From IMG/VR virus record IMGVR_UViG_3300021963_000086, positions 1-64,000 of that record: a stretch of 64,000 nucleotides of DNA, one strand, 5' to 3'. This document shows positions 1-64,000 of the stretch, piece after piece (within the stretch, counting starts at the first letter, position 1; every line of letters starts with the position of its first letter). Position numbers and translations under genes: made by a program. The DNA comes from a virus. Under the pieces are notes generated by a model. It had not been told where the DNA came from and made no database searches. It worked only from the letters and a program-made list of their open reading frames with translations.

Positions 1-49
1 CCCATAAAGGGTAACTACCTACGCCGGGAATTTCTATTTTTTGAGCCAT
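1..49 (-). CDS. Partial leftward gene, N-terminus only
   Basis: Reading leftward from an ATG at 49-47, an open frame starts MAQKIEIPGVGSYPLW and runs off the window edge. Only 16 residues are visible, so no family can be named. A late-promoter-like AATAAATA lies about 40 nt upstream on the same strand (97-90), which suggests a late, perhaps structural, gene. It is divergent from the gp26-family gene. Confidence 0.5.
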   Translation of the reverse strand, partial: MAQKIEIPGVGSYPLW

Positions 50-59
50 TATCTACGCA

Positions 60-67
60 TATAAATA
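60..67 (+). promoter_or_regulatory. T4-type late promoter TATAAATA
   Basis: An exact TATAAATA octamer, the consensus recognised by the T4 gp55 late sigma factor, lies 40 nt upstream of the gp26-family start codon. A gp55 homologue is encoded in this window (11794-12708), so late transcription of this baseplate gene is the natural inference. Confidence 0.75.
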
Positions 68-89
68 AACGTGTAGTTCAACACATATA

Positions 90-97
90 TATTTATT
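90..97 (-). promoter_or_regulatory. Late-promoter-like AATAAATA
   Basis: On the minus strand AATAAATA (7 of 8 matches to TATAAATA) points toward the leftward gene starting at 49. With the plus-strand octamer at 60-67 it forms an overlapping divergent late promoter pair. Confidence 0.45.
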
Positions 98-106
98 GGA
101 GTAAAA

Positions 107-979
107 ATGAACCAAAATAACCAGTTCAACCCACTGGCTCAGTACACACGCAGAACAGCTAGATATGTAAAATTGCCTAGCGGAGGGCAATTTTATACTA
201 AAGGTATCGATTTGGCTGATAACGGAGAACTTGCAGTTTATCCTATGACTGCTAAAGACGAGCTTTTACTTAAGAGTCCCGATGCTTTATTAAACGGCGA
301 AGCTGTAAAAACAGTTTTACGCAACTGTGTTCCCGGCATTGCTGATCCAGGCGAAATTCCTACTATTGACTTAGAACTTATCCTAGTTGCAATCCGCATG
401 TCAACTTATGGTGATAATATGGATATGGAAGTTACTCACCAGTGTAGTCCAGATAAAGAACATACCAGTACTGCATCTGTTAATCTAGGCAACCTATTAG
501 ATTCTGCAACTTATTACAGCGGTGATCCAATGGTAATTCGTATGCCAAATGGATTGCTTGCAGAAATTCGTCCTTATACCATGAGTGACAGAAATAAAGT
601 GTCAATGGCTACATGGGAACAAATGAGTCACATGAATCAAGTCGACAACGACAAAACTGCTGATGCTACTAAGAAACTTAAAGAAGCAAGTGCAGGAGTC
701 AGCAAGTTAATCACTGTAACGTTAGACATTGTATGTAATTCTGTAATTAAAGTAACAACCCCAGACGGTACTGAAGTAACAGATCAACGCTTTATCAAAG
801 ATTGGGTTAATAATCTAGAAAAATCAGAGTTTGACATTATCGATAAAGGTATTAAAAGTCTAATGGATATCGGCATTGCAAAAGAAATGCATCTAAAGTG
901 CGAGAATTGCGGAGAAGACTTTACTACTACTATTAATTTTAACCCTAGCGATTTTTTCGCGCAAGGCTTACCGAGCTAA
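107..979 (+). CDS. 26: Baseplate hub protein, T4 gp26 family
   Basis: The 290-residue protein resembles the T4_baseplate (gp26) family, which acts in baseplate hub assembly. Visible features: an N-terminal YVKLPSGGQFY segment followed by a helical region with KDELLLKSPDALLNGEAV, as in other members; a central segment with one degenerate Cys site; and a C-terminal Cys-x2-Cys knuckle (CENC) just before the end. The ribosome binding site is TGGAG 6-10 nt before the ATG. A TTTTTTC heptamer at 952-958 lies in the slippery phase 19 nt before the stop at 977-979, and the -1 frame stays open to 1191. The product is therefore probably made in two forms, like the G/GT tail chaperones of lambda. The family call is confident; the exact role is inferred from T4. 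Confidence 0.85.
   Translation: MNQNNQFNPLAQYTRRTARYVKLPSGGQFYTKGIDLADNGELAVYPMTAKDELLLKSPDALLNGEAVKTVLRNCVPGIADPGEIPTIDLELILVAIRMSTYGDNMDMEVTHQCSPDKEHTSTASVNLGNLLDSATYYSGDPMVIRMPNGLLAEIRPYTMSDRNKVSMATWEQMSHMNQVDNDKTADATKKLKEASAGVSKLITVTLDIVCNSVIKVTTPDGTEVTDQRFIKDWVNNLEKSEFDIIDKGIKSLMDIGIAKEMHLKCENCGEDFTTTINFNPSDFFAQGLPS
952..958 (+). promoter_or_regulatory. Putative programmed -1 frameshift site T TTT TTC
   Basis: TTTTTTC occurs as T_TTT_TTC in the reading frame of the gp26-family gene, which is the X_XXY_YYZ arrangement used for tandem tRNA slippage. Slipping back one base moves ribosomes into a frame open until 1191. No strong downstream stem-loop was found by eye; short GGCT/AGCC pairings are possible. 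Confidence 0.6.
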
Positions 980-1191
980 AAGAACAGCCAGCTGAGCTAG
1001 CCAAATTTGTATCAGGGCTAGAAGAGGACGGGAAAGCCATGAAAACAGACCTCATGACGTTGGCCATAGTATCAAACATGTCGTACGATAGCATTGTTGA
1101 AATGAGTAATGATGAAAGAAATGCTTTAGCAGATGCCCTTAAAGCCAGAGCAGAAGCAGAAGAAAAGGCATATAAATCAGCGAAACGCTAA
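952..1191 (+). CDS. Frameshift extension of the gp26-family protein
   Basis: In the -1 frame, 77 residues follow the slippery site. They begin RARLTELKEQPAELAKFV and end in a charged helix (RAEAEEKAYKSAKR). The segment looks like real protein: strongly helical, acidic then basic, no stop for 80 codons. The full -1 product would be about 361 residues. An alternative is an independent 50-residue gene starting at the in-frame ATG 1039, which has a purine-rich GAGG about 11 nt upstream. The frameshift is preferred because the heptamer is canonical and the open frame spans it. In T4 the small hub proteins gp26 and gp51 are separate genes, so this might be a gp51-like or chaperone-like tail; that is speculation. 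Confidence 0.55.
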   Translation, partial: FFRARLTELKEQPAELAKFVSGLEEDGKAMKTDLMTLAIVSNMSYDSIVEMSNDERNALADALKARAEAEEKAYKSAKR

Positions 1192-1202
1192 TCTATTATG
1201 TC

Positions 1203-1220
1203 GGCTGTGTAAACACAGCC
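1203..1220 (+). terminator. Hairpin after the gp26-family gene
   Basis: GGCTGTG-TAAA-CACAGCC forms a perfect 7-bp stem 12 nt after the frameshifted stop. The trailing sequence (TAATCTTCAT) is not a good U-tract, so it may be an RNA 3'-end stabiliser or a weak terminator. A second small hairpin, GTTAC-TTC-GTAAC, follows at 1231-1243. Confidence 0.4.
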
Positions 1221-1321
1221 TAATCTTCATGTTACTTCGTAACATTCGATTAATTTTTTATCTATCGAACGAAGATCATATATTTTTAGAATGATTAAGT
1301 ATTATCCTGAGTTCAGTCACA

Positions 1322-1345
1322 CTTAGCCTTAAGCACAAGGCTAAG
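1322..1345. repeat. 9-bp inverted repeat (hairpin)
   Basis: CTTAGCCTT-AAGCAC-AAGGCTAAG is a perfect 9-bp stem with a 6-nt loop. There is no T-tract on either side, so it is not a standard terminator. It may be part of a structured RNA in the gene-poor stretch. Confidence 0.6.
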
Positions 1346-1696
1346 ATGTTTGACATTATCCTTCATCCATATGTCACACTCTAATTAAGCAACTTGTATT
1401 GACCAAGAAAGGGCGGTCACGCTGTACCCTTTTATGCTAGACTTTGACGCAATCACACAACACTATTAGAGCAGTTTGTGTAACCTGTGAGTTGTAATTG
1501 TTCACCAGAGCTCACTCGTTTTAGCTTTACGTATACTAAACCCAGTTCTTTTCAAGCAATTGAACTTCGTCCTGTTAAGGATAGTGGTTTTAGTCTCTGC
1601 TACGGCGCAGAAGTTCCGTCCCTGTGCTCACGCCTGGCCAGGTCTAGGGCGCATAGTAATCAGCCTGCGCTAGCTTATCCGTAGTGTTAGCCTGTA

Positions 1697-2131
1697 TTAG
1701 CCGTTTAATTTGTCTTTAATATGGGAGCCATGTACTCGAACCTGGATGTGACCGTTGTACCAGTCTGCAGATTCTAAAACCTTATGTGTAAATTGTTCTC
1801 TAGCCTCTATGTATGAGCATTCTGCCTTTGATTTGCAATAGTATAAAATTTCTCGTGTAAAATTTTCTTTGCCTAGGTTTTGTACGTCTTTGTTGAGTTG
1901 ATCGTTTGAGCCATAGTAGTCGCGCCAATCTGAATCAATCTTGGAGCGAATCTTCTTTTTCTTTTTGTTGCCGTTTTTAAGTTTTACTGTTTTGTATGTG
2001 GTTTTTGAGAATTTTGCTAGTTTTTTGCCTATATATTTGCGTCCGTTAGTGTTATTAGTAATAAGATACACGAATCCTATACAATCTTCCGGAAGTGTTT
2101 CTACAGGAATACCTTGAAATAACCATGTCAT
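1697..2131 (-). CDS. GIY-YIG family nuclease
   Basis: The 144-residue protein has the two strands of a GIY-YIG catalytic fold: GFVYLITN near residues 19-26 and KYIGKK near 32-37. A DWRDYYGS segment and a Glu in YIEAREQ near residue 110 fit the catalytic Glu region. GIY-YIG proteins cut DNA, and in T4-like phages they are often free-standing (Seg-type) homing endonucleases. A lysine-rich stretch (KNGNKKKKK) lies between the motifs. It is the last gene of the long minus-strand train that begins at gp55. The start is the ATG at 2131, with AGTAGGG upstream. The target site and homing activity are unknown. Confidence 0.75.
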   Translation of the reverse strand: MTWLFQGIPVETLPEDCIGFVYLITNNTNGRKYIGKKLAKFSKTTYKTVKLKNGNKKKKKIRSKIDSDWRDYYGSNDQLNKDVQNLGKENFTREILYYCKSKAECSYIEAREQFTHKVLESADWYNGHIQVRVHGSHIKDKLNG

Positions 2132-2149
2132 ACCCTACTAGTTATCTGT

Positions 2150-2806
2150 TTAGATCTGTCCTATCAGATCTTTGAGATTGGGCCGTGTATAGTAAATGAA
2201 TGTTACTGCGGCACGTTCATAAACACGATTTACTTCTTCTACCGTATTACACTCGTTTATTTCCCTAACCGTTTGTAAACGGGCCATTTCAAGTTTGTAT
2301 AGTGTTGTATCTTCTTCTTCTAATTTGAATTTGATTAATTTGATTGCCTGTTCATGTGTAATTTTGTGTGCCTTAGCGAACCCGTGTACCCATTTGTTAT
2401 CCCAGTCATTATTTTTTTGAATAGTTAAGTAACGATTGAAAGTTTCCTTGTCATCAAAACTTCTTGCCATTGTATAGATAAATTCTAAGCTGTTAATAAA
2501 GTATGCAAGTGCATAGCACTTGGCTTTAATAGTATAAACTTGTTGTCTTTTCTCTTCTGTAACATAATGAAAATCGTCTCTTAACTCTACTTTTTCAGGG
2601 CCAAGGTTATAAACTCTAAAATTGTTAATTTCATTGTACATATTAAAATTTACATAACCTCTGTAAATTTTTAAATTTAATCCTAAATGCGCTACAGGCG
2701 GTACAGTGATATCACTGCTAACGTCAGTAGTGTACCAAATAACCAAGTTAGTATCTTGGAGACAAAGCATTTTACATCTATGATAAAAATGACTAGGTGC
2801 TTTCAT
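2150..2806 (-). CDS. Unknown protein, partner of PP-loop cassette 1
   Basis: I do not recognise a named family. The 218-residue protein has a mixed N-terminal half and a helical C-terminal half (THEQAIKLIKFKLEEED, then TVEEVNRVYERA). The same layout occurs in the protein at 49703-50323: a K-x-x-A-Y...AR helix, then T-x-x-A...FK, then C-T/EE-R near the C-terminus. Both sit directly beside an asparagine-synthetase-like PP-loop gene, so they look like distant paralogues with a shared job. Its start overlaps the stop of the PP-loop gene by 4 nt (ATGA), which implies translational coupling. Confidence 0.6.
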   Translation of the reverse strand: MKAPSHFYHRCKMLCLQDTNLVIWYTTDVSSDITVPPVAHLGLNLKIYRGYVNFNMYNEINNFRVYNLGPEKVELRDDFHYVTEEKRQQVYTIKAKCYALAYFINSLEFIYTMARSFDDKETFNRYLTIQKNNDWDNKWVHGFAKAHKITHEQAIKLIKFKLEEEDTTLYKLEMARLQTVREINECNTVEEVNRVYERAAVTFIYYTRPNLKDLIGQI

Positions 2807-3873
2807 ATGATTATAAGATCAGTAATATCATCAGTAGATTTAAACTGTCCGTCTTGTTTGTATATAATTGTCTTTTGCATAGTGCGTACAGTATGCTTTT
2901 GGCTGTAGAGCTTTTCCTTGTTCTTAACGTAGGCTTCGTCTTTGGTAAAATCAAAGATATATCTTTTCGGAAAATCTCTAAAGTCGCTGGTACTTTTAAA
3001 AGTAGGATTAGTGCTCATATACTCAAATGAATATGTAGCAAACTCATGATCGTAATAAAATCTAAAGACCTTATGATCATCATTATCAATACCCGTTACA
3101 TCGTAGTCTGACCAAACATAGGGTCTTACTAATTCATCTTGCCCGGCAAAGGCCTGACTAAACCACCAAGCCAGTTGACTAACAGAATTAATTTCAAAAG
3201 GCGCATGTTCTCTTAATCCTTCGATCACAGGTTCCACACATTTGCCTTCTGGATCGATTGCTCTCCAAACTTTTTCTAGTTCTTCTTTAGGTAAGTCAAT
3301 TGACTTACCCCCGTCAGGCCACCATTGATGTAGATCTTGAGTACCTATAATATAGTCTCCGATGTCACCAGTAATCAGCATTAGATTAGGATCATTCATA
3401 TCTCGCTGATGATCCATAGCCATAATGGGAATGTTAGGAAGTATAAATTCGTAGAATAGTTTAGAGTATTCTAAGATGCTACTGCTGGTCATGTTAAGTA
3501 CAAACTGCCCAGCTTCTAGTTTTTCTTTAAATCTAGGATGTTGTGCTAGAGCACATAGAACCTGTACGCTGTCAATACCTCCGCTATAACAAAGACTAAT
3601 AACTCTATCACCTGCTATACGATATATTTTGTCAGCAACAGAATCAGTAATTGCCACATATCTATCATACCAATCATTGGTCAAATTTGATAGATTATAT
3701 GTTACGGGTTTCATAATTACTTCTGCTTTAAGATCTCTTACGTTTTTTAATACGCCAAAACGATCTGCACCGAATTCGTAATGATTCGATATAAGTCTGT
3801 AATTCTTACGCCAACTAGGACTGTTAAATCTTAATGCAGACCAATTGGCCCATACATAGGTACGTTCACTCAT
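2803..3873 (-). CDS. Asparagine-synthetase-like PP-loop ATPase (cassette 1)
   Basis: The 356-residue protein carries a PP-loop SGGIDS (in SLCYSGGIDSVQ, near residues 97-102), which binds ATP pyrophosphate in adenylating enzymes of the N-type/asparagine synthetase group. Further on, LITGDIGDYIIG (near 166-177) matches the asparagine-synthetase-type G-x2-D-x3-G segment. There is no N-terminal glutaminase domain, so it should not release ammonia from glutamine itself. The protein at 48633-49706 is the closest relative in this window (SGGIDS then LTGEMADNVFG). It overlaps the halogenase gene by 8 nt. It probably adenylates a carboxylate or amide to drive condensation; the substrate is unknown. 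Confidence 0.7.
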   Translation of the reverse strand: MSERTYVWANWSALRFNSPSWRKNYRLISNHYEFGADRFGVLKNVRDLKAEVIMKPVTYNLSNLTNDWYDRYVAITDSVADKIYRIAGDRVISLCYSGGIDSVQVLCALAQHPRFKEKLEAGQFVLNMTSSSILEYSKLFYEFILPNIPIMAMDHQRDMNDPNLMLITGDIGDYIIGTQDLHQWWPDGGKSIDLPKEELEKVWRAIDPEGKCVEPVIEGLREHAPFEINSVSQLAWWFSQAFAGQDELVRPYVWSDYDVTGIDNDDHKVFRFYYDHEFATYSFEYMSTNPTFKSTSDFRDFPKRYIFDFTKDEAYVKNKEKLYSQKHTVRTMQKTIIYKQDGQFKSTDDITDLIII

Positions 3874-5443
3874 CTGTGTAAATGTTGTCTTTTAAGTATT
3901 GGTATAGGGTCGGTGAATTATTTGCGGCCTCTTGCCATCTTGCTTTTTTAATCTCAAAACTTTCAACTATTCCATTAACGTCAGGTAACTGATTATCTAG
4001 TTTAATGTCTACAGAATCTAATAGCAAGTAATTTAATCCTGTAGAAATCCAGGTTATACCTTGTGTGGGGTCTATGGAATTAATATGCATCTTTGTATCA
4101 GCCAAAGGATAAAAGCCTTGACCAGTATTTGGTTTAAGGTTTTCAATTCCTGGACAATATGTACGATTAGCATTGGCCTTCCAGTACTCTGTATCGTCCC
4201 TTACACTGAGAGCATAATGTTGTGCCACAAATTCTGCAAAGTTCCTAAAGATTGCAAAAGTAGAAGCGTTATAAGCATCTTTTTCCCATTGTGTAATAGC
4301 AGGACGTTGTAAAACTTTTATTAACTTGAATAAGAATTGGTGAACACTAAACAATCCGTTGGATTCTAAAGGTTCAATGAATCCTGCACTTAACCCAATC
4401 GCAACTACGTTTTTAACAAAGGTGCGTTCATGAATACCTACACGCATTTCGATATTTTTGTATTCTAGCGCATCTACTTCTTCTCTAGTTCGAGGATATA
4501 ACATTTTATCACTCATTAGATATTGTTTGAATTGCTCTAGTGCATCAGCATCATTAATAAACTTATCACTATAAACATAGCCTGTACCTAAACGCGACCA
4601 TAATGGAATATTCCAAACCCAGCCATTGTCAATAGCAGTACAGTTTGTAAACGGCTCTAATTCTGTTTCTTTATTTTTATAAGGTAAACGAGTTGCCCAT
4701 GCCTTGTTATTAGGTAGCATATCACTATAACTGATAAATGGTTCATTGAGTGCGTTTAGCAACAAACTCTTAAATCCAGTGCAATCAATAAACAAATCGC
4801 CCTCGACTCTATTCAACGGATTGCTTTCAAGTTGTAAACTTTGTATACCATGTTGTCTTACGTGTACATAAACAACATCATCTTCAATACGTTTAACACC
4901 CCGCGGCAAACAATAACGATCACGCAACCATGCACCAAACTTTGTAGCATCAAAATGATATGCGACATCTCTATTTGGGTTGAAGTTGTCAAATGTCATA
5001 TCTTTGTTAGGATTATATTTGTTGTTTTCAAATAATGCGGCACTAGGGAAATAGCATCGCGCAAAATCTTGTACAGGTGTTTCAGGGTGAACATGTTTCT
5101 TGTAATACCAATCGTAGATTCCTGTCTGCGTCCCGTCTAATAACACCCGGCCAAATGGATAATGGAAGCTACCGGCATTCTTTTCATAAAAATCCGTAAA
5201 CTTGATACTAAGTTTGTAGCTAGCATCAGTAAATTCCATAAAGTCTTTTTCGTCTATTTCTAACCAATTAGTATAGTCTCTAATGCCACCAATAGTACTT
5301 TCGCCTACTCCAATAATAGGAATGTTAGGACTTTCAATTACTGTAATATCTTTGTCAGGAAATGTTTTAATAAGAATAGCGGCTGTCATCCAACCAGCAG
5401 ATCCTCCTCCTACAATTACAATTTTGTTGTTTGGTTTAATCAT
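3866..5443 (-). CDS. Flavin-dependent tryptophan-type halogenase
   Basis: This 525-residue protein has all the hallmarks of the PrnA/RebH family, which chlorinates or brominates an indole or similar aromatic ring using FADH2, O2 and halide. The FAD-binding GGGSAGW motif is at residues 12-18. K81 (in SIKF) aligns with the catalytic lysine that carries the haloamine or HOX. The halogenase motif WVWNIP lies near residues 273-278, and EPLES near 356 contains the substrate-side glutamate. Length matches the family (about 510-540), so the enzyme looks intact. A partner flavin reductase was not seen and may come from the host. Related halogenases have been annotated in T4-like cyanophages. The substrate could be free tryptophan, a peptide or another aromatic compound. 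Confidence 0.93.
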   Translation of the reverse strand: MIKPNNKIVIVGGGSAGWMTAAILIKTFPDKDITVIESPNIPIIGVGESTIGGIRDYTNWLEIDEKDFMEFTDASYKLSIKFTDFYEKNAGSFHYPFGRVLLDGTQTGIYDWYYKKHVHPETPVQDFARCYFPSAALFENNKYNPNKDMTFDNFNPNRDVAYHFDATKFGAWLRDRYCLPRGVKRIEDDVVYVHVRQHGIQSLQLESNPLNRVEGDLFIDCTGFKSLLLNALNEPFISYSDMLPNNKAWATRLPYKNKETELEPFTNCTAIDNGWVWNIPLWSRLGTGYVYSDKFINDADALEQFKQYLMSDKMLYPRTREEVDALEYKNIEMRVGIHERTFVKNVVAIGLSAGFIEPLESNGLFSVHQFLFKLIKVLQRPAITQWEKDAYNASTFAIFRNFAEFVAQHYALSVRDDTEYWKANANRTYCPGIENLKPNTGQGFYPLADTKMHINSIDPTQGITWISTGLNYLLLDSVDIKLDNQLPDVNGIVESFEIKKARWQEAANNSPTLYQYLKDNIYTDE

Positions 5444-6557
5444 CTGTTCTCTCCGGTGTTTGTGTTGCTAATGTTATTTCCACTAGTTTTGTAGACTTTA
5501 ACACTATAGGATCTTTGCCCTCTATTAAATTGATCATTTCTTTGATAGGTAGTATTACTGCTTGTTTGTTATCGTCATTAACACCTGCCGCAGTTTTTAA
5601 TATATCTGTGTAATGCTTCATACGACTCTTAGGTAACTTGTTAATAAAGTTATCACGCATAACATTACCATACAGTTGTTCAAAGCCTGTATACTTGCGA
5701 GTAGGAATCATTTCTGGAAAGTGGCTCAACGCCATTTGCGGTTTAAACAAATAATGGAAACATCGCCACCAAGTGGCAGGATTTGGATGCCATACGCAGA
5801 ATGTGTCATAAATCATATCCTGTGCTCTATAATAGTTTTGCATAACAGGATCAGTTAAGTAGCTGTGGATTAGTTCTGGGCTCCACATATAAAATTTACT
5901 AGTACCCTCAAACCCGCTTTCAATCATGTGCTGTTCAATAGGCAAGGGTTTCATATACCAAGTTGGTGTGGAAAGACCATTAGACATTAAAGGTAATGAT
6001 TGGTTAGGGCAACTTGCAGGATTTACAACTACCATCATAATGTCACCGCCAGCCATGATATAGCAACGGTCTTTACAATGATCCATAGCCGCGGTCTGCA
6101 CAATAGTTTCAGCATTACTCATGCCGTATTTTTTAGCGTACTCTACACCTTTACCAGTATAATGTTTAGGCAAATCTAATACAAGTTCTTCGTAAGGTAC
6201 ATTAAACTTTTTGCAAAACTTATAAGCATTGTCTGTATCGTGACTATTAATAACGTTATTAAATTCGTCTTTATAAGTAACGATTAATGCAGTAAAAGGT
6301 ACTTTGGCTTCTATTAAGCTAAGGCAAACCATTTGACTATCGCTACCACCACTTAGTCCAACTACAATAGGTTTTGTTGTATTATTTGCAATGTCTTTGG
6401 AGGCCTGTACACATTCGTGGCGAAAGCCCAATGACGGGCGACTTAGTGTACCTATAGTAATTTTGTAGGGTTCGTCTGGAACTCGACGACCAAACCATTC
6501 ATCTCCCCAGCCCCATTTGTAATGGTTGTCTTTACTATACTGGAATTTAGGCTCCAT
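5436..6557 (-). CDS. PP-loop ATPase, HDT subfamily (cassette 1)
   Basis: The 373-residue protein has a PP-loop LSGGSDSQ (near residues 68-75) followed by a signature H-D-T-x2-A-x3-C (SHDTDNAYKFC, near 110-120). It also has a C-terminal KYTGFE motif. The same three elements occur in the proteins at 47822-48640 and 51708-52685, which defines a subfamily within this phage. PP-loop enzymes of this kind adenylate their substrate (as in QueC, TilS and asparagine synthetase). The gene overlaps the halogenase by 8 nt and the DUF3750-like gene by 11 nt, so all three are translationally linked. The reaction is not known. Confidence 0.7.
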   Translation of the reverse strand: MEPKFQYSKDNHYKWGWGDEWFGRRVPDEPYKITIGTLSRPSLGFRHECVQASKDIANNTTKPIVVGLSGGSDSQMVCLSLIEAKVPFTALIVTYKDEFNNVINSHDTDNAYKFCKKFNVPYEELVLDLPKHYTGKGVEYAKKYGMSNAETIVQTAAMDHCKDRCYIMAGGDIMMVVVNPASCPNQSLPLMSNGLSTPTWYMKPLPIEQHMIESGFEGTSKFYMWSPELIHSYLTDPVMQNYYRAQDMIYDTFCVWHPNPATWWRCFHYLFKPQMALSHFPEMIPTRKYTGFEQLYGNVMRDNFINKLPKSRMKHYTDILKTAAGVNDDNKQAVILPIKEMINLIEGKDPIVLKSTKLVEITLATQTPERTDD

Positions 6558-7083
6558 GAGACCCCCACCATTGTCTAGATCTAGAGCCTATAGAAAAGAA
6601 AGGATAATCTATATCTAGTTTTAATTTATGCATCAAGTAAGATGTAAATGTATTGCAGTTATTTGTTAACAAGTTAAATTCTGTATTCTTAAAAGGATAC
6701 TCGTCACACGCAGATACAAAATCTTCATAATAAAGTTCTTTGTGCCAAGATCCAGGATTGCTTGCAGTATATACAAGTTTAGGATCAGCACCAAACCATC
6801 TGGCATTAGGATGTCTTATACTAATAAATGGCGCATGATCATAATATGAATCAGTACCATGATAAAGGATAGTTGCTTTTTGTACATCTAACGTTTCTCT
6901 ATCAGTGTATTCGACTGTTATATAATCTTTGTGTTTTTTAGACCATAGAGTAATATACGAATGCTTGCCACCTAAATAACCTTTAAGGTGCCATGCTCGT
7001 GCATTAATATAATGTATGCCGGTAGTACTTAATTCCATCGGCACTAAACTTTGATCACAAATACGCCAATCTTTAAAAATCAT
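6547..7083 (-). CDS. DUF3750-like protein, possible papain-fold enzyme
   Basis: The 178-residue protein matches what I recall of the DUF3750 family: a GGKHSYITLW segment near 38-47, a WFGADPKLV segment in the middle, and a C-terminal NNCNTFTSYL block followed by a conserved IGSR. In family members the corresponding text is GPNSNTF with AIGKD. The conserved His, Cys/Asn and Asn pattern recalls permuted papain-like (NlpC/P60-like) amidases or acyltransferases, so His41 and Cys142 are candidate catalytic residues. Placement between the PP-loop gene and the oxygenase suggests it acts on the same product. Family assignment is moderate; function is unproven. Confidence 0.5.
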   Translation of the reverse strand: MIFKDWRICDQSLVPMELSTTGIHYINARAWHLKGYLGGKHSYITLWSKKHKDYITVEYTDRETLDVQKATILYHGTDSYYDHAPFISIRHPNARWFGADPKLVYTASNPGSWHKELYYEDFVSACDEYPFKNTEFNLLTNNCNTFTSYLMHKLKLDIDYPFFSIGSRSRQWWGSHGA

Positions 7084-7919
7084 GCAGTTACCTTTTCAAA
7101 TTCCTTATAAGGGCTTGCAGGAGATTGCTCCATAAAGTAATAATTGTCATGTTGACGATCATAGGCTTTGCGCCAATTGGATTTATCAGTCTCCCAATCG
7201 CCAGTTGGTTGAGGATCGTGAATCATGTAATTATAAGTATCAACACCAGAAACCATTACTGTAGATTCTGGTGCTCTATTTAAAATAGGTTTACATTCTG
7301 TACTTGCAAAAATCATACCCATAGCAACACGACTAGTAGATGCTCTATTAGGACCAGATCCATGAATAATATAAGGACTGTGCAATAGTACGCTACCAGC
7401 CGGTACTGTAGTTTTAACACGCTCCTTAGGTAAATCTTCGTCCACAGTTTGGCCGCGCATTAAAAGATTAGTGTCAGTTTTAACATCTTTGTGTCTACGT
7501 TGAAAAACTCTATGACTGCCTTGTACATATTCAAGACTGCCGTGTTCAGGTACAACATCATCGAATGCGAACCATGCGGTAACTGCTAGATGTTTCTTGT
7601 CAAAGTTCCAATAAGTAGCATCTTGGTGGAAACTAACATCCTTGCCATCACCCGGCTTTTTAATCCAAAATAACGTGTCCCAACAATGAATATTCGGCCC
7701 AATAAGTTCAGTTAAGGCTTCTATCAGCTTAGGACTGCGACTAATGCGATCGACAAAAGGAAACAACACATTACTTTTACAACGATAGTCGCTGTTCATT
7801 AGTTTTAGTTGATCTTCGGTATCTAGTGCAATTTCTTTATAAGCTAGTGCTTCTTCTCTTGACATAATTTGAATAGGCCCCACCCATCCATTTTGTTCAA
7901 ATTGTTCTTTTAATGTCAT
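7080..7919 (-). CDS. Phytanoyl-CoA dioxygenase (PhyH) family oxygenase
   Basis: The 279-residue protein has the iron-binding H-x-D of the Fe(II)/2-oxoglutarate oxygenases (H98 and D100 in SFHQDATYW), a distal H186 (IIHGSGPN) and R197, which should bind the 2-oxoglutarate carboxylate. The EHGSLEYVQGSHR block near 125-137 is typical of PhyH. These enzymes hydroxylate, and sometimes halogenate, carbon atoms of small molecules. It overlaps its neighbours by 4 nt on each side. Together with the halogenase it suggests oxidative tailoring of a small molecule or peptide. Confidence 0.88.
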   Translation of the reverse strand: MTLKEQFEQNGWVGPIQIMSREEALAYKEIALDTEDQLKLMNSDYRCKSNVLFPFVDRISRSPKLIEALTELIGPNIHCWDTLFWIKKPGDGKDVSFHQDATYWNFDKKHLAVTAWFAFDDVVPEHGSLEYVQGSHRVFQRRHKDVKTDTNLLMRGQTVDEDLPKERVKTTVPAGSVLLHSPYIIHGSGPNRASTSRVAMGMIFASTECKPILNRAPESTVMVSGVDTYNYMIHDPQPTGDWETDKSNWRKAYDRQHDNYYFMEQSPASPYKEFEKVTA

Positions 7920-8377
7920 GTTATATCCTTTTCAGTTCGATGAAACGTTATTCTTTTTCCTAAAGCAGTTAACGTATCCATCATCTTTTTGTTTTGAGAA
8001 TGCACATCGCTTCTCATTTTTTTACAACCTGCGGCTTTACCTAATGCTTCTAAATGTGTGTGTAAAAATTTATAAATTCCCCGGCCTCTAAACGGTTGTT
8101 CTACAGCGCCAGCATAAATTTGTATTAACTTGATATGTGCATCATCTTTAATTTCAAATGCAATCTCACCTACAACTTGACCATTTATTTCTGCATAAAT
8201 CACCTGTGTTCTATTGGTTGCAAGAAATATAGGTAACGACCAACCCTTGTCCATTAATTCTGCATGGTGTCTCATAAAAGGACTTATTGCCGGAGTGTAA
8301 GCAATTTGAGTAGAATGTTTGATAATTACTTCTGCTCCTTTTTTATCTGTAACGGTTGCTATAATTTTTTCAGTCAA
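7916..8377 (-). CDS. GNAT acetyltransferase, paralogue 1
   Basis: A 153-residue GNAT-fold protein. The acetyl-CoA-binding motif A is EQPFRGRGIYKFLH (near residues 95-108), followed by HSQN in place of the usual motif B. It is clearly related to the adjacent gene at 8370-8840 and to 20031-20483: all share a PxxxxMxxxAxLxDxGW-like front half and R-G-[KR]-G. It overlaps its neighbours by 4 and 8 nt. It probably N- or O-acetylates the product of this cassette or a host molecule; the substrate is unknown. Confidence 0.8.
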   Translation of the reverse strand: MTEKIIATVTDKKGAEVIIKHSTQIAYTPAISPFMRHHAELMDKGWSLPIFLATNRTQVIYAEINGQVVGEIAFEIKDDAHIKLIQIYAGAVEQPFRGRGIYKFLHTHLEALGKAAGCKKMRSDVHSQNKKMMDTLTALGKRITFHRTEKDIT

Positions 8378-8840
8378 GATGTTTCACCATTCTAATAAAC
8401 TCAGGGACCATACCAACTTTAGCACAACTTTCTTGTCGTACTATGTTATTAACATGTACAATACTACCAATTCTATCACATCCTTCTTCTTTGGCAATTT
8501 TTTCTAACCAAGGATGTAAGGCAGTATATACACCTTTTCCTCTGTGTGTATCTTCTACACAACTTAATAAAATATACAACATTCTTTGTGTTGGGTGAAT
8601 TTCGTATATTATGGCCCCAACAATTGATCCCTTAAGGGTAGCGTAAACAGCACTACTATTATTAGATCCGCTCATAACTTGAAGTGCATGATCATTGTCA
8701 ATAAGTTGAGCCATATGGCGCATATAAAAACTACACACAGGGCTCATAGCAAGAGATTGACAGTCCCATAATTCAAGAACGTTTCCGTCCTTGTCTTTTG
8801 CTTTTGCAATAGCCCGATCTTTAGGAATTATCTTACTCAT
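8370..8840 (-). CDS. GNAT acetyltransferase, paralogue 2
   Basis: A 156-residue GNAT protein with motif A EDTHRGKGVYTALH (near residues 105-118) and a VHVNN motif shared with the protein at 20031-20483. It is a tandem paralogue of the gene at 7916-8377, which suggests a duplication. It starts inside the stop of that gene's upstream neighbour order (8 nt overlap) and is itself coupled by 4 nt to gp46. Confidence 0.8.
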   Translation of the reverse strand: MSKIIPKDRAIAKAKDKDGNVLELWDCQSLAMSPVCSFYMRHMAQLIDNDHALQVMSGSNNSSAVYATLKGSIVGAIIYEIHPTQRMLYILLSCVEDTHRGKGVYTALHPWLEKIAKEEGCDRIGSIVHVNNIVRQESCAKVGMVPEFIRMVKHLD

Positions 8841-10615
8841 ACTTCAATCATATCAACATCAAAACCAAATGTTGTAAATCCATTTTCTTTAGTTACTTGT
8901 AGGATAGTATTTACACGGCCCACCAATTCGTCTCTGTGCGAAATCAAAAACACATTTTTCTTTTGTTCACGACCCATTTTCTTAAGTACACCTAAGGCAC
9001 TATCTACTCCGTTTGGATCCATACCGCTATCTACCATTTCATCAATAAACAAAAGATTCAGCGGGCTGTTCAAACTTTCAAAAACATCACGGAATGCCCA
9101 GCTTAAACCTAGGATAAGTCTATTGCGTTCTCCTCTCGATAAATTATCAAAATCAAACTCTTGTCCTAACTGTGTAATGCTTACAGATAAATCACTTTCA
9201 AATCTAACTTCGTGTGGTAAGTTTAGCTCTGTTAGATAGTGTTCTAGTCTGTGATTTAAGTAACTAAGATTCTGCTCAATGATCTTACGACGAATAAAGC
9301 TATCTTTGTTTGTTAACAGTTTGAGCAAAAACTCTTGATGTTCAAGTAGCTTACTTAATTGGTTAACTTTAGTCCAATCAATCTCAACTAATGCACTATT
9401 TTGTAAAACTACAATCTGTTCGTGGTAAGGATCACTTTCTGTGTACCTTGTTTCTAACTGCTGATGTAAATTACTTAACGTAGTCTTATGGTTGATTGCA
9501 TCATCGATACTAATATACTTAACCTTGGGTTGGGTACCCATGGACCCAGTTAGCTCTTGGAGCTTAACTTCTGTTTGCTCTAGAGCAAGTCGGTTTTCTT
9601 CTAACTCAGTACGAACAACACCTATTGCACTTTCGAGTTCTGCAAGCATCTTGTCGTGACTTTGATCGTGCAACTCTTGACCGCAAGCATGACACTTGTG
9701 ATCTTTAGTGGTATTAAGTGCAGTAGTTAAATCAGTCAATTGAGTAGTCAAACGTTTAACTGCTGATTGCTCGGTTGCAAGATCCTTGTTTAGTCTTTTT
9801 AACTGTGATTCTTGTTCTTTCCACACAGTTAACGCCGCATGGTTTGCAAGCTCTTGTTCGATATCAATAGCATCGAGTTCATTGATTGCGGCTGTTAGCT
9901 TTTCAATATCTTCATCTCTCTTGCGTAACCAAACACCTGCTCTGCGTTCTAAATCTTCAATGCTAGTTTTAATTTTAGTATTGCTTTCTTGTTGTGCTTT
10001 GATACGGAACTCTTCTTCCTTGATACTATCCTTTACAGACTTACTTTGCTCTTTAAGCAATTCTGCCTTTTCAGACAGTAATGTAATCCCTAGTAATTGT
10101 TCAATAATAGACCGTTGGTCATTGGCTTTCATTCCTAGAAAAGGTTCTGTAAAGGTGTTCAAGGCCACAATATGTTTGAACATATCATAGCCAATACCTA
10201 ACACTTGCTCTATGTGCTCTTGGGTAAGTCTGTTTTCCCCTTGTCCTTCATCTGTACCGGCGTCATTAACCTCGCTATCGTCGACGATGAATTTAAAGAT
10301 GTTTGGCTTGCGACCTCTTTCAATTCTGTAGTTGTGTCCGTTTTTTTCGAACTCGATAGTAACCAACATACCTTTTGAGTTTGTTTTGTTAACAAGATTA
10401 TCTTTCCTAATGTTAGTAATGGCTTGTCCATACAAACCATAACACAGAGCATTGACCAGTGTGGTCTTACCTGTACCGTTACGACTGCCGTCTCCGCCTA
10501 GGTCCATATTCTTACCCAGAACCAACGTTAGTCCGTGTTCATTAAGTTTGACAGCCTGGGTTACATTACCCACGCTCATAAAGTTTTTGACTGTTATATT
10601 TTTTACAGTTATCAT
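8837..10615 (-). CDS. 46: Recombination endonuclease subunit gp46 (Rad50/SbcC-like)
   Basis: The 592-residue ATPase has a Walker A GTGKTT (K50), a long coiled coil split by a zinc-hook CHAC (near residues 306-309), an ABC signature LSRGERNR (near 488-495) and a Walker B LLFIDEM (near 520). T4 gp46 (560 residues) pairs with gp47 to resect DNA ends for recombination-dependent replication and to degrade host DNA. Here gp47 lies directly upstream in the same transcript. It is complete and slightly longer than T4's. The downstream start of the GNAT gene overlaps it by 4 nt, which ties the accessory cassette to core replication genes. Confidence 0.95.
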   Translation of the reverse strand: MITVKNITVKNFMSVGNVTQAVKLNEHGLTLVLGKNMDLGGDGSRNGTGKTTLVNALCYGLYGQAITNIRKDNLVNKTNSKGMLVTIEFEKNGHNYRIERGRKPNIFKFIVDDSEVNDAGTDEGQGENRLTQEHIEQVLGIGYDMFKHIVALNTFTEPFLGMKANDQRSIIEQLLGITLLSEKAELLKEQSKSVKDSIKEEEFRIKAQQESNTKIKTSIEDLERRAGVWLRKRDEDIEKLTAAINELDAIDIEQELANHAALTVWKEQESQLKRLNKDLATEQSAVKRLTTQLTDLTTALNTTKDHKCHACGQELHDQSHDKMLAELESAIGVVRTELEENRLALEQTEVKLQELTGSMGTQPKVKYISIDDAINHKTTLSNLHQQLETRYTESDPYHEQIVVLQNSALVEIDWTKVNQLSKLLEHQEFLLKLLTNKDSFIRRKIIEQNLSYLNHRLEHYLTELNLPHEVRFESDLSVSITQLGQEFDFDNLSRGERNRLILGLSWAFRDVFESLNSPLNLLFIDEMVDSGMDPNGVDSALGVLKKMGREQKKNVFLISHRDELVGRVNTILQVTKENGFTTFGFDVDMIEV

Positions 10616-10626
10616 AGATTACTATA

Positions 10627-11646
10627 TTACGCTAAACTATTGTAAATGTCAACTAGCATCTGCTTGTCTATTACTTCACTATCGATTGCAGTAAGCTGAT
10701 TTAGAACAATAGTATCAACACTTTCAAATTTGATTTCACCGCCGTCCCATTCAGTTGCGTGTTCATCTTTCTTAGACGGTATGAAATTGATTTCTCGTAG
10801 ACTGTAAGTTTCTAAAAAGTTTTCTTTTAAGAAATTTGCTTCTTCATAGCTAATATCTACATCAACAGTAACACGAGCAAATGTGTTACTGTCTAAGTGT
10901 TTATCTGGGTCTTCTATTAGTTGACTTAGGGTAAGAGTGCGAAACTTTGGAGCCCCGGGCCAAGTTTTATATTCTGGTTTCTTACCCCACTCTAACAACA
11001 TCATACCTCGATCGTCATCTCCTGCATCGGCAAAGTTATGTGGGAAAGCGTTTCCGATATAATGTACATTGCCGCTAGATTGTCTTTTATGAAAGTGCCC
11101 GCTGAATACATATTCTTGGTTAGGGAAGTGTTGATGGTTAAGTCCGCCATGGTCCGGCATCTGTACCATAGCATTCATGTAGAAGTTAGGTAATTCAAAG
11201 TGACCAAAAACATATTTGCTTTTAATCTCTTTCATAGCTTTCCATTCTTCTTCTACTAACCAAGGACATAGTGTAACATTTCCTTCAGTCATAATCTCAT
11301 TGACCATAACAATATTGTTAATAGTACGAGTAAACGGAAGACTGTTGATTTCGCGTTTTTCTCTGTAATATAGATCGTGATTGCCTGCAATAAAGTAAAC
11401 AGTCTTAAAATTATTGCTCAATGTTTCTAAGTTACTAACAGTATAGTTTAAGGTACTAACGTTAACTGTTGCACGATGATGGTGCCAATCGCCTAAGAAG
11501 ATGCAGGTTTCGGCACCTTCTGCTTTTGCTGTTTCGCAAAACCAATTAACAAAGTTTTCACAGTCTTGATTATGTGCTCGACTATTTTGTCGCATACCAA
11601 AGTGAATGTCTGTGAAACATGCTACCTTCTTAAACAAATTACTCAT
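10627..11646 (-). CDS. 47: Recombination endonuclease subunit gp47 (Mre11/SbcD-like)
   Basis: The 339-residue nuclease has the calcineurin-like phosphoesterase motifs: DIH (D13, H15), GDWHHH (D53), GNHD (N89, H90) and SGHFH (near 185-190), which bind two metal ions. With gp46 it forms the Mre11-Rad50-type complex. The length equals that of T4 gp47 (339). The start overlaps the stop of a small membrane-protein gene (ATGA). Confidence 0.95.
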   Translation of the reverse strand: MSNLFKKVACFTDIHFGMRQNSRAHNQDCENFVNWFCETAKAEGAETCIFLGDWHHHRATVNVSTLNYTVSNLETLSNNFKTVYFIAGNHDLYYREKREINSLPFTRTINNIVMVNEIMTEGNVTLCPWLVEEEWKAMKEIKSKYVFGHFELPNFYMNAMVQMPDHGGLNHQHFPNQEYVFSGHFHKRQSSGNVHYIGNAFPHNFADAGDDDRGMMLLEWGKKPEYKTWPGAPKFRTLTLSQLIEDPDKHLDSNTFARVTVDVDISYEEANFLKENFLETYSLREINFIPSKKDEHATEWDGGEIKFESVDTIVLNQLTAIDSEVIDKQMLVDIYNSLA

Positions 11647-11810
11647 ACCAGTTCCTCAACAATGCCTAGCACTTCTGCTAGTATAAGGCAAACGCCTGCC
11701 ATTAGCAAGTTTCCTGTCATCAGCCAGCAACCTGCTCCTATGCGAATAAAACTTTTAGCAAGACTAACATAAAAATGTCCCCGGCTTGTGTCCTTAGGTT
11801 GTACTTCCAT
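11643..11810 (-). CDS. Small membrane protein, 55 residues
   Basis: A short frame between gp55 and gp47 begins MEVQPKDTSRGHFYVSLAKS and has one hydrophobic segment at about residues 26-48 (IGAGCWLMTGN, then LLMAGVCLILAEVLG). Its start lies 17 nt inside the end of gp55, and its TGA overlaps the gp47 ATG, so it closes the coupled gene chain exactly. I do not recognise a family. A single-span inner membrane protein is the likely form. Confidence 0.6.
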   Translation of the reverse strand: MEVQPKDTSRGHFYVSLAKSFIRIGAGCWLMTGNLLMAGVCLILAEVLGIVEELV

Positions 11811-12708
11811 CTTCAACTGGCTCCTTTAGTGCATTATTGCGTTCACGTTCTTCGGCCATTGCGGCTTCGTGTTCTAGCTGGCGTGTGTAGCTAGGCATTT
11901 GTCCTGACTCAATTAACAGGTCATCGCGGATAACTTGATTCTTCTTCTCAATGTTAAGAATACGAGTAAAGCTATTAGTGATTGCGGCCGTGTAATAAGC
12001 AAACGGATTTTCTGATTTTGATTCATCAAACTGTAGACCGATTTGACTTAGTTGTAATAATGCTTGTCCGCGCATTTCTTCTACATAAGTGTAACCACGC
12101 CAGTTAGAGCGCATACTGTAACGTTCGCAGAGTTTGATATACATTTCTGCTAGTCGTCTGGTTGTCTTACCGTGGTCTACACAAAATTCTCCGTCATCGG
12201 GTGTACCCTTCCAGTGGCTACGGGCTACTTCCTCCCATTTACCTTTTATTTTAGCATAATGCTTATATGGCGGAAAGTTAATCTTTGCGTGATAATCACT
12301 AATTAACTTAGGTTTGTTTTTACGTCCAGGCTCTTGGGGAATATGATCAAATGTGGTTACGCGAAATACTAGGTCTTCTAGATTAAATGATTCGGGGTCT
12401 GGTTTAAAGTTTATCAGCTTAGGCTTTTCGCCCTTGCTACCCCTAGCTTCCCACTCTTTTACGGCCTGCTCCCAAAGCTCTGCGCCTACACGATCTGAGC
12501 GTGTTTTGCGAGCTTCGGCTAATGGCCCGTTTTCCCATTTAGCTGTCGGTGTGTTTGGTTCGTTGTCTAGCATGTCTAGGTTAGGAACAATAAGGTCGTA
12601 GTAATAATACTGCTGGTCCATACACCATGTGTAAGTCATCTTACTTTTATGGATTTCCTTTAAAATGTCCTTGTTACCTAAATATACTGTTTTTTTAGTT
12701 GTGGTCAT
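11794..12708 (-). CDS. 55: Late transcription sigma factor gp55
   Basis: The protein resembles T4-superfamily gp55, the sigma-like factor that directs host RNA polymerase to TATAAATA late promoters. Visible features: a central region with YTYVEEMRGQALLQL and FDESKSENPFAYYT (about residues 200-240), the sigma region 2-like core, followed by an acidic C-terminal tail. The start is taken at ATG 12708, giving 304 residues. The frame could open 12 codons earlier at a TTG (12744), but that codon lies inside the -35 box of a strong promoter. At 12708 the predicted transcript starts on the A of the ATG, so the mRNA may be leaderless. It is larger than T4 gp55 (185 residues), as in other marine T4-like phages. 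Confidence 0.85.
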   Translation of the reverse strand: MTTTKKTVYLGNKDILKEIHKSKMTYTWCMDQQYYYYDLIVPNLDMLDNEPNTPTAKWENGPLAEARKTRSDRVGAELWEQAVKEWEARGSKGEKPKLINFKPDPESFNLEDLVFRVTTFDHIPQEPGRKNKPKLISDYHAKINFPPYKHYAKIKGKWEEVARSHWKGTPDDGEFCVDHGKTTRRLAEMYIKLCERYSMRSNWRGYTYVEEMRGQALLQLSQIGLQFDESKSENPFAYYTAAITNSFTRILNIEKKNQVIRDDLLIESGQMPSYTRQLEHEAAMAEERERNNALKEPVEDGSTT

Positions 12709-12714
12709 AAGATT

Positions 12715-12744
12715 ATTGTAGCAGATTAGCAACACAAAAGTCAA
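12715..12744 (-). promoter_or_regulatory. Sigma70 promoter for gp55 and the downstream gene train
   Basis: On the minus strand TTGACT (12744-12739) and TACAAT (12720-12715) are separated by 18 nt. The -10 box ends 6 nt before the gp55 ATG, so the transcript should begin at or within a base of the start codon. No other obvious promoter was seen down to 1697, so this may drive the whole gp55-gp47-gp46-halogenase chain. Confidence 0.75.
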
Positions 12745-12778
12745 CGTTTTATTCGCAAAAACGGTAAAAATTTAACGC

Positions 12779-12786
12779 CATAAATA
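12779..12786 (+). promoter_or_regulatory. Late-promoter-like CATAAATA
   Basis: CATAAATA matches the late consensus at 7 of 8 positions and lies 20 nt before the nucleotidyltransferase ATG, with an AAGGAT ribosome binding site between. It would read the 12807-18605 baseplate block. Confidence 0.6.
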
Positions 12787-12806
12787 TGTGATAAGGATAA
12801 AGTTCT

Positions 12807-13424
12807 ATGCGTCTCAATGAAATCGAATCTAAGTTTTTAGTAGTTTACCCTGGTCGTTTCCAGCCTTTTCACATAGGGCATCGTAAGGTTTACGACAGTT
12901 TAGTGAAACAATTTCGCTCTAGCCCCGTTTTTATTGCTACTAGTAATAAAGTTGAACTACCAAAAAGCCCATTTAACTTTGAAGAAAAGAAGCAAATGAT
13001 GCTGTCTACAGGTGTACCTAACCAAGCAATCGTGCAATGCAGAGTACCTTATCAACCCGTAGAAATTACTGAAAAATATGATCCTGAAAAAGTAATCCTT
13101 GTGTTTGCAGTAAGCCAAAAAGATATGGAAACTGATCCTCGTTTCAGTTTTAAACCCAAGAAGGACGGATCACCTAGCTATTTACAACCTTTTTCAGGAA
13201 CAGAAGAATACCAGCCATTTGCTAAACACGGATACGTTATTGTATCTGAAACGTTTCCGTTTACCGTAGCAGGTAAGCCAGCAACAGGAGCGACACAAAT
13301 TAGAGAACTATATGCAAACGCAAACGAAGAAACACGCATGAAGATTGTTACAGATTTATACGGCAACTTTAATCAAGACATTTACACGTTGTTCAACGAA
13401 AAACTAGGAGCACAAAATGGCTGA
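12807..13424 (+). CDS. Cytidylyltransferase-like nucleotidyltransferase
   Basis: The 205-residue protein has the HIGH-superfamily nucleotide-binding motif GRFQPFHIGH at residues 16-25, near the N-terminus. Such enzymes transfer a nucleotidyl group to a phosphate, as in NMN adenylyltransferase or CTP:phosphocholine-type enzymes. The usual C-terminal ISSTxxR motif is replaced by TGATQIRELY (near 175-184), which fits the family. Genes annotated as cytidylyltransferase are commonly found next to gp53/gp5-type baseplate genes in T4-like cyanophages. It overlaps the next gene by 8 nt. The substrate is unknown; NAD metabolism is one option. Confidence 0.8.
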   Translation: MRLNEIESKFLVVYPGRFQPFHIGHRKVYDSLVKQFRSSPVFIATSNKVELPKSPFNFEEKKQMMLSTGVPNQAIVQCRVPYQPVEITEKYDPEKVILVFAVSQKDMETDPRFSFKPKKDGSPSYLQPFSGTEEYQPFAKHGYVIVSETFPFTVAGKPATGATQIRELYANANEETRMKIVTDLYGNFNQDIYTLFNEKLGAQNG

Positions 13425-14025
13425 TAGACGTGCCAGTATATTATTAAAAAGAGGTGCAAGAGATCCTTTACTTAGCGGTCCGTTATTAGCACCATTGCAA
13501 AAATTTGGCGGTGTAGTATTTCCGTTTACTCCTCAGATTACATATAACGTACAGTCTGAATGGCAACCATTTAACTTAGTTCACACAAATTATCAACCAC
13601 AAATTTATGCTAGAACAAAGAACCCTGTTATTTCTATTAATAATGCAACATTTACAGCAACAACAGAAGAAGATGCAAAGTATATGTTTGCCGTAACACA
13701 TTTCTTTAAGACTGTTACTAAGATGAGTTTTGGTGTTAAAGATCCTAATAGAGGTAGCCCTCCTCCTGTACTTAATTTTAGTGCTTACGGAGATGCTATG
13801 TTTAGAGATGTTCCTATCGTTATTACAGATTTTAACATGGTATATGATAATCAAGTTGACTACGTTAAGTTTACAGTAGGTGGAAGTGAAATTAATATGC
13901 CTATCAAGATGGATATTACTGTTAACCTATTAGTTAACATGCCAATGAATGACATTAAAAACAACTTTACATTAAAAGACTTTGCTAACGGAAATCTAAT
14001 TAAACAGAAAAAAGGATACATCTAA
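13417..14025 (+). CDS. Baseplate tail-tube protein (gp48/gp54-like)
   Basis: The 202-residue protein begins with LLKRGARDPLLSGPL, a proline-rich start typical of tail-tube cap proteins in T4-like phages. The rest is beta-rich with a PVVxISNATFTATTEEDAKYM-like segment and ends in a basic tail (NGNLIKQKKGYI). It sits immediately before gp53. In T4 gp48 and gp54 form the tail-tube base above the hub. The choice between the two cannot be made from the sequence alone. AGGAG lies 6-10 nt before the ATG. Confidence 0.6.
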   Translation: MADRRASILLKRGARDPLLSGPLLAPLQKFGGVVFPFTPQITYNVQSEWQPFNLVHTNYQPQIYARTKNPVISINNATFTATTEEDAKYMFAVTHFFKTVTKMSFGVKDPNRGSPPPVLNFSAYGDAMFRDVPIVITDFNMVYDNQVDYVKFTVGGSEINMPIKMDITVNLLVNMPMNDIKNNFTLKDFANGNLIKQKKGYI

Positions 14026-14316
14026 ATGGAATATTTAAACTCTAGTCCTTACACAGATACTAAGGTATACAAATTTTATTTAGACATTGCAAATCTACCA
14101 GTTATCTCACCCGACGGTACAGAATTTGAAGCACCTATAGATGCAAAGTACCATAACAGGCCAGATCTGCTTGCATACGAAGCATACGGGTCTAGTCGAT
14201 TGTGGTGGGTGTTTTCGGCTCTAAATCCAGATGTTCTTAAAGACCCTGTTTTTGATTTTACATCTGGTACAGTGATTAAATTATTAAGCAAAGAACGAGC
14301 ACAGGCACTACTATAA
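14026..14316 (+). CDS. 53: Baseplate wedge protein gp53
   Basis: The 96-residue protein has the gp53 core: YHNRPDLLAYEAYGSSRLWWVF near residues 43-64, then NPDVLKDPVFDFTSG near 67-81. T4 gp53 (196 residues) is a wedge component that helps join wedges into the hexagonal baseplate; the marine versions are shorter, as here. The gene starts 1 nt after the stop of the tail-tube gene and shares a base with the next start. Confidence 0.88.
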   Translation: MEYLNSSPYTDTKVYKFYLDIANLPVISPDGTEFEAPIDAKYHNRPDLLAYEAYGSSRLWWVFSALNPDVLKDPVFDFTSGTVIKLLSKERAQALL

Positions 14317-16724
14317 TGGGATTAATGGACGCATGGGCCAAAGGTAAAGAGGCCGAAAAACAACAAGCTATTGACAAGGCCAGAGCAGACGGAACTCTAG
14401 GCCAAAATGGCCAGCCTCCGTCAAATCCTGAAGAAGCTAAAAAGAATGCCGCAAAAAATCGCTGGTCTGCTTCTATTAGAGATGAGTCGTCTAGACTAGA
14501 TCAAGCCAAAGAACGTTATGATTCAGGTACAGACAAAACCGCCGGTGTAGCAGATATTGATGCACAATTAGCAGACAAGGCCGTATTTAGAGATAATGTA
14601 TTAATGAACTATGAAAGTTTTAGTTACTATCTAAGACTTACTATGATTAATCCTAGCCTTGCAGGAGACTTTGATCCTACACAAGGTGTAGTAGTTGCCG
14701 AAACAGGTGTGACTACAGAATTCTCTATAGATAATTGCGAACTCAAACACATTGTAGGATGGAGCGACAAAAGTCAGGGTGCGTTTGGTCATAGCGGTAG
14801 TATGACTATTGTTGAACCATCTGGAGTTAAATTTTTAGATAAACTAGTTAAGACAGCGTCTTTCCTTCGTATTCCTAATCACACTCAAGCAAGATACTTT
14901 TTAGAAGTTACTTTTAAAGGCACTGATCCTACGACCGGTGACAGCAAGTTTATTCCAGGACTGTACTATATTTGGAGCCTTGCATTTACTAAAGTAGAAA
15001 TGACCGTTACTGAAAAGGGCGGCGAATACAGAGTACAATTTGTATTAACACAAGAAGGTGCCACAGAAAGTATTGTAGAAAATTTACGTGCAGTTGTTAA
15101 CGTTCCTAGTACCACTGTTGGTGAATACTTTAAAGGACTAGAAACAGCATTAAACAAAAGAGAAGAGTCTAATATTGGTATTACAAAATTTGTACCTAAT
15201 GAATATATCTTTAAGGTAGATGACGAAATTGCTAAAATGCCGTTTGCTAACTTTGATCCAGGCACTATTTCTCAAAATAAAAAAGTACAAACGTCAGATG
15301 GTAAGACGTTGCCGACGTTTCGTGAAGGCACTGGCATATTAGGATTGATTAATATTATTCTAGCAGGTACCAACGACTTTCAACAGTTCCGAAAGGAAAA
15401 TAATAAATCAACACAAGCACCAAACAGCGATCTAAAAGATAAAAAGAAGGGCACCGATCCGTCTGTGGCGGCTGACTTGTACAGTTTCTTTAGAGTACAA
15501 ACTTGGTGTGACTTTACTGATTACGATTTCTTTACCCGTGACTGGGGTAGAAAAGTAACGTACTTTATTTTTCCTAGTATTACACCACAAATCATGACTC
15601 CTAGCGATCAAGATGAATTTGCAGGTAAGGATGCTAAAGCTGTTACTAAAAAACGTATAGAGAATTTGAGAAAAAAACGTGAAACAGAAAAAGAAAAAAA
15701 TATACAGTTGTTAGCAAAACGTTATGATTATTTTTATACAGGACTTAATAATTCTGTAATGAACTTTTCTATCAAGCTAAACAATGCTTACTTGTCTGCT
15801 ATACCTCCTACCGATAGTGTTATGGATAATGCACAGTATGGAGATAAAATTAAGAACGACCCTAAGAAACCTAAACCTTTAAGTGAGCTAACTGCGGCCG
15901 AGGCAAGAACACGATGGGCCAGTAACGCACAAGAACTTAAAAAAGAAGAGCTTAAAGGCGAATCAGGTGATAAGTCTAAGATAGATAAACTGACAGCAGA
16001 AAACAAAGAATTAGGATCAGTGTTTACTCAAGAACAAGCAGATAAAAAGAAAAGACTAGGCCCTCTGGCAAGAACGGGCATTACTCCACAAGGAGCAGAC
16101 CCAACAAAACTTCGTATTGATCCAAGGATGAAATACACAGATAGTCAAGAAATTCTTAAAGACGACGCTGTAGATCCTGGGTTCCTCCAAGTTAGATTCC
16201 ACGAAGACGATTCAGGAAATGAAACACAGCAAGGTGTTGAAGGCCCTTTTAGTAAGAGCCGAGGTAGTTTTGGATACATTTTTAATCAGCTAAAACAAAG
16301 TGCAGACCTAGTAAACATTGATGTAGATATCATTGGAGATCCTTATTGGTTCGGAGTTCCTAATAGCATTATTAAAGACAGGGTATTGAAAGCACAAAAC
16401 GGCAATAATAGCTTAATGAAAACGGCCGCTAATTTTGAAGTTGGTGCAAACTATTTTTACATAACAGTAAACACACCGCAACCATATGATCCTGCTACGG
16501 GAGTAATGACGTTTGATCGAAATGATATGATTAGCGGATATTATGTTGTAAGAGAAGTGAAATCTAAATTTACCAACAACGGACAGTTTTCGCAATCGCT
16601 AAACGGTATTAGAGATGTGGGTATTGTTACAGCATTTATTCCTAAGAGCGATGCACAGTTAGCAAAAGAAATTCGCGATGAAGACCGACGTCGAGAAGAC
16701 GAAAAGAAAAGAGCAAAGAAGTAA
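14316..16724 (+). CDS. Large virion structural protein, probable baseplate hub component
   Basis: The 802-residue protein lies between gp53 and gp5, a position held by large structural proteins in T4-like cyanophages. The N-terminal 90 residues are charged and helical, followed by a beta-rich region (FSIDNCELKHIVGW, GHSGSMTIVEPSG, FIPGLYYIWSLAF) suggestive of a hub or tube-like fold. A long lysine/glutamate-rich insert covers about residues 430-600. A role similar to T4 gp27 (hub trimer below the tube) is inferred from position only. The C-terminus is very basic (RRREDEKKRAKK). Confidence 0.6.
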   Translation: MGLMDAWAKGKEAEKQQAIDKARADGTLGQNGQPPSNPEEAKKNAAKNRWSASIRDESSRLDQAKERYDSGTDKTAGVADIDAQLADKAVFRDNVLMNYESFSYYLRLTMINPSLAGDFDPTQGVVVAETGVTTEFSIDNCELKHIVGWSDKSQGAFGHSGSMTIVEPSGVKFLDKLVKTASFLRIPNHTQARYFLEVTFKGTDPTTGDSKFIPGLYYIWSLAFTKVEMTVTEKGGEYRVQFVLTQEGATESIVENLRAVVNVPSTTVGEYFKGLETALNKREESNIGITKFVPNEYIFKVDDEIAKMPFANFDPGTISQNKKVQTSDGKTLPTFREGTGILGLINIILAGTNDFQQFRKENNKSTQAPNSDLKDKKKGTDPSVAADLYSFFRVQTWCDFTDYDFFTRDWGRKVTYFIFPSITPQIMTPSDQDEFAGKDAKAVTKKRIENLRKKRETEKEKNIQLLAKRYDYFYTGLNNSVMNFSIKLNNAYLSAIPPTDSVMDNAQYGDKIKNDPKKPKPLSELTAAEARTRWASNAQELKKEELKGESGDKSKIDKLTAENKELGSVFTQEQADKKKRLGPLARTGITPQGADPTKLRIDPRMKYTDSQEILKDDAVDPGFLQVRFHEDDSGNETQQGVEGPFSKSRGSFGYIFNQLKQSADLVNIDVDIIGDPYWFGVPNSIIKDRVLKAQNGNNSLMKTAANFEVGANYFYITVNTPQPYDPATGVMTFDRNDMISGYYVVREVKSKFTNNGQFSQSLNGIRDVGIVTAFIPKSDAQLAKEIRDEDRRREDEKKRAKK

Positions 16725-16727
16725 CCC

Positions 16728-18605
16728 ATGGCACTATCAGTAAGAGCAGGACAAGTTAGAAGTCATCTTAAAGACGATCCCGGTGGCAGAATTAATTCAG
16801 CCTCGGGCGTTTATATTGCTATTGTTAAAAACAATAAAGATGATTTAAACATGGGCCGCTTGCAAGTATGGGTGCCCGAGATGAAAGGTAACCCAGACGA
16901 TGCTTCTAATTGGATCTGGGTAAGCTATTGCAGTCCTTTTGCAGGAGCCACTAATCCAGAATCATTAGGTGGTGATGTTAAAACTAGTTCGCAACTTGCT
17001 TATGGATTTTGGGCTGTGCCCCCTGACTTAAACAATGAAGTCATAGTTGCATTTCCTAGCGGAGATACTGCAAAGGGTGTTTGGATAGGCGGGTTATTCC
17101 AGCAGGCAAATACTTATTCTGTTCCGGGGCTACCTAGGGGTAAGGTATATGCAGGAGATAATACAGGGGAATTGCCTAGTGCTGAAAAGAGCAAACGAGA
17201 TTTAGATAATGATGCAAGTTTGCGCCCTAAGCATTCCACGCTAGCAGATGCACTACAACAACAAGGTTTAGATAAAGATTATATTAGAGGTTTAACTGAT
17301 AGCGGAGCACATAGAGAAAGCCCGAGTCAGGTCGTAGGCTTATTAACACCAGGACAACATCAGTTTGTAATGGATGATGCTGGCAACAATAATGGTATTA
17401 GATTACGTACAGCACACGGCGCACAGATTTTTATTAGTGATGCCTTTGGTATGGTTTATATCATTAATAGAGATGGTACTGCATGGTTTGAGTTGAGTGC
17501 CGACGGTCACATTGATGCTTACAGCGATAGCGGTATAAACTTTCACACTAACGGTGACTTTAATATACGTGCAGGCGGTAACGTTAACATCGAAGCAGGT
17601 GCAGGCATTAACATGGCCGCCGGCGGAGACTGGAAACTAAGTGCCGCAGGTACTGGTAACATTGGTGTTGCCCAAAAGTTAATTATAGCCGGCTCAGAAA
17701 CACACATCAATGGAGAAGCTCCTGGTGTTCCTACAGTACACGGCCTAGCAGTTAACAGCGGTATTAGAAATAGTGTTGCCAGTCGTGTGCCAGAACACGA
17801 ACCATGGAGAGGACACGTTAACGTACCGCCTCCTGCCCTTGCAGGATCAAATGCGGCTATTACACCAACTTCTGACCCTAACGCATCTAGCGAACCCCTT
17901 AACACAGATGACATTAATCCAAGCGAAAACGTTGACAATATCACTTGTAAGCCACTACAAGAACTACACATCAGCAAGCAAGGTGTAGATTTTATTTTAG
18001 GTCTCGAAAGTTATCGTCCTATCGACTACTGGGATTATAGATATAACAGTATTGGTTTTGGACATTTACAACAACCTGGTATTGCTCATGACAAACCTGG
18101 GGAGTTCGACAACGGCTTAACATACGACGAAGCATACAATAAGTTCCTACAAGACATACAGGCATTTGAAAAGAGTGTTAAAAGTCGTTGGAGTAAAACA
18201 AAATGTATGACCCAGCCGCAATTTGATGCAATTATCAGTGGATGCTACAACATGGGTGTAGGTGGTTTTAGTGGTATACAATACAAAGGTAAAAGTATAT
18301 CTGAGTGGGGCGCCGATGGTAACTGGGATGCCGTTGCACAAGGCATGACAGAATGTAAAGCTGAAAACGGTCGTAGATTAAAAGAAGTACAAGTATTAAA
18401 AGCTGGCAGTTATCCCCAAGGCATAACTAAAGCCGCATTAGAAAATACAGGCAAGACAGTTGTTAAACGTCAGATTGAAGGCGGTACAGGTGCACCTATT
18501 AAAGGACCAGAAGTGGGTCCTGGACGATATAAACCTATTATTGGAACGCCAACTGAAAGACAAAAACGTCAGTGGCAAGAAGCTAAGAAAAGAGCAGGCT
18601 GGTAA
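16728..18605 (+). CDS. 5: gp5-like baseplate hub spike with C-terminal lysozyme domain
   Basis: The 625-residue protein has an N-terminal OB-fold-like domain (GVYIAIVKNNKDDLNMGRLQ near 26-45), a central VgrG-like beta-helix (repeated short strands such as DGHIDAYSDSGINFHTNG and NVNIEAGAGINM, about residues 215-315) and a C-terminal GH24 lysozyme. The catalytic residues align with T4 lysozyme: E427 (GLES), D436 (YWD) and S441 in NSIGFGH, where T4 has Thr26. T4 gp5 has the order OB, lysozyme, beta-helix. Here the lysozyme follows the helix, so the domain order differs. It should puncture the outer membrane and cut peptidoglycan during injection. The basic tail (RQKRQWQEAKKRAGW) is of unknown use. 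Confidence 0.9.
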   Translation: MALSVRAGQVRSHLKDDPGGRINSASGVYIAIVKNNKDDLNMGRLQVWVPEMKGNPDDASNWIWVSYCSPFAGATNPESLGGDVKTSSQLAYGFWAVPPDLNNEVIVAFPSGDTAKGVWIGGLFQQANTYSVPGLPRGKVYAGDNTGELPSAEKSKRDLDNDASLRPKHSTLADALQQQGLDKDYIRGLTDSGAHRESPSQVVGLLTPGQHQFVMDDAGNNNGIRLRTAHGAQIFISDAFGMVYIINRDGTAWFELSADGHIDAYSDSGINFHTNGDFNIRAGGNVNIEAGAGINMAAGGDWKLSAAGTGNIGVAQKLIIAGSETHINGEAPGVPTVHGLAVNSGIRNSVASRVPEHEPWRGHVNVPPPALAGSNAAITPTSDPNASSEPLNTDDINPSENVDNITCKPLQELHISKQGVDFILGLESYRPIDYWDYRYNSIGFGHLQQPGIAHDKPGEFDNGLTYDEAYNKFLQDIQAFEKSVKSRWSKTKCMTQPQFDAIISGCYNMGVGGFSGIQYKGKSISEWGADGNWDAVAQGMTECKAENGRRLKEVQVLKAGSYPQGITKAALENTGKTVVKRQIEGGTGAPIKGPEVGPGRYKPIIGTPTERQKRQWQEAKKRAGW

Positions 18606-18616
18606 TTAGCCTTTTA
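18596..18616. terminator. Weak bidirectional hairpin at convergent gene ends
   Basis: AGGCT-GGTAATT-AGCCT followed by TTT lies across the ends of gp5 and the minus-strand gene. The 5-bp stem is short, so termination in either direction would be partial. Confidence 0.35.
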
Positions 18617-18842
18617 GCTTTTCGATGAACATTTCTTTTGCTTTGTCTTTAACAAGTTCTTCTTCAGCTTCTAGTATGTCTAAGGTAATACTTGATAGTA
18701 ATTCTTCTAGTTGTTTCCTACCATCATCGGTCCAATTACTATACTTAAGGCCAACACTACTTTTATAGAAGAATGATTTATTGTTCATCATCTCTACCAT
18801 ACTGCCGTAGAGTATATCTTTAATTGCTTGTTTCTTTTTCAT
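18606..18842 (-). CDS. Small helical protein, unknown
   Basis: About 78 residues, starting MKKKQAIKDILYGSM at ATG 18842 and ending with an acidic helix (DILEAEEELVKDKAKEMF). The upstream in-frame ATG at 18935 would lie deep inside the preceding gene; AAGGAT about 10 nt before 18842 supports the later start. I do not recognise a family. It overlaps the preceding gene by 23 nt. Confidence 0.6.
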   Translation of the reverse strand: MKKKQAIKDILYGSMVEMMNNKSFFYKSSVGLKYSNWTDDGRKQLEELLSSITLDILEAEEELVKDKAKEMFIEKLKG

Positions 18843-19206
18843 CTTGTACTTTATCCTTAACTTTGTTACGCGAAGAAATATTCCCGCTGTTGAGTGATTC
18901 CACATCGCTGACAGCTTCTTTAATGGTTGTTGCATAGTTTAGTGCGCTCTGTTTGTTAAGGATAATTGTAGTCTCAAAGTCAGTATAACCGCGAGTCAAC
19001 AAACGCCAAATATGGAACCAGCGTGACTTGCTCCAGAAGTTTGTACGAGTGGTAGTATAGATGGTTACTGTGACTTGGTTGTCGGCTTCAATGTCAATAG
19101 TATGTGTACAGTCGTCATTGCCACACTCGCACACGGCCTTGTACATTTTACTGGTGCCCCAGTCATTGACTAGGAGTACACCTTTAGCTGGCTTTTGTGG
19201 TTTCAT
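18820..19206 (-). CDS. Hypothetical phage protein with Cys-rich site
   Basis: The 128-residue protein has a C-x-C-x4-C-x-H cluster (CECGNDDCTH near residues 26-35) that may bind zinc, followed by beta strands (IDIEADNQVTVTIYTT) and a polar C-terminal tail. No family is recognised. It is coupled to the upstream gene by an ATGA overlap. Confidence 0.6.
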   Translation of the reverse strand: MKPQKPAKGVLLVNDWGTSKMYKAVCECGNDDCTHTIDIEADNQVTVTIYTTTRTNFWSKSRWFHIWRLLTRGYTDFETTIILNKQSALNYATTIKEAVSDVESLNSGNISSRNKVKDKVQDEKETSN

Positions 19207-19436
19207 TGCATTACTGGTTGTTCAATTCTTTGAACTTTATCTTTCTTTTCTACAATGCCGTCTACTAATTTGTCAAAATCAGAATCAGATAGAACAGTTT
19301 TATAAATGGTCATAGCCTGAGCTAGCATGACTCCTGCTAATACCGTAGGGTCATATTCATTTTTAGAAAGATGGGAAGTTAGTTCCCAGTATAGTTGATA
19401 TGCGTTTTCTAAATTTTTGTCCATATTAGCAACCAT
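19203..19436 (-). CDS. Small conserved-looking phage protein
   Basis: The 77-residue protein is helical (NAYQLYWELTSHL, LAGVMLAQAMTIYKTVL). The start may be ATG 19436 or, more likely, ATG 19424, just after the upstream stop. No function can be assigned. Confidence 0.55.
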   Translation of the reverse strand: MVANMDKNLENAYQLYWELTSHLSKNEYDPTVLAGVMLAQAMTIYKTVLSDSDFDKLVDGIVEKKDKVQRIEQPVMQ

Positions 19437-20031
19437 TATTGTTCAATGATCGAACTACATCGTCAAACGCAGGATTGTTTGCTAGTCTAATAGCAAATGC
19501 AACTCTGCAATTTTCATTAGTACGATTATCTATAGAATGCCAAAAATCTACTTTAAATGCAGTAGGACCACTGGCATCACACTCGTCGATAATTTCCCAA
19601 TCCTTAGGATCAGCTTGATTAGCTCCTTCAGGGAATCCTGCACGTGGCCCGTTACGATAATCAAAGAAACCTAATTTATATTGATCGGCACGTACCCAAA
19701 CCATTCTACTCCCGTTACATCCTCGTAAAGGTAAGTTAATGGTTGCATGACGAGGATCATGTGCTCTATCAATATGCAATCCGCCCATGACTTTTTCTCG
19801 GCACACAAATATATTGATGTGATCAACACTCAAGCCTGCTGTATACAAGTCTCTAATAATTTCTAGATCCGTACCTAAATCTTCTAGGACTTCCATAGTA
19901 AAAGGATCCCAATAATGGTTTCTTTTTACAGTATCTCTTCGTTCAACCATTGCGTCGATGTCTTTGCTAAATTTAGCATTAATTTTTGCTATATCATCGG
20001 CGTATGATTTTTGTAAATGATAATAGTTCAT
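19426..20031 (-). CDS. 2-oxoglutarate/Fe(II)-oxygenase-like protein
   Basis: The 201-residue protein has the cupin-like metal triad H86-x-D88 (GGLHIDR) and H165 (DFWHSIDN), plus R176 in a terminal R-V-A-F-A-I-R strand that should bind 2-oxoglutarate. The arrangement recalls aspartyl-beta-hydroxylase-like enzymes (HID...WHSxxN...R). Such enzymes hydroxylate amino-acid side chains. Together with the GNAT gene next door (start overlap 1 nt) it could modify a protein or small molecule. The specific substrate is not shown. Confidence 0.65.
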   Translation of the reverse strand: MNYYHLQKSYADDIAKINAKFSKDIDAMVERRDTVKRNHYWDPFTMEVLEDLGTDLEIIRDLYTAGLSVDHINIFVCREKVMGGLHIDRAHDPRHATINLPLRGCNGSRMVWVRADQYKLGFFDYRNGPRAGFPEGANQADPKDWEIIDECDASGPTAFKVDFWHSIDNRTNENCRVAFAIRLANNPAFDDVVRSLNNNGC

Positions 20032-20483
20032 TACCCACCCCTTGGTAGCTCTTTATATGCTTTGTAGTAAAGCAGTTCCCTACCTGTTTCTTTTACGTTT
20101 TTAATGGCTACATCATTATTTACATGTACAAGGCTGGAGATTGATTTCTTCCCTCGTTCAACTTGAATACTTTCAAATAATACATACATGGCTTTGTGCA
20201 AGCCCCTGCCTCTGTAACTAGGTACAACAGAAGTCAATGTAATCCATACTGTTTCGGCATCCCCGTCTTGATAACAAAGGTACCCTACACATTTATTTGA
20301 TTCAGGATCTATAACGGCAACTACTTTAGATGTGCTCTGCCAGCCCTGAATAGGTTGGGCCCAACCTTTATCTACCATTTCTGCCCATGCAATAAGATGC
20401 ATACTATAGCACGGACTGTTATCTAACGGACCATGATATATTTTGTAATCTCTATTAAACTTGTCTTTGAGTCTGTATTTCAT
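20031..20483 (-). CDS. GNAT acetyltransferase, paralogue 3
   Basis: The 150-residue protein has GNAT motif A VVPSYRGRGLHKAMY (near residues 91-105) and the VHVNN motif also present in the protein at 8370-8840. The front half (AWAEMVDKGWAQPI) matches AELMDKGWSLPI of the 7916-8377 protein. The three genes are therefore paralogues spread over two loci. Confidence 0.78.
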   Translation of the reverse strand: MKYRLKDKFNRDYKIYHGPLDNSPCYSMHLIAWAEMVDKGWAQPIQGWQSTSKVVAVIDPESNKCVGYLCYQDGDAETVWITLTSVVPSYRGRGLHKAMYVLFESIQVERGKKSISSLVHVNNDVAIKNVKETGRELLYYKAYKELPRGG

Positions 20484-20637
20484 TCTTAGTTTGGAACCTG
20501 TATTCGCGTCTCAGCCACCACTTATACTTATCAAAGTATTCTTTCATGGAATACGGCAATTCGTTAAAATTTTCGTGCTCGGCGCAGTTGTCAAGCCAAA
20601 TGTTACGCAACCAATTTTGGAAATGACTATTTTTCAT
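20455..20637 (-). CDS. Small conserved phage protein (WLRNIWLDNCAEHENF type)
   Basis: The 60-residue protein starts MKNSHFQNWLRNIWLDNCAEH and contains EYFDKYKWWLRREYRF. Short proteins of this pattern recur in marine T4-like phages, from memory. The function is unknown. It overlaps the GNAT gene by 29 nt, and its ATG overlaps the stop of the tiny upstream gene. Confidence 0.6.
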   Translation of the reverse strand: MKNSHFQNWLRNIWLDNCAEHENFNELPYSMKEYFDKYKWWLRREYRFQTKNEIQTQRQV

Positions 20638-20711
20638 TTGTTAAGAAACTCGATAATATCTGGTGCAAATACAAAGCACCAAAATCCGGCCCACACAATT
20701 ACAACTACCAT
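20634..20711 (-). CDS. Tiny membrane protein, 25 residues
   Basis: MVVVIVWAGFWCFVFAPDII followed by EFLNK, a single hydrophobic span. It has a strong ribosome binding site (AGGAG 6 nt before the ATG) and an ATGA overlap with the next gene, which argue that it is translated. No function can be assigned. Confidence 0.55.
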   Translation of the reverse strand: MVVVIVWAGFWCFVFAPDIIEFLNK

Positions 20712-20713
20712 AG

Positions 20714-20872
20714 TTAACTCCTAAGCTCAAATAATTCTGCGTATTCCTCGGCATCTGATTTGTCTCGAAATGGCCGCATTTCTACTAAGTTATCGTCCTC
20801 ATCAAAAATCATAACTTGCCATACAGTACGAACTTCGTCCATATCTAAACATACTTCTGCATATTTTGTCAT
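20714..20872 (-). CDS. Small acidic protein, 52 residues
   Basis: Starts MTKYAEVCLDMDEVRTVWQV and ends with DKSDAEEYAELFELRS. The pattern of an amphipathic strand then a helix resembles small beta-alpha phage proteins of unknown role. Its ATG overlaps the upstream stop (ATGA), and the following tiny gene's ribosome binding site lies in its last codons. Confidence 0.6.
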   Translation of the reverse strand: MTKYAEVCLDMDEVRTVWQVMIFDEDDNLVEMRPFRDKSDAEEYAELFELRS

Positions 20873-21096
20873 TCTTCAACTCCGAAATGTTCTTTAATCA
20901 AATCAAACGCTTGACCACGACTGACCATATCACGCAACATAGGACTCAAGGCTACACCACATTCCCTCACAATCAACTCGGCGAACTTTTCAACTTCGGT
21001 GCCCAACAACACATTGGCAGACTTGTATTCGTCCTGTGAAGCCAATGCTTCTTTTGGACGACAGGATCTATATAGTTCTGTTAATCGTTCGTTCAC
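20869..21096 (-). CDS. Small conserved phage protein (FAELIVRECG type)
   Basis: The 75-residue protein contains EKFAELIVRECGVAL, a short motif that I recall in many T4-like phage proteins of unknown function. It is coupled to the DNA ligase gene by an ATGA overlap. Confidence 0.6.
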   Translation of the reverse strand: MNERLTELYRSCRPKEALASQDEYKSANVLLGTEVEKFAELIVRECGVALSPMLRDMVSRGQAFDLIKEHFGVEE

Positions 21097-22406
21097 AGTT
21101 TTTCTCCTGCTTCAAAGCCACGGAATCGAAGGAAACGGGGGAAACGTAGACTGTAAGTGCCATCTTGATTTTGTGTTACTGCATCAGCACGGACTTCAAC
21201 AACCTGTCCAAACAGTTTATTACGGTTGCCCCAATATTGATCTCGATTGTCATCAGTAAAGCCCGAACCTACGTTAACAGTAATGTCCTTACCGTCATCA
21301 TGACCTTCGCAAATAATTGCACCTAGCTTACCTACGTTCTTGCCTGTGCCTTCTTCAACACCAACAACATTCAAACTAACTTCAATAAAAGGCTTGAGCT
21401 TGAGCCAGCTGGTAGTGCGTTTACATTCGTATTTGGCATTAGGATCTTTAATCATAATACCTTCATAGCCACCTTGAATAGCTTTGGCATTAATTTCTTT
21501 GAAACGCTTCTTACCTTCAGCTGTACCCAAATCTACTTCTTCGTGATCAAGGATAGCAACGTTAGGAGTTTCTGCGTCCCACAAGTCTTTCCATGCTCTG
21601 AGTTTAGCAGAGCGATCTACTTGTTTGCGGTCCCACTTGCCGATGTTAAAATCTTTCAGCGGAATAAAATCAAATAAGTGCAGTACAGCATCACCGGCAG
21701 ACACATCGCTTTTACGATGCACTTGCTTCATAAGATCCTGAAATGAGCTGGACATAACTTCGCCATCAAACACTACAGGCTCAGTGATACCAGTTACAGT
21801 TTTTGCAAATTGCTTTTTGATATGCTCAAAGTTTACAAGTTCTTTGCCGTTGCGGCTGAATTGATCAACACGGCCATCAGGATATACAATAGTAAGGACA
21901 CGCACTCCATCAAGTTTAACTTCGATGAGTTTTCTGCCGCCAACTTTGCTCTCATGATTAGCACTATCGTGAGCAAGCTGACAACTAAAAACAGGGACAC
22001 TATAATTAGCATATTTTTTTCCTACTACATTATTGATAGTTTTTTCACTAACACCACAACGCAGATCTTTAATAAGAATGCGGCGATACCAATTATTCCA
22101 TTCGTCTTGTTTAGCGGCACTTAGGCAAAGCTCAATGGCGTCCTTGGCCGCATGACCGGTTAGATTGCGATTAGCAAGATCATCTGCTAGTGCTTTGAAC
22201 GCAGACCAGGGTAAGCCTTGCCCATCAGGTCCACCGTGTGTAGGTACTTTCTTAACACCAAAAGTTACCATGCAGTCAAGTGCCATACAAGCACCTTCAA
22301 AAAACTCTGTATTGCCAGCTTCGGCTTCTTGGGCAATAATTGCCTCTTTAACTAGGCGGCTGTTATCTGCTTCTAGGCTAGCAATAACTTCCCAAGGTTT
22401 ACGCAT
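21093..22406 (-). CDS. 30: ATP-dependent DNA ligase (gp30-like)
   Basis: The 437-residue ligase has nucleotidyltransferase motif I K164-L-D-G-V-R (EVKLDGVR), then FDGEV (motif III), GYEGIMIK (motif IV) and WLKLKP (motif V), with an OB-fold C-terminal region. It seals nicks in replication and recombination. The length is close to T4 gp30 (487). It is followed by the small genes at 20869-18606 in one transcript. Confidence 0.95.
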   Translation of the reverse strand: MRKPWEVIASLEADNSRLVKEAIIAQEAEAGNTEFFEGACMALDCMVTFGVKKVPTHGGPDGQGLPWSAFKALADDLANRNLTGHAAKDAIELCLSAAKQDEWNNWYRRILIKDLRCGVSEKTINNVVGKKYANYSVPVFSCQLAHDSANHESKVGGRKLIEVKLDGVRVLTIVYPDGRVDQFSRNGKELVNFEHIKKQFAKTVTGITEPVVFDGEVMSSSFQDLMKQVHRKSDVSAGDAVLHLFDFIPLKDFNIGKWDRKQVDRSAKLRAWKDLWDAETPNVAILDHEEVDLGTAEGKKRFKEINAKAIQGGYEGIMIKDPNAKYECKRTTSWLKLKPFIEVSLNVVGVEEGTGKNVGKLGAIICEGHDDGKDITVNVGSGFTDDNRDQYWGNRNKLFGQVVEVRADAVTQNQDGTYSLRFPRFLRFRGFEAGEKL

Positions 22407-22548
22407 ATTCTTTCTCCGGCCGGTAGCCTTGATGTTTATCTAGCCACTCATTATATTCTTTGCAGAACTCTGCATACTCTTCGGGAGTCATTTCATAAAG
22501 TGCAGGAATGCACTCGTCGCATTGAATTTCAGTATCAAAATTGTCCAT
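22399..22548 (-). CDS. Small acidic protein with Cys-x2-Cys
   Basis: About 49 residues from MDNFDTEIQCDECIPALYEM, with the Cys pair CDEC. The start at 22548 is preferred over an earlier in-frame ATG because AAGGT lies upstream and the longer start would overlap the upstream gene. It overlaps the ligase start by 8 nt. Function unknown. Confidence 0.55.
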   Translation of the reverse strand: MDNFDTEIQCDECIPALYEMTPEEYAEFCKEYNEWLDKHQGYRPEKEYA

Positions 22549-22558
22549 GATGGTTACC

Positions 22559-22879
22559 TTAAGCAAGAGCCAATTCTTTCGCACCAAAACGAATCACGCC
22601 TTCGTACTCTAACTGGCTCTTTTCGAACTCAGTGAGGTAGTCGTCGGCTACAACTTCCCAGTCGATAATATGCTCGCGGAAAGCATCATTGTCGGATTCA
22701 ATCTGCGAACGCAGAGCCCTCACGACTTCAGTAACACGACCAAAATCCTTAAAGTTCTTAACCACATAGTCCGAACCGCCCTTGGCCTTCCAATAGGCGT
22801 TCTCGCCAGTGCCCAAGGAGCCGTCTTCCATCCAAGCATAGTTTTCGTAAACTTGGGTAGTAATCAGCAGTTTAGCCAT
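22559..22879 (-). CDS. Conserved phage protein of unknown function
   Basis: The 106-residue protein starts MAKLLITTQVYENYAW and has KGGSDYVVKNF in the middle. Similar short proteins are frequent in phages, from memory, without a known role. It has a strong AGGAG ribosome binding site and is the first gene after a near-perfect sigma70 promoter at 22911-22939, so it is probably expressed early. Confidence 0.7.
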   Translation of the reverse strand: MAKLLITTQVYENYAWMEDGSLGTGENAYWKAKGGSDYVVKNFKDFGRVTEVVRALRSQIESDNDAFREHIIDWEVVADDYLTEFEKSQLEYEGVIRFGAKELALA

Positions 22880-22910
22880 TTTCGAACTCCTTTTGCGTTA
22901 CAATATCAAT

Positions 22911-22939
22911 ATTATACAACAAATTGGATTTATTGTCAA
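22911..22939 (-). promoter_or_regulatory. Consensus sigma70 promoter
   Basis: On the minus strand TTGACA (22939-22934), a 17-nt spacer and TATAAT (22916-22911), an exact match to consensus. The leader contains TTGTAACGCAAAAGGAG, nearly identical to the leader of the promoter at 61611-61639. Its -35 box overlaps the last codons of the upstream gene (22936-23361). Confidence 0.85.
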
Positions 22940-23361
22940 GCCACGGTATAGGGCTTGTTCCAAGCGCCAACACTCAGATGCGTATAAAATGCAGTATCAA
23001 AATAATCGGTCATTGCGTCCGAATTGTCGTAAAACTTTTTACCACCTGCACGGCCTGGAGCATTGTGCATGATTTCGTTAATTTTGGTAAGAGCATCACA
23101 AGCCTTTTTATTGTGACCCCAATGATCTTTGATCCAGTACTGGTTGATTTGCAAGGAACGGTTTTTGCGAGCATACTCTGCTTCGCGGGCATCAACACCC
23201 TTGGCACAATATGCTTCAATAAAGTCAACATTGCCCTGTTGAACGGTTACATCAACTGACAGGCCACCCCCGGTCTTACGAACGCTGAACTTCCACTTAG
23301 GAAAGTGTTGCTTGAGTTCTGTACGAATTGCTTTGACATCTTCTGCGGAAATGTAAGCCAT
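22936..23361 (-). CDS. LPD29-like phage protein
   Basis: The 141-residue protein has DVKAIRTELKQHFPKWKFSV (near residues 8-27) and a C-terminal DYFDTAFYTHLSVG...NKPY. This pattern matches what I recall of the Large Polyvalent protein-associated Domain 29 family, found in phage and plasmid proteins. The role is not known. It has its own consensus promoter and AGGAG site. Confidence 0.6.
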   Translation of the reverse strand: MAYISAEDVKAIRTELKQHFPKWKFSVRKTGGGLSVDVTVQQGNVDFIEAYCAKGVDAREAEYARKNRSLQINQYWIKDHWGHNKKACDALTKINEIMHNAPGRAGGKKFYDNSDAMTDYFDTAFYTHLSVGAWNKPYTVA

Positions 23362-23393
23362 TTATGGACTCCTGTTTGTTAACGTATGCCATA

Positions 23394-23422
23394 ATTATAG
23401 CAAAATACGAATATTTGGTCAA
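23394..23422 (-). promoter_or_regulatory. Consensus sigma70 promoter with TGGTTGACCA -35 block
   Basis: On the minus strand TTGACC (23422-23417), a 17-nt spacer and TATAAT (23399-23394). The -35 box sits within the partial inverted repeat TGGTTGACCA, as at 58018, 58833 and 61634. Confidence 0.85.
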
Positions 23423-23462
23423 CCACTATTTTTGTGGCTTTTTTGCAACATTTTTAGCTGTA

Positions 23463-23678
23463 CTACTTAGGTATTACACCGCTTAAAGTTTGCAAAAACT
23501 CTTCTTCTTGTGGCAAATATGCAACAGGTTTAACCCAACCCTTGTTGACACATTGCACAAGAATCTGCTTATACATATCCGGGCAGGCTTCGTCGATTTC
23601 TATCGCGGCTCGTCTAAACAATACAGGTCCTTCGATCCAGGTCCATTCTTTGTCGCCTGCTTTAATTGTTTTTGCCAT
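23463..23678 (-). CDS. Small hypothetical protein
   Basis: About 71 residues from MAKTIKAGDKEWTWIEGP; an alternative ATG is at 23684, and a longer form from 23729 adds a hydrophobic leader that is less likely. It has paired aromatic and charged segments and ends in EEEFLQTLSGVIPK. No family is recognised. Confidence 0.5.
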   Translation of the reverse strand: MAKTIKAGDKEWTWIEGPVLFRRAAIEIDEACPDMYKQILVQCVNKGWVKPVAYLPQEEEFLQTLSGVIPK

Positions 23679-23714
23679 ATTCATCCAATCGGTGTAGATG
23701 TTAAATATAGTTGA

Positions 23715-23723
23715 TGCTACAAT
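23715..23723 (+). promoter_or_regulatory. Extended -10 promoter candidate for the HNH gene
   Basis: TGCTACAAT is an extended -10 (TGN-TACAAT) about 40 nt before the HNH start. The -35 region is poor, which is usual for extended -10 promoters. Confidence 0.45.
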
Positions 23724-23765
23724 AAACACTTTACACTCACTTGCATCATTTGTAAAGAGATAATT

Positions 23766-24305
23766 ATGTCAGACACATTAGTTTTGAACGCAGACTACAG
23801 CCCACTATGCTTAGTACCATTAAGTGTAATTGATTGGCAAACCGCAGTAAAGGCGGTATTTTCCGACAAAGTCACAGTAATCAAAAATTACGATGATTGG
23901 GTAGTACATAGTCAGCATTTGGCATTTCCTGTGCCAAGCATTGTTGTGACTAACACATACATTAAACCAGAATATACTGTTGCGTTTAACCGCAAGATGG
24001 TATATCTGCGCGACCGTCATACTTGCCAATACTGTGGCGGGAAATTTGAACACAAGGATTTAACTTTTGACCATGTAATGCCTCGCTCTAAAGGAGGAGA
24101 AACTACATGGGACAACGTTGTTACTGCTTGTGTTACCTGTAACTTCTTAAAAGGTACACAGCTTATCGACCCGTTAAACGAGCCTCGAGCTCCTACATAT
24201 TGGGAAATGGCGAAGTTAGTACGCAGAACCCATATTCATATCAAGGATCCGGCCTGGAATGAATACTTAAATTGGCCAGATGAGCTAATAAGAGCAGTAG
24301 GATAA
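23766..24305 (+). CDS. HNH endonuclease
   Basis: The 179-residue protein has an HNH domain with two structural zinc knuckles: CQYC (87-90) and CVTC (122-125), flanking the D-H core (FDHVMPRSKGG at 101-111) and N117. The N-terminal 75 residues (VLNADYSPLCLVPLS) match the front half of a widely distributed bacterial HNH family. The gene is on the plus strand amid minus-strand genes, which suggests independent acquisition as a mobile nuclease. It ends at a strong bidirectional terminator. Confidence 0.88.
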   Translation: MSDTLVLNADYSPLCLVPLSVIDWQTAVKAVFSDKVTVIKNYDDWVVHSQHLAFPVPSIVVTNTYIKPEYTVAFNRKMVYLRDRHTCQYCGGKFEHKDLTFDHVMPRSKGGETTWDNVVTACVTCNFLKGTQLIDPLNEPRAPTYWEMAKLVRRTHIHIKDPAWNEYLNWPDELIRAVG

Positions 24306-24325
24306 AAAGCCCCTCGGGGCTTTTT
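24304..24325. terminator. Bidirectional rho-independent terminator
   Basis: AAAAAGCCCC-TC-GGGGCTTTTT is a perfect 10-bp inverted repeat with T-runs on both strands. It ends the HNH gene and the convergent minus-strand gene at 24324. Confidence 0.85.
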
Positions 24326-24542
24326 ATTTGGCTCCGTTAAATTTTCTATCGTTGCCCCAAACAAGTGACATGATCAATTGATCATTCTTGTCGGCAAAGT
24401 ACCATGTCATGACCTTTTCGTTCAATTCTGTGGTATACTTGTCTCCGGGTAACCCGAACTGTTCTATAACCCAAATGCAGACTTCGTTCCAATGCTCCAT
24501 GTGAGGGTTATTATCCCATTCTAACGATACTGGGTTATTCAT
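24324..24542 (-). CDS. Small hypothetical protein
   Basis: The 72-residue protein has WNEVCIWVIEQFGLPGDKYTT near the middle and MTWYFADKNDQLIMSLVWG. It seems conserved in style with marine phage proteins but cannot be named. The stop lies within the terminator stem. It overlaps the upstream nuclease-like gene by 8 nt. Confidence 0.55.
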   Translation of the reverse strand: MNNPVSLEWDNNPHMEHWNEVCIWVIEQFGLPGDKYTTELNEKVMTWYFADKNDQLIMSLVWGNDRKFNGAK

Positions 24543-25392
24543 AGATCTCTTTGTTCTCTAAGGCAGACACAAAGATCTTAAACACATTAACGGCATCAGC
24601 AGTAGCTAGTACTTTGTCGCCGTTAACGTATGCTCGAGATTTTTGGAATTTAGCATCTAGTCCGTTTTTAACACAAACATCAGTAAACGATTTTCTAAAG
24701 GTCGGCGTATCTGATTTACCAGCATGCCAAATGTCAACAAAGTAGCCTTCGGTTTTGTAAGGTACAATACCAACGTTCATACCAGTATTGCCTACGTTAT
24801 TTTTGCTACAGTATCGACCTGTTACGTTAGTAAATAATCCGCTGTTGTCATTAAACAACTGTTGTAGATGATCTGCTTTGTTTTGGTCAATTTCATTTAC
24901 AGTAGCACTCTTACGTACAACTTTCTTATCGGCAAGTTGAGTAGGACGAATAAGAGGGACAAATTCGCAATGCAGATCTTTTGCCGTTTGGAAGATTAAA
25001 ACACTTACTAATGTAACACGCAATGGTGTATTCTCGTTGACCCATTTAACATAACCTTTGATATGTTCGTCGGCATCTTCGCATATAAGGACTCCGTCGT
25101 CACATTTTTTATCATACATGTAATAGGTAATTTTACTAGCATGAACGGCATCTAGCCACCCAGATGCATCTTGACTTTCAACGCATAATACTATTTCGTC
25201 ATCGCTGTCACGAATAACAAGGTCTACTCGTTTACTGTGGCTTGTGTGTTCTTCTGGGGTGACTTTATATCCGTCTTCGTAGGACAAATCAAGGGCATTA
25301 AGTAATCGAGTAGATGTTTCGGGATTGTTAGCGATAAACTTTGTAAATGCTACTTCGCCCCCAAAGCCATCTTTAATGTTAGTACGTTTCAT
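24535..25392 (-). CDS. Possible PD-(D/E)XK nuclease-like protein
   Basis: The 285-residue protein has a predicted beta-hairpin with RVDLVIRDSDDEIVLCVESQ, giving a D57...E72-x-Q74 arrangement close to the PD-(D/E)XK catalytic pattern, with Q in place of K. A HASK helix follows. No restriction methylase was seen nearby. It sits between two small genes and two HNH genes, which fits a nuclease-rich locus. Assignment is tentative. Confidence 0.4.
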   Translation of the reverse strand: MKRTNIKDGFGGEVAFTKFIANNPETSTRLLNALDLSYEDGYKVTPEEHTSHSKRVDLVIRDSDDEIVLCVESQDASGWLDAVHASKITYYMYDKKCDDGVLICEDADEHIKGYVKWVNENTPLRVTLVSVLIFQTAKDLHCEFVPLIRPTQLADKKVVRKSATVNEIDQNKADHLQQLFNDNSGLFTNVTGRYCSKNNVGNTGMNVGIVPYKTEGYFVDIWHAGKSDTPTFRKSFTDVCVKNGLDAKFQKSRAYVNGDKVLATADAVNVFKIFVSALENKEIYE

Positions 25393-25775
25393 GATTTACC
25401 TTTCATACGATTGAAGTCACCATTTAGCTGTCCTTTTAGTTTGTGACAAATAGGACATAGTTCTTCTAAATTAGACGGGTCATTGTTATTTCTGTCTCGA
25501 TCCTTATGATCGATTTCTGTCATCCCCTTGGCCCACTCTGGAATTTTAGAATAGTCAAGGGGGCATGGGAAATTTAGATGACCGTCGGTGTTACTACACT
25601 TACCGGTTTTAAAAGGAGTTACCCCTGCGGCATGGGGGTATTTTCCGTAGCTTGCGGCTTGACAATGCCCGCAATGAATGCGATAGCGTTTATTGCCTTG
25701 CTCGTCTTTACCGGAATATGTAACAGGTTTGTCACATCCGTAGTTGATACAAGTTGGACGAATTTCTGTTGTCAT
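25389..25775 (-). CDS. HNH endonuclease with zinc knuckles
   Basis: About 128 residues from MTTEIRPTCINYGCDKPVTY, with several Cys-x2-Cys and Cys-x-His pairs and an HNH-like EIDHKDRDRNNNDPSNLEELCPICH stretch near the C-terminus. It starts at ATG 25775 (GGAG 7 nt upstream); the frame extends further upstream without support. It overlaps the stop of the upstream gene. It probably cuts DNA; its partner is unknown. Confidence 0.75.
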   Translation of the reverse strand: MTTEIRPTCINYGCDKPVTYSGKDEQGNKRYRIHCGHCQAASYGKYPHAAGVTPFKTGKCSNTDGHLNFPCPLDYSKIPEWAKGMTEIDHKDRDRNNNDPSNLEELCPICHKLKGQLNGDFNRMKGKS

Positions 25776-25776
25776 A

Positions 25777-26163
25777 TTATCTCCGCATACTTGAAATTTC
25801 CACGGCTTGCTCATCGGTAAAGATGGGTACAGCATTTGACTTGTGCATTGTACCGATACCTTTTATAGCAGTACCGGTATAGACTTTGTCTGGTGACTTG
25901 AGACAAGGGCTCATGTCTGCAGGATCTCGACTAGGGATTTTTGGTCCTGTATCACGAATGTATGTTTTGGGTGTAGACAGTAAAGGAGCAGTTAGGGCTT
26001 GCTTGCGCTTCTTTTCTTCTTTAATTCCGTGGGCGTTTTTAATGCGTTCCCATGACTCTGCAAGCTCGCGAGATTTACGTGCTTCTTCAGCATTTTTGAA
26101 CTTTTTCTTACCTTTTTTCTTGCCCGTAGTACTGAGCCAAGGACCCTCTAAGTGCATAGACAT
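25777..26163 (-). CDS. Conserved phage protein (HLEGPWLSTTGKKKG / IGTMHKSNAVPIF type)
   Basis: The 128-residue protein has a basic N-terminus (HLEGPWLSTTGKKKGKKKF) and a C-terminal IGTMHKSNAVPIFTDEQAVEISSMRR. This text is widespread in tailed phages and prophages, with no known function. It is the first gene after the early promoter at 26200-26228 and has a GGAGG site. Confidence 0.75.
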   Translation of the reverse strand: MSMHLEGPWLSTTGKKKGKKKFKNAEEARKSRELAESWERIKNAHGIKEEKKRKQALTAPLLSTPKTYIRDTGPKIPSRDPADMSPCLKSPDKVYTGTAIKGIGTMHKSNAVPIFTDEQAVEISSMRR

Positions 26164-26190
26164 AGTGCAAAAACCTCCAAAATTAACACC

Positions 26191-26198
26191 AATAAATA
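26191..26198 (+). promoter_or_regulatory. Late-promoter-like AATAAATA
   Basis: AATAAATA (7 of 8 matches) lies 31 nt before the gene at 26230 and overlaps, in opposite orientation, the region of the early promoter at 26200-26228. Confidence 0.55.
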
Positions 26199-26199
26199 T

Positions 26200-26228
26200 A
26201 GTATAACATCAAATTTTTAATTTGTCAA
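26200..26228 (-). promoter_or_regulatory. Sigma70 promoter
   Basis: On the minus strand TTGACA (26228-26223), a 17-nt spacer and TATACT (26205-26200). It reads the 26163-24324 nuclease-rich block. Confidence 0.8.
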
Positions 26229-26229
26229 G

Positions 26230-26460
26230 ATGGAAAATCCTCAAGGATATCAATGTGATGCAACAGACTGCGGCATTATTATTAAAGCCGACGGTCGGGT
26301 TGAACTGGTTTATCCTGTAGATTCTACAGGGACATCGGTGCCACAGCACGTAATGGTTTTTAAGAAAATGGTAGAATTAGTAAACGAACATATTTTACAC
26401 GAAGATGAAATAACTGAGTTAACAGATTCTATTAGATCTTCCGATCGAACTTTGCATTAA
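26230..26460 (+). CDS. Small hypothetical protein before gp25
   Basis: The 76-residue protein (MENPQGYQCDATDCGIIIKA) has a Cys pair and an acidic helix at the end. No ribosome binding site is visible at its start. It is the first gene after the late-promoter-like site at 26191 and precedes gp25, as small conserved proteins do in related phages. Function unknown. Confidence 0.5.
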   Translation: MENPQGYQCDATDCGIIIKADGRVELVYPVDSTGTSVPQHVMVFKKMVELVNEHILHEDEITELTDSIRSSDRTLH

Positions 26461-26479
26461 AATATAAGATAATTTTACT

Positions 26480-26487
26480 GGTAAATA
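26480..26487 (+). promoter_or_regulatory. Possible late promoter GGTAAATA before gp25
   Basis: GGTAAATA matches 6 of 8 late consensus bases and ends 6 nt before the gp25 ATG. If active, the transcript would start at or within a base of the start codon. Confidence 0.35.
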
Positions 26488-26493
26488 TGGTAT

Positions 26494-26862
26494 ATGGCTA
26501 AGTTTAGATACAAAGGTTTTTCAACATTAACAGCAGGTAATAGACTGTATGATATTTCATTAGCAAAACAAGACCTGTTGAATCAAATTATGACTAAAAA
26601 AGGCGAGCGTGTAATGGCTCCTGAATTTGGTTGTATCGTATGGGACTATTTGTTTGATCCGTTAACGCCTGCCATACAAAAAGTTATTAGGGATGACATA
26701 ATTCGTATTGTTTCAGAAGATGTTAGATTTTCTACCATTAGTATTGACCTAACTGAACAAAACAGTGGATTTACGTTAACTATTAACCTACTATATATTC
26801 CTGAGGATTTGACTGATATGTTAGTTGTAGAATTTGATAAAACAAGAAGTGAGGCTAGATAA
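26494..26862 (+). CDS. 25: Baseplate wedge protein gp25
   Basis: The 122-residue protein has the GPW/gp25 fold signature: TKKGERVMAPEFGC near residues 34-47 and SEDVRFSTISI near 72-82. T4 gp25 (132 residues) is a conserved wedge component of contractile tails and related injection machines. It overlaps gp6 by one base. Confidence 0.9.
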   Translation: MAKFRYKGFSTLTAGNRLYDISLAKQDLLNQIMTKKGERVMAPEFGCIVWDYLFDPLTPAIQKVIRDDIIRIVSEDVRFSTISIDLTEQNSGFTLTINLLYIPEDLTDMLVVEFDKTRSEAR

Positions 26863-29800
26863 TGGCACAGGCTCAAAGACAAGATAACCTGTTTGCGGCA
26901 GAGGACTGGAAAGCAGTTTATCAAAGTTTCCGTAATGCTGATTTTAAGGCATACGACTTTGATACTCTACGTGACGCAATGATCTCCTATGTGAGATTAA
27001 ACTATCCTGAAGATTTCAACGACTGGATCCAGTCCAGTGAATTCGTTGCGCTCATTGACTTGGTTGCATTCCTAGGACAAAACTTAGCATTCCGTATTGA
27101 TCTAAATAGCCGCGAAAACTTTATTGATACAGCAGAACGTAAAGAAAGTATTTTACGTCTAGCACGTTTCCTAAGCTACAACCCTAAACGTAACTTGGCC
27201 GCATCTGGCTTATTAAAAATTAAATCAATCAAAACAACAGAAAATATATTAGACAGTCAAGGTAACAATCTAAGTAACAAGGTGATTCAATGGGGTGGTG
27301 CAAACGATCCTGAGAGTTTTGAAAAATTTGTTGCAGTAATCAATGCGGCATTACCTGTTAACCACTTATTTGGTAGTCCTGTTAAGTCAGGTAATGTTTC
27401 GGGAGTAACAACGCAACTGTATAATTTAAATTCCGTACCGGGCAACCAAGTTACTGTTTCATTCAGTGCAACCGTTGGCGGTGCTGAGGATAACTTTGAA
27501 ATCTGTAACAGCGACTTTGAAGATTTAGCTTACTATAAAGAAGCTAATCCAGATCCTTTTGCACCTTGGAATATTATCTATCGTAATGATGGTAGAGGTA
27601 ATACTAGCGTTAATACCGGTTTCTTTGTACTGTTCAAACAAGGTACATTAAACAAAAAAGATTTTTATATTACAGATTACGTTGAGAATCGTGTAGTAGA
27701 TATTGACACCTCAATGATCAACGAAAATGATGTACATGTTCAAAAAATTAACGACAATGGTACATTAGTAGAAACATGGACCAAAGTTCCTAATCTAGTT
27801 GGTAACAACATTATCTATAATAACATTGAACAAGGTCAACGTAAAGTTTATTCTGTAATAACTAGAGAAAACGACCAAATAAGTATCAAGTTTGGCGATG
27901 GATTATTCAGTGACGTTCCACGCGGCATTTTCCGCGTATGGTCTCGTTCAAGCAACGGCCAAACGTATATGATTCGCCCAGATGATATGAAAAATATCAC
28001 TTGGGATATTCAGTATTTTGACAAGGGTGGCCGTCAGCAGAGTATTACATTTACTGCCGACTTAGAAATCCCTGTCAACAATAGTACTCCTACAGAAAGT
28101 CTAACTAGTATCCGAGAAAATGCTCCTAATGTATATTACAGCCAAGATCGCATGGTTACTGCACAAGACTATACAGTATATCCTGTTACACAAAACAGCA
28201 ACGTCCTAAAGATTAAAGCAGTTAATAGAGTACACAGTGGATTTAGCAGGTATCAAAATATTGTTGATCCGACGGGCACTTATCAAAGTGTAGACATCTT
28301 TACTGATGATATGTATATCTATAAAGAGAACACATACAATACTACATTCAAAACTGTTAACCAAGGTTTCTTTGTTAGAGATTTAATAGTTCAAGCTATC
28401 GAAGGATTGTTAATTAACTCTGAAGTATTGAACTTGTACTACGACAATTACCCTGCTATAGATATTAGTACTAATGACGCAAGTATCCCTGGACAAAATC
28501 TAGAATACGTTGAATGGAAGCGACAAACAGTTGGCTACGGAGTTTCTACCGGTTACTGGTCACGCAACGGAAAGCCTATCAAAGTTGGCAAAGCAACCAC
28601 AGGCAAAGATAGACAACTACAACCTGGCGCAGTTGCTGAAGTAATTTATGCTCCGTACGACAATACAGCTAAAATCGAATGGGTTGGCATTAGTAGCGTA
28701 TATGGCAACGGCCTAGGCTTAGATACTTCTGAAGGTCAAAGCACTGGTCTAAAAGCAGACGGTACAGGTGTTATTGCCCTTAATAAAACTATTACCAGTG
28801 GCGCCCGCATAAGACGATTAATTCCAACATTTAAACAACAGTTTGGACCTGCAGAATATGATGCAATTAAAAATAACTTAGACCAACGAAACACTTTTGC
28901 TATTCGTTATGACTATAACACTCAAACATATAAAGTTGTAAACGTTAATGACATTGGAGTTAATCAGTTTTTTGGATTAGCCAATGCTGGTAATGCAGAA
29001 GGATTATTCAAAGATAATAGTTGGATGATTAAGGTTGCATATCAAGACGGACAATACGTGTTGACCAGTAAGGTAGTGCGATACATTATAGGTAGCGAAG
29101 CAAAAATACGTTTCTTTAACGAAAACTTTAGAAAAACGTTTGATGCAAAAATGAAAAAGATAGAAAAAGATACTATTAGTATTCTTAGCATTAATCCACC
29201 GCCTGGTTTGCAAGTACCGTTCTATTCAAAAGACTTTAAGTTTAAAACCGATAGATATTACAAATACAGCGACGGCTGGACAGATAACACTAAGATTGTT
29301 GTTGGCATTGCTGACGATAACAGTGATTATATGCCGGACGATCCTTACGCATTCAAGAAGCTAGTAGAAACCGGAACCATTTATCTATCACCAGTTACAG
29401 TTAACGGCATTACTTATGCAACACCAAATAATACTAATACAGGAACTCAGTACAGTGGCCGTAAGGGACTAAAAGCTCATTGGCACCACGTTGCAGAAAC
29501 AGATCAGCGTATTGATCCTGCACAAGTAAACATTATTGATATTTTTGTGTTGACACAAAATTATGAAACAGATTTCCGTAGATGGGTTAAGAACGGTGCA
29601 ATAGAAGCAACAAGACCACAACCACCTACTCCGGCAACACTATATGCAGACTTTGCGGACTTAGAGCGAGTTAAAACTTCTAGTGATACAATCGTATTCC
29701 GTCCAGCAAAGTACAAGTTACTGTTTGGTCAAGGTGCAGATGCAAGTCTACAAGCTAAGTTTAAAGTAATTAAGATGCCTGGTACTAGCAGAACAGACAA

Positions 29801-30089
29801 TGAGATTCGTTCTAAGGTACTAGCCGCTGTTGAAAGCTTCTTTGATATTAAGAATTGGACATTTGGCGAGACATTTTATTTTACAGAATTAGCCGCATAT
29901 ATACATACACAGTTAGCTGGTGCAATTAGTTCTGTGGTATTAGTACCACAAGGTAGTTATTCTAGTTTTGGCGACTTATTTCAAGTAGGAGCCGCAGTTG
30001 ATGAACTGTTTGCCAGTTGTGCAACAGTAGATGATATTCAAATTATCAGTCAAATTAGCGACATTGCAATTAAGCAAATAAAGGCATAA
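26862..30089 (+). CDS. 6: Baseplate wedge protein gp6
   Basis: The 1075-residue protein has the gp6 type start (DDWKAVYQSF...SYVRLNYPEDFNDWIQSSEF, near residues 17-65) and a C-terminal half that ends with VDDIQIISQISDIAIKQIKA. T4 gp6 (660 residues) forms the inner baseplate iris dimers; the marine versions are longer. It directly follows gp25, which is the usual order. It is too long to be gp7 by order alone. Confidence 0.85.
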   Translation: MAQAQRQDNLFAAEDWKAVYQSFRNADFKAYDFDTLRDAMISYVRLNYPEDFNDWIQSSEFVALIDLVAFLGQNLAFRIDLNSRENFIDTAERKESILRLARFLSYNPKRNLAASGLLKIKSIKTTENILDSQGNNLSNKVIQWGGANDPESFEKFVAVINAALPVNHLFGSPVKSGNVSGVTTQLYNLNSVPGNQVTVSFSATVGGAEDNFEICNSDFEDLAYYKEANPDPFAPWNIIYRNDGRGNTSVNTGFFVLFKQGTLNKKDFYITDYVENRVVDIDTSMINENDVHVQKINDNGTLVETWTKVPNLVGNNIIYNNIEQGQRKVYSVITRENDQISIKFGDGLFSDVPRGIFRVWSRSSNGQTYMIRPDDMKNITWDIQYFDKGGRQQSITFTADLEIPVNNSTPTESLTSIRENAPNVYYSQDRMVTAQDYTVYPVTQNSNVLKIKAVNRVHSGFSRYQNIVDPTGTYQSVDIFTDDMYIYKENTYNTTFKTVNQGFFVRDLIVQAIEGLLINSEVLNLYYDNYPAIDISTNDASIPGQNLEYVEWKRQTVGYGVSTGYWSRNGKPIKVGKATTGKDRQLQPGAVAEVIYAPYDNTAKIEWVGISSVYGNGLGLDTSEGQSTGLKADGTGVIALNKTITSGARIRRLIPTFKQQFGPAEYDAIKNNLDQRNTFAIRYDYNTQTYKVVNVNDIGVNQFFGLANAGNAEGLFKDNSWMIKVAYQDGQYVLTSKVVRYIIGSEAKIRFFNENFRKTFDAKMKKIEKDTISILSINPPPGLQVPFYSKDFKFKTDRYYKYSDGWTDNTKIVVGIADDNSDYMPDDPYAFKKLVETGTIYLSPVTVNGITYATPNNTNTGTQYSGRKGLKAHWHHVAETDQRIDPAQVNIIDIFVLTQNYETDFRRWVKNGAIEATRPQPPTPATLYADFADLERVKTSSDTIVFRPAKYKLLFGQGADASLQAKFKVIKMPGTSRTDNEIRSKVLAAVESFFDIKNWTFGETFYFTELAAYIHTQLAGAISSVVLVPQGSYSSFGDLFQVGAAVDELFASCATVDDIQIISQISDIAIKQIKA

Positions 30090-30094
30090 GATAG

Positions 30095-33000
30095 ATGGAC
30101 AACAATCGTTTTTCAGCTACTCCAGTAGTACCCGTTAATAATACAGTACCTGGGGAAGGCTCAGGTAAAGTTGTAGATACAGTATCTAGTAATTTCTTGC
30201 CTCAATACTATAAAACAGACGGAAATGTAAAATTTTTAAGAAACACTTTAGATCAGTTAATTAGTAAAGGTGCTCAAGAACAAGTTAACTTATATGTTGG
30301 TAAAAAAAGCGGAACAGTTTATAAACCGGCCACTGATTTTTATTTAAAAGAATCAAGACAAGACCGTTCTGACTATCAATTAGAAGTAGGTATAGTAACA
30401 AAGGATGCCGATGATAACATCACATCTACATTAACCTATGACGATATCATTCAAGAGCTTAAAGTAAACTGGCCGCTAACTAAACCTGATCAATTTGATA
30501 GCGAATATTACAGCTATACTCCTCCTGTAGACTATGATAAATTTGTTAACTTTACTAGCTACAATTGGATGAAATTAGGCCTTCCTGGCATTATGATCGA
30601 AGGCGACATTAATATTGAAACAGACATCATTGGCAAAATTAACTATACTACGCCGGTGCAACGCAACGGAAAAACTATAACGTTCCAGAACGGGATGAAA
30701 GTCTATTTTATTAACAATGGAGCAGATCCCCAAGGTTTAGTTATTCCAAATTGGTACGTAAGCGAAAAGAATCCTGTAATTACTAATGAAGACGGAAATC
30801 CGTTGCTGACCCAAGACGGTGCAGAACTAATGAGCACCAACGAAGATGCCGAGCCTACGTATTTTATTGTAGAGGGTGTTGGCGAATCTATTATGCTTAT
30901 ACCTGCAGAGTACATGGATGCACGTATCCCAGGTAGTTTAATGGCTCCAGTTCCATGGGATTCTGTACCATGGGATCGCAAGAAATTTGATACTTCAGAG
31001 CCCGCGCCAGCAGAAAAAGAATATGTAGTAATACAAAGAGGTTCGGTCGACAAAAACGCATGGAGCCGAATTAATAATTGGTATCATATTGATACAATTA
31101 AAGATGTATACAATTATTTAGGTCTTAACCACGCAGACTATGTTACCTTAGCTGATAGAGGTAATAGACCTATTATTGAATTTAAGAAAGATACTCAACT
31201 ATACAATGCAGGATCTTTCATGTCTGACATTCAAGCAGACTTTGTTTGGTACGGCGGAAAGATCAGCGACTTTAGTTTAAAAACATCTGTTACAGTTGAC
31301 GGCGTAGATGTATTCCCCGGCGCAAAAGTGTTATTCATTAATAGTCCTGAGCCGCAGTTAAACAATAAATTAATTCGTTTGTATAAGATTACTGAAGGTA
31401 CAGGTTTTTATTGGGAAGAAATCACAGAATCATGGCCTGCTCCAGAAGTAGGTCAAAAGTTGTTTATACAAAATGGTACAGAGTACAAGTATCTAGAATT
31501 AACATGGAATGGTACTGACTGGTATGTTGGTCAAAATAAAATGACCAGAAATCAGCCACCGTTGTTTGTTATGTACGATGCAGAGGGTGTAAGATTAGAC
31601 GACGAAATAAAATATCCAGACAACGATTTTAGAGGATCCTCGTTATTCCAATACACAGAAGGTAACTTCTACGACAAGGAACTTGGTCTAAATGTAATGT
31701 TAGAAAGCTCTAACTATGATATAGTATCAAACACTAGTCCTTTCTCTAAAACCTTTACTAACTTAACCTTTACAAATACTGCTTCTAATAGTAACTATTA
31801 CAAAGGCAGTAAAGGTACTCGCGATGCTATACCGGGTAATTATTACTGGAAAACGGTAGATGGATTTACTAATACTTCTAAGTACGAAAACGGTTGGGTA
31901 CGTAATGCCGAACCTCCTAAAACATATCAACGTGTCGGCAAAATTGTAGAAGATGTAACTTCTCAAAATAGTATTATTGTGCCGGCAGACTCTGGCGCAT
32001 GGTATGTATTTGCGGCAACACTAAAAGAGGGAAAAATTAGATTCTATTCGTTAAGTAAAAACAATGAATGGGAGTTGTTTGATTGGTCCACAAATACACT
32101 TACTCTTGCCGCAGGACAAGAATTCGTAATATACAATTATACAGGACAAGAATTCTTCAATGTAAAACTAAATGGATTGCTTCCACCTGGAGTTGCTAAC
32201 GAAGGTAGTGTAGTATACGGTACACCGCAAGATGTAGGAATGTGGCAATACAGTACTGCCGGAATTTCTGGTTATATCAATATCATTGATCCTAAAACTG
32301 ATACTAGAACATTTAAAGTTAGAGTCAATGGTAAGGACACTACTGATTACACAACTGAATTAGTTAACAACTATACAGGATTACAAATTAATGTCACTGC
32401 TGATTTAGCAGTTAATGATTTAATTGAAGTATTGTTTGAATCAGCTACACCTGCAGGTTCATATGCTATTCATAGCACCCTTGAGGCTAATCCTAATAAT
32501 GAAAAAGTAGAACAGTTTACTTACAGTGATATACTAAGTCACTTTAAGAGTAAAATTACAAATCAGTCAAACTTTGAAGGAAGCGGCTACGGCTCAAATA
32601 ACTATCACAAGTTATTTAGAGATACTGGTACTGGTTGGGTAGTTCAACAACAAGTACACCCAATGGTTAAGCTAGGTGTATTATTACGCAACAATGCAAC
32701 ATTACCTAATAACGTGTTACAATATGGCGCCGAACAAAATAAACTATTCCGTCAAAAGTTTATTAACAAACTAACTAGCCTAGAGTCAACATTAGACGTT
32801 ACTAGTAAAACTGCTAGAGAATTAGTGTACGAAAGTTTAATTGCTATTAATGTAGGTAAAAATAGAGATTTTCCTTTTGCATTTAGCGATATGATCTACT
32901 ATGTAGATTCTGATGCAAAGGTTATCAAGACATATACCGCAGAATCAGTATTAACATTTAGTTTAGGAACAACCATTGACATTACTGATCCTTATAGAGA

Positions 33001-36000
33001 TCATGTATATGTATATGCCAACGATGTTCAATTATTAATCGATAGAGATTACACATTAACCAACACTAGCGTTTCGATATTAACCAGTGTGCCTGTGGGA
33101 ACATCAATTAAAATTATTGTTGCAAGTAATCTAGGAAATTGTTATGTTCCTGTTTCTACTGCTAAGTTGGGATTAACAGGAGTGTATACTCCTGAGTTAT
33201 ATTACGATGTTACCAATGATACAAACTTTATTATATGCCATGACGGTAGTATGATTGTTGCATTTGGTGATTATAGAGACGATGTCATTTTAGAATTAGA
33301 AAAGAGTATCTATAACAATATATTCAGTAATTTTAGACATGAAAGAAATAAATGGCTAAAATATGAACCAGGGGCAATGAGAGTTACTAGATATAACAAG
33401 CAACAACGCTATAGTTATGTCGGCGACCGTTATAGATTATGGCGTTTACAAAATGGCGTAAACGATAATAGTAATGCACAATTTTATAGAGAAGAAAATC
33501 CCTTTACCTGGAACTATCGTGCAGTAAGCGAGCACGGAAGTTGGAGAGACATGTATCGTTACATGTTTGATACTGATCGCCCTCATACACATCCATGGGA
33601 AATGCTTGGCTTTACTAATAAACCTACATGGTGGGACACTTACTATGATTGGATCGATGGCGGCAAACGTGCGGCCTTATTAAATGCGTTAGCTATCGGT
33701 AACATTGCAGAGCCTCCTAGTATAAATGTTGATCTGCTTGTTCGTAGAGATATTACAAATATACCCGTAGACGAAAATGGAGAATTATTAGATCCAGTAA
33801 CCGCAGGCATTTGTGAAGCTCCTAGTGCAGAGCAAGCTCAATATGATTGGGAATTTGGTGATATGGGCAATCAGGAAATGACCTGGATTCGTAGCCCAGA
33901 ATACGCATGGGCACAAAGTCAGTGGCATTATTCTGTACAGCCTAACGTCTGGGTAGAAGAATGCTGGGAGCCAGAGTCATCGGGCATTGACAGTTTTAAC
34001 AGTCAACGCATTAATATTACCTTAAACCGTCGTACACGTAAAGAAGATTTATATTTCCATAGAGAATACAATGACGGTACATTCCATGTACGTTATGGTT
34101 TCCAACATATTTTAGTTGAAAATCTATTGCAAGATAATATTGATTTGACTACTAATTTATATGATAAGATTAGATATGCAACTCCTCAAGTAATGTTAAA
34201 ACTAGGAGGGTTTGCAAACAAAACAAATCTAAGTTTCTTAGCCGATACATTAAAAGTACAACAAGGTAATAACTTTATTCCTGAAGAAGATTATCACCTA
34301 AATTTACATAAAGGTTCTTCATATAGAGAATTCTTTTATAGTGGCGTTAAGGTTATATGGAACGGTGCAGGGTACGAAGTACAGGGATACAACTTAATTA
34401 ATCCATTCTTCATTGTACAACAACCTAAGTCTACTACCAGATACAAAGAAATACTATATAACGGTATCAAAGTCAAGGAGGCAATAGATTGGGAAGCAAC
34501 TCCTGCTATTGTCGAATATGGTACTGTTTTTGTAAGTAGACAAGCAGTATGGAATTTCTTGATAGGATATGGCAATTGGTTAGCTGATCAAGGAATGGTA
34601 TTCGAAGATTTAGATCCTGCACTTAACACCATTAGAGATTTCAACTTGGCCGCAAGACAGTTTTTATTCTGGAGCGAAAGTAAGTGGGATGCAGGTTATA
34701 GTATTATACTAAGCCCATGTGCTAATAAGATTATTGTTAAAAATGAAATAGGCTGGGCCGAAGATCTAAACAGCACCATCAGAGGTTATTCAAACATCCT
34801 TGACAAAGATCAAGCAGTAATTCCTACATCTGCTATTAGATTTGAACGTACAGAAGATGGTAAGAATATTATTTCTACTAGAGAAAACTATACAGGAATA
34901 TATGGCTTACGTTTGCGTTTTAGTGAATTAGAACATGTTGTTGTTTTTGACAATCAAACTATATTCAACGATGTGATCTTTGATCCTTTATATAGATTAA
35001 AACAATATCGCTTTAAGTTGATTGGAAGTCGTACCAGGGGCTGGACAGGAAGTCCTAAGGTTCCTGGTTATATGGTTTATGGCAACAGTCTAATCAGTAA
35101 CTTTGATAGAACTATCAGCGACATCAGCGATAGATATTTTAGTGTTGAAGGCTATACAGAAAACCAAAGTATAATTAATACAGCAAGACATAACATTGGC
35201 GTTCGTAATTTTGAATACTTAAACAACATTGTTCTTGACAAGACGGTTGCGTTTGAATTCCAACGAGGAATGTTGCACCAAAAGGGTACTCCTAGTGCTT
35301 ATGACAAACTGTTAAGAAGCAAAACTATTGATTCAAGTACATTAAGTAATACTAACTTAACTGTTAGTGAAGAATGGTTATTTAAGTTAGGCGACTTTGG
35401 TGGAACAGAAAACTGGCAAAGCTACGAACTTAAATTACGTCAGCGCGACATATTAGATTCTAATAAGCAATTATTTAGACTAATTCCGTTGTACGATCCT
35501 GTTACAAAACTAACCAATAAAGATCTAGATACTGATAGAGTAATTGACATTGTACCTAGCGATACTCGTTGGGTCACCAAACCAGGGGTCAATAATCTAG
35601 CCTTTAGTACCAGACCAAAGAGTCAACTAACAGATACAATCACTGAAGTCATGTATGATGATTTGCCTACTGTAGGATTTGTAAGATTAGATCAAGTTGA
35701 TTATACAGTATCAACTGCATATGATTTATATACAGTTGATGTGTCGGCATTAACCGGTATTGCATACTGGGAACAAAATATAAACTACAAAGTAGGCGAT
35801 ACTATTCGTTATAATGGTTATGTGTATGTTGCAAGTCAAGATCATAATAGTAGTACATCTTTTGTCTTATCTAATTGGACTATTAGTGTAGAACCTACTT
35901 TACCTTCTATATTGATTGGTAACTATACTAATGGATCTTGGCAAGTATTACGTGCTCAGGATCGTCGGTTATCTATTATAGGAATAGAAACATACACTGG

Positions 36001-39000
36001 TACTACATCAGGTAATACAGTATATCCTACAACGCCTAGTCTAGTTACATTTAACTATGATCATAACCTGCTAGCAGGTGATAACATTTTATTAGTTAAT
36101 ACTGACAACAGCCCTAGTGCTGATGGGTTTACTACAGTATTAGAAGTAATTGATGATACTAGTATCCTTATCGAACAAGTTACAAATACAGCAGGAACAC
36201 AAGGAAAAGCGATTGCATTTATGCCTGTACGTTTTGCTACAGAAACAGCAATGTTAGCTAGTCGAAATGATTACAGATATAATTGGCAAGACGGACAATT
36301 AGCATTTGTTGACGATGCTTCGGCTATTCATGGATATGCAGTATTCAGTTGGGAAGTCGGAGTAGACGAACAAACATTTGTTCCTTATCAACGATTTGAT
36401 AAAGTTGAATCAGAACAAGAATTAATAGATCCTTCTAAGGTATATTCTGTTTCTATCTATGACAGAAATAAAAATCGTGTACTACTAGATCTAGAAGTAT
36501 GGGATCCGTACAAAGGATTAATTCCTAAGATTGCCGACGCAGAAATTGACATTAAGAGTCCGCTAGACCTTGCTAAGTATAACTCCAGCAGTGATCCTGA
36601 CCAACCTTTAAATACCATGAACCCTTGGGGAGCTCAACAAGTTGGTACAGTATGGTGGGATCTAAGTACAGTCAAATATACAAATTACGAATCTAGTAGT
36701 TTAGCATATCGCCAATCAAACTGGGGTAAATTATTCCCTGGTAGTACTATTGATGTTTATGAATGGACAGAAAGTTCTGTTGATCCTATTGCATATAACG
36801 ATGCAGTAGAAAACGGAAAAGAAGTTGACGGCTCGATACCAACTGGAACTGCTAGAGTTATTAGCGATGCAAGTTTTAAATTGGCTAATTGGTCAACCGA
36901 TCAGTATACTGATGAGTTAAATGTTACCAGTACAAAATATTACTTCTGGGTGAAAGGTAAAGATACAGTTCCTAATAATAGACCAGAAAGACAGTTAGCA
37001 GTAACAACAATAGCAAATATTATTGAAGATCCTGCGAACATAGGTCTTCCTTGGTTCGCTCCTATTTCAACTGATGCCTTCATTATCAGTAATGTCAAAC
37101 AACTATTAAATGATAGCTCTACAACATTACAAATTCAATTAAGAAACGATACAACACCAGTACATAGCCAATGGATGCTATTAAGAGAGTACGATAATAA
37201 TACAGGAATTCCTGAATGGCTACACAAACGTCTAAAAGACAGTTTAGTAGGATTTAGTGGCATAACTTATACATCAACATGGACCGACTATGAGTATGGT
37301 GTGCGTTATAATGTCGACGACATCGTCAAAGTAGGTAATGATTACTATAGAGTATTCCGTTACTTCCAACCATATGAAGCTAGTGTTGTAACCCCTATTA
37401 ATAAAAAGCCAATGTACAAGTTAGCAGATTATACGTTATTACCTGAGAATACTATACAGCTAACACAAAACATAGAAGTACCTAATAGTAGGTTAAATGA
37501 ATTTGATCGATTTGGTAATCGTATTCGCCCAACACAACAAACATGGATCAAGGACAGAGCAAATGCTCGTAAAAACTTAATTCAATCGTTGAATGTATTG
37601 TTATTAGAACTAGATCTAATTGCAGAAATTCCAGATTGGAATGTAGTACTGGGTACTACATTCACTAAAGGTAATATTGTTTATGATCTAACAAAGTTCT
37701 GGGATTATGTAGATTACGTAAGTCCTTACTATGATACTGATAAGGCAATAGAATATAGTGTTGCTAATGATACGTTACTAGACAGTATTGCTAACCAGCT
37801 AGTCGACGGAGATTATGTGGGCGTTGGTGTACCATCTAACGGTCAATATCCTGTAGTTTACGAAAGAGCAGGTGATCAATTTGTCATTCTATATAGATTA
37901 AACGGAACTATCCAGTTTGACGAAACCTTGTTCGATAGCTTTATACAATTAGATATTTGGGACTTAGGTGGCTTTGACTTTAAGCCATGGGATAGCGAAC
38001 CTACACAAGAGTTAGAAGCTATTCTAGAAACATTCCATTCAGACATATTTGTTGGTGAGTACCAAACATACTATAACAGACTATTCTTTGCTATGGTTAA
38101 GTTTATCTATAGCGAACAAAATAATATTGATTGGATTGGTAAGAGCACTTATTTGCACGTAGATAATCTAGAAGTTTCTGGGCTAAGCCAACTTCCTTAT
38201 TACAAAGAAGATCAGGTTGAGTACTTTATTGATTATCTAAACGAAGTTAAGCCTTATCGTAGTAAACTACGAGAAGTTTTTGATACACGTAAAATTTCTG
38301 AACTAACAGATGTTACAGTTGAAGACTTAGGAACTAAAGACGAGATCCATATTGCATTTAACCGTGTAGGAATTAACCCAATTGACCCGCCTGCAGGTGA
38401 CGGTAGTTCTTTCCTAACACCTACCCCTGGCTGGGAAAACCAAGTTTGGGGTGCTGTTATCAACGGTTATGAAATTCCATGGGACGCAACATTACCTGCA
38501 ATGACGCCAGTAAACCGTTACTTGTTCTTAGGTAGCAACTTTGGAACACCTGCAAGCCTGATCGAAGCAGTTCTAGAAGGACAACATGATTATAGTGTAA
38601 ACTTAGAGGGTTACGGCGATGAACTTGCTCCGTTATTTGTAGGCGACGCAGTAGAATTATGTGTTCAAACTGATTACGACACCGGTGGAAGTTATGCCTA
38701 TAGAATTTTTAAGACTCTAGATAATAACTACGAATTTAGTAGAATCGCTAATAGTGCAAAAACTTCGCTGGCCGCGCCATTAGGATTAGAAGATACAGTA
38801 ATTGAGGTAGTTGACGGTACAGTATTTGGCGGAGTTGACTTTATACGCCAACGTCCTGGTGTAATTTTTATCAACGGAGAACGCATTGAGTTTTACCGTC
38901 GTAGTGCAAACACCCTACAAGATATTGTACGAGGAACAAAAGGAACTAGTATTAAAACCCACCCAATAAACAGCAGAGTATTTGATTCTTTACCAAGAGA

Positions 39001-39124
39001 AGAAATCCCCGTTGTTATTGCTACACCTGGAAATGTTGGCTTCAACGATCCAGGAAAAACGCTCAAAGATAGCACAAATCCGCTGGCTGTGTTCATTACG
39101 GCAAAAGAGGGTAATTTAAACTAG
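30095..39124 (+). CDS. Giant baseplate/tail structural protein (3009 residues)
   Basis: The protein starts MDNNRFSATPVVPVNN and runs without interruption for 9 kb. It follows gp6 by 5 nt, a position held by gp7 (baseplate wedge initiator) in T4-like phages, but it is about three times as long as T4 gp7 (1032 residues). A CBM5/12-like aromatic motif occurs twice: YWEQNINYKVGDTIRYNGYV near 1890-1910 and YEYGVRYNVDDIVKVGNDYYR near 2395-2415. The C-terminal GVIFINGERIEFYRRS motif near 2925-2940 is common in phage tail proteins. No separate gp8 was recognised, so it may combine gp7 and gp8 functions. This is inference from synteny. Confidence 0.65.
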   Translation: MDNNRFSATPVVPVNNTVPGEGSGKVVDTVSSNFLPQYYKTDGNVKFLRNTLDQLISKGAQEQVNLYVGKKSGTVYKPATDFYLKESRQDRSDYQLEVGIVTKDADDNITSTLTYDDIIQELKVNWPLTKPDQFDSEYYSYTPPVDYDKFVNFTSYNWMKLGLPGIMIEGDINIETDIIGKINYTTPVQRNGKTITFQNGMKVYFINNGADPQGLVIPNWYVSEKNPVITNEDGNPLLTQDGAELMSTNEDAEPTYFIVEGVGESIMLIPAEYMDARIPGSLMAPVPWDSVPWDRKKFDTSEPAPAEKEYVVIQRGSVDKNAWSRINNWYHIDTIKDVYNYLGLNHADYVTLADRGNRPIIEFKKDTQLYNAGSFMSDIQADFVWYGGKISDFSLKTSVTVDGVDVFPGAKVLFINSPEPQLNNKLIRLYKITEGTGFYWEEITESWPAPEVGQKLFIQNGTEYKYLELTWNGTDWYVGQNKMTRNQPPLFVMYDAEGVRLDDEIKYPDNDFRGSSLFQYTEGNFYDKELGLNVMLESSNYDIVSNTSPFSKTFTNLTFTNTASNSNYYKGSKGTRDAIPGNYYWKTVDGFTNTSKYENGWVRNAEPPKTYQRVGKIVEDVTSQNSIIVPADSGAWYVFAATLKEGKIRFYSLSKNNEWELFDWSTNTLTLAAGQEFVIYNYTGQEFFNVKLNGLLPPGVANEGSVVYGTPQDVGMWQYSTAGISGYINIIDPKTDTRTFKVRVNGKDTTDYTTELVNNYTGLQINVTADLAVNDLIEVLFESATPAGSYAIHSTLEANPNNEKVEQFTYSDILSHFKSKITNQSNFEGSGYGSNNYHKLFRDTGTGWVVQQQVHPMVKLGVLLRNNATLPNNVLQYGAEQNKLFRQKFINKLTSLESTLDVTSKTARELVYESLIAINVGKNRDFPFAFSDMIYYVDSDAKVIKTYTAESVLTFSLGTTIDITDPYRDHVYVYANDVQLLIDRDYTLTNTSVSILTSVPVGTSIKIIVASNLGNCYVPVSTAKLGLTGVYTPELYYDVTNDTNFIICHDGSMIVAFGDYRDDVILELEKSIYNNIFSNFRHERNKWLKYEPGAMRVTRYNKQQRYSYVGDRYRLWRLQNGVNDNSNAQFYREENPFTWNYRAVSEHGSWRDMYRYMFDTDRPHTHPWEMLGFTNKPTWWDTYYDWIDGGKRAALLNALAIGNIAEPPSINVDLLVRRDITNIPVDENGELLDPVTAGICEAPSAEQAQYDWEFGDMGNQEMTWIRSPEYAWAQSQWHYSVQPNVWVEECWEPESSGIDSFNSQRINITLNRRTRKEDLYFHREYNDGTFHVRYGFQHILVENLLQDNIDLTTNLYDKIRYATPQVMLKLGGFANKTNLSFLADTLKVQQGNNFIPEEDYHLNLHKGSSYREFFYSGVKVIWNGAGYEVQGYNLINPFFIVQQPKSTTRYKEILYNGIKVKEAIDWEATPAIVEYGTVFVSRQAVWNFLIGYGNWLADQGMVFEDLDPALNTIRDFNLAARQFLFWSESKWDAGYSIILSPCANKIIVKNEIGWAEDLNSTIRGYSNILDKDQAVIPTSAIRFERTEDGKNIISTRENYTGIYGLRLRFSELEHVVVFDNQTIFNDVIFDPLYRLKQYRFKLIGSRTRGWTGSPKVPGYMVYGNSLISNFDRTISDISDRYFSVEGYTENQSIINTARHNIGVRNFEYLNNIVLDKTVAFEFQRGMLHQKGTPSAYDKLLRSKTIDSSTLSNTNLTVSEEWLFKLGDFGGTENWQSYELKLRQRDILDSNKQLFRLIPLYDPVTKLTNKDLDTDRVIDIVPSDTRWVTKPGVNNLAFSTRPKSQLTDTITEVMYDDLPTVGFVRLDQVDYTVSTAYDLYTVDVSALTGIAYWEQNINYKVGDTIRYNGYVYVASQDHNSSTSFVLSNWTISVEPTLPSILIGNYTNGSWQVLRAQDRRLSIIGIETYTGTTSGNTVYPTTPSLVTFNYDHNLLAGDNILLVNTDNSPSADGFTTVLEVIDDTSILIEQVTNTAGTQGKAIAFMPVRFATETAMLASRNDYRYNWQDGQLAFVDDASAIHGYAVFSWEVGVDEQTFVPYQRFDKVESEQELIDPSKVYSVSIYDRNKNRVLLDLEVWDPYKGLIPKIADAEIDIKSPLDLAKYNSSSDPDQPLNTMNPWGAQQVGTVWWDLSTVKYTNYESSSLAYRQSNWGKLFPGSTIDVYEWTESSVDPIAYNDAVENGKEVDGSIPTGTARVISDASFKLANWSTDQYTDELNVTSTKYYFWVKGKDTVPNNRPERQLAVTTIANIIEDPANIGLPWFAPISTDAFIISNVKQLLNDSSTTLQIQLRNDTTPVHSQWMLLREYDNNTGIPEWLHKRLKDSLVGFSGITYTSTWTDYEYGVRYNVDDIVKVGNDYYRVFRYFQPYEASVVTPINKKPMYKLADYTLLPENTIQLTQNIEVPNSRLNEFDRFGNRIRPTQQTWIKDRANARKNLIQSLNVLLLELDLIAEIPDWNVVLGTTFTKGNIVYDLTKFWDYVDYVSPYYDTDKAIEYSVANDTLLDSIANQLVDGDYVGVGVPSNGQYPVVYERAGDQFVILYRLNGTIQFDETLFDSFIQLDIWDLGGFDFKPWDSEPTQELEAILETFHSDIFVGEYQTYYNRLFFAMVKFIYSEQNNIDWIGKSTYLHVDNLEVSGLSQLPYYKEDQVEYFIDYLNEVKPYRSKLREVFDTRKISELTDVTVEDLGTKDEIHIAFNRVGINPIDPPAGDGSSFLTPTPGWENQVWGAVINGYEIPWDATLPAMTPVNRYLFLGSNFGTPASLIEAVLEGQHDYSVNLEGYGDELAPLFVGDAVELCVQTDYDTGGSYAYRIFKTLDNNYEFSRIANSAKTSLAAPLGLEDTVIEVVDGTVFGGVDFIRQRPGVIFINGERIEFYRRSANTLQDIVRGTKGTSIKTHPINSRVFDSLPREEIPVVIATPGNVGFNDPGKTLKDSTNPLAVFITAKEGNLN

Positions 39125-39131
39125 GTAAATA
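39124..39131 (+). promoter_or_regulatory. Possible late promoter GGTAAATA
   Basis: GGTAAATA lies at the end of the giant gene, 22 nt before the next start, and repeats the octamer found before gp25. Weak by the T4 consensus (6 of 8). Confidence 0.35.
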
Positions 39132-39153
39132 AAGTATATTAAGGATTAAGCAA

Positions 39154-39783
39154 ATGCTTTCGAATAAAGAGTCAGTAGGGTTAAAAGTAGAAGGACACCT
39201 AAAAATTTGGGACGCAAATACAGGTGAAGTTTTACTTAATAACCGCAATGCTATTAATGCAGAAAATTTCAGTATCGCCCTTGTAAATTGCTTGGGCGAT
39301 AAAAATCAGCATTCAGCGTATGAAATGCACTTTGGTAATGGCGGAACTATTATTGATAACTTAGGTGTTATCAGCTATAAAAGTCCTAACGTTAACGGCC
39401 AAAGCGAAGAGTTATACAATCCTACTTTCTTTAAAGTAATCAATGCTGATAGTCCAACAAATACAGATCCAAACAAGAACTACATGACTGTGGAACATGT
39501 CAATGGTGTAAACTATACTGACCTAGTTGTTAACTGTGTGTTAGATTATACTGAACCTAGTATATCCGATACAGTATTCAATTTAGCAGGTGTTGCCCAA
39601 GCAGATCTAGACAATGCGGCCGATTTTAACGGTAGTTTTGTTTTTGATGAAATTGGTATCAAAAGCAAAGGTCTAGGACTAAATGAGGGTTTACTACTAA
39701 CCCATGTTACCTTTCACCCTGTGCAAAAATCAGCAAATAGATTGCTACAGATTCGATACACAATCAGAGTTCGAGTAGGCTAA
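39154..39783 (+). CDS. Probable virion structural protein
   Basis: The 209-residue protein is beta-rich (GLKVEGHLKIWDANTGEVL, then LQIRYTIRVRVG at the end). It contains HSAYEMHFGNGG, typical of baseplate/tail proteins of marine T4-like phages. The position between the giant protein and tail fibres supports a structural role. No T4 gene can be named. Confidence 0.6.
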   Translation: MLSNKESVGLKVEGHLKIWDANTGEVLLNNRNAINAENFSIALVNCLGDKNQHSAYEMHFGNGGTIIDNLGVISYKSPNVNGQSEELYNPTFFKVINADSPTNTDPNKNYMTVEHVNGVNYTDLVVNCVLDYTEPSISDTVFNLAGVAQADLDNAADFNGSFVFDEIGIKSKGLGLNEGLLLTHVTFHPVQKSANRLLQIRYTIRVRVG

Positions 39784-39802
39784 AATTAAGAGGAAATAAG
39801 CA

Positions 39803-40807
39803 ATGGCATACGATGTCAATAAAACAAATGGTTCGTTATTAACAACTATCCCCGATGGTACACTAGATATTAGTACTAGTCTTCGCTTGCTAGGTAAGAA
39901 CTATGCAGGCTATGGCGAGATTATGGCCGAAAACTTAGTAGCAATGCTAGAGAATTTTAGTTCTGCGGCGGCCCCAGGTAACCCACTAGAAGGTCAGTTA
40001 TGGTATAACAGCGAAACTAAACGTATTTCTGTTTACGATAATTTAGGCCAATGGAAAGAACTAGCACAATTAGTCGTTCAAGAAACAGAGCCAACATATA
40101 GTGGCCGTAGAGAAGGCGACTTTTGGGTAGAATCAGATTCTAAACAACTATACATGTGGGACGGCACACAGCACGTACCGATTGGATTTGCTGGCGCAAC
40201 TACTACCATTCGTGCAGTTAAAATTCGCGACACAAGCAACAATGCTCACAATGCGCTTAAGGCAGTTGTAGGTAGTAGCGTAATAGCAATTATCAGCACC
40301 GATGCAGAATATACACCTAATGTTAGCGAGGGATTTGGTGCAGAATTTGTAACAATTGGTCCAGGTGTTAATTTACCTGCACGTACTAATGTTAAATTTC
40401 GTGGTATTGCTATGCAAGCTGAATTTGCTGACGTTGCTGAATTGTATGCCAGTGATGTAAATTATCAACCAGGTACTGTTGTTAAGATTGGCGGAGACGC
40501 AGAAATAACACAAACAACTACAGCAGACGATACAGAAGTGTTTGGTGTCATTTCTGACAATCCAGCTTACTTACTAAACAGTGGTCTTTCTCGTACAAAG
40601 TTAGCACTACCTGTTGCATTAGCAGGTCGAGTACCAGTTACAGTACATGGGCCAGTAAAGAAAGGTCAACGTTTAGTTAGCAGTCATATTCCCGGCGTTG
40701 CTAAAGCCTCTACTAACCCAGATGCATTGGCAATTATTGGTAGAGCATTAGAGTCTTCCGACGTTGAAGGAATCAAGTCAATTGAGGCAGTAGTAGGAGT
40801 CAAATAA
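39803..40807 (+). CDS. Tail fibre-like protein
   Basis: The 334-residue protein begins with YDVNKTNGSLLTTIPDGTLD and has LEGQLWYNSETKRISVYDN (near residues 62-80), a repeating phage tail-fibre theme. The C-terminal region has AELYASDVNYQPGTVVKIGG (near 214-233), a motif widespread in fibre C-terminal domains. It likely forms a fibre or collar and overlaps the next gene by one base. Confidence 0.7.
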   Translation: MAYDVNKTNGSLLTTIPDGTLDISTSLRLLGKNYAGYGEIMAENLVAMLENFSSAAAPGNPLEGQLWYNSETKRISVYDNLGQWKELAQLVVQETEPTYSGRREGDFWVESDSKQLYMWDGTQHVPIGFAGATTTIRAVKIRDTSNNAHNALKAVVGSSVIAIISTDAEYTPNVSEGFGAEFVTIGPGVNLPARTNVKFRGIAMQAEFADVAELYASDVNYQPGTVVKIGGDAEITQTTTADDTEVFGVISDNPAYLLNSGLSRTKLALPVALAGRVPVTVHGPVKKGQRLVSSHIPGVAKASTNPDALAIIGRALESSDVEGIKSIEAVVGVK

Positions 40808-41841
40808 TGTCCTATGGTGATCAAGGCACAGTTGTTTCAGCAACCGGTTGGAACGCATTAACAACAAAAGTTAATAAAGTGTTTGGGGATTTTACTCCAA
40901 ACTCAGCACCTTCAACTAATGCAGAAACACAAGAAGCATACAAGTATGGTTGGGGTAATACAGCTCAAGCAGACAATGTTTCACAAGGTGACTTGATTGA
41001 AGCCACAGTATTCAACAGCGCCATTGACGTAGTAAACGTTAGTGCTCATGTAACTGGTGACTTACCCAGTCAAGCATACTTTCAGCGTAGAGCCGAAGGC
41101 GAACTGATTAGCTTGTCCGACAGCGATTTAGGTCAAACATTACAATATTACACTAATCTAGTATACAATCATAAAAACACATTAGCCACATATCACGGAA
41201 GCATCGTGACCCCGGCCGGCGGAATCATTAATCGTACCACACCTTGGAAACGTTACATGGCGGCCAGTTTCAAGGTAACATTTGACAGTTACGACAAACT
41301 ACGTTATTTTTTTAATGCAGGTGGCCAAATTAAAATTACACCTACAGCGTCTGGCGGTACTACAGTTGGCTATACAGACTGGAAACATCTTGTAGATGCT
41401 TGCGGAGATATTATTGTAAATGTTAATGGTGCAAAAACTACAACTAATCTTGGTATATCTACCACGGTTGGAATGTACCAACTATCACAAACTTATCAAT
41501 TAATGATGACTGCATCGTCTACATATTCTAGCTATGGCGGGTACGGTGGTTATGGCGGATATGGTGGTTATGGTGGATACGGCGGTTATGGTGGTTATGG
41601 TTCCGGAATCCAAATCAAAATCTGGGGCAGACTAGTTGGTAACAATCAGCTCTTAATCAAAGTAATTTTTGATAACATGTACTTCCGTAGATGGATAAAT
41701 GGTACTACTGGTTTCCATGTAACTTACTTAAAAGCAGATCCAGAAACCAATCCACAAAATGAAAACGTTGTGTTTGATGTAGATCCTCCGACCCAATTAG
41801 AAGTATTAACTACGTTTGATACTGGTGGCGACGATTCATAA
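40807..41841 (+). CDS. Tail protein with seven YGG repeats
   Basis: The 344-residue protein shares the fibre-like character of its neighbour. Its front half contains NAETQEAYKYGWGNTAQADN and ends near residue 240 with MTASSTYSS. Then seven YGG repeats plus YGS (residues 243-265) follow, and a beta-rich end (IQIKIWGRLVGNNQL). The glycine-rich stretch recalls the glycine-rich motifs of T-even gp38 adhesins, which form polyglycine II layers and determine host range. It may be a receptor-binding tip; this is inferred from resemblance. Confidence 0.6.
   Translation: MSYGDQGTVVSATGWNALTTKVNKVFGDFTPNSAPSTNAETQEAYKYGWGNTAQADNVSQGDLIEATVFNSAIDVVNVSAHVTGDLPSQAYFQRRAEGELISLSDSDLGQTLQYYTNLVYNHKNTLATYHGSIVTPAGGIINRTTPWKRYMAASFKVTFDSYDKLRYFFNAGGQIKITPTASGGTTVGYTDWKHLVDACGDIIVNVNGAKTTTNLGISTTVGMYQLSQTYQLMMTASSTYSSYGGYGGYGGYGGYGGYGGYGGYGSGIQIKIWGRLVGNNQLLIKVIFDNMYFRRWINGTTGFHVTYLKADPETNPQNENVVFDVDPPTQLEVLTTFDTGGDDS
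41533..41595 (+). repeat. Seven tandem 9-bp repeats encoding Tyr-Gly-Gly
   Basis: Seven units of TAY-GGN-GGN in frame, followed by TAT GGT TCC. Codon third positions vary between copies, which suggests the repeat is old or under selection at the protein level, not a fresh DNA slippage. Confidence 0.95.
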
Positions 41842-41844
41842 ATA
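41837..41844 (+). promoter_or_regulatory. Late-promoter-like CATAAATA
   Basis: CATAAATA overlaps the TAA stop of the YGG-repeat gene and lies upstream of 41927. 7 of 8 matches to the late consensus. Confidence 0.5.
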
Positions 41845-41863
41845 AACTACTAGTTTAATAAAG

Positions 41864-41898
41864 ATAACAGGTTGACTTTAACTAGCTCAACCTGTTAT
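41864..41898. repeat. 12-bp inverted repeat overlapping a promoter
   Basis: ATAACAGGTTGA (41864-41875) and its exact complement TCAACCTGTTAT (41887-41898) flank an 11-nt loop. It contains the -35 and most of the -10 of a sigma70-like promoter. The trailing ACTTTTAG is a weak U-tract, so it may also act as a terminator for the tail genes. Confidence 0.75.
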
Positions 41899-41901
41899 AC
41901 T
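41872..41901 (+). promoter_or_regulatory. Sigma70-like promoter TTGACT-18-TATACT
   Basis: TTGACT at 41872-41877, an 18-nt spacer and TATACT at 41896-41901, 25 nt upstream of the gene at 41927. It would give early expression of the glycosyltransferase/methyltransferase island. Confidence 0.6.
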
Positions 41902-41926
41902 TTTAGACACAGACTCTGAGGTTATT

Positions 41927-42283
41927 ATGGATACAAGATTACAGGAAGCGTTAGACTTCAGTAACTATCGCTTAACTCTAAGCACCCAATTGGACAACTT
42001 AAAGATCAAATTAAAAAATGATCTATTGTTCACTTATCAAAATTCTATTTTTAGTGCTAATATCAATACCATAATGTATTGTGCCCTTTTACTAAAAGAA
42101 ACAACAGTAAAAGAATTTCCTTTCGAAGATACAAACGGAGCTCCGGTACTTATTACAGATATTTCAGATTTCGCTAGAAAGATGAATTCTATGTACATGG
42201 CCGCAATGGTAACATATAACACAGAATACGAAAAAATTGCCAAGGCAAGAAATATCAAAAAGATAGTAGACTACAATGGATAA
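41927..42283 (+). CDS. Small hypothetical protein heading the modification island
   Basis: The 118-residue protein is helical (MDTRLQEALDFSNYRLTL, then DFARKMNSMYMAAM). It overlaps the next gene by 8 nt. Similar proteins occur in marine myoviruses, from memory; the role is unknown. Confidence 0.6.
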   Translation: MDTRLQEALDFSNYRLTLSTQLDNLKIKLKNDLLFTYQNSIFSANINTIMYCALLLKETTVKEFPFEDTNGAPVLITDISDFARKMNSMYMAAMVTYNTEYEKIAKARNIKKIVDYNG

Positions 42284-43172
42284 TCTAGACCGAGGCGTTG
42301 TTATGTTTGCTTATAACAACGAGAAGATTAATTACGATAGACTGGCAACAGTTTGCGCTCTTACGGTTAAGGCCAACTTAAAAAACAACAACGTTACGTT
42401 ACTAACAGATGGTGCAACTTACAAAGCCCTAGAACAAACCTGTCCTAAAGAAATTAGAGAATACTGTTTTGACCAAATTGTAGTTGACGACATTAGACAT
42501 GAAAAAAATACTAGAGTACACAGGGACTCAATTGATGTAGAGTTTGCGGCGCAATTTAGTAACGCAAACAAACATAACGTTTATAATCTTAGTCCATACA
42601 AGCAAAGTTTATTGATAGATGTTGACTATTTGTTGGGCAGTAATCGTCTAGATTTGTTATTTGAAACTAATGATGAGCTAGCACTATTTCGAAATGCACA
42701 CGGCCTTCGCGGGAATAATCCGCATCACGAAGAACAACGTTTACACCCGCTAGGTATAGACATGTGGTGGTCAACTGTAATATATTGGCGTAAAACTGAT
42801 TATAGTAAAAAATTCTTTGATATGTGGCACCATGTTAAAGAGAACTATGATTACTACAGGTTTTTATATAAGTTTCCTGGCAATATGTTTAGAACAGATT
42901 ATGCGTCTAGCATTGCCATTCACATCCTTAACGGACAAGTGGATAATAACTTAACTGTTAGCATACCTCCGGGTAGTATGAGATACATGGATCAATTAGA
43001 CGACTTGGTTGAAGTTAACAAAAAGAATGATATGTTATTTTTAGCTAATATGTTATCGGACAAACGTAAAAATATCTTAACACACATTAAAGGTGAAGAC
43101 ATCCACATGATGAACAAAATGGCTATCTTGCGGCACTACAATGATTTCCTAAACAAATATTACTATGACTAA
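42276..43172 (+). CDS. GT-A-fold glycosyltransferase-like protein
   Basis: The 298-residue protein has VTLLTDGATYKAL near 48-60 and a LLIDVDYLLG segment near 112-121 with a D-x-D motif, typical of nucleotide-sugar glycosyltransferases. A HHEEQRLHPLGIDMWW region follows, which may build the acceptor site. Related GT-like genes cluster in marine phage genomes. It overlaps the next gene by 8 nt. Substrate unknown. Confidence 0.6.
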   Translation: MDNLDRGVVMFAYNNEKINYDRLATVCALTVKANLKNNNVTLLTDGATYKALEQTCPKEIREYCFDQIVVDDIRHEKNTRVHRDSIDVEFAAQFSNANKHNVYNLSPYKQSLLIDVDYLLGSNRLDLLFETNDELALFRNAHGLRGNNPHHEEQRLHPLGIDMWWSTVIYWRKTDYSKKFFDMWHHVKENYDYYRFLYKFPGNMFRTDYASSIAIHILNGQVDNNLTVSIPPGSMRYMDQLDDLVEVNKKNDMLFLANMLSDKRKNILTHIKGEDIHMMNKMAILRHYNDFLNKYYYD

Positions 43173-43953
43173 AGGAATTATTACGATTGCAACCCCTGAC
43201 TATTTAGAGTCGGCAAAGCTTCTGGCATTGACTGCTAAAAAATTTAGTAACCTACCTACCACCTTAATTACAACAGACCCTGTTGAAGCAAGTGAGTTTG
43301 ACAACATAATTGTAGTACCAGGAGATGTAACAAATGCTTTTGCTGTGGGACTATTATCGTCGCCCTATGATTACACCGCATTCATTTATGCAGACAGTTT
43401 AGTACTAAGCGATATAAAAGAATATTTTAATTTGTTAGATAAGGTTAACCTAGTAACACCGGACGCATATGATTTTAAAGGACAGAAATTAGATAGCCAG
43501 AAATTTATTGAAAGAAAGATTCTTACTAAGAACACTATGCCAGACGTTTGGACAAACTTTTTCTTATATCGTACTGAAGCCATTAAAGAAATATCAAACA
43601 CTACCTTAGACATTATTGCTGTTTGGCAAAATGTATTAAAAATGTCTTGTACAGAATACTCAGTAGATACCGAACTTAAGAACAAAATAAATTCTGCATT
43701 TGCTATTGCTCTTAAGGCATGTGGTCTAAATAACAATGCACACGGAGTTAAGTTTACTAACCTAAGCAAACAAACTAACAATACCGCATTAACACACCTG
43801 GCTAACAAAGACTGGCACCAACTATTAAGTTTTTGGGCGACTGATGATAATTTAGTTAAGATAGAAAACTATGTTCAGTCTGGCGTAGTACATTATGGTA
43901 GTACTTGGCTTAATAGCCCTAGAAGTAACAGCATTAAACAAATATGCAATTAG
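43165..43953 (+). CDS. Glycosyltransferase-like protein, degenerate D-x-D
   Basis: The 262-residue protein has a nucleotide-sugar-like front (GIITIATPDYLESAKLLALTAKKF) and FIYADSLVL near residue 74-82, where the second Asp of D-x-D is replaced (ADS). It may be inactive or use another metal ligand. It is related in layout to the protein at 42276-43172. It overlaps its neighbours by 8 and 10 nt. Confidence 0.5.
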   Translation: MTKGIITIATPDYLESAKLLALTAKKFSNLPTTLITTDPVEASEFDNIIVVPGDVTNAFAVGLLSSPYDYTAFIYADSLVLSDIKEYFNLLDKVNLVTPDAYDFKGQKLDSQKFIERKILTKNTMPDVWTNFFLYRTEAIKEISNTTLDIIAVWQNVLKMSCTEYSVDTELKNKINSAFAIALKACGLNNNAHGVKFTNLSKQTNNTALTHLANKDWHQLLSFWATDDNLVKIENYVQSGVVHYGSTWLNSPRSNSIKQICN

Positions 43954-44942
43954 ATCCAAAACTATTTGGTACAAGAGAATTAACTCAACAGTTCTATATC
44001 TTCTATGATAAAGAAACAGGCCAGACGTTACACATTCTTAGACAACCTACCAAAGAACAATTAACTGATGATCATATAACTGTAGCTATAGATAACGATC
44101 TAGTTACAGCAGTAATGCAGGGTAATCTAAGTATAGGACAGTTAATAGTTGCATTCGATAAAGACTCAAATAAAAGAAGTCTATTTAAAAAGGACCAGTA
44201 TCTACGTAAGGTCCATGAAGAGAATTCTACATTACTTAAGATTGATGCTGTAAAAGAAGTAGACCCAATTACTCAGCTTGTTGTGGCGTTATACGACCAA
44301 GGTCTATTAGAAGTCAGTGTAAACAAGTCTAGCTTAGATAATTTTATTTCTATTGTAGATAACAAAAATGAAGCATATCAAGGATACGATCATCTTAACT
44401 TTTATTTTGTAAATGCAACTGATCCTGCAAAGTTATACAGTAAATTAGTAATTGATACAAATGAATTAATCAATCAAGGACGTATTAAGATCAATGCTCC
44501 TTGGTACAATGCAAAGATATCTAAAAAAGTTATAACACTAACCAAACGAGTATTTTCTACTTACCAAACAGTAAAAAGAAAAGAATACATAGACACACCT
44601 AACATACACGAAGACATGTCTATGCAATATTTGTCAGACGTTACCTCTAGCAATGATTGTCATATTAGTTTCGATATTAAAGCAGATACTGTAGAAGTTA
44701 AGAGCTTTATCATTGATCCAATGAAGTATAACATATTTGATGAAATACAATTACATGCTGTAAAGAAAAGTGATCCTAGCCAATATATAAGAACTATAAA
44801 ACTTACAGCAGACCAACTTAAAAATAATGGCACAGTAGTTCTAGAAAAAGTATTAGATGACTCTATGGTCTTGATACATGACAATCCAATGATTAAAGTA
44901 AACCTTAGGAAATTAAATGAAAGTACCAATAACAGAATTTGA
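43944..44942 (+). CDS. Hypothetical protein in the modification island
   Basis: The 332-residue protein has alternating strands and helices (FYIFYDKETGQTLHIL, DHITVAIDNDLVTAV) and no motif that I recognise. It could be a structural or adaptor protein. It overlaps the next gene by 26 nt. Confidence 0.5.
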   Translation: MQLDPKLFGTRELTQQFYIFYDKETGQTLHILRQPTKEQLTDDHITVAIDNDLVTAVMQGNLSIGQLIVAFDKDSNKRSLFKKDQYLRKVHEENSTLLKIDAVKEVDPITQLVVALYDQGLLEVSVNKSSLDNFISIVDNKNEAYQGYDHLNFYFVNATDPAKLYSKLVIDTNELINQGRIKINAPWYNAKISKKVITLTKRVFSTYQTVKRKEYIDTPNIHEDMSMQYLSDVTSSNDCHISFDIKADTVEVKSFIIDPMKYNIFDEIQLHAVKKSDPSQYIRTIKLTADQLKNNGTVVLEKVLDDSMVLIHDNPMIKVNLRKLNESTNNRI

Positions 44943-45861
44943 TATTGTATTCATGAGCTTTGACGAGCCTAATGCCGATTATAACTACGCAGATTTATTG
45001 CGTAAGGCCCCATGGGCCAAACGTAGTCACGGAGTTAAAGGATCGGATGCTTGCCATAAGGCCGCGGCCAAACTTGCAGAAACTAAACGTTTTATAACCA
45101 TAGATGCAGACAATATTGTTCGCGAGGATTTCTTTAATGCAGAAGTAGATCTAAGTCTGGTAGGAGATAATGATGTGATCAGTTGGGCGGGAAAAAATGT
45201 AGTTAATGGTTTAGTCTACGGCAACGGTGGTGTTAAGTGCTGGCCGAAGCACGTAGTAGAACAAATGAAAAGTCATGAAGCCGCAGTTAACGCTAGTAGT
45301 CAAGTAGATTTTTGTTGGGACATAAATTATATTCAGATGAATAACGTTTATAGCGATGTTATGAACAATGCTAGTCCCTTGCAAGCATGGCGAGCAGGTT
45401 TTCGCGAAGGTGTTAAGATGAGTTTAATGGGCGGAGTTACAGTTGATCCGCGTAAACTCAAACATCTAATCCATCCTAAGAATCATCAGCGTTTACTAGT
45501 TTGGTGTAGTGTAGGCGAAGATGTATTAAACGGCCTATGGGCAATGTACGGCGCACGTCTTGGATGTTACTTAACAAACCTAAAGCGTGATACATTTAAC
45601 TATGTTGATGTACGTGACTTTGATTGGTTAGTTAATTACTTTAACACAGAAGTAATCAATAAGTTTAAAGCCACAGAAGATCTTCGAGCAGAAACTTATA
45701 GACTAGGTACAATTCTACGACAAGAACTCGAGTTGGATATTGCCGACTTAGATTCTCAAGGCAGTAAGTTTTTCAAGAGTACGTATGTTAATCCTAATAG
45801 ACTAGGACCTATGATTAGAGAAAGTCAAATTTTAACAGGAGTAGGTGACAATAATGAATAA
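44917..45861 (+). CDS. GT-A-fold glycosyltransferase-like protein
   Basis: The 314-residue protein has DIVFMSFDEPNADYNYADLL near 9-28 and RFITIDADNIVREDFF near 59-74 with a D-A-D motif. Family members place D-x-D at the metal/UDP site. The protein at 46416-47075 has the same VKG...AH/CHKAAA...T-x-F...DAD order. The closing segment is basic. The substrate is unknown; glycosylation of a phage or host surface component is plausible. Confidence 0.65.
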   Translation: MKVPITEFDIVFMSFDEPNADYNYADLLRKAPWAKRSHGVKGSDACHKAAAKLAETKRFITIDADNIVREDFFNAEVDLSLVGDNDVISWAGKNVVNGLVYGNGGVKCWPKHVVEQMKSHEAAVNASSQVDFCWDINYIQMNNVYSDVMNNASPLQAWRAGFREGVKMSLMGGVTVDPRKLKHLIHPKNHQRLLVWCSVGEDVLNGLWAMYGARLGCYLTNLKRDTFNYVDVRDFDWLVNYFNTEVINKFKATEDLRAETYRLGTILRQELELDIADLDSQGSKFFKSTYVNPNRLGPMIRESQILTGVGDNNE

Positions 45862-46423
45862 CATACCAGGATACTTAACTAACGGTGATTGTGAAGTTTT
45901 ACATAAGCTAGCATCTAGCGTTAATAAAAAAGATGCAGTCATTGTAGAAATAGGCAGTTTACATGGAAAGAGTTCTAGCATTATTTCAAAAGCATGTCCG
46001 TTAGGTAAAATATTTTGCATTGACACATGGAGAGGTTTTGACAGTAGTGTTAAGGGTGTTACTAAAGAAAAAGCCAAGTCTCGAGGATGGCCACTTCCGG
46101 GAACAAAAAACACCTATGAATTCTTTGAACAAAATACTAAAGACTGTAAAAATATCACAGCCATGAGAACACCTAGTCCGTATGGTCTAGAAGATTTTCA
46201 TTTACCATGTGATATGGTATTTTTAGATGCCGCACATACTAATCCTAGTGACATTGATAATATTAATTTTTGGTTGCCTAAAGTCAAGAAGGGCGGCATC
46301 TTTGCTGGTCATGACTATAGTGATGAATGGCCTGACGTAAAAGAAAATGTAGAATATCTTAAGTCTAAGGGATTTAATATTATATTAACCCCCGGATCTT
46401 TAGTTTGGTACTTCTATGTATGA
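45845..46423 (+). CDS. Class I SAM methyltransferase (Methyltransf_24-like)
   Basis: The 192-residue protein has motif I VIVEIGSLHGKSS (near residues 37-49), CIDTWRG as motif II and DMVFLDAAHTNPSDIDNINFW (near 119-139), typical of O-methyltransferases. The start may be ATG 45845 or 45854. Likely substrate: a sugar or glycan made by neighbouring enzymes. Confidence 0.75.
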   Translation: MTIMNNIPGYLTNGDCEVLHKLASSVNKKDAVIVEIGSLHGKSSSIISKACPLGKIFCIDTWRGFDSSVKGVTKEKAKSRGWPLPGTKNTYEFFEQNTKDCKNITAMRTPSPYGLEDFHLPCDMVFLDAAHTNPSDIDNINFWLPKVKKGGIFAGHDYSDEWPDVKENVEYLKSKGFNIILTPGSLVWYFYV

Positions 46424-47075
46424 CATATTTTTTTTAACGATGGGTGAACGTGATTCTATGATTAACCTTCTTAGGTTACAAGAAAAATGCTCTCCTATTG
46501 TTATTAGAGAAGTTAAAGGTTTTTGGGAAGCACACAAAGCCTGTGCAGATGTTGCACGAACTGATTTCTTTTATGTTGTAGATGCTGATGCGTGGATAAC
46601 AGATGAGTTTGAGTTTACTCACAATGTTAAAGAAGAACGTGTACATGTATTTCGTAGTATAAATCCAGTTAACGGATTAAGATATGGATATGGTGCAGTA
46701 AAATTGTTTCCGGTATCTGCATTTGATCTCCCTAAACCGGAAGTAGATATTACAACAAGTTTAGGCGGCATAATTCCTATTAATGAAATTAGTAATGAAA
46801 CAAGATTTAATACAACTGAATACAATACTTGGAGATCTGCTTTTAGAGAATGCGTTAAGTTGTCTGGTAAGGTAATTGACAATCAAATTGATATAGCTAC
46901 AAATTATAGGTTAACAATATGGTGCAACATATTCAAACATGTACCATATTATGAACAATGTCTAGCTGGCGCAAAAAAAGGTAGAGCTTACGGTGAAGCT
47001 AATAAAAACAACATTGATGCTTTAAAATTAATAAATGACGAGCAATGGTTACTTGGTCAATATGAAAAAGTTTAA
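46416..47075 (+). CDS. Glycosyltransferase-like protein, short form
   Basis: The 219-residue protein has EVKGFWEAHKACADVARTDFFYVVDADAW near 33-61, including D-A-D. It resembles the protein at 44917-45861 but is shorter. It overlaps the next gene's start by 14 nt if that starts at 47062. Confidence 0.6.
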   Translation: MYDIFFLTMGERDSMINLLRLQEKCSPIVIREVKGFWEAHKACADVARTDFFYVVDADAWITDEFEFTHNVKEERVHVFRSINPVNGLRYGYGAVKLFPVSAFDLPKPEVDITTSLGGIIPINEISNETRFNTTEYNTWRSAFRECVKLSGKVIDNQIDIATNYRLTIWCNIFKHVPYYEQCLAGAKKGRAYGEANKNNIDALKLINDEQWLLGQYEKV

Positions 47076-47829
47076 CGCATATCATCTCAGTTGGCTAGCT
47101 GAAGAACTACATAAAGCTAAGTTTATTGATGTAAGTAATAGACAGTTCTATAATTGGTATAACAGTATAAACGATGGCAATCATGATAAACCTCAACCAG
47201 AAGTTTATCTATTTGCGGCCTTTGACGAGCTAATGACTATTTGTCCAAATAACCTATTCGGAAGAGTAATTAGTTTAGTAGAAGATTATCCTACAGTAAA
47301 TTGGGTAGATGCTTTTAGTAGGTTTCAAATACGTAGTAAAATAACAGCGGCCAATACGTTGTTGGCAACAGAAGCAGAGTTTGGCGACATTTGGATAATG
47401 GGGGGTTGGGTAGGAGTGTTACCTATGCTACTAACCGAAAAGTTATATCCTAATAGGTACAATACTATCGTAAGCTACGACCTAGACAATATCGCTAATC
47501 TAGCAGGCGAAAAACTAGTAAATTCTACTCGATACAGCGCAGAATTCAAGGATATCTATGCCTTAGACTATACAAACTTTTCAGGTACTGTCGTGAATAC
47601 TATCTGCGAACATTTAGACAGGTTTGATATTTGGCAAAACCAAATCCCTTCAAACACACTAATGTTACTCCAAAGCAACAACATGTTTGGAGTAGTTGAT
47701 GATCATGTTAATTGTGTGAGCAATATGGACGACTTTGTTAGTCGTTTGGATTGTAAAGAAATTATACATAAAGAAACAAGCACCTATAACGATCAATACG
47801 AACGCTATACGGTGCTTGCTATTAAGTAA
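47062..47829 (+). CDS. Methyltransferase-like protein
   Basis: About 255 residues starting MKKFNAYHLSWLAEELHKAK at 47062; an upstream ATG at 47035 lies inside the preceding gene. It has IWIMGGWVGVLPML (near 112-125) as a glycine-rich loop, then SYDLDNIANLAGEKL, the acidic end of the second strand, which fits a SAM-binding Rossmann fold. It ends convergently with the PP-loop gene at 47822, overlapping by 8 nt. Tentative. Confidence 0.5.
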   Translation: MKKFNAYHLSWLAEELHKAKFIDVSNRQFYNWYNSINDGNHDKPQPEVYLFAAFDELMTICPNNLFGRVISLVEDYPTVNWVDAFSRFQIRSKITAANTLLATEAEFGDIWIMGGWVGVLPMLLTEKLYPNRYNTIVSYDLDNIANLAGEKLVNSTRYSAEFKDIYALDYTNFSGTVVNTICEHLDRFDIWQNQIPSNTLMLLQSNNMFGVVDDHVNCVSNMDDFVSRLDCKEIIHKETSTYNDQYERYTVLAIK

Positions 47830-48640
47830 TATCAGAAGTAATGATAATGTCTTGCTCTGGATATAATGCAACTAGTTCAGCACGTAATGCCTGATCTTCT
47901 TCTTGCACATTTTCAAAACCGTTGAACTTAACTCTAGGTGCAATGCCTAGATAGTGTTGATAGAAATCTGCCTTACGGTCTTTACTTGACTGCCCGTAGT
48001 TCATGGTAGGCCAAAACTCGTCATTGATCCACGCCTCAAAAACTGATTTGTCTAATTGGAAAGGTAGTGCATTACCGTCAATACCTCTGAGTCTGCGATA
48101 AATTTCTACGCTAAAGTGCATTGGTTTTTCAGTCAGTTCTACAATGTCACCTGCTTGACCTTTAAACTTTAGTTCCGGCTCACCAATACAAAGCATAGGA
48201 TAACCAAACGGCAACATAGCCTCCATCATCTTCATGTATACAAGATATTGTGGACTTGTACAACGTGTCATTTCGGCTATTTCTAAACTATGGTTTTTTT
48301 GTTCTACCCAAAGACCCACAGGATCAAAACTAATTACTCTAGGATAATATCCATGTGTCTCGCACCACTCAACTGCATGATGTGTATCGTGCTGGTTCTT
48401 ACCTGCATAATCAAAGATTATCGGAGTAAAAGGTCTACCCATATTATGCAAAATTGTAGCAACTGCTTCGCTATCTATTCCGCCACTAAGTGCAAGAACA
48501 ATATTAAAAGGAGTAACATTGCCTAGGTATGTTTCCATAGCCGTTATCCAATTGGGACTGTTGTTTGTGCGCTCTAAATTATACTCTAGAGTAGCACCAA
48601 AATCACTTACTTTAAGATGATCTAATTCAAAGTTAATCAT
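47822..48640 (-). CDS. PP-loop ATPase, HDT subfamily (cassette 2)
   Basis: The 272-residue protein has LSGGIDSEAV (near residues 49-58), a QHDTHHAVEWC signature (near 81-91) and a C-terminal KFNGFENV, like the proteins at 5436-6557 and 51708-52685. These suggest one subfamily of adenylating enzymes. It ends the second cassette. The substrate is unknown. Confidence 0.7.
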   Translation of the reverse strand: MINFELDHLKVSDFGATLEYNLERTNNSPNWITAMETYLGNVTPFNIVLALSGGIDSEAVATILHNMGRPFTPIIFDYAGKNQHDTHHAVEWCETHGYYPRVISFDPVGLWVEQKNHSLEIAEMTRCTSPQYLVYMKMMEAMLPFGYPMLCIGEPELKFKGQAGDIVELTEKPMHFSVEIYRRLRGIDGNALPFQLDKSVFEAWINDEFWPTMNYGQSSKDRKADFYQHYLGIAPRVKFNGFENVQEEDQALRAELVALYPEQDIIITSDIT

Positions 48641-49706
48641 TTATTAAATTCTCCAAGTTCACTGTTTTGTGGAATTTAAAATCGTCTGTAATAAAATTAC
48701 TAACATATTTAAACCTAACCATATCGGGTAAACTGGGGACTTTAGTTTTACTAGTGTAGTATGCGCGATTACGATCAAACTCATAAATCAGCTCTTTTGC
48801 TACCCACTTGTAACTAGCCCAGTCTTTTGCAACTTTTTTATCAGGGTTGCTTACAGACCATTGTTGCCAAAGCCCAGTATTCCAGAAATGTATTAAACTA
48901 CTATTTACCCATTCATGAGTCAGCTCAACGCCCGGACAAGCATGACTTAGGATACGGAATTCTACAGCTTGCCATTTCATAGTAAAGTTAATCCACCACA
49001 TGTAATCGTGTAAACTCTTAATCCCGTTAGGGTTTAGCTTCATAACGGGCTCCATACGGGACATCATCATTTCTGCTTCTTCCTTGCTACCTAATTTTTG
49101 TGTAAAAAACTCTAGTGCAGGATCCTTATAAGGTACGTGGACTAGATCTTTATTACCTAAGCGATCCATGGCCATACCTAAAGTTAAACTGCCAAACACG
49201 TTGTCAGCCATTTCCCCCGTAAGTACAATATGATCTTCTGTTAAGTACTTTTCAAAACTGTTACTACTAGCCATGCGGAAGCGGGTAATATATTTTTTGT
49301 AGAACTCGGGGTTCTCTGCAATACTAGCTTCGTTTAAGATTACTAAGGTACGATCAAATAAGTCTTGATTGCCTAACTGCATCAAAAGTACCATCAGTAA
49401 AGTACTGTCAATGCCTCCGCTATACATGACTACAAATTGTTTGTTAGGATTGTCTTTAACATAAGCAATTATCTCTAGCATACGCTGATTGCAAATTTCT
49501 TCAAACGTTTTATCAGTCCATAAGCTAGCAGGCATAGGAAATAAATTCTTAATCTTAACAGGCCATTTGATAGTACCAGTCCTGTCGTACAAGCTAATGC
49601 TAGGATTGAACATTCGTTTGAAAGGCTCAGTTGACTTTAACTGAGGATATTGTTCTAGATTGTCCTTGCTATAAAGGTCAATGGGATTATAATACAGCAG
49701 GCTCAT
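48633..49706 (-). CDS. Asparagine-synthetase-like PP-loop ATPase (cassette 2)
   Basis: The 357-residue protein has YSGGIDSTLL (near residues 94-103) and IVLTGEMADNVFG (near 158-171). It parallels the protein at 2803-3873 and likewise lacks a glutaminase domain. It is coupled to its neighbours by 8-nt and 4-nt overlaps. Probably forms an amide or ester by adenylating an acid; the substrate is not known. Confidence 0.7.
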   Translation of the reverse strand: MSLLYYNPIDLYSKDNLEQYPQLKSTEPFKRMFNPSISLYDRTGTIKWPVKIKNLFPMPASLWTDKTFEEICNQRMLEIIAYVKDNPNKQFVVMYSGGIDSTLLMVLLMQLGNQDLFDRTLVILNEASIAENPEFYKKYITRFRMASSNSFEKYLTEDHIVLTGEMADNVFGSLTLGMAMDRLGNKDLVHVPYKDPALEFFTQKLGSKEEAEMMMSRMEPVMKLNPNGIKSLHDYMWWINFTMKWQAVEFRILSHACPGVELTHEWVNSSLIHFWNTGLWQQWSVSNPDKKVAKDWASYKWVAKELIYEFDRNRAYYTSKTKVPSLPDMVRFKYVSNFITDDFKFHKTVNLENLIND

Positions 49707-50323
49707 AGTAATACGTTTAACCAGCTTTCTCTGTGCATACGATCTTTAATCTCTTTGATCTCTTCTAGAGAGGTACATTTACGCAAGTCACGTAAGTATT
49801 GCATACGAAGACGTTCGGTGTTAGCATAGGTATCTCTAGTTAATTCAGCTTTGAATAGAATTTGATCGGCGGCCTGAGTTAATGTACAAGATGCAAATTC
49901 TGCGTAGTCTTTTACCATTTGGCAGTCTTCAGTTGATCCATTACGAACTAATCGTGCTTGCCTTTCTTTTTCTAAGTAAACAAGATCTTGTTGATTAACA
50001 ACTGGACTAATACGTACACGAGCATAGTTAATAATACTAAGAATATCATAATACGCCCATAGTTTGTTTTGCATTAATAAACTTCTATCTTTAACTGCAT
50101 CGTTGTTGGCCTTAACAAGATTGTTTTGCATTAGGCTAGGCTTATAAGACCAATTCCACGGATGTGCTTTTAAGTCTGCAACATCTGCATCACTTAATTC
50201 GTGTACTCCGAGTACCAGCTGGCAATCGCATTCGCTCTCTACTAGCCAAAGTAAATGTTTACGTTCAGGTGTTACTGATAGTACTCTATACTCTGTGTCT
50301 ACTATTAAAGGTTGATATTTCAT
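49703..50323 (-). CDS. Unknown protein, partner of PP-loop cassette 2
   Basis: The 206-residue protein is a distant relative of the protein at 2150-2806: both have a K-x-x-A-Y...AR helix (KLWAYYDILSIINYAR), a TQAADQILFK helix and a C-terminal CTSLEEIKEIKDR. It sits next to the asparagine-synthetase-like gene, as there. It may be a carrier or scaffold for the PP-loop pair. No family name can be given. Confidence 0.6.
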   Translation of the reverse strand: MKYQPLIVDTEYRVLSVTPERKHLLWLVESECDCQLVLGVHELSDADVADLKAHPWNWSYKPSLMQNNLVKANNDAVKDRSLLMQNKLWAYYDILSIINYARVRISPVVNQQDLVYLEKERQARLVRNGSTEDCQMVKDYAEFASCTLTQAADQILFKAELTRDTYANTERLRMQYLRDLRKCTSLEEIKEIKDRMHRESWLNVLL

Positions 50324-51099
50324 TTTAGAAAAGGTTTAAAAATTTTACAAGGATCAAATTCCCACCACTTGCCACTTACACCTGTTCCAAAGTCAAACGA
50401 ACGAGGTGCTTGATGATGATTGTTATGCCATCCTTGCCCCCACGCAAAGTAACCTAGTAAAGGAACATTTTGACTCCAATCTTTAGTTTCAAAGTTTCTA
50501 TAACCTGCAGGTGTAGCCCAGTGCCCATACAAGTCTACTAGGTTTTCTTGATGCTGTGCCCAGGTCATGGACATAATAAAACCGTACAAGGCCAACTTCC
50601 AACTAAGCAATGCAACGACTACTAATGTACCCCAAATAATTTTATCATAATGTTTGTGACAGAACACTTGAAATTGATCTCGCAGTAGGTCAACAGAATA
50701 TTTCATATTAACATCAGATGGTTTAAGTTTAGTCATCCATCCCATATAGGCATTCCACTTACCGTGATAGGGACTATGAAAGTCTTTTTCTGTATCAGCA
50801 TGTGGATGATGATAACCTCTGTGCATTGCACACCAAAAGATAGCACTACCTTGGCAACCAAACATACCTAGTACAGTAAGTATCTTTTGTTTCCATAACG
50901 GAACTTCTAATGCTTTGTGACTTAGAACTCTATGATAGCCTATTGCTACACCTAAGCCACTGAACAAAGTCCAACAGATTAGTGTAGCCCATAACCATAC
51001 ATAGTCTCCTAAGCTGATCATTGTTATTAGTGCAACAACAAACAACACATGAACAGGTATGGTAATACGTTGTACGTGTTGCGGAATATTTTTAATCAT
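50320..51099 (-). CDS. Membrane fatty-acid desaturase
   Basis: The 259-residue protein has the three histidine boxes of delta-9-type acyl desaturases: HRVLSH (56-61), HRGYHH (93-98) and HNNHH (225-229), with hydrophobic spans near residues 15-52, 70-92 and 155-180. The di-iron site inserts a double bond into acyl chains. In a phage it could change host membrane fluidity or act on an acyl group of the cassette's product. It is coupled by 4 nt to the unknown partner and by 8 nt to the next gene. Confidence 0.88.
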   Translation of the reverse strand: MIKNIPQHVQRITIPVHVLFVVALITMISLGDYVWLWATLICWTLFSGLGVAIGYHRVLSHKALEVPLWKQKILTVLGMFGCQGSAIFWCAMHRGYHHPHADTEKDFHSPYHGKWNAYMGWMTKLKPSDVNMKYSVDLLRDQFQVFCHKHYDKIIWGTLVVVALLSWKLALYGFIMSMTWAQHQENLVDLYGHWATPAGYRNFETKDWSQNVPLLGYFAWGQGWHNNHHQAPRSFDFGTGVSGKWWEFDPCKIFKPFLK

Positions 51100-51715
51100 T
51101 CTTATATCCAGGTTTATATAATTGTTTTAAAACACTAACATCTGGTCTGTGTTCTTGACGCAAAATATGATGACGAATCACCATATCAGTAGGCCATAAT
51201 GTGCTTTTCATCATTACAACCCAAAATTCATCGTATGCTGGTCTTTTTAACGCAGGCACTACATGGTCAAAGTTAATGTCATACCGCTTGCGCTCAGGGA
51301 CTAGCTTACCCCAAATTCTTTCATGTGCTTTTATGTACTGAGTAGGGATACTGCTATAATACTCAAATAGGTATTTACTCTCAGCAAAGTTAATAGCATG
51401 ACTCATTAAGTCAGCAATACCCTTCATTGGCACACTCGACGAAACACCTGCATCGCTTACAACTTTTTGTAAGTACCATACAGGACGCATAGTACTTAAC
51501 TGTATGTTCAGATAACTAATTAAGTTTCCGTTATCAAAATATCCCCAGCAAAGATATGTTGGATTGCTTTCTTCCAAATACAAATGACTAAAGTTGCTTT
51601 CGCTCCAAAAATGATCAGCGCCGGCCTGACTCGTAGTTACACCTGCGTGTTTATCATGACTGATAGTGATACGCTTTAGGTCTTCTTTATATTCTTTGCC
51701 TAGTAATTTAATCAT
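51092..51715 (-). CDS. GNAT-like acyltransferase, uncertain
   Basis: The 207-residue protein looks like a GNAT-related fold: a central SYLNIQLSTMRPVWYLQKVVSD strand pair and then a helix. The typical R-x2-G-x-G/A loop is not evident. Because it lies between a desaturase and a PP-loop gene it may transfer an acyl group. Low certainty. Confidence 0.4.
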   Translation of the reverse strand: MIKLLGKEYKEDLKRITISHDKHAGVTTSQAGADHFWSESNFSHLYLEESNPTYLCWGYFDNGNLISYLNIQLSTMRPVWYLQKVVSDAGVSSSVPMKGIADLMSHAINFAESKYLFEYYSSIPTQYIKAHERIWGKLVPERKRYDINFDHVVPALKRPAYDEFWVVMMKSTLWPTDMVIRHHILRQEHRPDVSVLKQLYKPGYKND

Positions 51716-52646
51716 GTCTAAGTCTTTTAATCAATTCTGAATATTCTGTTTTTAGTATAACATCATGTTGTACGTCATTACAGTCACCTAAGTCTAGATA
51801 AACTTTGTTGTTTAAGTGCATTACGTTTTCATAACCGTGGTATTTTGGTCGTGCTTCAAAATTAAAATACTTTGCATAAACATTTGGCTTAGTACTTAAT
51901 AATCCGTATTTGTAGTCTATGCGATCGTTTACTAAATCTTGTACTAACGGGTCAATTAAGTAACTTAACATCAGCTCTGGAGTATAACTAAAGAACTCGC
52001 TAATAACTGTTTTGTTTGTTTTTAGCGAATATTTAAAATAACTCATATCGTTATCTTCTCTAACATAGTGATACCATTTATAATTGTAGGTAGAACTATT
52101 AGTTGCATAAAACTCTTTTATGTCTACTTCTCGACTCATGAAAATCTCACCGCCTAAAATGTAAATGTCATCTTTAGGCAATGTGTCAAGTGCTTTCATG
52201 ATGATCATCATTGCTAGTTGTTTGACTTGATACTCTCGATGGTAATAAAAATGTAGACCTTTGGCTACGAAGTCGGCCGGATCTATATAAAGAATTTGAT
52301 ATGGTATTTTATTAGCTTGACAGTATCGGTGTGCGTATTGTGTATCATGTTGGTTGACTCCCATGTCAACAATAATACAATCAAAAGGAATACCTGCACG
52401 TTGAAAAGCCATGACAACGATTTCGCTGTCAATGCCGCCGCTGTATAGTATACGTATTCTTTGTCCTGGTCTAGTCTTACTGAAAATTAGTCTAGCCGCA
52501 CGTTCACACTCGAAATCCCATGATCCTATCGGACCTGCACACCTACCCACTTTAAAGGAAAATATGTCGTTAGAAGATTTCCTATATGTAAAAGGTTGAC
52601 CGTTATATAAAAATTGATAGTGGTTTTTGTAAGTGAGTTCTGTCAT
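51708..52646 (-). CDS. PP-loop ATPase, HDT subfamily (cassette 2)
   Basis: About 312 residues from MTELTYKNHYQFLYNGQPF at 52646; a longer start at 52685 overlaps the upstream GNAT by 28 nt. It has LYSGGIDSEIVV and a QHDTQYAHRYC signature, followed near the C-terminus by KYHGYENV. It is the closest relative of the protein at 47822-48640. A late-promoter-like AATAAATA lies at 52662-52655, ending about 8 nt upstream of the start. Function as for its paralogues; substrate unknown. Confidence 0.7.
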   Translation of the reverse strand: MTELTYKNHYQFLYNGQPFTYRKSSNDIFSFKVGRCAGPIGSWDFECERAARLIFSKTRPGQRIRILYSGGIDSEIVVMAFQRAGIPFDCIIVDMGVNQHDTQYAHRYCQANKIPYQILYIDPADFVAKGLHFYYHREYQVKQLAMMIIMKALDTLPKDDIYILGGEIFMSREVDIKEFYATNSSTYNYKWYHYVREDNDMSYFKYSLKTNKTVISEFFSYTPELMLSYLIDPLVQDLVNDRIDYKYGLLSTKPNVYAKYFNFEARPKYHGYENVMHLNNKVYLDLGDCNDVQHDVILKTEYSELIKRLRHD

Positions 52647-52654
52647 TATGTAGG

Positions 52655-52662
52655 TATTTATT
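52655..52662 (-). promoter_or_regulatory. Possible late promoter AATAAATA
   Basis: On the minus strand AATAAATA (7 of 8) lies immediately before ATG 52646, so a transcript would have almost no leader. It would give late expression of cassette 2. Confidence 0.35.
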
Positions 52663-53116
52663 TCAGCTTCATACTGGCATAACAATTAGGACCAAACTCC
52701 ATGTCCTTGTCAAACCAATCTGATGTTTGTATAAATCCTACACTTTGATAAGCTGGCAAGGCAGATTGCCTTGGTACTGTCCATATATGGCTAGCATTCC
52801 AATCCTTTGCTTGAAAGATAGAATTTTCTAGCACGATTCTTGCATAACCTTTATTACGGTATAATGGATCTACCCATAGGCCTCGACTTCTAGCAGAACC
52901 ATCTGCACACATAACAACGCTATTAATTGCAACTATATCATTGTTATTACGTATAGAAAAGAAAGCAGGTACGAACTGCTGGTTTTGCATATCGTACCCG
53001 CCAAGATAACGCATTGCACTAGTAGGTTCAATCTTTGACTTGCGTCCTGGCCAAAGTTTGTCTTGCCATACACGGAATGTTTCTTCCCATGTAGCAGGTC
53101 CTACTAGTAAGTTCAT
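52658..53116 (-). CDS. GNAT acetyltransferase
   Basis: The 152-residue protein has GNAT motif A WVDPLYRNKGYARIVLE (near residues 81-97) and a VGF motif B. It is not closely related to the three paralogues at 7916, 8370 and 20031. It overlaps ThyX by 4 nt. Confidence 0.78.
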   Translation of the reverse strand: MNLLVGPATWEETFRVWQDKLWPGRKSKIEPTSAMRYLGGYDMQNQQFVPAFFSIRNNNDIVAINSVVMCADGSARSRGLWVDPLYRNKGYARIVLENSIFQAKDWNASHIWTVPRQSALPAYQSVGFIQTSDWFDKDMEFGPNCYASMKLK

Positions 53117-53994
53117 AGATCCAATTTAGACTTAAACTCTGTTAGTTCACGTTTGCTTAGGCCAAATACCTTTGCTACGTTTTCTTCACTACGTTGGTCA
53201 TTTACTAAATCATTCCATTTGTTTGCACTAATTAGTCGCTTAACAAGATCAATTTCCATACGACTTAAACGCATACAGTTTTGTTGATAGTCTTCGAATG
53301 CCTGACATACTTCCGGGAATAAAGGCTTTGCCAATTCATACATAGCATTAGCGTACTCTTGGATTTCCCATTGGGCATGGCTATCGGCACGTAGTCGAAT
53401 CATGTGGAGGAAGTTTTTGAGGTTTGCTTTCCAGTAGAGTTCTGTATAGCCGCCCACTGGGAGTACGCTTCTGGACAGTTCGCGAGTAAGGCCAGTCCCA
53501 TCCTTTCCCAAAAGCTCGGTGTATTCTTTATAAGCATTGAAAAAGCTTCGTTGGAATGCGTGTTGCACTCCTCTACGTTCTTCGAATCCCCAGTCATTAT
53601 CCTCTCTCCCTTGTTTATTAGTAGAACTTTGCTGTTGAATTTGTTCTAGTTCGGGAATATAAAATTCATCTGTCATAACAGAGTAACGAGCAGAGTATTC
53701 GTTCATACTAGCAGTACGATGACGGACTAACTGACGCATAACAAAGATAGGTAACTTAATGTGAAACTTTACTTCACACATTTCAATAGGAGTAGTATGT
53801 TCGTGGCGTACTAGGTAACGTATTAGATTGCGGTCATCTTGTACTTGTTTAGTACCTGCACCGTAACTAACACGAGCGGCCTGCACAACCGCCGCATCAC
53901 TACCCATATGATCAATGAGTCCAACGAACCCGTGATCTAATACAGGAACATAGTTCTTATCTTGTTCAAAATTAATTTCACTTCTTTTTGTCAT
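53113..53994 (-). CDS. thyX: Flavin-dependent thymidylate synthase ThyX
   Basis: The 293-residue enzyme has the ThyX motif RHRTASMNEYSARYS at residues 91-105. ThyX makes dTMP from dUMP using FAD, NADPH and methylene-tetrahydrofolate, so it feeds phage DNA synthesis. It overlaps the GNAT gene by 4 nt and the upstream gene by 17 nt. Confidence 0.95.
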   Translation of the reverse strand: MTKRSEINFEQDKNYVPVLDHGFVGLIDHMGSDAAVVQAARVSYGAGTKQVQDDRNLIRYLVRHEHTTPIEMCEVKFHIKLPIFVMRQLVRHRTASMNEYSARYSVMTDEFYIPELEQIQQQSSTNKQGREDNDWGFEERRGVQHAFQRSFFNAYKEYTELLGKDGTGLTRELSRSVLPVGGYTELYWKANLKNFLHMIRLRADSHAQWEIQEYANAMYELAKPLFPEVCQAFEDYQQNCMRLSRMEIDLVKRLISANKWNDLVNDQRSEENVAKVFGLSKRELTEFKSKLDL

Positions 53995-54313
53995 TACGTT
54001 TGCCTTTTGTGGGTGTGTCGTTTAAGTGTTTTTCTAATAGGGCCGATACAAATCCTGCAACGTTTTCTTTTAGCTTTTTACTGTCCATAGTAATCTGTAC
54101 GTCTGCAATCATTTTAGAATATTCTTCTAGCCCTTTACGTGCTAAAAGATTTTTAACATTGTCCATGTCTGTTATTTCTGTTGCTTCAAAAGTCAACGTT
54201 CTACCGTCGTGTAGCACTACTGTAATTTCGGAGATGTACTGCACAGGGACTTCGTTCATAATAACATCATTAAGGATGTCGTCGAAGCTACGATCTTTTT
54301 TTCTTATTGGCAT
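53978..54313 (-). CDS. Small hypothetical phage protein
   Basis: The 111-residue protein has a strand-rich middle (SEITVVLHDGRTLTFEATEI) and a basic C-terminus (TPTKGKRNDKKK). It precedes ThyX with a 17-nt overlap. The function is unknown. Confidence 0.6.
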   Translation of the reverse strand: MPIRKKDRSFDDILNDVIMNEVPVQYISEITVVLHDGRTLTFEATEITDMDNVKNLLARKGLEEYSKMIADVQITMDSKKLKENVAGFVSALLEKHLNDTPTKGKRNDKKK

Positions 54314-54400
54314 GATTTTATCTTTATGTTATATCGAAGATCTTTTCGTACAAGTACTTAGTACAATTGGTAACCATAACTTCATATTATCTGATGTGAC

Positions 54401-54430
54401 AAAAAATGACAGCAACATCGTCACTGTCAT
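54401..54430 (-). terminator. Rho-independent terminator
   Basis: On the minus strand ATGACAG-11 nt-CTGTCAT is followed by TTTTT. It separates the 54458-55503 group from ThyX and cassette 2. Confidence 0.75.
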
Positions 54431-54457
54431 TATATTTTAACTTCTTATAAAATTTTG

Positions 54458-54997
54458 TCAAGCATCAGCATCTACTAAAGTGTCCTTACGTGGACGACCA
54501 ACTGGACGTTTGGTAGGATCTAATTCTTCTGCTTGTTTGCGAAGATCTCTAGCTTGCAAATCGTATATATCGGCTTGACGACGTAAGTCTGCCGCTAATG
54601 CTTTGTTGTCCATTGTGTCACCGCTACTAACAGGCTCATCGCCATTCATTGCGGCTAGTTGATTGTTTAGATCTTCTAATGAAATTTCCATTCCAGGACC
54701 TGGACGCATTATGATTTTCTTTGTAGGGAACTTACGTAGTAATCCCTTGTCATGTAAACCTTGTAACATAGGCTCGCCAGTTGACAAAAACTGTCTGCTA
54801 GCATAATCAAAGAAATCAATAGTTTCTTGTGCAGTTACCGTTTCAACAGCATTCATCAAATCGGTATGATAGCGATCAGGAAGGCTGTCACTTTCTACTA
54901 CAAGACAACTAGTGGGTTCGTTTGGAACCTGTCTAAAAATAACTAAAACTCTGTGGCCGGTATCTTTGTGAACACCGACGTGTCTGAGGAATGCCAT
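54458..54997 (-). CDS. Phage protein with C-terminal AT-hook-like motif
   Basis: About 179 residues from MAFLRHVGVHKDTGHRVLVI; the start at 54997 has an ideal AAGGAG 6 nt upstream and is preferred over an upstream TTG at 55018. The N-terminal half is a compact alpha/beta unit that I recall as conserved in cyanophages. The C-terminus has a GRPRK core in RPVGRPRKD, an AT-hook-like DNA-binding motif, after an acidic linker. It may bind DNA. Confidence 0.6.
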   Translation of the reverse strand: MAFLRHVGVHKDTGHRVLVIFRQVPNEPTSCLVVESDSLPDRYHTDLMNAVETVTAQETIDFFDYASRQFLSTGEPMLQGLHDKGLLRKFPTKKIIMRPGPGMEISLEDLNNQLAAMNGDEPVSSGDTMDNKALAADLRRQADIYDLQARDLRKQAEELDPTKRPVGRPRKDTLVDADA

Positions 54998-55007
54998 AAG
55001 TATCTCC

Positions 55008-55247
55008 TTATTGGACAACTGCGTCAGCTGGTTTTTCTTCTGCTGTTGTCTCTGGTGCTACGCCTTCTGCGGCTTTAGCTTCGGCTTCTTGCTTTGCTTG
55101 TTGCTCTGCTACTGCCTGGATAAAACCTGTGATTTTATCATAAATTGTACCTACAGCCTTTGCTTCATTGGCCTTAAATGCGCCACGTTGTGTGGCAAGG
55201 TCAATTACGCTAGCGGCTAATTGTAGATCTTGAACATTGAGTTCCAT
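55008..55247 (-). CDS. Small conserved phage protein
   Basis: The 79-residue protein starts MELNVQDLQLAASVIDLATQ and ends in an Ala/Glu-rich low-complexity tail (KAAEGVAPETTAEEKPAD). A similar N-terminus occurs in marine T4-like phages, from memory. The function is unknown. Confidence 0.65.
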   Translation of the reverse strand: MELNVQDLQLAASVIDLATQRGAFKANEAKAVGTIYDKITGFIQAVAEQQAKQEAEAKAAEGVAPETTAEEKPADAVVQ

Positions 55248-55272
55248 GTGTTGTCTCCTATTAAAACATGAG

Positions 55273-55503
55273 TTAATGTGTATTTTTATTTAGTCCAGTG
55301 GCCTTTTGTATCCTATCTGCCCATGCACTTAATTCAAATAAAAATGAATCCTCGGCAGAATCTAGCTCGATCTGCACACTCGTTGAAGATTCCAAAATGC
55401 GAAAAGGCCCTGTGGCATTCAGGGCCAGGTAGTCTTTGACTACCCAACTAACTTTATCTAGCTCTTCTGAGTTTGTAACAGGTATTTCATACCTATATGC
55501 CAT
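55273..55503 (-). CDS. Small hypothetical protein
   Basis: The 76-residue protein has AYRYEIPVTNSEELDKVSWVV and FLFELSAWADRIQKAT. Unknown. It shares one base with the stop of the VWA gene. Confidence 0.55.
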   Translation of the reverse strand: MAYRYEIPVTNSEELDKVSWVVKDYLALNATGPFRILESSTSVQIELDSAEDSFLFELSAWADRIQKATGLNKNTH

Positions 55504-56747
55504 TATGTTTTGTGATCATAAAACGCCGTTACTCCGAACGGTGCTTCAATGTCCTCGCTAGAATTAATAATCCAAAGTGTATCACAGTAATTCTCATCAC
55601 CCCAACCACCGCATGGATATCCGTCAGTAAACACTACCAATTGTTTAGGAGTAATATCTTGTTCTTTCATGTACTCCCAGTTAACCTCAAAATCGGTACC
55701 ACCACCGCCACCTGGTTCGTAGTCTAAGATATCTCCTGAACCATCGCTAGTAAATTCTTCCTCTGCATGAATGCTGGTATCAAAGCACCAAACTTTAATA
55801 GTCCAGCTGTCATAATTGTCCATGATACCTTTTACTTCACTAAGGAAATCACGAATCATTTCTTCGCTGATTGATCCTGACGTATCGATAGCAACACAAA
55901 TATCTACATTTTCTGCTGGCAACATACCGGGCAATACAGCACCAGTATGCCAACTCTTACGACTAGGACGACTAAAAGAGTAATCATTTTTAAGAGAACT
56001 CTCTAGTTGGATACGTAGCAGATCCTTCCAGTTCATCTTAGGTTGAGTGAACTGTTTGATTAGACGAGCTACTGCGGCAGGAGTCTTTCCAGCACCTGCG
56101 GCTTGTGCGGCTTGCAGTACAGCATTTTTAATTTCGTCTTGCAGAGCCTTACGTTCTTCTTCGCTGAGTTTCTTACCAATAGCGCCATCTTCGCTTTCGC
56201 CCTTACCTTCGCCGTCCTCACCTTCACCAGTCAAGTCCAAATGTACGTCCAGGGGAAGTTTGATAGTAACAGCATTCTTCATTAGACTGTCGTAGACCTC
56301 ATCAGTAGTCATGTCCTTGTATTTGTTGTCAAGGAGAATGTCTACTTGGCGAATAACTTGTCCGATACGATCACGTTCGAGAATTAGATTAATAACATAG
56401 TCACCTGCCATGTTCCATACATCAGGTCGGCGTTCGCCTCGACGTACCATGTGTTCAAAAACACAATGCATCACTTCGTGTGCAATAAGGAACATTAGTT
56501 CGTCATCATTGAGCTGGTTGACAAAGTTGACGTTAAGGAACATATTGCGGCCGTCAACCGCCGCTGTAGGAATACGGTCGGTAGCATCAACGATACGAAG
56601 ACGAGTGGCAAGGTTGCCAAAGAAAGGATGCTGAAGCAACAAACGGACACGCACCTTGATGACACGCTCCTTAACTTTAGCAAACGCCTGAGGGTTAAGG
56701 GGTGCAATGGTGTTTTTTGGGTTTTTAGTTGCTGTTGCAGTAGTCAT
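55503..56747 (-). CDS. VWA-domain metallopeptidase-like protein
   Basis: The 414-residue protein has an H-E-x2-H zinc motif (H90-E91-V-M-H94 in IAHEVMHCVFEH) in an N-terminal metallopeptidase-like domain, and a C-terminal von Willebrand A domain with MIDAS DTSGS near residue 287. This corresponds to the DUF2201-type partners of MoxR ATPases. The adjacent upstream gene is a MoxR ATPase, but it is in a separate transcription unit with its own promoter at 56772-56800 and an intervening terminator. Confidence 0.78.
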   Translation of the reverse strand: MTTATATKNPKNTIAPLNPQAFAKVKERVIKVRVRLLLQHPFFGNLATRLRIVDATDRIPTAAVDGRNMFLNVNFVNQLNDDELMFLIAHEVMHCVFEHMVRRGERRPDVWNMAGDYVINLILERDRIGQVIRQVDILLDNKYKDMTTDEVYDSLMKNAVTIKLPLDVHLDLTGEGEDGEGKGESEDGAIGKKLSEEERKALQDEIKNAVLQAAQAAGAGKTPAAVARLIKQFTQPKMNWKDLLRIQLESSLKNDYSFSRPSRKSWHTGAVLPGMLPAENVDICVAIDTSGSISEEMIRDFLSEVKGIMDNYDSWTIKVWCFDTSIHAEEEFTSDGSGDILDYEPGGGGGTDFEVNWEYMKEQDITPKQLVVFTDGYPCGGWGDENYCDTLWIINSSEDIEAPFGVTAFYDHKT

Positions 56748-56771
56748 TATTTGCTCCTATGTAATAACTAT

Positions 56772-56800
56772 ATTATACTATCAATTGAATAATATGTCAA
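56772..56800 (-). promoter_or_regulatory. Consensus sigma70 promoter
   Basis: On the minus strand TTGACA, a 17-nt spacer and TATAAT, 25 nt upstream of the VWA gene's ATG, which has GGAG before it. Confidence 0.85.
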
Positions 56801-56803
56801 TCT

Positions 56804-56844
56804 AAAAAAATGGGAGGAGGCAAACTGATGTTCACACTCCCCCC
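56804..56844 (-). terminator. Rho-independent terminator after the MoxR gene
   Basis: On the minus strand GGGGGGAG (56844-56837) pairs with CTCCTCCC (56819-56812) with one G-U pair, followed by ATTTTTTT. It ends the MoxR transcript before the VWA promoter. Confidence 0.7.
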
Positions 56845-56856
56845 AGGAGCGCAATC

Positions 56857-57963
56857 TTACTTAGTATCAATTTCAATTACCAAGTGAGCGTACTTCTTAA
56901 AGAACTCTGGGAAGTTCTTAAGCTTCTTATGCTCAAAAGGTAGAGCATAGTTCTTAAGTGCAGTATGGGCACCCATAATAACCATTTCGGGTTCAAAATT
57001 ATCCATCATGTATTGGATAAAGAACTCGCACATTGGATGCCAATCTTCTAGCTTACCTGCCTTCTTGGCATTGTCATAAGCGTCTTTCAGCTCATAACAC
57101 ATAGAAGTAGTAAGTGAGTACATAGCGGACACTTCTTTAATGTCCAACTTAGTAACTTTGCCCTTAAGGATGTCTGACGGGTTAGGTAGTTTGCTAGCAA
57201 TCTTACGGTGTGCCATAAACTTGATAGCAAGACCTTCGCCAACGCAACCTGAAACAATATCAGTTTGGGTAGCCTCAGGCATACCGTCTTCAATCAAATC
57301 ACTAACGAAAGACCAGCTACGTGGAGTAGCAAAAGAACGGTCGTGTTGCGTAGGGTCAAAGTCGTACAGGTCGCCCTTGCTGAAAGAAAGGTAACCAACT
57401 ACGTCTGAGTGTACGCGATTCTTAAGAGCCCAACGTTGCCAGTCTTCAAAGTCTACACGGAGTTCAATATGAACGAAACGGTTTGCCAACGGACTAGGCA
57501 TGCGGTAAGTAACGCCTTTGTCAGACATACGATTACCTGCGGCAACGATACCTACACCCTTAGGCAGTTTATAAGTACCAACACGGCGGTTCAGTACAAG
57601 TTGATATGCCGCGGCCTGTGTAGCAGGTGCCGCACTTACCAATTCGTCTAAGAATAGGATATCTTCTGCGGCCTCATCAGTAGGCAATTCTGCAGGAGGT
57701 GCCCACTTCATTGTATTTTCTTGTGCATTGTAATATGGGATACCTTTAACGTCGGTGGGTTCCCAAAGATTAAGACGAACGTCAGTTACAGGACGATTAT
57801 CTTCTTGTGCAATTTCTGCAATAAGATCTGACTTGCCAATGCCGGGAGGACCCCAGATCATAACAGGACGACCTTTTGCAAGCGCCTTGCGGATAATGAA
57901 TTTAGCCTCGCTGATTTTAACAGTACGGGCTTCTGAACTATGAGATTTTGATGCTTTTGCCAA
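56857..57963 (-). CDS. MoxR-family AAA+ ATPase
   Basis: The 368-residue AAA+ protein has Walker A GPPGIGKS (38-45), Walker B DILFLDE (101-107), and a sensor-1-like GIVAAGNRM. MoxR/RavA-type ATPases remodel or insert cofactors, often with a VWA partner, which is the next gene downstream. CobS-like AAA+ proteins are known in cyanophages and look similar. The start is a TTG at 57963 with AGGAG 6-10 nt upstream; no ATG fits as well. Confidence 0.82.
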   Translation of the reverse strand: MAKASKSHSSEARTVKISEAKFIIRKALAKGRPVMIWGPPGIGKSDLIAEIAQEDNRPVTDVRLNLWEPTDVKGIPYYNAQENTMKWAPPAELPTDEAAEDILFLDELVSAAPATQAAAYQLVLNRRVGTYKLPKGVGIVAAGNRMSDKGVTYRMPSPLANRFVHIELRVDFEDWQRWALKNRVHSDVVGYLSFSKGDLYDFDPTQHDRSFATPRSWSFVSDLIEDGMPEATQTDIVSGCVGEGLAIKFMAHRKIASKLPNPSDILKGKVTKLDIKEVSAMYSLTTSMCYELKDAYDNAKKAGKLEDWHPMCEFFIQYMMDNFEPEMVIMGAHTALKNYALPFEHKKLKNFPEFFKKYAHLVIEIDTK

Positions 57964-57994
57964 TTTGCGCTCCTAAAATTGCTACAGTAACTCT

Positions 57995-58023
57995 ATTATA
58001 ACAAATTATGATTTTATGGTCAA
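57995..58023 (-). promoter_or_regulatory. Sigma70 promoter with TGGTTGACCA block
   Basis: On the minus strand TTGACC, a 17-nt spacer and TATAAT, before the TTG start of MoxR. The same -35 block occurs at 23417, 58833 and 61634. Confidence 0.85.
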
Positions 58024-58029
58024 CCACTT

Positions 58030-58386
58030 TTATTGTGGCATAACTACAACAGGGCGAGTGTTTGACCATTGCTGGCAAATGACATACCCATTGTAAGGAC
58101 ATTGTAACCCATCGCGACCGTCGATATAGACACGGTGGTTGTTTTGATAGTATGTGCCTTGCCCTTGATAGTATCCTTGATACTGGGGCTGTGGCACATA
58201 CGTAGGTGTAGGGGCGGTAAGCCTATCGCCTATTACGGCTCCAACGGCGGCCATTGCGACACGCCCATTGCCTTGACCAAACTGAGAGCCTATTAGGCCG
58301 CCAGCAACTGCACCGAGAACATCGGCTTTAGCAGACATCGCAGAGGTTGCGATAAGAAGGGTAGCAAGGACTTTAGAATATTTCAT
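58030..58386 (-). CDS. Secreted glycine-zipper protein
   Basis: The 118-residue protein has a signal peptide (MKYSKVLATLLIATSAMSAKA, with probable cleavage A-K-A/D) and no lipobox Cys. A glycine zipper follows (VAGGLIGSQFGQGNGRVAM, near residues 27-45), as in the Rickettsia 17-kDa surface antigen family. The rest is rich in Pro, Gln, Tyr and Asn (YVPQPQYQGYYQGQ), with two Cys near the end (LQCPY and VICQ) that could form a disulfide. It looks like a periplasmic/outer membrane protein from a bacterium. In a phage it may alter the cell envelope or exclude other phages; this is speculation. Confidence 0.75.
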   Translation of the reverse strand: MKYSKVLATLLIATSAMSAKADVLGAVAGGLIGSQFGQGNGRVAMAAVGAVIGDRLTAPTPTYVPQPQYQGYYQGQGTYYQNNHRVYIDGRDGLQCPYNGYVICQQWSNTRPVVVMPQ

Positions 58387-58424
58387 GATAGGCTCACCAT
58401 GTTAAAGGGCTTGCGCCCTTTTGT

Positions 58425-58655
58425 TTAGGCTTCTGCAACTTTAGAAACATCGGTACCTTCGGGCAGTACCTTTGCAAGAAAGCCTTCTGCGGCAATCTCA
58501 GCCTTAGTCATCGCACGGGGAAGCTCGACGAAGTTAACGTCGGTATGGCCGTTCTTCATGAGAATCTTAATGCGAGTATTGTCGTTAGTATAACGAACTT
58601 TAGTTTTGCCCTTAAGGACAGAGGAACCGACAAAAGTGAAAGTCTTGTTAGACAT
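58425..58655 (-). CDS. Small hypothetical protein
   Basis: The 76-residue protein has KTFTFVGSSVLKGKTKVRYTN at the start, a beta-strand-rich unit, then a short helix. The AGGAG site lies 6-10 nt before the ATG. It has its own upstream promoters and a leader hairpin. Function unknown. Confidence 0.6.
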   Translation of the reverse strand: MSNKTFTFVGSSVLKGKTKVRYTNDNTRIKILMKNGHTDVNFVELPRAMTKAEIAAEGFLAKVLPEGTDVSKVAEA

Positions 58656-58684
58656 AAAGTATCTCCTGATACAAGTTAAAGAAC

Positions 58685-58701
58685 ACTAGCACCTTGCTAG
58701 T
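58685..58701 (-). promoter_or_regulatory. Leader hairpin
   Basis: ACTAGCA-AGG-TGCTAGT on the minus strand (7-bp stem, 3-nt loop) sits in the leader of the 58655-58425 gene, downstream of the two promoters. It may protect the RNA or regulate translation. Confidence 0.5.
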
Positions 58702-58708
58702 AACCATA

Positions 58709-58737
58709 ATGTTACAATCAATCCATTTATTTGTCAA
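58709..58737 (-). promoter_or_regulatory. Sigma70-like promoter
   Basis: On the minus strand TTGACA, a 17-nt spacer and TAACAT (a weak -10). It is the closer of two tandem promoters upstream of 58655. Confidence 0.55.
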
Positions 58738-58809
58738 CCACTTTTTGAACCATTTTGGACAAAGTTGTTGTGGTGCTTTTACCTGGATCATTTGTATCAT
58801 TATTTCATT

Positions 58810-58838
58810 ATTATAGCAAAATTTGATTTTTTGGTCAA
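58810..58838 (-). promoter_or_regulatory. Consensus sigma70 promoter with TGGTTGACCA block
   Basis: On the minus strand TTGACC, a 17-nt spacer and TATAAT. It is the stronger of the two tandem promoters upstream of 58655. Confidence 0.8.
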
Positions 58839-58862
58839 CCATTTTTTGCCATAATTTTAGCC

Positions 58863-58913
58863 AAAAAAGTGTTGTTTTTACGCAACAAAAATCTGTTGTT
58901 TTTTAGCAACACT
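58863..58913 (-). terminator. Terminator after the GGCT-like gene
   Basis: On the minus strand AGTGTTG and CAACACT can pair around an inner loop, followed by TTTTT; a smaller GTTG/CAAC hairpin next to the T-run is an alternative. It ends the GGCT-like transcript. Confidence 0.55.
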
Positions 58914-59321
58914 TAAACTGTCAATAATTTGAGCTGTGGGCACAGAGTTTAGCTCGTACCCTTCCATCACATCATTCAGATATGAACTAGAAGGATCGGC
59001 GCAAGTGTTACCCGGTTGCATGAAGTAAACTATTGCGTCAACCAATTGATCTTTGTATCGAATTTTTACTTCTTTTCGACCATAGTAAAAAGGATATCCT
59101 TCTACCATATCCAGTGACTTAAGATGTGTAGGATTAATGCGCCATAGGACTCCGTGAACTGCTGAGCCTTTTTGTTTATACACATCAGCGTGAACAGCAA
59201 ATCTAAATTTATGATCACCTAATACAACATGCCCTAAATTTTCAGCACCCGGACATCTAGTGGCCATGCCTCTAATGTTAGTGTTCATGCCATAGGCAAA
59301 ATAATAAATGTCATTAGTCAA
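58878..59321 (-). CDS. Gamma-glutamylcyclotransferase-like protein
   Basis: About 147 residues starting LTNDIYYFAYGMN (TTG at 59321, with AAGGA 6-10 nt upstream; an in-frame TTG at 59336 is possible). It has the AIG2/GGCT opening YFAYGMN (normally YGSN), then NLGHVVLGDHKFRF and HGVLWRIN...SLDMVEGYPFYY, the family's conserved layout with catalytic Glu in VEGYP. GGCTs cleave gamma-glutamyl amides and release 5-oxoproline. Possible roles: glutathione turnover or the removal of a gamma-glutamyl group. It overlaps the upstream gene's end by 8 nt. Confidence 0.78.
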   Translation of the reverse strand: MTNDIYYFAYGMNTNIRGMATRCPGAENLGHVVLGDHKFRFAVHADVYKQKGSAVHGVLWRINPTHLKSLDMVEGYPFYYGRKEVKIRYKDQLVDAIVYFMQPGNTCADPSSSYLNDVMEGYELNSVPTAQIIDSLSVAKKQQIFVA

Positions 59322-59748
59322 GGAAGATCCTTTCAATCACTTGTTTTTTATAATCATTGTCTAACACAATGATTTTGATTTCGTCTTGGTTTGTAGTTAC
59401 CATTGATTGGTGAATAGAAAAATACAATCTGTTGAACCACTCGTAACAAGACTCAGGATTGTCTCTATGAACTAATTCTCGCTTGTGAAAGTTCCAATAG
59501 GCACCTTTGTCTCTGGGTCCGTTAACAAACTTTGTAGGTAGCTCGTTACAATGTTTAAGATAATCTTTAAGCAATATATCTTGCATACCCTGCGGTAACG
59601 GGCCTGAATGCAATTTAGTTAAAAACCCTAAGACCATTTTCTTTGTAATGACCGCGGTGTTCCATACTGCCCAGCGATCGTTTAATGGAACAGGAAACTT
59701 GCTTAACGAACTCATCAGCAAGGCTTGTTCAATATAAGCTTCGTCCAT
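59314..59748 (-). CDS. Hypothetical protein
   Basis: About 144 residues from MDEAYIEQALLMSSLSKFPV at ATG 59748 (GGAG upstream, spacing 8); a GTG immediately before it is the alternative. Contains LPTKFVNGPRDKGAYWNFHKREL. Not recognised. It overlaps the nucleotidyltransferase gene by 20 nt. Confidence 0.55.
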   Translation of the reverse strand: MDEAYIEQALLMSSLSKFPVPLNDRWAVWNTAVITKKMVLGFLTKLHSGPLPQGMQDILLKDYLKHCNELPTKFVNGPRDKGAYWNFHKRELVHRDNPESCYEWFNRLYFSIHQSMVTTNQDEIKIIVLDNDYKKQVIERIFLD

Positions 59749-60325
59749 CACCGAGGCTCCATACTAGTGTGTTGTCGTTTAAATTTTTACGTAAGTCTTC
59801 TTTAGACATATTAAAGCCGTACATTGTATATTTGGCCCAACGTTCTAAAAATCCTTCATTATTGAATCGTGATAGGCGGAGGTGACGAGTGTGCAAATCT
59901 TCGATTACTTGTTCTGTTGTATAAAATTTACCTTCGCCGTTAGTAGCTATCTGACATACAGTAAAGTCAAAGTCGTTGAACACAGATTCTAGATTAGGAA
60001 ACTTTTTCCTAACAATAATTTGAAGCTTCCATTTATTGTTGTCGTTGCACCAACCATCATCACCTTTTAAAGGAAAGTAATCAAATGTAAGAGCGTTATC
60101 TGTGCTAAAGGTAATACCAACACCTAAGTGTTCGTGGAATCTATTAGTGAGGTCTAAGATTTGTGCAGGATTTCCTACCCAGATATCAATGTCATTAATA
60201 GGTTCGTCTTGCCATAGACATCTAGCACAACCGCCAGCAATCCACGGACCTGTTTTATAATTAGGCTGTATTGCTTTTACAATTTGCTTTGGTAATTTTT
60301 TTGGACCTTGAAAGGAATAAATCAT
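59729..60325 (-). CDS. Nucleotidyltransferase-like protein (poly(A) polymerase head type)
   Basis: The 198-residue protein has GGCARCLW (near 32-39) then NDIDIWVGN (near 44-52): the G-G-x3-R and D-x-D of the tRNA nucleotidyltransferase/poly(A) polymerase head domain. A second FNDFDFTVC (near 116-124) contains the third acidic site. It may add nucleotides to an RNA end. It overlaps its small upstream neighbour by 4 nt. Confidence 0.65.
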   Translation of the reverse strand: MIYSFQGPKKLPKQIVKAIQPNYKTGPWIAGGCARCLWQDEPINDIDIWVGNPAQILDLTNRFHEHLGVGITFSTDNALTFDYFPLKGDDGWCNDNNKWKLQIIVRKKFPNLESVFNDFDFTVCQIATNGEGKFYTTEQVIEDLHTRHLRLSRFNNEGFLERWAKYTMYGFNMSKEDLRKNLNDNTLVWSLGDGRSLY

Positions 60326-60477
60326 TCCTCTGCTTTCTTAGGGTGTTTAGGTTTGCGTTTATATGCTTTCTTTTGTTCTTCTATACGGCCGCGAAAAGGC
60401 AACGTGTTATCAAATAATGCTTGATGAGCACGTACCTTAGGAGCCTTAATAACAAAAGAAAGGGCTTTGGTTTTCAT
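60322..60477 (-). CDS. Small basic protein, 51 residues
   Basis: Starts MKTKALSFVIKAPKVRAHQA and ends with KAYKRKPKHPKKAEE. Short basic proteins with an SFV(V/I)KAPKVR-type start recur in T4-like phages, from memory. Its TGA overlaps the next ATG (ATGA). Confidence 0.6.
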   Translation of the reverse strand: MKTKALSFVIKAPKVRAHQALFDNTLPFRGRIEEQKKAYKRKPKHPKKAEE

Positions 60478-60483
60478 GATAGT

Positions 60484-60666
60484 CTATTTACTCAGATCAA
60501 AAGAACTGAAGTCGTTTTCTCTAATTTTCTTTGCTTCTTGTTTAAGAATACCTGCCATAACTTCAAGTGTTTTGGCCTGCATTTCTGAAGTGGTATTTGG
60601 ATCTCGCAAGACTTCAATACCATTGTCTAGGATGGTCTTAATACCTTCTATGCTCATATGATTCAT
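60484..60666 (-). CDS. Small hypothetical protein, possibly leaderless
   Basis: About 60 residues from MNHMSIEGIKTILDNGIEVL. The start at ATG 60666 is chosen because a strong promoter (-10 box at 60679-60674) ends 7 nt upstream, so the mRNA would begin at about this codon; an earlier ATG (60675) overlaps the -10 box. The helix continues with RDPNTTSEMQAKTLEVMAG. Function unknown. Confidence 0.55.
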   Translation of the reverse strand: MNHMSIEGIKTILDNGIEVLRDPNTTSEMQAKTLEVMAGILKQEAKKIRENDFSSFDLSK

Positions 60667-60673
60667 GCTATAC

Positions 60674-60702
60674 ATTATACTGCCTTTCTTATTAAAAATC
60701 AA
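60674..60702 (-). promoter_or_regulatory. Sigma70 promoter TTGATT-17-TATAAT
   Basis: On the minus strand TTGATT (60702-60697) and TATAAT (60679-60674), spaced 17 nt. It is the second promoter in the window whose -10 box lies 6-7 nt before an ATG. Confidence 0.7.
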
Positions 60703-61013
60703 GTATGCTCGATGTAGTTAATACCGGCCATTTCGATAGCACGTTGGCAAACTGGGCAAGGTTTGGCTAACAATGGCTCTCCGCTATTTCCGAACCTAGT
60801 AACTACTATCTTATGCGCCTTAGTCCAATCTCTGCACTTTACTAGTGCATCTATTTCTGCATGAAGATAAATCTTTTCGTGCAACCCAACTTGGCTTGCG
60901 ATTCGAGCTTGCAACGGATGGGTCTTAATATAACTATTCTTACCCATACCAATGATACGACCTTTCTTGTCGTAAACAATAGCAGTGATGTTCTGCTTAA
61001 CCCTAGTTTTCAT
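60699..61013 (-). CDS. Cytidine/deoxycytidylate deaminase-like protein
   Basis: The 104-residue protein has zinc motifs HAEIDAL (H51, E53) and PCPVCQ (C86, C89), the active site of the cytidine deaminase fold. T4 gp-cd makes dUMP from dCMP; this protein is shorter (T4 dCMP deaminase is 193 residues). Substrate could be dCMP or another base-containing compound. It overlaps the upstream gene by 4 nt. Confidence 0.78.
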   Translation of the reverse strand: MKTRVKQNITAIVYDKKGRIIGMGKNSYIKTHPLQARIASQVGLHEKIYLHAEIDALVKCRDWTKAHKIVVTRFGNSGEPLLAKPCPVCQRAIEMAGINYIEHT

Positions 61014-61306
61014 ACCGACAAAGTAGCCCAGAATGCTAGTTGTTGCAAGTCAGTTTCAAACTCCGGATAGACCTTATCTAGGTCTTCTTTGAAGATTTTA
61101 TTGTAACCTTTTTTGTGTTTAGAGTTTACAAGCTTCTCCATGTTCCACGTTGACGAATGATCGATGACTTTGTGTTGCAATTTCTTGCCCCGGCGCCCCC
61201 AGGCTGTGACAAAGGTACCACCCCACTTGTCGCCATTGAGTTGAATACAAACCCAGACCTTGTCGTGATTGTCTTCCCGACACCAACCAATGAAATTGTA
61301 TTCCAT
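61010..61306 (-). CDS. WGR-domain protein
   Basis: About 98 residues from MEYNFIGWCREDNHDKVWV. It has TAWGRRGKKLQHKVI near residues 34-48, the WGR signature of nucleic-acid-binding domains found in PARPs and bacterial regulators. The start at ATG 61306 is favoured over 61318 because GGAG lies at a good distance. It overlaps both neighbours by 1-4 nt. Role unknown, probably nucleic acid binding. Confidence 0.7.
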   Translation of the reverse strand: MEYNFIGWCREDNHDKVWVCIQLNGDKWGGTFVTAWGRRGKKLQHKVIDHSSTWNMEKLVNSKHKKGYNKIFKEDLDKVYPEFETDLQQLAFWATLSV

Positions 61307-61581
61307 TAGGCGCTCCAATAAGTTTCACTGGAAGGACTAGCGAACCAAGGAGTGTCGTAACGCTCTTGGAACTCTACGCCAGTCATTACATTCTTACGGG
61401 TAACATAAGTTTCAACCACGTTAAAGATGTAACCGTCCTGCTTGCGATAGGTAGGATACAGAGCTTTGATCTCACGTTCCATTGCTTCGCGATCTTTGCG
61501 ATCGTAATCGTACTTGCCAACAAGGCGCTGGCCTTCTTTAGTACGGCGATCCATCTTGTAGATTTCTAGGGTGAACATCAT
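61306..61581 (-). CDS. Small hypothetical protein, first in an early operon
   Basis: About 91 residues from MMFTLEIYKMDRRTKEGQRL at ATG 61581 with AAGGAG upstream. It has KYDYDRKDREAMEREIKALYP. Unknown. It follows the promoter at 61611-61639 and shares its leader style with the gene at 22559-22879. Confidence 0.6.
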   Translation of the reverse strand: MMFTLEIYKMDRRTKEGQRLVGKYDYDRKDREAMEREIKALYPTYRKQDGYIFNVVETYVTRKNVMTGVEFQERYDTPWFASPSSETYWSA

Positions 61582-61610
61582 AGCTCTCTCCTTTGCGTTA
61601 CAATACAAGT

Positions 61611-61639
61611 ATTATAGCAGAATTGGAATTATTGGTCAA
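61611..61639 (-). promoter_or_regulatory. Sigma70 promoter with TGGTTGACCA block and shared leader
   Basis: On the minus strand TTGACC, a 17-nt spacer and TATAAT. The leader TTGTAACGCAAAGGAG is nearly identical to the leader at 22880-22905. Confidence 0.85.
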
Positions 61640-61646
61640 CCAGTAG

Positions 61647-61673
61647 AAAAACCCTGTGGTTAGCAGGGTTTTT
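61647..61673. terminator. Rho-independent terminator after rIIB
   Basis: AAAAACCCTG-TGGTTAG-CAGGGTTTTT is a perfect 10-bp stem with T-runs on both strands. It ends the rIIB transcript just before the next promoter. Confidence 0.85.
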
Positions 61674-61696
61674 AGTGTTGTATTAATACAACAGTA

Positions 61697-62518
61697 TTAC
61701 TCTTTGTTATGAGCGTCTAGTGCGGCTTTTACAGCGGCTTCTACGGCGATCTTGATAAGCTCGGCAGTAGCATCGTCGTGAACGGCATTTACTTGCACAG
61801 GAGCAATGAATGCGGCGTCTGCTTTTTCCTTGTCGATTTCACCGACAACTTCGTAGCGGCAAGCACGACCTTTGCTATTGTCATAATCACTTGGAATGCT
61901 TACAACATCACGTGGGTTGATCTTAACAATCACCGTACGGTCACCACTGAAGTGTGCTAGATAGTCTTTGCTACAAAAGTGAAGACCAGTGGAGCAAGTA
62001 CGGTCCTTGTTGTCGTCAACTTCGTTACGAACCATTTCAACAACCTTACCGACACTATTGTCCATAGTACCAGAGTGGCAGTCTAGGTAATCTGCACGAA
62101 CCCGCTTATAAGCAAGGAAGTGGCCATCTGGAGTAATAGGCAAGCTATTCTTTTCCAAGAAGCCGTAGAGTTCTTCAACTGCTCGCTTGCTTGGGTTCTC
62201 CATTAGGTTTTCCATGAACGCAACTAGCGGCTCAATTGGAAATCCGTCTTGCAACATTGCAATCATTCGCTTGGTCAGCGAAGTGTGCAATTCTTTCTCT
62301 TTCCAATACAAGGTTTCGCCTTGAATGGAAATGTTACCTTGGCCGTAGTTGAGAACAACTTTCTTAGGCTCAATAGTATCTTTTACAGTTTCCCAATCAC
62401 CTGCTTTAATCGCATCAACTACTTTTTGGTATGTGATGTGAGTTTTGCTAATGGTATGAGGCTTGTTGTCAATTACGACAACAACGTTACTTCCTTGAAT
62501 CAAAAATGGATAGCTCAT
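61697..62518 (-). CDS. rIIB: rIIB-like protein
   Basis: The 273-residue protein contains LEKNSLPITPDGHFLAYKRV, then DYLDCHSGTMDNSVG and TCSTGLHFCSKDYL, ending with VVSIPSDYDNSKGR. This is the core of T4-type rIIB proteins (T4 rIIB 312 residues), which with rIIA act in membrane integrity and in escape from the lambda rex system. The N-terminal half is less conserved. It is transcribed with the PGDYG gene upstream. Confidence 0.8.
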   Translation of the reverse strand: MSYPFLIQGSNVVVVIDNKPHTISKTHITYQKVVDAIKAGDWETVKDTIEPKKVVLNYGQGNISIQGETLYWKEKELHTSLTKRMIAMLQDGFPIEPLVAFMENLMENPSKRAVEELYGFLEKNSLPITPDGHFLAYKRVRADYLDCHSGTMDNSVGKVVEMVRNEVDDNKDRTCSTGLHFCSKDYLAHFSGDRTVIVKINPRDVVSIPSDYDNSKGRACRYEVVGEIDKEKADAAFIAPVQVNAVHDDATAELIKIAVEAAVKAALDAHNKE

Positions 62519-62523
62519 TTTGC

Positions 62524-62958
62524 TTACTTTCCTGTGTGATAGGTTTGATGAAAAATATCTTTCTTAATTACACCGTAGTCATTTGGACCATGCTTTACGA
62601 TATAATCTTCTCCAGTGTTATATTGTAACTTCTCTCCCCAGCTTGTGTCAACCGTTCCGGAATGATCAGCTAGCTTTGCGACCTTCAAAATCTTTTTGGG
62701 TGTGCAAACACCGTTGCCCAAATCGTCTTTAAGTTCCGCAAACTTTTTTGGAGTGATTGGATACTTCTCTCCTTTTGGACCAGTCATGATGTAGAATCCT
62801 GCATCATATTTTACTGGCCCTTCAAGGGTTTCAATAGTACCCGGCTCCTTAGCAATCTCGTAATGTTCTTTGGCCGGCTTCTTATATGTTTCAAAGCCGT
62901 CATTGAACCAATCGTCGGTAAGAGTCTTACCTTCTACAATGTTAATATATTGTCTCAT
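62524..62958 (-). CDS. PGDYG-like protein with two repeats
   Basis: The 144-residue protein has two similar units: KYDAGFYIMTGPKGEKYPIT (near 50-69) and YNTGEDYIVKHGPNDYGVIK (near 112-131). These resemble the PGDYG family motif. The gene lies between rIIB and two small rIIA-side genes. The role is unknown. Confidence 0.6.
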   Translation of the reverse strand: MRQYINIVEGKTLTDDWFNDGFETYKKPAKEHYEIAKEPGTIETLEGPVKYDAGFYIMTGPKGEKYPITPKKFAELKDDLGNGVCTPKKILKVAKLADHSGTVDTSWGEKLQYNTGEDYIVKHGPNDYGVIKKDIFHQTYHTGK

Positions 62959-63256
62959 TCTTTAATCTCCATACAAATAGATCGAATTTTAGTACAGTAT
63001 TCCGCCAAATCCAGTCGCGGAAGGTTTTACGCTCTGCTAACTTCCTATTCAAGTATTTTACAAATTCAGTATAAAACTTTGTTGCAAAATCAGGATTCCT
63101 TTCTAAGTCTTTGACCGTCTTATCTCGCAAGGCGATCATTTCTTTAGTTGACAACTCGGTATAAAACCGTTCTATGTCAAATGTTGGATGAGTCATACCG
63201 CCGGATTGAATATAGGTACGATACCTTTTCAATTCAGCTTCACGACTCATTTTCAT
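62942..63256 (-). CDS. Small basic hypothetical protein
   Basis: The 104-residue protein starts MKMSREAELKRYRTYIQSGG (an alternative ATG lies at 63250) and ends with aromatic, basic segments (WRNTVLKFDLFVWRLKNE). Unknown. It overlaps the PGDYG gene by 17 nt. Confidence 0.55.
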   Translation of the reverse strand: MKMSREAELKRYRTYIQSGGMTHPTFDIERFYTELSTKEMIALRDKTVKDLERNPDFATKFYTEFVKYLNRKLAERKTFRDWIWRNTVLKFDLFVWRLKNETIY

Positions 63257-63258
63257 TC

Positions 63259-64000
63259 TTAGAAACCTTTCTTAGCATCAATTAGATTGATATACTCGGC
63301 AATGTCTTCACCTTTAACACGGTAGCTGTTCAATTTTGATAGCAAAGGATACCGAGCATTGACATTGGTAAGTTCAGCTTGATATTTAACGATCAAATCA
63401 TCTGGACTCATGCTAGTGTCTTCACCTAGGAATCGCTTGCACAATTTTGAAATAGTGTACTTGTTAGCAGAAGTCTTTGGAACGTTCTTAAACACTTCCA
63501 TAAACTTAGCATACGGACTCTTAGGATCAATCATGGCGCATACTTTTGCATTGTCAGTTAGCGTCATAATGTCATTATCATCCAATGATGACTTAACAAT
63601 ACTCATTAATGTCTTTTGCAAAGATGCTTTAAGCACCCTAGCAATATGCACTTCCAAGTTAACCCAGTTCACTTGTTGCTTAACCCATTCGAGGTCTGTT
63701 TTACGAACTCCGTAAACGGAACCTTCAAACAAGTTATCCACTGACGTAATTTCATCTAGCAGTTCCTTGCCACTACTGTAACCTTTGTCACTGATCATAT
63801 TAAAACCAGACAAAGGAACATAGTAGTAAGTGCGATTGGAATCAAATTCGTCAGCCTTGCCTGCATCACGCCACACCATTTCACGACTGCGATGATAGTT
63901 TCGGCCACCACGTTCTTCAAGACGCATAATAGTAACGTCTTTGCCTAGGCTACTTGACTTACGTTCTTTTGCCAACAACGAGCTAGCAGGAAAGATACGA
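63259..64000 (-). CDS. rIIA: rIIA-like protein, C-terminal part
   Basis: The frame stays open to the window edge (codons before 63978 read R-I-F-P-A-S-S), so only the C-terminal 246 or so residues are visible. They include YYYVPLSGFNMISDKGYSS near the start of the visible part, as in marine phage rIIA-like proteins. The ATPase domain of rIIA, if present, lies outside. In T4 the rIIA gene precedes rIIB, which matches the order here, with two small genes in between. The assignment is from context and partial motif recall. Confidence 0.6.
   Translation of the reverse strand, partial: RIFPASSLLAKERKSSSLGKDVTIMRLEERGGRNYHRSREMVWRDAGKADEFDSNRTYYYVPLSGFNMISDKGYSSGKELLDEITSVDNLFEGSVYGVRKTDLEWVKQQVNWVNLEVHIARVLKASLQKTLMSIVKSSLDDNDIMTLTDNAKVCAMIDPKSPYAKFMEVFKNVPKTSANKYTISKLCKRFLGEDTSMSPDDLIVKYQAELTNVNARYPLLSKLNSYRVKGEDIAEYINLIDAKKGF

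Follow-up and report, generated by a model that had tools for sequence, protein, structure and literature searches.

A modular cassette with paired PP-loop ATPases recurs beside gp46 in T4-like phages and may direct the synthesis of amide-type compounds

The window analysed here is a stretch of 64,000 nucleotides, positions 1 to 64,000 of the IMG/VR virus record IMGVR_UViG_3300021963_000086. On its minus strand, eight overlapping genes lie between a gp46 homolog (8837-10615) and a SegE-like GIY-YIG endonuclease gene (1697-2131), as the initial annotation had described. Downstream of gp46 they follow in the order GNAT acyltransferase 2 (8370-8840), GNAT acyltransferase 1 (7916-8377, TTG start), a PhyH-type Fe(II)/2-oxoglutarate oxygenase (7080-7919), a DUF3750 protein (6547-7083), PP-loop A1 (5436-6557), a tryptophan-type flavin-dependent halogenase (3866-5443), a second PP-loop ATPase, PP-loop B1 (2803-3873), and a protein of a family without assignment, here called the partner protein (2150-2806). 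Successive genes overlap by 4-11 bases, and the sole gap, of 18 bases, falls at the junction between the partner gene and SegE. The run is headed on the same strand by a gp47 homolog (10627-11646), a recombination nuclease subunit recognised by its position and by 79-80% identity to the gp47 of three related contigs (L011, L012 and L016), while the SbcC-like subunit gp46 matches PHROG 77 (9e-109) and is 73-75% identical to its relatives. The SegE gene (SegE_GIY-YIG, 1.4e-34; 82-89% identity to relatives) forms the boundary of the cassette; the label "NAD synthetase" attached to it through PHROG 447 is misleading. Directly after it, also on the minus strand, lies a Polynucleobacter-1 RNA (1535-1675; Rfam RF01718, 98.4 bits), a structured RNA that the initial annotation had not mentioned and that is conserved at the equivalent position in five relatives (L010-L013 and L016). 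By this RNA match only, Polynucleobacter or related freshwater bacteria are candidate hosts.

The overlapping frames suggest that the cassette is cotranscribed with gp46/47, and we infer that it is expressed with the replication genes; a scan for promoter- and terminator-like sites gave no excess over shuffled sequence. Because of the overlaps there is no space for an additional gene within the cassette, and no precursor peptide gene, as expected of a RiPP or lasso-peptide cluster, is present inside it, although one could lie elsewhere in the genome. No carrier or transporter was seen either, in agreement with the earlier description. Pfam likewise supports the gene identities first proposed for the halogenase, the PhyH oxygenase, the DUF3750 protein and both GNATs, and that of PP-loop B follows from motif and profile.

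In Pfam, PP-loop A1 gives short N-terminal PP-loop matches only. It carries SGGSDS at 69, a form of the SGGxDS motif present in PP-loop A1, A2, A3, B1 and B2. Its AF2 model (pLDDT 88.8, pTM 0.90) has the beta-lactam synthetase 1MBZ as best Foldseek match in the PDB (E 1.2e-7, probability 1.00, about 380 columns), and the top matches are beta-lactam, asparagine and carbapenam synthetases, with NadE and LarE close behind. Since the TM-scores are low (0.3-0.42), there is no tight superposition, and it is the alignment E-values that support the synthetase assignment. PP-loop A is predicted to fold like the amide-forming beta-lactam and asparagine synthetases and to act as an amide-forming AMP-ligase. 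About 60 residues precede the PP-loop, and an N-terminal Ntn glutaminase-type domain is absent by both Pfam and the AF2 model. The family has more than 220 relatives in IMG/VR.

PP-loop B1 has no Pfam hit and was recognised by its SGGIDS motif at 97 and by aligning its profile with that of PP-loop A (hhalign probability 99.7). It also contains an AsnB-like GDxGD motif (GDIGD at 169). Its best match is TilS (9e-5, in the PP-loop segment), and the PP-loop B pair as query found two weak relatives only. The PP-loop B gene is directly adjacent in 23 of the 23 members of the partner family. The AF2 model of the partner protein (pLDDT 84.7) combines N-terminal strands with C-terminal helical hairpins; a structure search returned no PDB match, and the BFVD matches were all uncharacterised phage proteins. 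Of two candidate identities of this protein, Acb2/Tad1, for which one of 16 family members gave a hairpin hit (E 0.0028) below the curated cut-off, was rejected, and a tail-fibre chaperone, for which DUF4376 fold matches (E 0.1-1) are at noise level, was not accepted. For PP-loop A, PP-loop B and DUF3750, a search of 50,697 annotated phage records gave no match; annotation pipelines would therefore give the system no name.

The PhyH protein (PhyH, 8.6e-24) retains an intact HQD motif at the iron site (98-100), not HxA or HxG, and is therefore of the hydroxylase type and not a SyrB2-type halogenase; it scores 46.5 bits against the NCBIfam chlorinating-enzyme model, whose cut-off is 226. The DUF3750 protein (DUF3750, 3.8e-6, 28.1 bits against a curated cut-off of 25; Peptidase_C97, 1.7e-4) has invariant columns H41-S and NC143NTF in a 10-sequence alignment, consistent with a permuted papain-like enzyme of the NlpC/P60, LRAT or PPPDE type. 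The catalytic motifs of the PP-loop and DUF3750 proteins are conserved. GNAT 2 (Acetyltransf_1, 5.6e-9) is the closer counterpart, at 41-45% identity, to the single cassette GNAT of the relatives. GNAT 1 (Acetyltransf_1, 2.1e-9; 31% identical to GNAT 2) is clearly an additional copy beyond the core cassette, inserted independently, like the halogenase.

The halogenase (Trp_halogenase, 1.8e-102 in Pfam) aligns with VirX1 (6QGM) at 335 bits over residues 7-522, near full length. It contains GGGSAG, the lysine of ASYK, WVWNIP and EPLES, and so has the features of a viral flavin-dependent halogenase: a full-length Trp_halogenase domain, GxGxxG, WxWxIP and the catalytic Lys and Glu. It belongs to the VirX1-type viral halogenases, an already known kind of enzyme, and viral halogenases close to gp46/gp47 are on record, including cyanophage copies other than VirX1 that adjoin these genes. 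VirX1 is an iodinase. At the equivalent locus of the five related contigs the halogenase is absent, none was found anywhere in 12 cassette-bearing contigs, and other cassette genes were found in none of 67 halogenase-bearing IMG/VR loci. Because the core also exists without the halogenase, and relatives of the halogenase never accompany the core, this gene is an accessory insertion at the PP-loop A/B junction, outside the conserved unit. The initial annotation had proposed a halogenase-containing pathway and comparison with other phages; a small-molecule pathway is still the best reading, and the core does recur in other phages, but without the halogenase.

In the five related phage contigs the order is gp46, GNAT, PhyH, DUF3750, PP-loop A, PP-loop B, the partner family, SegE and the Polynucleobacter-1 RNA. 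Because this order is repeated in independent contigs, the layout is not due to chance. We compared 54 dereplicated PP-loop loci with 37 dereplicated halogenase loci as background. Desaturases occurred in 19 v 0, PhyH in 10 v 0, the partner family in 14 v 0 and each of two GNAT families in 13 v 0, and the halogenase in 0 v 37; DUF3750 was found in only 6 of the 54 PP-loop loci (Fisher p 0.078). In sister cassettes, desaturases, radical-SAM or GABA-transaminase-like enzymes are swapped in, the desaturases recurrently. A GABA-transaminase-like class III aminotransferase lies between PhyH and PP-loop A in three loci (L021, L022 and L026), a finding that suggests substrates of the free amino-acid type. 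Next to one bacterial PP-loop A gene lies a gene for an acyl-CoA dehydrogenase.

Divergence across the relatives is uneven. PhyH (75-96% identity) and the flanks (73-89%) are conserved, whereas PP-loop A (41-47%), PP-loop B (42-46%), the GNAT (41-45%) and above all the partner family (21-24%) have diverged. This is as expected if specificity diversifies around a shared step. Alternatively, whole-allele recombination could produce the contrast between PhyH with the flanks and the PP-loop genes.

A second, related cassette of desaturase type, missed in the initial annotation, is located at 47822-53116 on the minus strand. It comprises a GNAT (52658-53116; Acetyltransf_1, 1.5e-8; 70% identical to its counterpart in contig L038), PP-loop A3 (51708-52646, alternative TTG start at 52685; SGGIDS; 65% to L038), a protein of a GNAT-like family (51092-51715; 84% to L038) that has no Pfam hit and is homologous to the product of 3607-4194 in L005, a membrane fatty-acid desaturase (50320-51099; FA_desaturase, 4.5e-10; DesA family, 3.2e-15, under the equivalog cut-off), a paralog of the partner protein (49703-50323; local BLASTP, E 5e-5) beside PP-loop B2 (48633-49706; SGGIDS and GEMAD motifs; 81% to L038), and PP-loop A2 (47822-48640; SGGIDS; 65% to L038). 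Both this cassette and that of L005 lie near tail-fibre-type genes.

We tentatively favour, at slightly less than even confidence, the reading that the locus holds one form of a modular cassette carried by phages, and that this cassette makes a small amide-type compound. The core would consist of PP-loop A, PP-loop B with its partner protein, the PhyH hydroxylase, the papain-like DUF3750 enzyme and a GNAT. The precursor would be an amino acid or an acyl compound; PhyH would hydroxylate the building block, and PP-loop A and B would convert a carboxylate into an acyl-adenylate and then into an amide bond. The DUF3750 enzyme might subsequently act on an acyl or peptidyl group, by transferring or trimming it, and an amine could be capped by the GNAT. 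In this phage the inserted VirX1-type halogenase would add a halogen, and in sister cassettes desaturases, GABA-transaminase-like or radical-SAM enzymes would perform the tailoring. We counted against this reading the low TM-scores, the closeness of NadE and LarE, the lack of a fused glutaminase domain for nitrogen supply, the rarity of DUF3750, and the tail-fibre-type neighbours of the second cassette and that of L005.

Because of these neighbours, modification of virion proteins also fits, and it is the alternative that we take most seriously, although we consider it unlikely. The targets of the cassette would then be structural proteins of the phage, probably its tail fibres or other adhesins. 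Side chains would be altered by PhyH and the halogenase, the PP-loop enzymes would introduce isopeptide or amide linkages, and the partner protein would bring the target as a fibre-assembly-like adaptor. The L005 cassette adjoins a fibre-like gene, the second cassette comes after fibre-type and modification genes, cyanophage halogenases adjoin tail-fibre or structural genes and 2OG-oxygenase genes, and in Pelagibacter phage Mosig an island with a desaturase, a GNAT and an Asp/Arg-hydroxylase adjoins tail fibres. Host-range evolution would also suit the quick divergence of several genes. However, the first cassette is tied to gp46/gp47, which are early or middle genes in T4, and not to late structural genes; the GABA-transaminase-like, nitroreductase and membrane desaturase partners are small-molecule or lipid enzymes, and the very weak DUF4376 similarity of the partner protein does not rise above noise.

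It is improbable that the genes serve anti-defence or host takeover through acylation, amidation or degradation of host proteins or signalling nucleotides. Alleles that diverge strongly while the locus stays fixed, as here, are characteristic of arms-race genes, and the partner protein gave the weak Acb2/Tad1 hairpin hit, but that hit is restricted to a single family member and falls under the cut-off, the PADLOC defence-gene library returned only sub-length QueC hits in the PP-loop segment, and the cassette has more enzymes than known anti-defence loci.

We regard as quite improbable that the PP-loop proteins are QueC-like 7-deazaguanine or other nucleic-acid-modifying enzymes whose neighbours decorate a DNA or tRNA base, an outcome that the initial annotation had recognised would undo its proposal if known tRNA-modification enzymes were involved. 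In addition, the phage genome carries genes for FolE- and QueE-like proteins, PP-loop A2 clears the Pfam QueC cut-off by 0.1 bit and PP-loop A1 the Pfam MnmA cut-off by 0.5 bit, and TilS is the best match of PP-loop B. All such hits, to MnmA, TtuA, TilS and QueC, are nevertheless limited to the PP-loop segment (MnmA profile positions 3-82 of 202 for A1, QueC positions 2-70 of 210 for A2, TilS chain 19-83 of 317 for PP-loop B). The QueC-type C-terminal CxxC is missing in A2, as it is in B2 and A3, and neither QueD nor a TGT-fold protein turned up in the 79 kb record, which is possibly incomplete. Desaturases and aminotransferases do not suit base modification, and along its full length PP-loop A is predicted to fold most like the beta-lactam, asparagine and carbapenam synthetases. 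Least probable of all is ordinary cargo, in which unrelated auxiliary genes would have gathered at a recombination hotspot and would share no function. Independent insertion is clear for the halogenase and the extra GNAT, but core order and overlaps are kept across divergent contigs, every sampled gene of the partner family occurs together with PP-loop B, and similar sets are repeated at unrelated loci.

Returning to the small-molecule reading, a bolder form of it, which we hold to be rather doubtful, is that the cassettes represent a largely phage-specific biosynthetic class, with paired PP-loop amide synthetases, an obligate partner, halogenase, desaturase or aminotransferase modules that are interchangeable, and a fixed replication locus. 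In that case the synthetases would diversify fast around a constant shared hydroxylase, and related lytic phages would make different bioactive amides during infection. To our knowledge, multi-step biosynthetic cassettes have rarely been reported in lytic phages, and a literature search found no description of this one. The analysis distinguishes the unit that is actually conserved from a halogenase that would otherwise govern how the locus is read, and it names concrete enzymes whose activity could be assayed (PP-loop A and B with the partner, PhyH, DUF3750 and the GNAT). It also shows constant genes side by side with fast-diverging ones within one locus, which is unusual.

Among known systems, the halogenase resembles VirX1 of Cyanophage Syn10 (PDB 6QGM) in its flavin, WxWxIP and catalytic Lys/Glu motifs, but it is 38% identical to the Syn10/syn9 copy and sits inside a conserved, otherwise halogenase-free cassette, whereas PP-loop, PhyH and DUF3750 partners are absent from the halogenase loci examined. 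PP-loop A shares SGGxDS with the beta-lactam and carbapenam synthetases and asparagine synthetase B, which also give its best full-length predicted fold matches, at low TM-scores, and beta-lactam pathways also combine such a synthetase with an Fe/2OG oxygenase. In contrast to those synthetases, PP-loop A lacks an N-terminal domain of the glutaminase type; sequence identity to them is about 12%, Pfam gives no Asn_synthase hit that passes the cut-off, and no further clavam or carbapenem genes were recognised. In lytic phage Mosig, representing marine T4-like modification islands, a desaturase, a GNAT, a 2OG oxygenase, an aminotransferase and a nitroreductase are similarly clustered, but the 12.6 kb region searched contains no relative of PP-loop A or B, the partner family or DUF3750. 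Alphaproteobacteria possess PP-loop A homologs (E 1e-60 to 1e-72), accompanied in two by a second, degenerate PP-loop-like gene and a GNAT. This trio is uncommon (4 of the 23 genomes of one family and 2 of 385 sampled in the class, scanned with a narrower PP-loop A1 alignment) and, unlike the cassette, was found without PhyH, DUF3750, the partner family or a halogenase alongside. The phage cassette, for its part, is hosted by uncultured T4-like phages as a compact, rapidly diverging set beside DNA-recombination genes.

The window's source record, an uncultured virus of 79,269 bases, carries eight minus-strand genes between gp46 (8837-10615, minus strand) and a SegE-like GIY-YIG gene (1697-2131, minus strand), in the order GNAT, GNAT, PhyH, DUF3750, PP-loop A, halogenase, PP-loop B and a PP-loop B partner gene (2150-2806). 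Every junction from gp46 through the partner gene is an overlap of 4-11 bases, and an 18-base gap separates the partner gene from SegE. The initial annotation of this cassette was correct, since gene calls, Pfam-type content and overlaps recover it in the place and order described. The overlapping frames make a single transcript with translational coupling likely; promoter- and terminator-like sites showed no excess over shuffled sequence. The SegE-like protein has the PHROG 447 label 'NAD synthetase', apparently a misannotation. Directly downstream of its gene lies a Polynucleobacter-1 RNA (1535-1675, minus strand; RF01718, 98.4 bits), present at the equivalent position in five related phage contigs (L010-L013 and L016). 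This RNA family therefore occurs in phages, and the match hints at a freshwater host.

An IMG/VR search with a PP-loop A alignment gave at least 220 confirmed relatives, of which 80 loci were examined. The core of the cassette recurs in other phages: the same five contigs share the run gp46, GNAT, PhyH, DUF3750, PP-loop A, PP-loop B, partner gene and SegE, preceded by gp47 where the contig extends that far, but none has a halogenase within it. No Trp halogenase was found anywhere in 12 cassette contigs of 27-231 kb, which may be fragments. L010 has a four-base overlap between PP-loop A and B; the window halogenase is placed precisely at this junction, with both flanking genes intact.

The closest solved structure to the halogenase is VirX1 (match over residues 7-522), and its annotated phage relatives are mainly in cyanophages. 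It directly follows gp46 in Synechococcus phages S-B64 and S-H35, while in a dozen IMG/VR loci it lies immediately before gp47 and gp46. Relatives of PP-loop A/B, the partner gene, PhyH and DUF3750 flank 0 of 67 IMG/VR halogenase loci, in a scan that used peptide patterns of the window protein, leaving distant halogenases outside its scope, and that included some short contigs. There seems to be a hotspot of insertion around gp46/47, and the halogenase seems to have arrived independently. It falls outside the conserved core, which recurs without it, and the halogenase loci scanned lack the core partners.

Once loci with similar nucleotide sequences had been collapsed, 54 PP-loop loci remained, to be set against a background of 37 halogenase loci, likewise dereplicated, from comparable phages. 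A desaturase was present at 19 of the 54 (p 1e-5), PhyH at 10 (p 0.005), the partner family at 14, two GNAT families at 13 each and DUF3750 at 6 (p 0.078), each against 0/37; the halogenase was at 0/54 and 37/37. All 23 partner-family genes directly adjoin a PP-loop B gene. In three contigs (L021, L022, L026), PhyH and PP-loop A are separated by a gene for a class III aminotransferase that is closest to GABA transaminase; others add a nitroreductase, TauD, or a radical-SAM or Rieske protein.

The window holds a second cassette (47822-53116, minus strand) of GNAT, PP-loop A3, GNAT-like, fatty-acid desaturase, partner paralog, PP-loop B2 and PP-loop A2 genes. A related contig, L038, has the identical set and order adjoining thyX, at 65-84% identity. 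At 19426-20483, a 2OG-oxygenase-like gene, with an HxD motif recognized by eye and no Pfam match, overlaps a third cassette-family GNAT. Elsewhere the window encodes a nucleotidyltransferase resembling NMN adenylyltransferases (12807-13424), a protein of the fibre region in which Gly-Gly-Tyr is repeated at length (YGGYGGYGG; 40807-41841) and a gamma-glutamyl cyclotransferase-like protein (GGACT, 4.9e-11; 58878-59336). L009, another stretch of the record, encodes a Bax inhibitor-1 family membrane protein (Bax1-I, 3.6e-54; L009 11752-12456), a QueE-like gene (L009 7347-8195; genome 69346-70194) and a FolE-like gene (L009 12696-13520; genome 74695-75519); neither QueD nor a TGT-fold gene was found across the 79 kb.

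On the reading we favour, the cassette would convert an amino acid or acyl precursor into a small molecule of amide type. PhyH would hydroxylate the precursor; PP-loop A, and PP-loop B with its partner, would form an amide using ATP; the DUF3750 enzyme would perform acyl or peptidyl transfer, or cleavage; and a GNAT would cap the amine, with a halogenation step added in the window phage. The product may serve host takeover, defence evasion or signalling. Modification of virion proteins is a live alternative, as some cassettes lie close to tail fibres, but the aminotransferase, desaturase and nitroreductase partners act on free substrates, which favours small-molecule synthesis. That the PP-loop proteins are known tRNA-modification enzymes is unlikely, as their profile matches to MnmA, TtuA and TilS, like those to NadE, are confined to the PP-loop segment and the PP-loop A model is nearest to synthetases.

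Profile comparison shows PP-loop A and B to be homologs (hhalign 99.7). An AlphaFold model of PP-loop A (pLDDT 88.8, pTM 0.90; 25-sequence alignment) best matches beta-lactam, asparagine and carbapenam synthetases (E 1.2e-7, ~380 columns), followed by NadE and LarE. Amide synthetase-like action is thus the favoured reading of this model, but TM-scores are low (0.3-0.42) and PP-loop A has no glutaminase domain, so family membership is not claimed. The fairly confident model of the partner protein had no PDB match, and its relatives are all uncharacterised phage proteins.

Divergence from the relatives is uneven. Identities are 79-80% for gp47, 73-75% for gp46, 82-89% for SegE and 75-96% for PhyH; they are 41-60% for DUF3750, 41-47% for PP-loop A, 42-46% for PP-loop B, 41-45% for GNAT and 21-24% for the partner gene. 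With PhyH and flanks conserved and the other cassette genes divergent, the locus is, judged by sequence, a set of alternative alleles around a shared hydroxylase. Window PhyH (7080-7919) is 96% identical to that of L011, exceeding the flanks (75-87%) and neighbouring cassette genes (24-58%), which suggests recombination. The divergence may stem from specificity selection or whole-allele import.

A search of 50,697 annotated phage records matched none of PP-loop A, PP-loop B, DUF3750 and PP-loop A3, and gave a single distant match for PhyH. A bacterial scan for PP-loop A returned three alphaproteobacterial contigs; the gene is rare in alphaproteobacteria (4/23 genomes in a family search, 2/385 in a class search). 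In two cases its neighbours are a GNAT and a second, degenerate PP-loop, and in one genome it adjoins an acyl-CoA dehydrogenase. Among known phages, Pelagibacter phage Mosig (53723-66283) has an island of desaturase, GNAT, aminotransferase and Asp/Arg-hydroxylase genes adjoining its tail fibres and, as an isolated phage, offers a cultivable system for comparison.
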